This document shows, in pieces, positions 1 to 21,317 of a stretch of 21,317 nucleotides of DNA. The notes beneath the pieces were generated by a model. The model did no database searches and was not told where the DNA came from. It saw only the letters and a program-made list of their open reading frames with translations. Numbering within the stretch: position 1 is the stretch's first letter; every line of letters begins with the position of its first letter. Position numbers and translations under genes: made by a program. Origin of the DNA: a virus; the IMG/VR virus record IMGVR_UViG_3300031612_000568, positions 1 to 21,317 of that record; one strand, 5' to 3'.

Positions 1-354
1 CGCACGAGGAGACCCGGTCAACAGGTTCAGGCAGCAAAACTATCAGACTAAACCACCGTGCACCGGACTCAGGACACCGGGCTACTATAACGTACAACGC
101 CGCTACATAAGACATCACACCGAGGCATGAGCAACTGCTTCACGAACAGTCTACCGATGGCACGACACAGTGCAGCAGACTACACCACGACGCACGTTGC
201 ACTGCGTCACGACGAAGAGCATGTACAGGCCACCGCACATCAGAAGACAAACATAGCTCAGCTACCTAACGCACAACACCGGCACATCACCGATGAGAAC
301 CTAGAACATAGACACACGACTCGCACTGCCAGATAACAAGCTAGGTCGACGCAA

Positions 355-431
355 TAACCCAGACACAAGACCCACAGAGCAGCGACAAAGACCCAGAACA
401 CAGAGCACACAGCCACCACACACAGAGGAGA
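355..431 (+). other. 77-base T-free A/C-rich tract with imperfect repeats
   Basis: No T occurs between 355 and 431. Inside are two imperfect copies of a unit of about 20 bases built on ACAAGACCC or ACAAAGACCC followed by ACAGAGCA. On a + strand RNA this would be C-containing, G-poor and unstructured, as Rho-utilisation sites tend to be. On the - strand it is a G/T-rich transcript. The function is unknown. Confidence 0.45.
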
Positions 432-461
432 TACCCCCACCACAGAAATAGTCTTGCCCCA

Positions 462-520
462 GGGGGGTGGGTTTGGTCTGTGGACGTTTGTTTAGACCCC
501 GTATGTGCCGAGACCCCCCC
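462..520. repeat. Nested G-run/C-run inverted repeats
   Basis: GGGGGG at 462-467 can pair with the C run at 514-520. Inside it, GGTCT at 475-479 pairs with AGACC at 494-498. The G-rich side (462-476) also contains closely spaced G runs. A stable structure is likely on either strand. It sits where the base skew flips and just before the AT-rich core, so it could be a bidirectional terminator or part of an origin-like structure. No U tract follows, so a standard intrinsic terminator is not supported. Confidence 0.4.
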
Positions 521-534
521 AGTTATATATAATG

Positions 535-564
535 ATTATCTATTCTTTAGCTACTTTGGTTCAA
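535..564 (-). promoter_or_regulatory. Candidate leftward sigma70-like promoter
   Basis: Read on the - strand, TTGAAC (564-559) and GATAAT (540-535) are separated by 18 bases. It lies at the AT-rich core and points left, into the region whose - strand is G/T-rich. It would fit divergent transcription. The match to consensus is modest and no leftward gene is visible in the window. Confidence 0.25.
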
Positions 565-615
565 GTGTTTGTTGTGTGTGGTTGGGTGGTGTGTTTGTGT
601 AGGGTTTATGCCCTG

Positions 616-675
616 GCCTCCGCGTGTTTGTGGCCTCGCTTGCCGTTGACCTAGCCTCACTGTGCTGGTCGCCTC
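616..675 (+). repeat. Four spaced GCCTC repeats
   Basis: GCCTC occurs at 616, 633, 654 and 671, so the start-to-start intervals are 17, 21 and 17 bases. The flanks of the copies differ (ggCCTCCGC, ggCCTCGCT, agCCTCACT, cgCCTCGTA). Spaced short repeats of this kind can be protein-binding iterons, but the motif is only 5 bases long and chance is possible. Confidence 0.25.
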
Positions 676-726
676 GTACCCCCCAATTTTGTGGGCCGTC
701 GTGTCTGGATACGAGGGCAGTAGCCC
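672..726. repeat. Inverted repeat CCTCGTA/TACGAGG with adjacent GGGC-AGTA-GCCC hairpin
   Basis: CCTCGTA at 672-678 is the exact reverse complement of TACGAGG at 710-716. Overlapping its right arm is a compact hairpin, GGGC (715-718), loop AGTA, GCCC (723-726). The two stems share bases 715-716, so they may be alternative structures. The spacer (679-709) has a further small stem around CCCCAATTTTGTGGG. A structured leader RNA or protein-binding site is possible. Confidence 0.35.
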
Positions 727-783
727 CTCTGACGGGCGATCGGACCGTTGTTAGCGGCGAGTTGGTGTAGCATTTAGGGGTTG

Positions 784-800
784 TGGTATTATCACTATAG
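784..800 (+). promoter_or_regulatory. Candidate late promoter with T7-type core TCACTATAG
   Basis: The nine bases 792-800, TCACTATAG, match the 3' half and start base of T7-type single-subunit RNA polymerase promoters exactly. The upstream half (784-791) does not match T7, but that half is what varies between polymerases of this family. A sigma70-like -10 element, TATTAT at 787-792, overlaps it without a good -35. It lies 40 bases before the first gene (ATG 840) at the head of the late operon. No second copy was found in this window, which weakens the case. Confidence 0.3.
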
Positions 801-818
801 CCTAGTCCGGTGGTGATA
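790..818. repeat. Inverted repeat TATCAC/GTGATA at the candidate promoter
   Basis: TATCAC at 790-795 is the exact reverse complement of GTGATA at 813-818, and T·G wobbles could lengthen the stem at both ends. It overlaps the candidate promoter core and the predicted start of the transcript. It could be an operator or a 5' hairpin protecting the leader. Confidence 0.35.
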
Positions 819-839
819 GATTTCTTATTGGAGTTTTTT

Positions 840-1163
840 ATGAGTATTGAGGATGTTGCTGATAGGGCGGACGTTTGGGAAGCTAGTCTGAAACGTATTT
901 TGAAGGCGGTTGGTGCGGTGGGGGCTGCGTTGGCTGGTTTGATTGCGGGTTTTGTTATGTTGTGGCCTGATGGGGAGGTTGAGAAGCCGGATCAGCAGTT
1001 CCATCCGTTGACTGGGGCGAATACTATCCAGATTGGAGATGCTTTTGTTTCGTTGCCTATTGAGAATAAGGATTGTTCTAGTTTTTTAAATACTGTTAAC
1101 TCTAAGTGGAGTGAGGAGCAGTGGGGGGTGTGGGAGCATTTAAAACGGGAAGCTGGATGCTAG
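840..1163 (+). CDS. Small single-span membrane protein, unknown (107 aa)
   Basis: I do not recognise this protein. I chose the ATG at 840 because GGAG at 830-833 lies six bases upstream; an in-frame GTG at 810 is possible but has no such site. Residues 1-20 are charged and soluble. Residues about 21-42 form one hydrophobic, Gly/Ala-rich membrane segment (ILKAVGAVGAALAGLIAGFV). The rest is a polar domain with two cysteines (79 and 107) and a Trp-rich end. Codons are strongly G/T-biased (50 of 60 bases in 901-960 are G or T), unlike all later genes and like the non-coding stretch before it. A holin-like or membrane-remodelling role is possible from size, topology and position next to terminase, but nothing proves it. 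Confidence 0.75.
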   Translation: MSIEDVADRADVWEASLKRILKAVGAVGAALAGLIAGFVMLWPDGEVEKPDQQFHPLTGANTIQIGDAFVSLPIENKDCSSFLNTVNSKWSEEQWGVWEHLKREAGC

Positions 1164-1190
1164 TACTTTTTTCTGCTAGTTTATTTTCTT

Positions 1191-1667
1191 ATGGCTGAAG
1201 ATGATATAAGTAACGACTTTAAACAAGTACGTATTAGCCGTCTAACATTAGGTCTCATTATGACTGTAGCTAGTGTTTCAGCGGTTATAGTTTGGAACGC
1301 CGCAGCAGTCTCAAATAAAATTAATACGTTATCTACAGATATTGTTCAATTACAGCAAGATATGGAAGACGTTGGGGAGCCTACTGTAGTTCTTAGCCGT
1401 CTTGATTCAATAGAACGATCATTAGAAGGTATAGATTTTAAAGGTTTAGAAACTAGGTTAGAGACAATAGAGACATGGGCTTATATAGAGCTTACCCACC
1501 GTGTTGAAGAACTTGAACAGCAGTGGGATGATCCAGATCGTGACGGGGAGCAGTTACACCACGAGTTAAATGATATCCACCACCATAAAGATGCGTTCCG
1601 AGATATCCTCAGCCAAGACCCCCGCGATTTTGTTGAAGAAATCATGAACCAAAGGTTTAGTTGGTAA
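1191..1667 (+). CDS. Membrane-anchored coiled-coil protein, unknown (158 aa)
   Basis: A short soluble N-terminus is followed by one membrane segment at residues about 19-37 (LTLGLIMTVASVSAVIVW). A long heptad-like helical stretch runs from about 42 to 115, with Leu/Ile spacing typical of a coiled coil. The C-terminus has a His/Asp-rich patch (HHELNDIHHH, about 122-131). No clear Shine-Dalgarno sequence precedes the ATG; the leader is T-rich. The base composition changes abruptly here from G/T-rich to A-rich. With the preceding gene it forms a pair of small membrane proteins upstream of terminase. A lysis accessory or an envelope anchor are both conceivable. The family is unknown to me. Confidence 0.75.
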   Translation: MAEDDISNDFKQVRISRLTLGLIMTVASVSAVIVWNAAAVSNKINTLSTDIVQLQQDMEDVGEPTVVLSRLDSIERSLEGIDFKGLETRLETIETWAYIELTHRVEELEQQWDDPDRDGEQLHHELNDIHHHKDAFRDILSQDPRDFVEEIMNQRFSW

Positions 1668-1786
1668 TGGAAGAACCTGACGAACTACCCACAGAAATGA
1701 TGGGTGAACGTTATGATCCTTTTGAAGACGATACCCCAATCGAATGCGGCTTAGAAAATCCTGACATATGTGAATCTTGTCAGTAA
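1667..1786 (+). CDS. Acidic cysteine-containing mini-protein (39 aa)
   Basis: The start overlaps the stop of the preceding gene as TAATG, a junction used repeatedly in this operon, and AAAGG lies at 1651-1655. The frame ends at TAA 1784-1786, immediately before the ribosome binding site of terminase. The product is very acidic (many Asp and Glu) with three cysteines near the end (C27, C35, C38; ECGLENPDICESC). It fills the whole gap between two real genes. I do not recognise a family. Position just before terminase is where many phages place the small terminase subunit, but 39 residues is too short for that and no DNA-binding fold is visible. Confidence 0.6.
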   Translation: MEEPDELPTEMMGERYDPFEDDTPIECGLENPDICESCQ

Positions 1787-1795
1787 AGGGACTAC

Positions 1796-3706
1796 ATGCC
1801 ATCAGGCAAAGCAACAACCATTGAAAAATGGACACAGTACTTAGCATTAAGAAGCGCCGGGCATTCAATATATGCGGCAGCTAAAGAATGCGAAGTATCA
1901 TACCACGCATGTAAAGACGCTGAAGGCGAAAAAGCGCCACGTAATTACCTCGCAGCCAAAGAAGCCTTAGGCAAACAAGGCCCATCAGGCGTACCTTCAT
2001 ATGAAGATCTTATCCCTGAAGCCAAAGCAGCATATGACAATATAGAAATTTTTGCTCGGCGATATTTTGGCATTGTCTTGCAACCCTGGCAGATCGAAGC
2101 GACAGAACGCATCATGGGGTTAATGGATACAGAGTATGAAGAGTACGCTGTTATCAATGCACCACCTGGTTGCGGTAAATCTACCTTCTTCGCAAAGGTA
2201 TTACCTGCTTGGGCTACTATAAGAAATAGGGCTATTCGTGGGATGATTGGTTCTTCGTCACAAAGGCTAGCTGAATGGTACTCTCGTAGGTTAAGATCAG
2301 AGTTGGATCGTGCACATCCTGTGCGTGCTGAACTAAACGATGTCCGTTTAGGCTTAGCGGTGGACGCAGAAGCAACGATTCAAGAAGACTTCGGAATGTT
2401 TAAACCAGATTCGTCTGAAATTTGGCGTTCAGAAGCTTTCACTGTATTACAACAAGGTGACGTTCCGTTATCTCAAAAAGAACCTACATGGTCTGCGTTC
2501 GGGATGGACTCCGGTTTCCTTGGAGGCCGATTCGATCTTGTAATTTGGGACGATGTATATGATCCGAGGAAGATGCGCTCCGCAGATTCCAGAGAAGATA
2601 TGCGTCGTTGGTGGGATGAGGTAGCTGAAACACGTTTAGAGCCAGGCGGCTTGCTGATCCTACAAGGTCAGCGCATGTCCGCTGACGATATCTATCGTTA
2701 CGCTCTAGATAAAGTCGCCCCGCCCGACGAGTTAGAACTAGAGGAAGAAATCAATGTCGAAGACGCACCAGAAGAATGGCGAAAATACCATCATCTCAAA
2801 TATCAGTCGCACTATGAAGAGTCTTGCAAAGGCGATCACAAACCTGACGCCGCACCGTGGCCCGAAGGGTGCCTACTTTACCCTCGTCGATTGCCGTGGC
2901 GACGACTTAGACATGTTAAAGCGCAAACTCCAGACCGATTTGAAGTCCTGTATCAGCAATCGGACATAAACCCTGCCAATGTTTTAGTAGATCCGCTATG
3001 GGTTTCAGGCGGTAAAGGCAATGATGGGGTAGAACACCCCGGATGTTGGGACAATGATAGAGATATATGGGAGTTACCTGCCGGTATATCAGAAGATCTA
3101 ATGGTTATAGCTACAGCAGACCCATCACCATCCAAGTTTTGGGCCTTACAATGCTGGGCATACAACCCTAATTCAGAATACAGATACCTTTTAGAGTCGT
3201 ATCGCCGCAAGATGGATGCTCCAGCGTTCTTAGATTGGAGCCATGAAGACCAATGTTTCTCTGGAGTAGCAGAAGACTGGTGGCAAATAACTAATAAGAT
3301 GGGTAGACCAATAACTCACTGGGTTGTTGAAGCAAATGCTGCACAAAAGTTTATTATGCAGTACGATCACTTTAGACGATGGGCCGCATTAAGGAACGTA
3401 CAGTTAGTCCCACACTACACACACAGTAGAAATAAGGGTGACCCGAAGTACGGTGTGCAAATGTTGGCACCATTATGGAGAGTAGGGCGTATCCGTTTAC
3501 CAGGAAAACAAAACACAGAAGCAAGACCACATTCTTTGTTGTTAGTTAATGAAGTAACAAAATGGAATGCAGAAGGAACTGGTGCTCGCACAGACGATTG
3601 TGTTATGGCACAATGGTTTCTTGAACATAACTTAGAAAAACTACATACACCGAGTATAGTTAATAGTAAACAATGGCGACCTACATGGCTTTCTACAGCG
3701 GAATAA
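1796..3706 (+). CDS. terL: Terminase large subunit (636 aa)
   Basis: This is the ATP-driven motor and nuclease that cuts phage DNA and pumps it through the portal into the head. Residues about 10-45 form a helix-turn-helix-like N-terminal extension (AAKECEVSYHACK). The ATPase has a Walker A at about 122-130 (APPGCGKST), with Walker B LVIWDD at 248-253. The RuvC-like nuclease shows its expected acidic residues at D442 (ATADPS), E512 (VVEAN) and D600/D601 (TDDCVMAQ). AAAGGG at 1785-1790, five bases before the ATG, fixes the start. Length is at the upper end for the family. No separate small terminase is seen, so the N-terminal extension may supply DNA recognition; this is inference. Confidence 0.95.
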   Translation: MPSGKATTIEKWTQYLALRSAGHSIYAAAKECEVSYHACKDAEGEKAPRNYLAAKEALGKQGPSGVPSYEDLIPEAKAAYDNIEIFARRYFGIVLQPWQIEATERIMGLMDTEYEEYAVINAPPGCGKSTFFAKVLPAWATIRNRAIRGMIGSSSQRLAEWYSRRLRSELDRAHPVRAELNDVRLGLAVDAEATIQEDFGMFKPDSSEIWRSEAFTVLQQGDVPLSQKEPTWSAFGMDSGFLGGRFDLVIWDDVYDPRKMRSADSREDMRRWWDEVAETRLEPGGLLILQGQRMSADDIYRYALDKVAPPDELELEEEINVEDAPEEWRKYHHLKYQSHYEESCKGDHKPDAAPWPEGCLLYPRRLPWRRLRHVKAQTPDRFEVLYQQSDINPANVLVDPLWVSGGKGNDGVEHPGCWDNDRDIWELPAGISEDLMVIATADPSPSKFWALQCWAYNPNSEYRYLLESYRRKMDAPAFLDWSHEDQCFSGVAEDWWQITNKMGRPITHWVVEANAAQKFIMQYDHFRRWAALRNVQLVPHYTHSRNKGDPKYGVQMLAPLWRVGRIRLPGKQNTEARPHSLLLVNEVTKWNAEGTGARTDDCVMAQWFLEHNLEKLHTPSIVNSKQWRPTWLSTAE

Positions 3707-3719
3707 TAATGAGGTAATT

Positions 3720-5513
3720 GTGAAAACCGTAGATGAAATTTTAGCTATCTATTCTTCAAGAATGAGCATTAACAATTTTGCAAAAAGTCGGATGCGTACG
3801 CTTAGAGATCATTATAACGGGGAAATAGTTGTACCACTTCCAGAGATTGATTCTAACGAACAGTCTGCTGTAGCAAACTTACTAGCACAAGGTCTTGATC
3901 AGACAGCTATGCGTATAGCTTCTACAAGTCCTGACATTTATTGCCCACCTGCGGACAGTTCTGTTAAACGTTCGCGTAATAATGCTTCTATTAAACGTCG
4001 AGCTATTTTTGGTTGGTGGGAAAACAGCCGAATGGACTTACAACTATCTAAACGCGCAAGACATTTAATAGGTTACGCAACTACATGCACACAACTTATT
4101 TACAATGCTAAAACTGGGTGCCCTGAATGGCATGTACGTGATCCTTTAACTGCATACCCTTCACCATTAATTGGTCCACAAGATCTACGACCAAGAGATT
4201 GTATCTTTGCATACGAAAGAACTTTAGGTTGGCTTAACATTCATTATCCTGAAGCTGCTTTTGTTTTAAAACAACAAGGAGTAGCTAATGGTGAAAACAA
4301 TATAACAACCAACGATCAAGTAATAGATTTAATCGAATATTTAGACGCTGAAGAAACTGTTCTTGTAGCTAGCCGATCTACAACACCAACACATTTAAGC
4401 ACATTTGGTAACACAAACTCTACACCTAATGTAGTCAATATAGAACTAGAACGTATTCCAAATAGGTTAGGTGAAACTCCTGTAGTGTTTGCATCTCGCA
4501 TAAGTCTTGATGCGCCTCAAGGGCAATTTGACGGCATACTTGGTATGTACCAAATGCAAGCCAGACTTATGGCCCTTGAAGTTATTGCAGTACAAAAAGG
4601 TGTGTTCCCAGATACATGGCTAGTAGGCCGTGCTGGAGAAACTCCTCAGATTGTTAACCCTGCTGATGGGCTTACTGGCGAAGTTGGTGTTATCCGTGGT
4701 GGTGACATTAAAGATGTACAGATGCAACCAGGCTATATGACCAACCCAGCTATTGATCGTCTTGAAAGAGGACAACGTTTAACTGCTGGCATACCACAAG
4801 AATTTGGTGGAGAGTCAACATCTAATATTCGTACTGGGCGTCGAGGTGATGCTGTTCTAGCAGCAGTTGTAGACTTTAATGTTCAAGAATCTCAACGAGT
4901 AATGGCTCGTTCTTTACAAGAAGAAAACAAAATAGCTATTGGCATGGCAAAAACTTACGGACCAAATCGTCCACACAGTTTTTATGTAAACACTAAGAAT
5001 GCTAAAGGCAGAGTTGACTACAAAGCTAAAGACAATTTTGAGACAACAGATAATGTTGTTTCATATTCGCATCCAGGTGCAGATATAAACAACCTAGTTA
5101 TTAGCGGTGGTCAACGTGTCGGCATGGGAACCATGTCAAAGAAATCTTTTATGATGATTGATCCTTTAGTTGATGATCCAGAGTTTGAACATGACACTGT
5201 TATAGCTGAACAACTTGAAGAAGCTTTACTATCTTCTATACAACAACAAGCTGCTGAAGGCGTAATACCTCCAGGAGATTTAGCACGTATCATGAACTTA
5301 GTCGCTAATGATAAAATGGAATTAGGAGCTGCTGTTGAAAAAGTTCAACGTGAAGCTCAAGAACGTCAAGCTGAACAAGTTCAAGCTATGGCTCCTGAAG
5401 CACAAGCTGGTTTAGGAATGGCAGGTATGGGGGCAGAATCTATGGTTGAAGAACAAATGGTTGAAGAAGCTCCAGCAGCGACTCCTTCATTACAAGAATT
5501 GTTAGGTGTGTAA
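3720..5513 (+). CDS. Portal protein (597 aa)
   Basis: This protein forms the dodecameric ring at one capsid vertex through which DNA enters and leaves and on which the terminase docks. Support comes from position directly after terminase, length, and sequence features seen in portals. These include an N-terminal helical stretch with RMRTLRDHYNGE, a wing region with HVRDPLTAYPSP, the stem/crown helices around GQFDGILGMYQMQARLMALEV, and a Gln/Glu/Met-rich C-terminal tail. The start is GTG, chosen because GAGG at 3711-3714 lies five bases upstream. The C-terminal 60 residues are low complexity (repeated Glu, Gln, Ala, Met) and probably flexible inside the head. Confidence 0.9.
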   Translation: MKTVDEILAIYSSRMSINNFAKSRMRTLRDHYNGEIVVPLPEIDSNEQSAVANLLAQGLDQTAMRIASTSPDIYCPPADSSVKRSRNNASIKRRAIFGWWENSRMDLQLSKRARHLIGYATTCTQLIYNAKTGCPEWHVRDPLTAYPSPLIGPQDLRPRDCIFAYERTLGWLNIHYPEAAFVLKQQGVANGENNITTNDQVIDLIEYLDAEETVLVASRSTTPTHLSTFGNTNSTPNVVNIELERIPNRLGETPVVFASRISLDAPQGQFDGILGMYQMQARLMALEVIAVQKGVFPDTWLVGRAGETPQIVNPADGLTGEVGVIRGGDIKDVQMQPGYMTNPAIDRLERGQRLTAGIPQEFGGESTSNIRTGRRGDAVLAAVVDFNVQESQRVMARSLQEENKIAIGMAKTYGPNRPHSFYVNTKNAKGRVDYKAKDNFETTDNVVSYSHPGADINNLVISGGQRVGMGTMSKKSFMMIDPLVDDPEFEHDTVIAEQLEEALLSSIQQQAAEGVIPPGDLARIMNLVANDKMELGAAVEKVQREAQERQAEQVQAMAPEAQAGLGMAGMGAESMVEEQMVEEAPAATPSLQELLGV

Positions 5514-5918
5514 ATGCCAAGATCAAATAAAAATGGTTCACAACCTGTTGCTGCGGCAAAAGGTCAAGAGTATGGGGAAAAACAAAAACAACTTGATTCA
5601 CAAAGTGAAATGCCATTACCTGCTATAGGTAATAATGTTAAACCTCAGCAAGATCTTGCACCAAAAAAAACAGCACCTGTATCAGGTGAAGGGTTTGGTC
5701 CTTCAAGATTACCTGGTGAATCAATTACTGCACCTATGAGTCAAGAAGTATTCAATATTAATGATGTGCCTCTTCCCCCGCAAAGAGTCCAAACTCTAGC
5801 ACCAGCTATCCACGAATTTTTAACGTTAGCAAACAACATAAACGCTGATCCTGATATTCAAACTTTTGTTAGAAGAATGCAAAACTTTATTCCTACTAAA
5901 TACGATGTGCCTAAATGA
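5514..5918 (+). CDS. Small disordered protein between portal and giant protein (134 aa)
   Basis: The ATG follows the portal stop codon directly, with AGG at 5504-5506 as ribosome binding site. The stop overlaps the next start as ATGA, so it is translationally coupled on both sides. Residues 1-85 are rich in Lys, Gln, Pro, Ser and Gly and look unstructured. Residues about 90-134 (AIHEFLTLANNINADPDIQT and following) look helical. No recognised domain. Its place suggests a head-completion, scaffold-like or portal-associated role, but this is inference only. Confidence 0.8.
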   Translation: MPRSNKNGSQPVAAAKGQEYGEKQKQLDSQSEMPLPAIGNNVKPQQDLAPKKTAPVSGEGFGPSRLPGESITAPMSQEVFNINDVPLPPQRVQTLAPAIHEFLTLANNINADPDIQTFVRRMQNFIPTKYDVPK

Positions 5919-8900
5919 GTTTCGGAAGTCGTGTATATAAAATTGCTCGCTCACCAATAGACTTAGGAGCGCAAGCTCTTGATCTAATTTTTGATGGTGT
6001 AGTTCGATTGCCCGAAGAACAATTTGATGTTATAGATTCTTTCTGGGAATCTTGGCGTGACAATATAATGGGGCAAGAAAGCAAAAGCGGTACTGGAGAA
6101 AAATCTGTACTCGGTTCAGCGTTTGGTCCAGAAGGTGTAATTGGTTCTATGGTAGGCGCATTACCTACCGAAGGCAATGCAGGCATACTACGTCGTGAAG
6201 GTGGCAAACTCCTTTGGGACCCAATGATGCAAGTACTGCAATACAGTTACAAAAATTTTGTTGATAGACCAATAGGGACTTTAGCAACTTTATACAATAT
6301 AGGGCTTGCTGAAAACAATAAGTTCTACAAAGACAATCCACAGTATGCAGGTCTAAGCGGATTAAATCCGTTAATGATGCTTGATGAAGTTAAAAACCGT
6401 GTAGGTGATGGAGCTTTTGATTCACGTCTTTATGACATAAGCACATACACAGACGTTTGGAATATATCTGAAAGTAGAAGTGCAGGCCAAGCAATAATTT
6501 TAGCTTTGCGTTCTACTAACATTTTAGACCCTGAAGAACTTGAACAAGAAATGGGAACTCAGTGGTACCAAATAGGTAGTGGTATTATAGATTTTAATTT
6601 AAATATTGTTGGTGATCCTGCATTTCTTGTAGCTAAAGGTATGCGTGCAGGTTACGCAAATAAACTAGCTAAACAACAATATGCTCAAACTGGCACATAT
6701 GATTTAAATGTGTTAAAAGGCAGAAGTCCTTTTAGTCCTTTTCTTTACAAAGACGATATTGTGCGTCCAGGTCGTAGAGGTAAACCGGACAGAGTTATAA
6801 ATAGAGATGCTTTGTTTTGGGAAAAGTGGGATTATAATCCTCAATGGGAAAAAAGAATTACACCTGCAACAATAGACGAAGCAATAACTAGTCCTGGTTT
6901 TGTTACTTATAAACAAACTGTTCAAAATATTGGTTACAGATTGTTAGGTGAATTAACGCCTGAAGCAAGAGGCGACATAGACCCTAATTATTTAACAAGT
7001 AGTGAACTGCCATATGATTCTTCTAGCATGGAGAATCCTTTATTAGAGCTTAATAATGGTCTTCCTACTCCACAAAGACCAGTACTAACTTCTGTTACAA
7101 ATAACCTCTTATCTGCTGAAGAAAGTTTTTCAATTAAAAAGAATGACTTAATACAGCTATGGAACAACATACTAACGTATGAACGTGAGACAAAATTCCC
7201 TGGTACTTTTGATACACCTACAGGTGGAGTATTTGAGGTTAATATAAAATCTCTTTCTGACAATGATCTGTTTAACGGTATACCAACTGAGTGGATGGAT
7301 TCACTTTACGCAGCTACAGACGCACTTTTTGAAAGAACTCAAAAGTTAGATACAGAACTTAACGCTTTGCAACAGCACAAAGTAGTAGTTGACGAATACA
7401 AAGATTATTTAAATACATTTTTTGATGATGCTGATGCACGAGTATCAGATTTTGATAATGAAAGATTTACATTAAACCCGGATGACATTTTTTTAGATGA
7501 CACTATTCAAAAATTATCAGAAGAAGTTGATATAGCAACTTTTCAAGAAGATGCTTTAAACAAAATATTTGATGAGTTACTTGTTCAACAAGACATTCGT
7601 AATGATTTTTTGAGTACTTTAGCAGGAGACTCAGAAATTCAGTACTTGTTAAATGAAAGCCCTAGGAGAATTCTTACACCAGAAGGTTATGTAGATGCAC
7701 CAACGTCAACTCCTACAGAAAGATTTACAAAACAATTAGCTATGAAAATTCTTCAAGCTGGTCGCAAAGGTGAACTTGGGCCAGGATGGAAGAATTGGGA
7801 TATGCGCGACGCTTGGGTTTACAGCCAACAAGTTGCAAGAATGTGGAATGTTGGAGACGTAACAAGCGCTTCGTGGTTACCGTTTGATAATTATATGCGG
7901 TTGCGTCTTAACTCTCCAGAAGCAGTTGCAGTGTTTGAACAACAAGCACGAGTTTTATCAAACATTCTTTTTGTTAATGATATGACACCAACTAATCCAA
8001 TACCACCAAAAGGTCTAGTAGCATTAAATAATTTAATAACTCTAAATAGAAATATTCGTTATTGGGAAGATGTCGCATCAGGTCGTATGCAACATGAACA
8101 ATCTACAGCATCCGGCCCTATCATTATTTCAGAAACAGTAGGGAAAGAAATAGCTAAACAAAATTTAGTTTATTTAAAAGAATACAAAATCGTAATGGAA
8201 ACAGATAACCCTAAGTTTTTTGATTCTATTGAAGCAATCATAAAAGATGAATTAAATGTTATACAAGGAAAAGCTGCACAAGGTTTTGATGAAACGTTTT
8301 CGCCTGATAACCAAAACGTTCATATTGATAACCAAGAGTCAGGCATGACCACAAGGCCTCCAGAGCCAGGGACTTTTGAATATGACGCTGCAATAGACGA
8401 GCTTCACGGTCTTTCTAAAATACCTTGGAATGCAATTCTTGCTTTACGTGAAACTTATTTACAAAAACTTATGGCACCCTATGACCTTACCCGAGGCATA
8501 GGACTTGTTGATCCTCCGAATCGTCTTAAACATGGTTTAGAAGGTTACGAGCATATAACTGATATGGCTGTAACTGAAATACTTAGAACTTCTCATATAC
8601 CAATTTTGCCACAAAACATGCTTCCTTATCTAGGCCCAGAAAATCGATTAGGTTTTAAAGCACGCACATTTTTTGAGAAGTCTGAATTTGTTAGCACACG
8701 TTTAAATAGTAGAGCCGCAAGAATTACAGTAGAAAAAGTACCTCAAGGCATAGCTAACTGGCATCAGCCTGACCATGCGTTAGTTCAAGTTGAACGTATG
8801 CTTCGAGATGTTTCACGTATTTCTGGTATAGATGGTATACCTATTTTAGAAAAAGCAGGTCTTAATGCTAATGATGTAATGATTGAGTTTTTAGACAAGA

Positions 8901-11900
8901 CAACAAGCATTACAGATATGGTAAAGCACTACGACATTATAGTTAATAAACTTGTTGAGGCACTTGTTGACACATTTGCTGATATGCCGCACCCAATTAA
9001 AAATCCACAAGGTTTAGAAAATGGTGCAAAAATTGTTGACAAACAACAAGTTATAGAAATTTTAAGAGGCGATCTTACAAGTGCTCAAGAAATATTAGTT
9101 AAAGCAGCAGATGAAGGTTTAGCTAAAGAAGCAAGTTTTGGAAACGTAGATTACACAACAGTTGTTGTTAACGAAGACGGTCAAACCCTTTCAAGAAATA
9201 TTGCTATTAGCCCTAGCCAAATGCGTGATAGTTCTGTTGTCCCACGTTTTGACATGTATCAAAGACTTGTTAAAGCTATTGTTGGGGATTACAAAACAGT
9301 ATTAGATACAGCACCAGATGGTACAATAACAAAGCGACTTGTACATATTGGTTCAAGCAGAGCGACAGTAAGAAATGCTAGAAGATTAGCTACAACTTAC
9401 TGGAAGAAAAGTGTTCTTCTTACACCACGATGGCAGATGGTTGTTAACATTGATTCGCTTTTAAGAACTGTTGCTACTGTTGGAGCAGCGGCAACTATAG
9501 GTCGTATTGGTGACAGAGTAGATACTTTGCGTTCACGGTGGCTTACTAAAGCTGGTGTAGATGTTGATGCTATTGTTGAAAAAAAGCTGTATAGAACTTT
9601 ACAAGATATTGAACTTGCAGACGATGCTAGTCCAACCCTAAATTCATTTGACCGTATAGAAATAGAAAGCCGTCAAATTGGAGAAAAAATAACAGCGTTA
9701 TCAAACGTTAATTCAGTACAAGAACTTTTTGATGTTATAGATTTTGATCGACTGCCTCCAGGAGGCAGTTCTATGGTTAGAGACTTAAACCGTTACGAAG
9801 CAAGTCCAGTTGATCTTGGTGATCGAATGGATGGAGCAGATTATGGAGTAGACGGTTTTGATGTAAGTGATTTTGATTATGCTGGAATGACTGGCGAAGA
9901 CATCGTTCTTGATTTTATAGAGATTATGAGTATAGATGATTTTGTATTTTACAATACTAGATTTAGGGAAATTCCTGTTGAAGATCTAACTGCTATGTCT
10001 GGCTCTGATTTGTCATCAATGTCAAATCGACAGTTAATTGAGCAATATAACAGAACAATTCTTGAGTTTAATGAACAACCTAGTTATATAGAATTTGAGA
10101 TTGTAAACCAAGCAGCAACTCAAATTGATCCTATTGCAGATTGGTTTATTGAAACTAGGCCTAATAGTCAGTGGTCAGGGCAAGCATCTTTAACGGATGC
10201 AGCAGGATATCTTGAAGATTTATTTCCAAATCAAAATTGGAATGAACCACTTAGTTTTCCTGATGAAGGTATTGGTAGGTCTTTTGAAAGACCTAGTTAT
10301 CGAGACCCTGAACTGTCTCGTGATGCTGGAGTTCCAGGACGGGCATTAGAAGATATCGATTATGAAGTAAGTATTGAAGAAGTTATGAGTGAAATGTTTG
10401 ACGAAGAGTTTTTTGAAACTTTACGTGCTGCTAGTGAGAATATTGAGTTAGCTAAAACTTTACCGCCAGGTGATCAAAAATCAATACTTATAGCAAATAT
10501 TAGATCTACTTGGGTAGAGATAGCTATGAAACAAATGGAAACAAATACTCGAAACCACGAATACTACCGTGTTCGTCAAGAAATGTTTTACAGAATAGCT
10601 CAAGACTTACAGAGTGATGCTGACAGCTATTTCAACGTATTGAGCAACGACGAAGCTAAGTTAGCTAAAGAAGCAGTAACTTCTCGATATGCAAGTGATC
10701 AAGGTTTTAAAAATGCTTTAGAAGTATCTTCTGATTTTAGTTCAATTCAAAAAGCTATATCGGAAGAAAAAGGTTCAACCTTTAAATCGTCTGTTGATGA
10801 TTCTTTTGTTTCGGAAACCCCACCAAACGAATTGTTTGCAAGTAATTTAGAACAAAATTTGCGTCAGTTAGAAACAACAGGCATGTCTACACAAAACATG
10901 TTTGTTTCGTCAGTTAACTGGTACAACAGACAACACAATAATGGTGTCCCTGGGTACGAACTTTCTTATCAAGAGCTTGTAGAAAATGTTATAAACGAAG
11001 AATATGCTAAAGGTAGAAAACGTCGGCGTATAGGTTTGTCTACAGGATTAGGATTATTTTTTGCTGGTCCTGCTGGTGGTCTTGCTGGTGCCGCTGCTTA
11101 TAACAAATACTCTCGTAAGTCTTTAGCTATAGCTGCACAAAAACAGATAGCTGATAGTTATGGTCAACAGCTTTTGCTTGAAGCTCATGACATGATTCAA
11201 AGAATGGAAGATTTTGAAGTCGCAGTTATGGAGCGGCGGACATACGACCTCGAAGCTATGTCTCAGGGAACTATTAAAGATGTCGGTGATAACCCAGAGA
11301 TTATTGAAGCTTATGGGGATGCACGTCCTTTACCTATATCTAGAGAGGATTGGCCAATACTATATCAAAGTTTAGACGAAGATTTATTAGATGATTTTGT
11401 AGCCCGACAAGCAGATGATATTGAAACTTTTGAGCTTAGGGAGGTGGGTGGTAATCAATTTGTACCAAGATCAAAAGAAGAGATACAACTTCTTTTAATA
11501 AGAATGTCTGAAGAATTAGACATAGCTGATTGGTTAGCTGCTAGAGCAAAAGATAGAAAAGAAGCTGCAAAGCTTTTAGCAACTCGTGCAGAACTTGTAA
11601 CTGATCATCAAAAAAATGTTGTTGCACAATTCAAATCAGAAACTCCTGAAACTGCTGGACGTTTTGAACAAGCAGCAAAAATACTTGGAGACGCAGGTTA
11701 CGGAACAGCCCATGTTGGTGATATTAATTTAGGTAATCCGTGGGGTGATACTCCGCAAGTACAAAAAATTAACGAACGAGTCAATAGCGCTAACGCAACT
11801 AAACGTCATATTTGGCAAGATCAAAATGCTGTGCAACGTGAATCAGAACGTTACGCAGGTTCTTACCAATACGATTATAATGTTCCACAGGAAACAGCAG

Positions 11901-14383
11901 GATTTAAATTAGCGTGGAATGATTTTATGGCTCGTCATGCTGGGCCTAGCGGTGTTGCAGGTGTGTCTGCTAATAGAGATTTTTGGCGACAATTTTGGTT
12001 AGGTAAATCTTCTGAAGAAGTTATTGAATGGTTGCGTACTGATGGCAAAAAAGTATTAGACGATTTGCCTGAAGAATATAGAACTCTTGAAGGCATTGAA
12101 GATCTTGAAAGAAAAACAAGATGGGAATCAGAAAGTCTTATACCTAATACTGCTGAGTTTGCAAAAGTACGTTTAAAATTAGCTCAAGGTAATGAAGTTA
12201 AATGGGATGTAGATATTCAGCCAATTATAGATTCAGTTCAAAAATCACAGGATATTTTGTTAGATACTATTATAAGGCTTGATCCAGTTAATGCTGACAT
12301 AAGTAACTTTAGTACTTTATATGTAGAAGATCCTCAACTTGGATTGTTAGTTCAGTCATATTATAGGGATACTGGTGGTACAGCTAATCTTATAGTTGCT
12401 GCTGAAATTGTTAAAGCTATGCCTCCTATGCAACGTAGACGTGAAATAGCAGATCTTCGTCCTGATCAGTTTGGAGAAGTACCTGAAGGTTTCTTACTAG
12501 AAAACGGTGCAATAGATTTTGGTAAAACTGTTACAGATTCTTCTTTCTTAGACGGGCAACAAACAACATCAAACATTAAACGTATTAAAGAATCTGTTGA
12601 TTCTATATTAGATAATGCGTTTGAAAACTTGACAATGGTTGAAGACATTGTTTCCCGTGGAACATTGTTTGAGTCTTTGTATGAAGCACAAATGGCTATG
12701 GAACTTCAGCCATTTAGAAATTCAGATGGTACATACCGTTTAGATGGAGAAGATATAGAAAACTTGCGTGCTCGTTCAAGACGTAGAGCTATAAAAGAAA
12801 CAAAAATGGTTCTTTACGATCTTGCAGAACGTTCAAGATTTGAAGAAGTCATGCAAGAAATTTCTCCTTTCTTAGGTGCATGGACAGAAGTAACAAGTCG
12901 TTGGATAGGTATTGCTGCTGATAACCCAGTGTTTGTAGCTAGAGCTTTACGAAGTTGGGCGATGCTTACTGCTGAAGATGAAAACAGAAATAGTATATTA
13001 GTGTTCCAAATGCCAGGTGTTTTAGATGCAGAAGTATTTGGTAAAAAAGTATTTGGCAATATCAGTATGTTGTCTAAACAAAAAATAGATTTGAATCTTA
13101 AATCTGCTGCAATGCTTGGAAGCTTGCCAACATTTGGGCCGATAGTTAGTTACTTATTTACAGAAGTTGCATTAGAAGCTCCTGAAGTAATGGAAACTTT
13201 AGGTTGGGTTGTGCCTTACGGATTAGCTGAAGGTCCTAATCCTTTAGCAAGACTTGCAGATTCTTTTAGTCCTTCTTGGCCAAAAGCTTTAACTGCTAAA
13301 TTTGGTATGGATCAATCTGGTAGAGCAAAAACTAGAGTTAAAATTACACAAGATTACTTAGCTGAACTTTGGGTTAATGGTCAAGAAGTTCCTAGCTCAG
13401 GTCTTGAAATGGATGAGTTTGTTAAAGAAGTTGATCGCAGAACGTCAATGGTATATGGCATAAAACTTATGCGGTCGCTTACAATCCCTATAGCTATTAA
13501 ACAACAGTCTCCTTATTGGGGAACTATTTCTGAGTACTGGCGTAAGCAAGATGAAATTGGTTTAGAAGAAGCTGACGATTGGCTTTTAGAAAACCATCCA
13601 GAGCTTTGGTCATTTACTGGAAGAATAACTGCTAACAAAGGTGTTATAGCTGGCACTCTTGTAGGTCATCAAAATTATAAAAAGCATAAAGAAATAGCTA
13701 ATCGACATCCAGTGCTTGGCGGTTTTATTACAGGTCAAGACGGTGCAGTAGATGTGCAATTCGAACGTAATGAAGCTGTTATGCAGATAGAACGTAATCG
13801 TGGGAACCGTGAGTATTTACCGCCAGAAGGAATATTAACTTTAGCGGCAGAAAAAATAGGGTGGCGTGAGTATGGAGTCTTTAGAGAATCTATTGATTCA
13901 AGGTTACGTTTAAAAGCTTTGTCTGGTGGTTCGGCAAGCCTTAATGCTAAAGACAATTATGCAGAGTCAAGAGCATTAAAACAGTTTGTTAAAGAGTTAG
14001 GTAAAGAAAACTCTCAGTGGCTTACAGAATATAATGACCTTGGAAATATATCTAAACAGCAACAAATTTTGCAAGGCTTTAGAGATGTTGTAGATAGTGG
14101 TGATTTTGATTACCGTGTCGAATTGCCTTACATTGAAATGTTTATTAATTTGCATGACAGTATTGCTAGGCAAATGATTCTTCGAGCAAGAGTTAGAAAC
14201 AATAACAGTTATTTGTTATTGAGTTATAAAGGCAATGAAGATCTTGAACAAAGATGGGCTGTAGGCACATTGAAAATTCGTGAGTACCCAGATTTTAGTA
14301 ACATCTATGATGTGTATTTTAGTAATATGAGTAGTGTGTCTACTGGAAATCTTACTCAATCATTAGTTAGCATAGGAGCGTAA
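5915..14383 (+). CDS. Giant internal/ejection-type virion protein (2822 aa)
   Basis: One uninterrupted frame of 8.5 kb, coupled to the previous gene by ATGA. No enzyme motif was found. From memory, several parts match very large structural proteins of phages of actinobacteria. These are a basic helical segment at about 1149-1192 (YWKKSVLLTPRWQMVVNIDS), a Gly/Ala-rich hydrophobic stretch after an Arg/Lys cluster at about 1700-1735 (LFFAGPAGGLAGAAAY), and RSRFEEVMQEISPFLGAW at about 2305-2332. Further C-terminal, LGSLPTFGPIVSYLF is at about 2402-2416 and VPYGLAEGPNPLARL at about 2433-2447. An acidic, probably flexible stretch lies near 1279-1345. The likely role is a head-internal or vertex protein ejected with DNA to help it cross the cell envelope, replacing a tape measure protein. 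N4-type virion RNA polymerase was considered and not supported. Confidence 0.8.
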   Translation: MSFGSRVYKIARSPIDLGAQALDLIFDGVVRLPEEQFDVIDSFWESWRDNIMGQESKSGTGEKSVLGSAFGPEGVIGSMVGALPTEGNAGILRREGGKLLWDPMMQVLQYSYKNFVDRPIGTLATLYNIGLAENNKFYKDNPQYAGLSGLNPLMMLDEVKNRVGDGAFDSRLYDISTYTDVWNISESRSAGQAIILALRSTNILDPEELEQEMGTQWYQIGSGIIDFNLNIVGDPAFLVAKGMRAGYANKLAKQQYAQTGTYDLNVLKGRSPFSPFLYKDDIVRPGRRGKPDRVINRDALFWEKWDYNPQWEKRITPATIDEAITSPGFVTYKQTVQNIGYRLLGELTPEARGDIDPNYLTSSELPYDSSSMENPLLELNNGLPTPQRPVLTSVTNNLLSAEESFSIKKNDLIQLWNNILTYERETKFPGTFDTPTGGVFEVNIKSLSDNDLFNGIPTEWMDSLYAATDALFERTQKLDTELNALQQHKVVVDEYKDYLNTFFDDADARVSDFDNERFTLNPDDIFLDDTIQKLSEEVDIATFQEDALNKIFDELLVQQDIRNDFLSTLAGDSEIQYLLNESPRRILTPEGYVDAPTSTPTERFTKQLAMKILQAGRKGELGPGWKNWDMRDAWVYSQQVARMWNVGDVTSASWLPFDNYMRLRLNSPEAVAVFEQQARVLSNILFVNDMTPTNPIPPKGLVALNNLITLNRNIRYWEDVASGRMQHEQSTASGPIIISETVGKEIAKQNLVYLKEYKIVMETDNPKFFDSIEAIIKDELNVIQGKAAQGFDETFSPDNQNVHIDNQESGMTTRPPEPGTFEYDAAIDELHGLSKIPWNAILALRETYLQKLMAPYDLTRGIGLVDPPNRLKHGLEGYEHITDMAVTEILRTSHIPILPQNMLPYLGPENRLGFKARTFFEKSEFVSTRLNSRAARITVEKVPQGIANWHQPDHALVQVERMLRDVSRISGIDGIPILEKAGLNANDVMIEFLDKTTSITDMVKHYDIIVNKLVEALVDTFADMPHPIKNPQGLENGAKIVDKQQVIEILRGDLTSAQEILVKAADEGLAKEASFGNVDYTTVVVNEDGQTLSRNIAISPSQMRDSSVVPRFDMYQRLVKAIVGDYKTVLDTAPDGTITKRLVHIGSSRATVRNARRLATTYWKKSVLLTPRWQMVVNIDSLLRTVATVGAAATIGRIGDRVDTLRSRWLTKAGVDVDAIVEKKLYRTLQDIELADDASPTLNSFDRIEIESRQIGEKITALSNVNSVQELFDVIDFDRLPPGGSSMVRDLNRYEASPVDLGDRMDGADYGVDGFDVSDFDYAGMTGEDIVLDFIEIMSIDDFVFYNTRFREIPVEDLTAMSGSDLSSMSNRQLIEQYNRTILEFNEQPSYIEFEIVNQAATQIDPIADWFIETRPNSQWSGQASLTDAAGYLEDLFPNQNWNEPLSFPDEGIGRSFERPSYRDPELSRDAGVPGRALEDIDYEVSIEEVMSEMFDEEFFETLRAASENIELAKTLPPGDQKSILIANIRSTWVEIAMKQMETNTRNHEYYRVRQEMFYRIAQDLQSDADSYFNVLSNDEAKLAKEAVTSRYASDQGFKNALEVSSDFSSIQKAISEEKGSTFKSSVDDSFVSETPPNELFASNLEQNLRQLETTGMSTQNMFVSSVNWYNRQHNNGVPGYELSYQELVENVINEEYAKGRKRRRIGLSTGLGLFFAGPAGGLAGAAAYNKYSRKSLAIAAQKQIADSYGQQLLLEAHDMIQRMEDFEVAVMERRTYDLEAMSQGTIKDVGDNPEIIEAYGDARPLPISREDWPILYQSLDEDLLDDFVARQADDIETFELREVGGNQFVPRSKEEIQLLLIRMSEELDIADWLAARAKDRKEAAKLLATRAELVTDHQKNVVAQFKSETPETAGRFEQAAKILGDAGYGTAHVGDINLGNPWGDTPQVQKINERVNSANATKRHIWQDQNAVQRESERYAGSYQYDYNVPQETAGFKLAWNDFMARHAGPSGVAGVSANRDFWRQFWLGKSSEEVIEWLRTDGKKVLDDLPEEYRTLEGIEDLERKTRWESESLIPNTAEFAKVRLKLAQGNEVKWDVDIQPIIDSVQKSQDILLDTIIRLDPVNADISNFSTLYVEDPQLGLLVQSYYRDTGGTANLIVAAEIVKAMPPMQRRREIADLRPDQFGEVPEGFLLENGAIDFGKTVTDSSFLDGQQTTSNIKRIKESVDSILDNAFENLTMVEDIVSRGTLFESLYEAQMAMELQPFRNSDGTYRLDGEDIENLRARSRRRAIKETKMVLYDLAERSRFEEVMQEISPFLGAWTEVTSRWIGIAADNPVFVARALRSWAMLTAEDENRNSILVFQMPGVLDAEVFGKKVFGNISMLSKQKIDLNLKSAAMLGSLPTFGPIVSYLFTEVALEAPEVMETLGWVVPYGLAEGPNPLARLADSFSPSWPKALTAKFGMDQSGRAKTRVKITQDYLAELWVNGQEVPSSGLEMDEFVKEVDRRTSMVYGIKLMRSLTIPIAIKQQSPYWGTISEYWRKQDEIGLEEADDWLLENHPELWSFTGRITANKGVIAGTLVGHQNYKKHKEIANRHPVLGGFITGQDGAVDVQFERNEAVMQIERNRGNREYLPPEGILTLAAEKIGWREYGVFRESIDSRLRLKALSGGSASLNAKDNYAESRALKQFVKELGKENSQWLTEYNDLGNISKQQQILQGFRDVVDSGDFDYRVELPYIEMFINLHDSIARQMILRARVRNNNSYLLLSYKGNEDLEQRWAVGTLKIREYPDFSNIYDVYFSNMSSVSTGNLTQSLVSIGA
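9751..9769. repeat. 19-bp palindrome inside the giant gene
   Basis: ACTGCCTCCAGGAGGCAGT has two 9-base arms that are exact reverse complements around a single central A. It is G/C-rich in an AT-rich gene and encodes the LPPGGS turn. As RNA it would form a hairpin with an 8-bp stem and 3-base loop. Confidence 0.5.
10276..10295. repeat. 20-bp palindrome inside the giant gene
   Basis: TAGGTCTTTTGAAAGACCTA has two exact 9-base reverse-complement arms around a TG centre. It lies about 520 bases after the other strong palindrome in the same gene. A protein-binding site, an mRNA hairpin or chance are all possible. Confidence 0.45.
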
Positions 14384-14384
14384 G

Positions 14385-15572
14385 ATGGCTTTTTGGGATT
14401 TTATTACAGACGCATTGTCATATCTTGGTGAATCACAACTTGAAGTAACAGAATCTGAAAGACAAATGCAAGAAGAACTTGCTGTTCTAGTAAATAATAA
14501 AATAACTGAATGGGACAACGAAGGTGCAGGAACAGAAATTCCTGCTGGTTTAAAAGAATCGGCAGATGCAGTAACAGCGGGTGCTTCTGGAGCTAATGGA
14601 ATTGAAATAGATCCTAACGAATTCATAAATCAATTCGGTGAACCTATAGAAGGACCTAAAGATCCTAAAGGTTCTACTAGAAGTCTTGTAACTGATTCTT
14701 ATTTAATGGCAACTATGAATCCTTCTACATGGCTTCAGTCAGATTCTATGCCTGACTTAAAACTAAATCCTTATCGGCTTGGGAATCGTCAAGCTCAAGA
14801 AGGAGATATGAATTATACGGGGATGATGGGTACTGATGAAATAGAATTTTATGAACAAAGCTATAGAGGTCAAGGTGTAAGAAGAAGATCATGGGAACCT
14901 GATACCACAATGATGGGTGATGGTTTTGGTGCATGGCAACGTCAAACTGTTGAAGATGTTCCGTTTACTATTTCTGATGCAATGGGAATTTTTGATGCAC
15001 AGAGTCCAGAGAAACAACAGCAGATTGCTGAAGGTTTAGCTTTAGGTAGCGATGGAACAAATTGGATGTATAGAGCTGTAGGCGATTCTATGTTTACAGA
15101 TCCTGACATGATTTATAATAGAGAGAGTGTTAGGCAAGCTTTTATAGAAATGGGTGAAGTTGCAAGCGGTGTTGCTGGAACTCTTCAAGGTGGTTTTCAG
15201 GAACTTGGAAATGAATTTATTCCTGATTTAGAACCAAACATTACTGTTGGTCAATTTACTGACAACATTTTTGATGCAGCTATTAACGCTGGCGCTATTA
15301 AACGAATGGACCCTTTGTATATTCAAAATCGTGGTGAAGCAATTTTGCCTGCTTTGACTGGTTTAAGAGCTACTCCTGAATATCTTAAGCTTGTTAGTGG
15401 GTGGGCTGAAGAGTTTCAATTACAAAACATAGGTGGTAATCCGTATACGAATGAATCTAGATTAGATTCGTTTATAGTAGATAAAACTAGAGATGAGTAT
15501 CCTGATGAACTATCACAAAATCGTACGAATGATAATGCTTCATCTTTGATGAGAGCTTTTGGGATTGAATAA
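14385..15572 (+). CDS. Unknown, probable internal virion protein (395 aa)
   Basis: AGGAG at 14374-14378 lies six bases before the ATG. The stop overlaps the next start as TAATG. I do not recognise a domain. The N-terminus has an amphipathic helix (WDFITDALSYLGES) followed by a Glu-rich helix, then a Gly/Met-rich central part with MMGTDEIEFYEQSYRGQG and a charged, polar C-terminus. No membrane segment. Its place between the giant protein and the lysozyme-like protein, with co-translated junctions, suggests that it belongs to the same internal or ejection complex. Confidence 0.8.
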   Translation: MAFWDFITDALSYLGESQLEVTESERQMQEELAVLVNNKITEWDNEGAGTEIPAGLKESADAVTAGASGANGIEIDPNEFINQFGEPIEGPKDPKGSTRSLVTDSYLMATMNPSTWLQSDSMPDLKLNPYRLGNRQAQEGDMNYTGMMGTDEIEFYEQSYRGQGVRRRSWEPDTTMMGDGFGAWQRQTVEDVPFTISDAMGIFDAQSPEKQQQIAEGLALGSDGTNWMYRAVGDSMFTDPDMIYNRESVRQAFIEMGEVASGVAGTLQGGFQELGNEFIPDLEPNITVGQFTDNIFDAAINAGAIKRMDPLYIQNRGEAILPALTGLRATPEYLKLVSGWAEEFQLQNIGGNPYTNESRLDSFIVDKTRDEYPDELSQNRTNDNASSLMRAFGIE

Positions 15573-17473
15573 TGAAATTAGATACAGATCAACAAGAAAT
15601 ACGATCACGGTTAGCTGCGACTCTTTACAATATGGGATTGCGTTCAGAAGATCTTATAGATGCGTTAGCTATAGCTCAAAATGAAAGTGTATGGGATGAA
15701 AAAGCGTATAATGGTGAAGATAATGATATCTCTTATGGTTTGTTTCAAATTAATACAAAGATAGACGCTGAATGGCAAGAAATTATTAATTTTTTAACTG
15801 GGGGTGATGGAAGTACATTAGAAAAAGAAAAGCTTTTTGATTACGATACCCAGATATCTGCGTTTGTTTTAAAATATTTATTACAAGATTATGCTTTTAG
15901 TGATTGGGCTACACATCCTTCGTATTCTGATACCCATGATGTACCCTGGACCGAAGCTAAACAAAAGAAATGGGAAGAAGCAAGAACAGATGCGATTGAA
16001 TTTTTAGAAATAACTCCAGGGTTAAATGATTGGGAAATATCTGATCCTCAAAATAATCTTTTTACTGGTGTAGTTAATGAAAAAATTGCTAGAGGTCAAC
16101 AAATAGCAAACGAATACATGGGGCAAGATACTCGTGTTGACGGTATGGGTTTTACAGGGAGTAGGGGTGGTAATGAATGGGCTGATGTAGTAAGAGTTAT
16201 ACAAAAAACTGTTGGGGCAGATGAAGATGGTTCTTATGGCCCTAACACAATTAAAGCACTTGATAACTGGCTTGTTGAACAAGACATTGATCGAGGAATT
16301 ATGCTTGATGGTATTCCTCAAGAAACAACTAGTTACTTTAGTAACACCAATCTAGAAGGCAGACCTATGTCTGTATCTTCTACAGATACAAATGAAAATG
16401 TTGTTTACAACGAAGAGCTTGACAGGTATGAACCTATTTCTTTTACTGAAGATGGTTTAGAACCAAGAGATGATTTTGCTCCAGAACCTTTTGCTGATCA
16501 GCGTGAACAAGATCAACCACTTATTGATCGAAACCAAAGCATTACTGATGCTACTGAAAACGCAAAACAAAACAATCCTAAGCTACATTTTTATAGATGG
16601 TTACGTGGACGAGACGACGCAACTATTGACGGTGTTAACATAATCGATATTATGGAAGCTGATGAATCAGGTTTCCAAATAGGCACTGATCAATATGATG
16701 AATGGGTAGAGTCTCTTGTTTCTCAAACAGAGTTTTACAGAAACCATGCTGATATTTATGTTGCAAATGCTAGTGAATGGTATGCAGGTGGGCTTGATGA
16801 AGGTTGGACTGAGCGACGTAAAGACTTAGTAAGTAGTTATGTTCAAAGTATCAATAACCTTTCTGGCAAATTAAATCTAGATTTAGATGATGATGAAATT
16901 TTAGAACTAGCTAGAGTTGCTTGGTTTAACGGTTTTGATGTACAAGAGTTACAAGATTATGTAGCTGAAGCTGAAAACGTTAGTTTTGATGAAGAAGCTA
17001 TAGCTGGTGGTTCAATATCAGATACTCGTTCTGAAGTAAAGAATTTGTATAGAAAGTATTTGATGATTCCAAATGAGATTCTTTTGGAAGAAAGCAGCAA
17101 AAAAATATTTAGAGGTACATCAACAATAGGTTTTATTGAAGACGAGTTGCGTCAACAAGCGGCAGATGTTTACCCAGTTTTTGCAGACAGAATTTTAGCG
17201 GGGCGTAGTCCTTTACAAATTCTTAGTGGCTACGATTCTATTTTTTCTTCTGTCACAGGTATTCAGCCTCAGTGGGATGGGGAACAAAAAGATGTTGGTA
17301 TCAAATTAGCTAGTGGAGCTAAACTGGCTAATGGTGATGATGTTAATACTGGTAACTTAGCTACGTGGTTGCGTACTGATACAAGTGTTGGTTATGACGC
17401 TATGCCTAAAGCAATAAATAATGCTTACAGTTTAGTTAAAGGCTTAGGACAAACGTTTGGAGCGGTAGCGTAA
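15572..17473 (+). CDS. Virion lysozyme/transglycosylase-like protein with helical C-terminal module (633 aa)
   Basis: Residues about 10-115 look like a lytic transglycosylase or lysozyme-like domain. A likely catalytic Glu38 lies in AIAQNESVWDEKAYN, followed by SYGLFQIN at 54-61, a hallmark of this fold. Residues about 201-240 (WADVVRVIQKTVGADEDGSY, then GPNTIKALDNW) resemble a peptidoglycan-binding helical domain. An acidic linker follows. Residues about 487-573 carry a helical module (FIEDELRQQAADVYPVFADR, then ILAGRSPLQILSGYDSIF) that I associate with large virion proteins of actinobacterial phages, ending in a typical LATWLRTD motif. It probably cuts peptidoglycan during DNA entry, not at lysis, because it lies in the structural operon and has no signal peptide. 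The start overlaps the previous stop as TAATG. Confidence 0.8.
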   Translation: MKLDTDQQEIRSRLAATLYNMGLRSEDLIDALAIAQNESVWDEKAYNGEDNDISYGLFQINTKIDAEWQEIINFLTGGDGSTLEKEKLFDYDTQISAFVLKYLLQDYAFSDWATHPSYSDTHDVPWTEAKQKKWEEARTDAIEFLEITPGLNDWEISDPQNNLFTGVVNEKIARGQQIANEYMGQDTRVDGMGFTGSRGGNEWADVVRVIQKTVGADEDGSYGPNTIKALDNWLVEQDIDRGIMLDGIPQETTSYFSNTNLEGRPMSVSSTDTNENVVYNEELDRYEPISFTEDGLEPRDDFAPEPFADQREQDQPLIDRNQSITDATENAKQNNPKLHFYRWLRGRDDATIDGVNIIDIMEADESGFQIGTDQYDEWVESLVSQTEFYRNHADIYVANASEWYAGGLDEGWTERRKDLVSSYVQSINNLSGKLNLDLDDDEILELARVAWFNGFDVQELQDYVAEAENVSFDEEAIAGGSISDTRSEVKNLYRKYLMIPNEILLEESSKKIFRGTSTIGFIEDELRQQAADVYPVFADRILAGRSPLQILSGYDSIFSSVTGIQPQWDGEQKDVGIKLASGAKLANGDDVNTGNLATWLRTDTSVGYDAMPKAINNAYSLVKGLGQTFGAVA

Positions 17474-18819
17474 TGGCTGATAATCCTGATTTTAAACTAG
17501 GTGACAAGTACACCGGACCGGCTGTAACTAAATCTAAGAGGGGTAGACCCGGCAAAGTTATTAATCAAAAAGATGGCACGTTTGTTGAGGGTAATGTCAG
17601 ATATATTTGGACTGGGGTAGGTGACAACTTTGTTCCCGAAGGTGGCTGGGGTGCAACCACCAAGGCACAAGCAGCCGAAGACAACAGAATAGCCGAATTA
17701 GAATTAGATGCTTACGACGAGTCACAATACACTCAAGTTACAAGAGCTGACGGTAGTGTTGCTCCAGGTGTTTACCGTAATAATCCAGAATATTATAGTG
17801 GTGCTGCTACGGCTCCTGAAGATGCTGGGGCAGTAGACAAACTAGGCAACCCTAAATACAATGTAGGCGAAGATAGGAAAGGTAATCCTAAATGGGATTT
17901 AAATCCAAAGTTTAATTCATCAAAAGGACCTTCAAATGATTCTTCAAGTAATCTTCCAGACACTTCATATGTCAATTATTTAAGAGATCAAAATATTGCT
18001 GGAGCTAAAAGCATTATAGAAGGCTTTCTTAAAAGATTTGGTTTAGCTGGGTTAACTTCTTGGGCGCAAAACCAAGCTGATTTAGGTATGTCATCTGACG
18101 CAATAACTATGGAATTACGTTACGGCACTGACCCTACAGTAAGAAAAGTTTATGATGAAGCTTTTCCTGCTATGAAGATAAGACGAGAAAAAGGTTTTGC
18201 AGAAATAACTGAAGTGGAATCTATGGAGTTAGATCGTGGTTATAAACAAATAGCTGCTGCTTCTGGTTTAGATCCAAAATTAGTAGGCAAAACTCAAATA
18301 ACTACATTGCTTAGTAACGATGTTTCTTTGTCTGAGTTCCGAGACAGAGTGCAAACAGCAGAAGATTATGTTAATGATTTACCTGCTGAAGCTAAAGCTA
18401 TAGCTGCACAAACATATGGTTACACTAACCAAGATATGGTTTCATACATTTTAGATCCTACGCTTACAGAAGATATTAAAAAAACTTCACGTAATTTTGA
18501 TGTATCACGTTTGAGAGCTGCTAGTAAAATTACTTTAAATCAAACATTTTCAGAAGAAATTGGTGAGCTTCTAGTTTCTAATGATGTACAAGCAAGAGAA
18601 ATTTCTGCTCGTTTGTCTCCATTAGCAGGTTTGACTGATAGTACTCTTTATAATGATTCATTAAGCGCTAACGAATTAACTGAAGCAAGTTTTGGGTTGT
18701 CAGCAAATTCTTTTGACTCTGTTAGAAGATCTAAAGGAAATCGTATAGCTAATTTTTCTGGCAATTCTGGACAATTAATTAATCAAGAAGGTATTTCTAC
18801 ATTAGGTAGAGCGACTTGA
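17473..18819 (+). CDS. Probable internal virion protein, helical (448 aa)
   Basis: The start overlaps the previous stop as TAATG, with GGAG at 17459-17462. Residues 1-160 are Lys/Gly/Asp/Asn-rich and probably extended, with a small possible beta domain at 25-60 (KVINQKDGTFVEGNVRYIWTG). Residues about 165-448 are helical and begin with FLKRFGLAGLTSWAQNQADLG. The sequence AFPAMKIRREKGFAEITEVE (about 230-249) fits a module I recall in large virion proteins of actinobacterial phages, where short segments ending FP and an Arg/Gly turn recur. No enzyme motif or membrane span. It is the last gene of the internal-protein operon, just before a new promoter, so it is probably part of the same ejection complex. 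Confidence 0.78.
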   Translation: MADNPDFKLGDKYTGPAVTKSKRGRPGKVINQKDGTFVEGNVRYIWTGVGDNFVPEGGWGATTKAQAAEDNRIAELELDAYDESQYTQVTRADGSVAPGVYRNNPEYYSGAATAPEDAGAVDKLGNPKYNVGEDRKGNPKWDLNPKFNSSKGPSNDSSSNLPDTSYVNYLRDQNIAGAKSIIEGFLKRFGLAGLTSWAQNQADLGMSSDAITMELRYGTDPTVRKVYDEAFPAMKIRREKGFAEITEVESMELDRGYKQIAAASGLDPKLVGKTQITTLLSNDVSLSEFRDRVQTAEDYVNDLPAEAKAIAAQTYGYTNQDMVSYILDPTLTEDIKKTSRNFDVSRLRAASKITLNQTFSEEIGELLVSNDVQAREISARLSPLAGLTDSTLYNDSLSANELTEASFGLSANSFDSVRRSKGNRIANFSGNSGQLINQEGISTLGRAT

Positions 18820-18820
18820 C

Positions 18821-18848
18821 TTGACTTATAGTATTTTGTTTGTATAAT
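18821..18848 (+). promoter_or_regulatory. Sigma70-type promoter for scaffold and capsid
   Basis: TTGACT (18821-18826) and a perfect TATAAT (18843-18848) are separated by 16 bases. A second TTGACT overlaps just upstream at 18816-18821, giving a TTGAC direct repeat. It lies directly after the stop of the preceding gene and in front of the scaffold and capsid genes, which are needed in high amounts. This is the best host-type promoter visible in the window. Transcription would begin near 18855. Confidence 0.75.
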
Positions 18849-18939
18849 TGTTTATGTGATTCGGCCCTTGCGGGGTGTGCTGTTTTACAACTTCCATCAC
18901 AGGTACCACCGCCTGGGATGTGTATCTAAGGTGAGAAAA
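18849..18939 (+). promoter_or_regulatory. Structured 5' leader of the scaffold-capsid transcript
   Basis: This leader of about 85 bases is more G/C-rich than the flanking genes. TGTGAT at 18855-18860, the expected first bases of the RNA, pairs exactly with ATCACA at 18896-18901. A small CCC-TTGC-GGG hairpin (18865-18874) lies inside. It ends with AAGGTGAG (18928-18935), the ribosome binding site for the ATG at 18940. A 5' hairpin that stabilises the mRNA is the simplest reading. Confidence 0.4.
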
Positions 18940-19428
18940 ATGGCAAATTCAAATTCTACACAAAACGCTGATCAGAAACCAGAAAATTTCAGGCGTGTTT
19001 ATGAGGATAAAATTAGTTCTTTAAGTCAAAGGACTGATGACCAAGATAAAGTACTTGCAGAAAAAGACGCTTTAATAGAGCGTTTGCAAAATCAGAATTC
19101 GTTTCGTGATGCCGGACTTGATACGTCTGACAGATTGAATGAAATGTTTATGAATGCTTATCGAGGTGATATGTCGGTTGAAGCTATTCAAGCAGAAGCT
19201 AATTCGTTAGGTCTGTTAGATAGACAATCTTCGTCACTTACTCAACAACCTCAGCAATACGAAGATACTTTTGGTGATGAGGCGCAACAAAGAATTGTTG
19301 CTGCTGGACAAGGTGGCGATCCAATCGCATTGAAAACATTAGATGATGCTATGAGCGGCGCTAAAAACGCTACTGAACTGCAAGCAGTTTGGGAAGCAGC
19401 CGGTCATGTTTGGAACGGCGCAGTCTAG
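18940..19428 (+). CDS. Probable capsid scaffolding protein (162 aa)
   Basis: The ATG at 18940 is preferred because AAGGTGAG lies just upstream. A longer frame starts with GTG at 18856, right at the predicted transcript start. The protein has a polar N-terminus and a charged helix likely to be a coiled coil (DKISSLSQRTDDQDKVLAEK, about 20-39, continuing to about 50). It then has a helical middle part, a Gln/Ser-rich linker and a short helical C-terminal domain (ATELQAVWEAAGHVWNG). This size, charge pattern and position directly before the capsid gene are usual for scaffolds. Sequence similarity to a named family is not evident to me. It shares the promoter at 18821-18848 with the capsid gene. 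Confidence 0.65.
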   Translation: MANSNSTQNADQKPENFRRVYEDKISSLSQRTDDQDKVLAEKDALIERLQNQNSFRDAGLDTSDRLNEMFMNAYRGDMSVEAIQAEANSLGLLDRQSSSLTQQPQQYEDTFGDEAQQRIVAAGQGGDPIALKTLDDAMSGAKNATELQAVWEAAGHVWNGAV

Positions 19429-19467
19429 TTAGTTAAAGTGTAGAATCTTAACGATCAGGATTTTACT

Positions 19468-20457
19468 ATGGCATATACACCCCCCTTTACAGCGGCTGGT
19501 TTTACAGGTACCGCTCAATTAGAACATCAAGTTCATAAAGCATACGACTTGATGGCGCATTATGCGTTGCGTACAACTCCATGTTATGAAGTTATCGCAG
19601 ATGTTAAGTCAACAAGTCAGAGCCATAATGGTTCTGGTGTTCAGTTCACATTTTGGGATGATCTTAATCAAGCTACTGCTGAGTTATCGCAAACTGTTGA
19701 CGTTACCCCTCAAGCATTAGGTGATAATAAAGTTGAGGTTACTCTTAAAGAGTATGGTAACGCTGTTCTTACTACTGCTAAGGTACGTGCGACTTCTTTC
19801 TTAAACGTAGACGCTGATGCAGCTAACATTGTTGGCTACAACATGGCAGACTCAATGGATAAGATTGTTGCTGATATAGCTAACGGTGGTAGTAAAGTAA
19901 TTTACGCTGACGGGGCAGCTAATCGTGGCGCTCTTCTTCCAACAAAAACATTTAGTGCTGCTGAAGCACGTCAAGCTGTAGCTGACCTTCGCACACGTAG
20001 TGCACCAGGTTGGGAAAACGGCAACTACATGGCGATCATTCATCCAAACGTTTCATACGATCTTCGTAGTGACGCTGCGGTGACTGACGTTATTAACTAC
20101 CAACTGTATCAAGGTACAGGCGAAGCAATCAGAGCAGGTTCAATCGGTACATTCAACGGTGTTGAATATATTGAGAACCCTCGCGCTGGTGTTATTGCTG
20201 GTGGTGGTACTGCTGTTGGTGGTGTTGCAACACAGGTATTCCAGACACTTATTGTTGGCCGTCAGTATATGGCTAAAGCTTTCAGCCGGGCACCAGGATT
20301 CGGTCCTGACCCATCTGTAGTCTTTGGTCCACAGGTTGATGTGCTCAAACGTTTCAACCCAATCGGTTGGTACCATCTTGCTGGATACAACCGCTTCCGT
20401 GAAGAATCAGGTGTTCGTATTGAGAGTGGCGCAACAATTAACGTAGTAGCTACCTAA
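19468..20457 (+). CDS. Major capsid protein, HK97 fold, N4-gp56-like (329 aa)
   Basis: This is the main shell subunit of the head. Recognisable features of the N4-gp56 type family follow in order. There is an N-terminal helix with LEHQVHKAYDLMAHYALR (18-35) and a strand pair with NKVEVTLKEYGNAVLTTAKV (87-106). YMAIIHPNVSYDLRSD lies at 187-202, then GSIGTFNGVEYIENPRAGV at 224-242. The C-terminal strand region is WYHLAGYNRF at 301-310. AGGA at 19457-19460 is seven bases before the ATG. Codons look more regular and slightly more G/C-rich than neighbours, as expected for a highly expressed gene. The following G/C hairpin probably ends or protects its message. Confidence 0.92.
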   Translation: MAYTPPFTAAGFTGTAQLEHQVHKAYDLMAHYALRTTPCYEVIADVKSTSQSHNGSGVQFTFWDDLNQATAELSQTVDVTPQALGDNKVEVTLKEYGNAVLTTAKVRATSFLNVDADAANIVGYNMADSMDKIVADIANGGSKVIYADGAANRGALLPTKTFSAAEARQAVADLRTRSAPGWENGNYMAIIHPNVSYDLRSDAAVTDVINYQLYQGTGEAIRAGSIGTFNGVEYIENPRAGVIAGGGTAVGGVATQVFQTLIVGRQYMAKAFSRAPGFGPDPSVVFGPQVDVLKRFNPIGWYHLAGYNRFREESGVRIESGATINVVAT

Positions 20458-20475
20458 GCAATATGGATGAGGCAG

Positions 20476-20511
20476 GGGGGATCGGGTTTTTCCCCTTTCC
20501 CCGGTTCCCCC
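20476..20511 (+). terminator. G/C hairpin after the capsid gene
   Basis: GGGGGA (20476-20481) pairs with TCCCCC (20506-20511). After a small internal loop, CGGG (20483-20486) pairs with CCCG (20500-20503). The 13-base loop is all T and C. It stands 18 bases after the capsid stop codon. There is no T run after the stem, so it may slow or protect the transcript rather than act as a textbook terminator. Confidence 0.5.
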
Positions 20512-20535
20512 TCCTGAATCTGCTAGGATTGTATT

Positions 20536-20643
20536 ATGCCTAAAGTAAATGGTAAATCGTATCCTTATACGCTTGCGGGTAAAAAGGCTGCGGCCACCGC
20601 TATGAAAAAGAAGAAGACAAAAAATGCAAAAACCAAACGGTGA
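20536..20643 (+). CDS. Very basic mini-protein (35 aa)
   Basis: AGGA at 20525-20528 lies seven bases before the ATG and the frame ends at TGA 20641-20643. The protein begins MPKVNGKSYPYTLAGKKAAA and has 12 Lys or Arg in 35 residues with no Asp or Glu. Small basic proteins with a similar MPKV.G..YPYT start occur, from memory, in structural clusters of several environmental phages. The high positive charge suggests binding to packaged DNA or to the capsid interior; this is inference. It is too short for most gene callers. Confidence 0.65.
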   Translation: MPKVNGKSYPYTLAGKKAAATAMKKKKTKNAKTKR

Positions 20644-20695
20644 CGTAGTGATTAAACCAAAGCCTATTCAAGGAACAGGTACTTCTAATGGCTAG
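20624..20695 (+). CDS. Possible 23-residue overlapping peptide
   Basis: The frame MQKPNGDVVIKPKPIQGTGT (plus three more residues) starts inside the basic mini-protein gene in another frame and ends eight bases into the next gene (ATGGCTAG junction). AAGAAG lies upstream of its ATG. Overlap at both ends is typical of coupled phage genes and would bridge the gap between them. The peptide is very short and polar with no known family, so it may be a coupling leader or chance. Confidence 0.35.
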   Translation: MQKPNGDVVIKPKPIQGTGTSNG

Positions 20696-21143
20696 TGGTC
20701 TTTATAGTAAAACGTTTGCAGATTTGATGACGCAAGACAACACTGTTGATTTTAATGCTACACAGTTTAGTTTGATGCTTGTTACTGGTTCTTATAGTCC
20801 TTTGTTTGATGCTCATTCAGTTAAGACTGATGCTTCGGGTTCTGAAATAACATCTGGTGGATCTACTAATTATGTAGCAGGCGGCAAAGCTTTATCAGGT
20901 ATAACTTTAACTAGAACAAGTGACAACACTTCGGTGATTACTTGGGATGCAAATAATGTAAGTTGGACTAACTCAACTATTTCTAGTGCAGCAGGTGGTG
21001 TGATTTACGACAACACTACTTCTGGACTCCCATTGGTTGGGTTTATAGATTTTGGTGGTTCGTTTAGTACTACTGCCGGTACGTTTGAAGTTCAATGGAA
21101 TCCTTCAGGCATATTCACATTCGATTTAACACCAGCACCATAG
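20688..21143 (+). CDS. Probable head decoration or minor structural protein (151 aa)
   Basis: The sequence MASGLYSKTFADLMTQDNTV, then FSLMLVTGSYSPLFDAHS, ITWDANNVSWTNSTISSAAG and LVGFIDFGGSFSTTAGTFEV is the pattern of a widespread family of beta-rich phage structural proteins found near capsid or fibre genes. From memory, their exact role is mostly not assigned. It is Ser/Thr/Gly-rich with alternating hydrophobic residues throughout, as in an immunoglobulin-like or jelly-roll-like fold, and ends with FTFDLTPAP. AAGGAA at 20670-20675 is upstream at a long spacing (12 bases), so coupling to the overlapping peptide may help initiation. Decoration of the head or attachment of a fibre are both plausible. 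Confidence 0.7.
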   Translation: MASGLYSKTFADLMTQDNTVDFNATQFSLMLVTGSYSPLFDAHSVKTDASGSEITSGGSTNYVAGGKALSGITLTRTSDNTSVITWDANNVSWTNSTISSAAGGVIYDNTTSGLPLVGFIDFGGSFSTTAGTFEVQWNPSGIFTFDLTPAP

Positions 21144-21152
21144 GAGATATAG

Positions 21153-21317
21153 ATGCCTACATCAAACTATCCAACGTCACTAGATACTACTGCTACTCAG
21201 GTAACTCCTTCATCTTCAACAGATTTGGATGCGTCAGGGTTTGAACATGATCTTGTTCATGGCGCTGCGTCTACTGCGCTTATTGCGTTGCAAACAAAAT
21301 TGGGGATTAGTGCTACA
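21153..21317 (+). CDS. Fibre-like structural protein, N-terminal part (cut by window end)
   Basis: AGGAG lies at 21142-21146, just before the ATG, and the frame stays open to the end of the window (55 codons). The N-terminus MPTSNYPTSLDTTATQV, then HDLVHGAASTALIALQTKLG follows a pattern seen at the start of phage fibre and head-fibre proteins. In these, a YP.SLD segment leads to a short helix ending in LQ.KLG. The receptor-binding part would lie to the right of the window. The family call is moderate because only the first residues are visible. Confidence 0.65.
   Translation, partial: MPTSNYPTSLDTTATQVTPSSSTDLDASGFEHDLVHGAASTALIALQTKLGISAT

Follow-up and report, generated by a model that had tools for sequence, protein, structure and literature searches.

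Results and Discussion

A 2,822-residue reading frame between the portal and capsid genes

The window, by which we mean the whole stretch of DNA that was analysed (21,317 bases), is an entire virus record, which is probably a fragment of a genome. Its relevant features, with their matches to PHROG families and to proteins of the Streptomyces phage Manuel, are the following:

1796-3706, plus strand: terminase large subunit (phrog_38, E 3e-49; Manuel gp01, 98.9%)
3720-5513, plus strand: portal protein of 597 aa, the same length as Manuel gp04 (profile match to the Manuel portal, 63%, syntenic)
5514-5918, plus strand: 134-aa gene whose stop overlaps the start of the giant gene (Manuel gp08, same slot, weak at 35%)
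5915-14383, plus strand: giant open reading frame, 2,822 aa, 318 kDa, pI 4.75; putative internal virion or ejection protein of the phrog_10618 type
14385-15572, plus strand: 395-aa cassette gene, conserved in marine relatives; in the slot of Manuel gp11, with no sequence match to gp11
15572-17473, plus strand: 633-aa cassette gene with an N-terminal lysozyme/transglycosylase-like domain and a C-terminal phrog_6654 domain in common with Manuel gp12 (NlpC/P60) and gp13
17473-18819, plus strand: 448-aa cassette gene (phrog_8424; Manuel gp14, 99.4%)
18856-19428, plus strand: probable scaffolding protein (weak match to Manuel gp63, same slot)
19468-20457, plus strand: major capsid protein (phrog_1357, E 4e-54; Manuel MCP, 100%)

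The giant frame begins with an ATG that overlaps the stop of the 134-aa gene before it (ATGA at 5915), has no internal stop and covers 39.7% of the window. The remaining five frames over the same interval each contain between 110 and 361 stops, and the chance of an open frame of this length at the base composition of the window is about 10^-96. The frame has been kept open in the close relatives L002 (2,795 aa, 87% identity) and L003 (2,748 aa, 55%), and the dN/dS ratios against L002 are 0.13-0.27 in the main conserved modules. Thus, the giant frame is under purifying selection, and the uninterrupted frame of 2,822 residues, taking 40% of the window, that an earlier note on this DNA had described is borne out. 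The same note had placed the gene between portal and capsid, which is correct, yet four genes (395, 633, 448 and 190 aa) separate it from the capsid gene. The GC content of the window is 53% in the first kilobase, 35-40% over the giant gene and rises again to 42-44% at the capsid gene.

The cassette that starts with the giant gene

The 395-aa gene follows the giant gene after a single base, and the next two genes are joined by one-base overlaps at 15572 and 17473, which indicates that the giant, 395-, 633- and 448-aa genes form a tightly packed cassette. The 633-aa gene product has at its N-terminus a match to PF00062 (E 4e-5, below the cut-off of that family) and an ES...SYGLFQIN motif, and about 12 relatives carry a similar lysozyme-type motif (G-x-F/W-Q) in its counterpart. 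The window therefore contains four large late genes that include a lysozyme-like domain (15572-17473), as in gene clusters of the T7/P22 type with a peptidoglycan hydrolase. Manuel gp12 has an NlpC/P60 peptidase domain at its N-terminus and the same C-terminal domain as the 633-aa protein. As this carrier domain is common to the 633-aa protein and Manuel gp12 and gp13 while the enzymes differ, the wall-cutting domain appears to have been swapped on a conserved carrier near the giant gene.

Homology to the giant late proteins of the Beephvirinae

One link to known phages is a match of phrog_10618 to residues 2219-2351 of the giant (HMMER, E 2e-14); Manuel gp10 is a full member of this PHROG. 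Comparison in pieces with hhalign gave four colinear matches between the giant and Manuel gp10: residues 174-252 with 125-236 (91%), 1043-1198 with 539-690 (94%), ~1993-2110 with 848-953 (55%, a weak match) and ~2241-2806 with 987-1589 (99.9%, E 9e-32, 532 columns). Control comparisons with wrong halves gave no match. A tblastn search of the whole giant against phages found no match; only its C-terminal piece retrieved Streptomyces phages.

With the AlphaFold model of residues 1660-2822, Foldseek found the giant of Manuel in BFVD (E 1e-13), while the same model, of pLDDT only 63, retrieved nothing from the PDB at E <= 0.001. The weak model of the N-terminal half had its best structure match at a non-significant E of 0.015. 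Model confidence is moderate across the giant (pLDDT 57-63), and the predicted fold is dominated by helices.

The genomic context agrees with these matches. The slot from portal to scaffold and capsid, with the same neighbours, is matched between the window and Manuel. When the terminase, portal, 134-aa, 633-aa, 448-aa, scaffold and capsid genes were compared with Manuel, each had its best match in the syntenic gene; the 395-aa gene matched no Manuel gene. Three of these matches (portal 63%, 134-aa gene 35%, scaffold 26%) are weak when taken alone, but fall in the correct slots. Two genes farther downstream in relatives also have phrog_7578 and phrog_11667 in common with Manuel. The giant is a divergent, expanded orthologue of the late protein (1,635-1,646 aa, phrog_10618) of the Beephvirinae, a group of Streptomyces phages in which the members examined are podoviruses. 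It is a new, expanded member of an already known family of podovirus giant proteins. Like the giants of Manuel (gp10) and FlowerPower (gp9), it follows the portal gene and small genes and has gp12/13- and gp14-type neighbours. It differs in its length of 2,822 aa, which mainly reflects linker expansion in the window, from the usual ~1,640 aa; length is a common property of the family rather than one that defines it. In addition, the neighbouring gene is lysozyme-like instead of NlpC/P60, and the window does not have a high GC content.

Conserved modules and variable acidic linkers

An alignment of 33 members divides the giant into six conserved modules (residues 1-260, 595-690, 815-1240, 1660-1790, 1850-2110 and 2197-2822 of the window protein) with variable stretches between them:

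5915-6694, plus strand: conserved N-terminal module, residues 1-260 (residues 174-252 match Manuel gp10 125-236; dN/dS 0.13)
6695-7696, plus strand: variable acidic linker, residues 261-594 (334 aa in the window, 38-674 aa in relatives)
7697-7984, plus strand: conserved module, residues 595-690
8357-9634, plus strand: conserved module, residues 815-1240 (residues 1043-1198 match Manuel gp10 539-690)
9635-10891, plus strand: variable, strongly acidic linker, residues 1241-1659 (419 aa in the window, 0-492 aa in relatives; dN/dS ~1)
10892-11284, plus strand: conserved module, residues 1660-1790
11009-11125, plus strand: basic-flanked Gly/Ala-rich hydrophobic segment, residues 1699-1737 (KGRKRRRIGLSTGLGLFFAGPAGGLAGAAAYNKYSRKS), a putative membrane-interacting hairpin
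11462-12244, plus strand: conserved module, residues 1850-2110 (part matches Manuel gp10 848-953, 55% probability; dN/dS 0.18)
12503-14380, plus strand: conserved C-terminal module, residues 2197-2822 (modelled as helix nearly throughout; ~2241-2806 match Manuel gp10 987-1589; dN/dS 0.14)

The dN/dS ratios against L002 follow this map: besides 0.13 and 0.14 in the terminal modules, they are 0.27 for residues 801-1240 and 0.18 for 1851-2110; the regions of the two small modules (591-800 and 1661-1790) have ~0.5, and the linkers range from 0.6 to 1.3. Over 39 members, the core modules sum to 1,796 +/- 153 aa and the linkers to 84-1,275 aa, total length tracks linker length (r 0.96), and the linkers are more acidic than the modules in 32 of the 39; these statistics are descriptive only, since the members are mutually related. 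Two relatives, L174 and L184, have insertions within stretches counted as module, so that the core is not strictly constant.

The segment at residues 1699-1737 is present in nearly all marine members, with G1718, P1719 and G1721 invariant, and was not seen in the Beephvirinae giants, including that of Manuel. Its best 21-residue mean hydropathy in the window is 1.27, which is borderline for a membrane helix, and contact with the membrane is for this reason proposed with caution.

An architecture of conserved modules separated by variable linkers might suggest that the giant is a polyprotein whose cleavage releases several smaller proteins, either of the virion or non-structural, and the 4,491-aa giant of phage Burro has indeed been seen as a band of ~250 kDa (PMC7302621). 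However, no protease or conserved cleavage motif was identified in our case, and the order and number of the modules are fixed among the full-length marine members. We regard processing of this kind as improbable; it would be compatible with a role in ejection and is, hence, only partly a rival to it.

Searches of Pfam and the PDB with the giant and with family profiles returned nothing, with zero Pfam families above their own cut-off, in agreement with the earlier observation that the protein has no recognisable enzyme motif. That note had named a match to a polymerase as an outcome that would speak against its reading, and a rival view is that the giant is a packaged virion enzyme, above all a giant RNA polymerase like that of phage N4 (3,500 aa), injected for early transcription. 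The N4 enzyme is of similar size, is encoded by a giant late gene of a short-tailed phage and has a beads-on-a-string anatomy (PMC12633501). Nevertheless, no polymerase was matched in Pfam, PHROG or the PDB, including by the C-terminal model; the giant has no R-K-YG or D.DGD-type motif and no profile similarity to N4 gp50; and the residues that never vary are for the most part Gly, Pro, Trp, Arg and Tyr, not a catalytic set of carboxylates (those of module 815-1240 are Q1102, P1110, R1111, D1113, W1163, L1168, P1171, W1173, V1177, D1180 and R1184). These sequence features largely refute the polymerase reading, which we consider extremely improbable.

Relatives of the giant in further, mostly marine, records

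Queries with the capsid and portal proteins returned 79 and 43 loci, respectively. A homologue of the giant was found in 34 of the 34 records that were searched whole, and about 12 more came from the portal search; altogether, more than 40 further records, mostly marine, have a giant in the same slot. Intact giants span from 1,524 to 3,409 aa, and the gene order is conserved: giant, ~260-530 aa, ~320-970 aa, ~400-540 aa, scaffold (~158 aa) and capsid (~315 aa). Among cellular genomes, the capsid query retrieved no relative and the terminase query one; a plasmid search gave no match.

Two records deserve separate mention. The shortest intact giant (1,524 aa) is encoded by a contig with 71% GC (L196, IMGVR_UViG_3300045303_000212) that has a portal 44% identical to that of the window and a WhiB gene, and this contig ties the low-GC marine clade to high-GC phages. 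An overlapping frame of 1,630 aa is also open there; the family profile picks the 1,524-aa frame. The second record (G026, with loci L140-L142 and L153; IMGVR_UViG_3300020476_000002, 59,966 bases) contains two portals, two giants (1,837 and 2,915 aa) and two capsids, and the DNA of the two phage copies is 89% identical over ~3.8 kb after the capsid gene. It probably consists of two strains joined in assembly; even so, it is an instance of the giant/hydrolase cassette being replaced within a similar backbone. Separately, the unannotated phage record OX376640 (L006, Caudovirales sp. ct2KA10) has at 8727-14021 a 1,764-aa ORF in the slot of the giant, 20% identical to the giant of Manuel, and a capsid ~40% identical to that of the window.

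Virion morphology and host

The characterised relatives are short-tailed. Abafar, which belongs to the Beephvirinae, is podoviral in morphotype, and its tail is very short (PMC11536984); in Destructrice (cluster BF) the tail measures 16 +/- 2 nm and a tape measure could not be identified (PMC13097060). These data bear on the view that the giant is a tape measure, determining how long an extended tail becomes. In favour of this view, the giant is a long late protein of helical make-up, it is encoded close to a wall-hydrolase domain, as is frequent for tape measures, and tape measures are among its weak Foldseek neighbours (E 0.2 or worse). Against this, the cluster BF relatives are podoviruses with a 16 nm tail and no tape measure (PMC13097060, PMC11536984), although their member Manuel has a giant of 1,646 aa; a chain of 2,822 aa would correspond to ~420 nm of tail at 0.15 nm per residue; the giants of 1,837 and 2,915 aa in the double record lie beside the 89%-identical post-capsid DNA (~3.8 kb); and the slot precedes scaffold and capsid. 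A tape measure is therefore very improbable.

With respect to the host, WhiB scores above its cut-off in 4 of 21 relatives, while only a single genome among 14 controls (Corynebacterium) has it. This is a pointer to actinobacterial hosts and agrees with the Streptomyces link. It should be noted that a contig with a 2,095-aa homologue (L198, PARV01000048.1) is binned in a MAG labelled Gammaproteobacteria, and that the stretch read looks viral. The label is probably a binning error, as the binning of viral contigs is unreliable. Because of this contrary signal, we grade an actinobacterial host for the phage of the window as probable. Upstream of the terminase gene there are two small genes, at 810-1163 and 1191-1667, both conserved in relatives and each with an apparent N-terminal hydrophobic stretch; the latter has weak Rz-like spanin (E 0.008) and XhlA-like (E 0.1) matches. 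A spanin would imply an outer membrane, and this candidate thus bears on the host question.

A probable ejection protein

A helical, size-variable giant combined with a wall hydrolase cassette in a short-tailed phage is the pattern known for ejection proteins (PMC8954989), and the giant would accordingly be stored in the head and ejected first. Ejection-protein operons carry a hydrolase domain, and gp15/gp16 homologues diverge in size (PMC8954989), as do the relatives of the giant. From its gene neighbours and relatives we infer that the giant is probably the chief internal protein of the virion, with a role in ejection, in a short-tailed phage whose host is probably an actinobacterium, and that it belongs to a giant-plus-hydrolase cassette. 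Of the two roles that the earlier note had offered, a main DNA-ejection component is the best supported, by homology and synteny; a tape-like component has no such support, given the podovirus relatives and a roughly two-fold length variation amid closely similar tail genes.

The virion location, ejection, membrane insertion and threading of the giant can be combined in the following proposal. The giant would be made late as the first product of the four-gene cassette (giant, 395, 633 with the wall-cutting domain, and 448), and a few copies would be packed in the head near the portal while the particle assembles around the scaffold. At adsorption, the cassette proteins would leave through the portal and short tail ahead of the DNA, and the 633-aa partner would cut the peptidoglycan. 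The helical modules and the basic-flanked Gly/Ala segment may then line or anchor a conduit across wall and membrane, which the DNA would follow. The core of ~1,800 aa would do the work, and the acidic linkers would be spacers that let the 318-kDa chain thread as beads on a string; for N4, passage of a 3,500-residue beads-on-a-string chain through a channel of ~35 A has been proposed (PMC12633501).

A different view is that the giant is built permanently into the tail or its tip and is not ejected. In FlowerPower, the neighbouring gp11 and gp12 carry the annotation 'minor tail protein', and the NlpC/P60 neighbour in Manuel matches the tail-lysin PHROGs phrog_329 and phrog_400. We consider this view unlikely, because the giant is predicted to be mostly helical without beta-rich fibre or adhesin domains, separate later genes resemble a tail or appendage set (phrog_7578, phrog_11667, phrog_38058), and the variation sits in the acidic linkers and not in a terminal receptor-binding domain.

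Several observations count against the ejection reading as well. Ejection proteins are mainly associated with podoviruses of Gram-negative hosts and are absent from phi29-like phages of Gram-positive hosts (PMC8954989). Moreover, the giant has no similarity to T7 gp14, gp15 or gp16 (all probabilities were 0.5% or below in a profile comparison with these three proteins) and no PDB match by sequence or, with models of only moderate confidence, by fold; its slot lies before the scaffold, and its hydrophobic segment is borderline. The resemblance to T7 gp14/gp15/gp16 (and P22 gp7/gp20/gp16) would be in the way they work only: large helical late proteins and a peptidoglycan hydrolase in a short-tailed phage. 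Unlike in T7, there is one giant for gp15 plus gp16, the enzyme is encoded by a separate gene and the hosts are probably actinobacterial; also, the giant gene lies between portal and scaffold and before the capsid gene, whereas the T7 core genes come after tail genes. With the N4 virion RNA polymerase gp50 it has in common a giant single chain of loosely joined domains that is a probable ejected cargo, but it lacks both sequence similarity and a polymerase motif; homology was found neither to N4 gp50/51 nor to Pf-WMP3 ORFs 25-27.

Among experimental precedents for a giant protein associated with the virions of an actinobacterial podovirus, the nearest are Burro gp27 and Akoni gp31 of Microbacterium podoviruses (>4,400 aa), although homology to the giant of the window was not detected. 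Burro virions contain a protein of ~250 kDa attributed to gp27 (PMC7302621). In these phages the giant gene is likewise beside the portal gene, but it precedes the portal, unlike that of the window.

We may speculate further, though we consider it less likely than not, that the family represents a single-chain ejection apparatus for monoderm hosts. One giant would replace gp15 plus gp16 of T7 and form a channel across the wall and membrane of a Gram-positive cell; the linkers would be adapted in length to the envelope of the host, and the enzyme that cuts the wall would be exchanged as a module encoded in a neighbouring gene. Such an apparatus would form a structural class of its own, without relation to the ejectosomes of T7, P22 and N4, and would be widespread in ocean phages.

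The finding is of value because the family is broad, is designed as core plus linkers and has culturable relatives. PHROG 10618 gains a probable function. The existence of culturable members (Manuel, FlowerPower and Abafar) makes the crossing of the Gram-positive wall by podoviruses directly testable. The family suggests that short-tailed phages of actinobacterial-type hosts, mostly marine but including soil isolates, carry a very large ejection-type protein that is unrelated in sequence to those studied so far.
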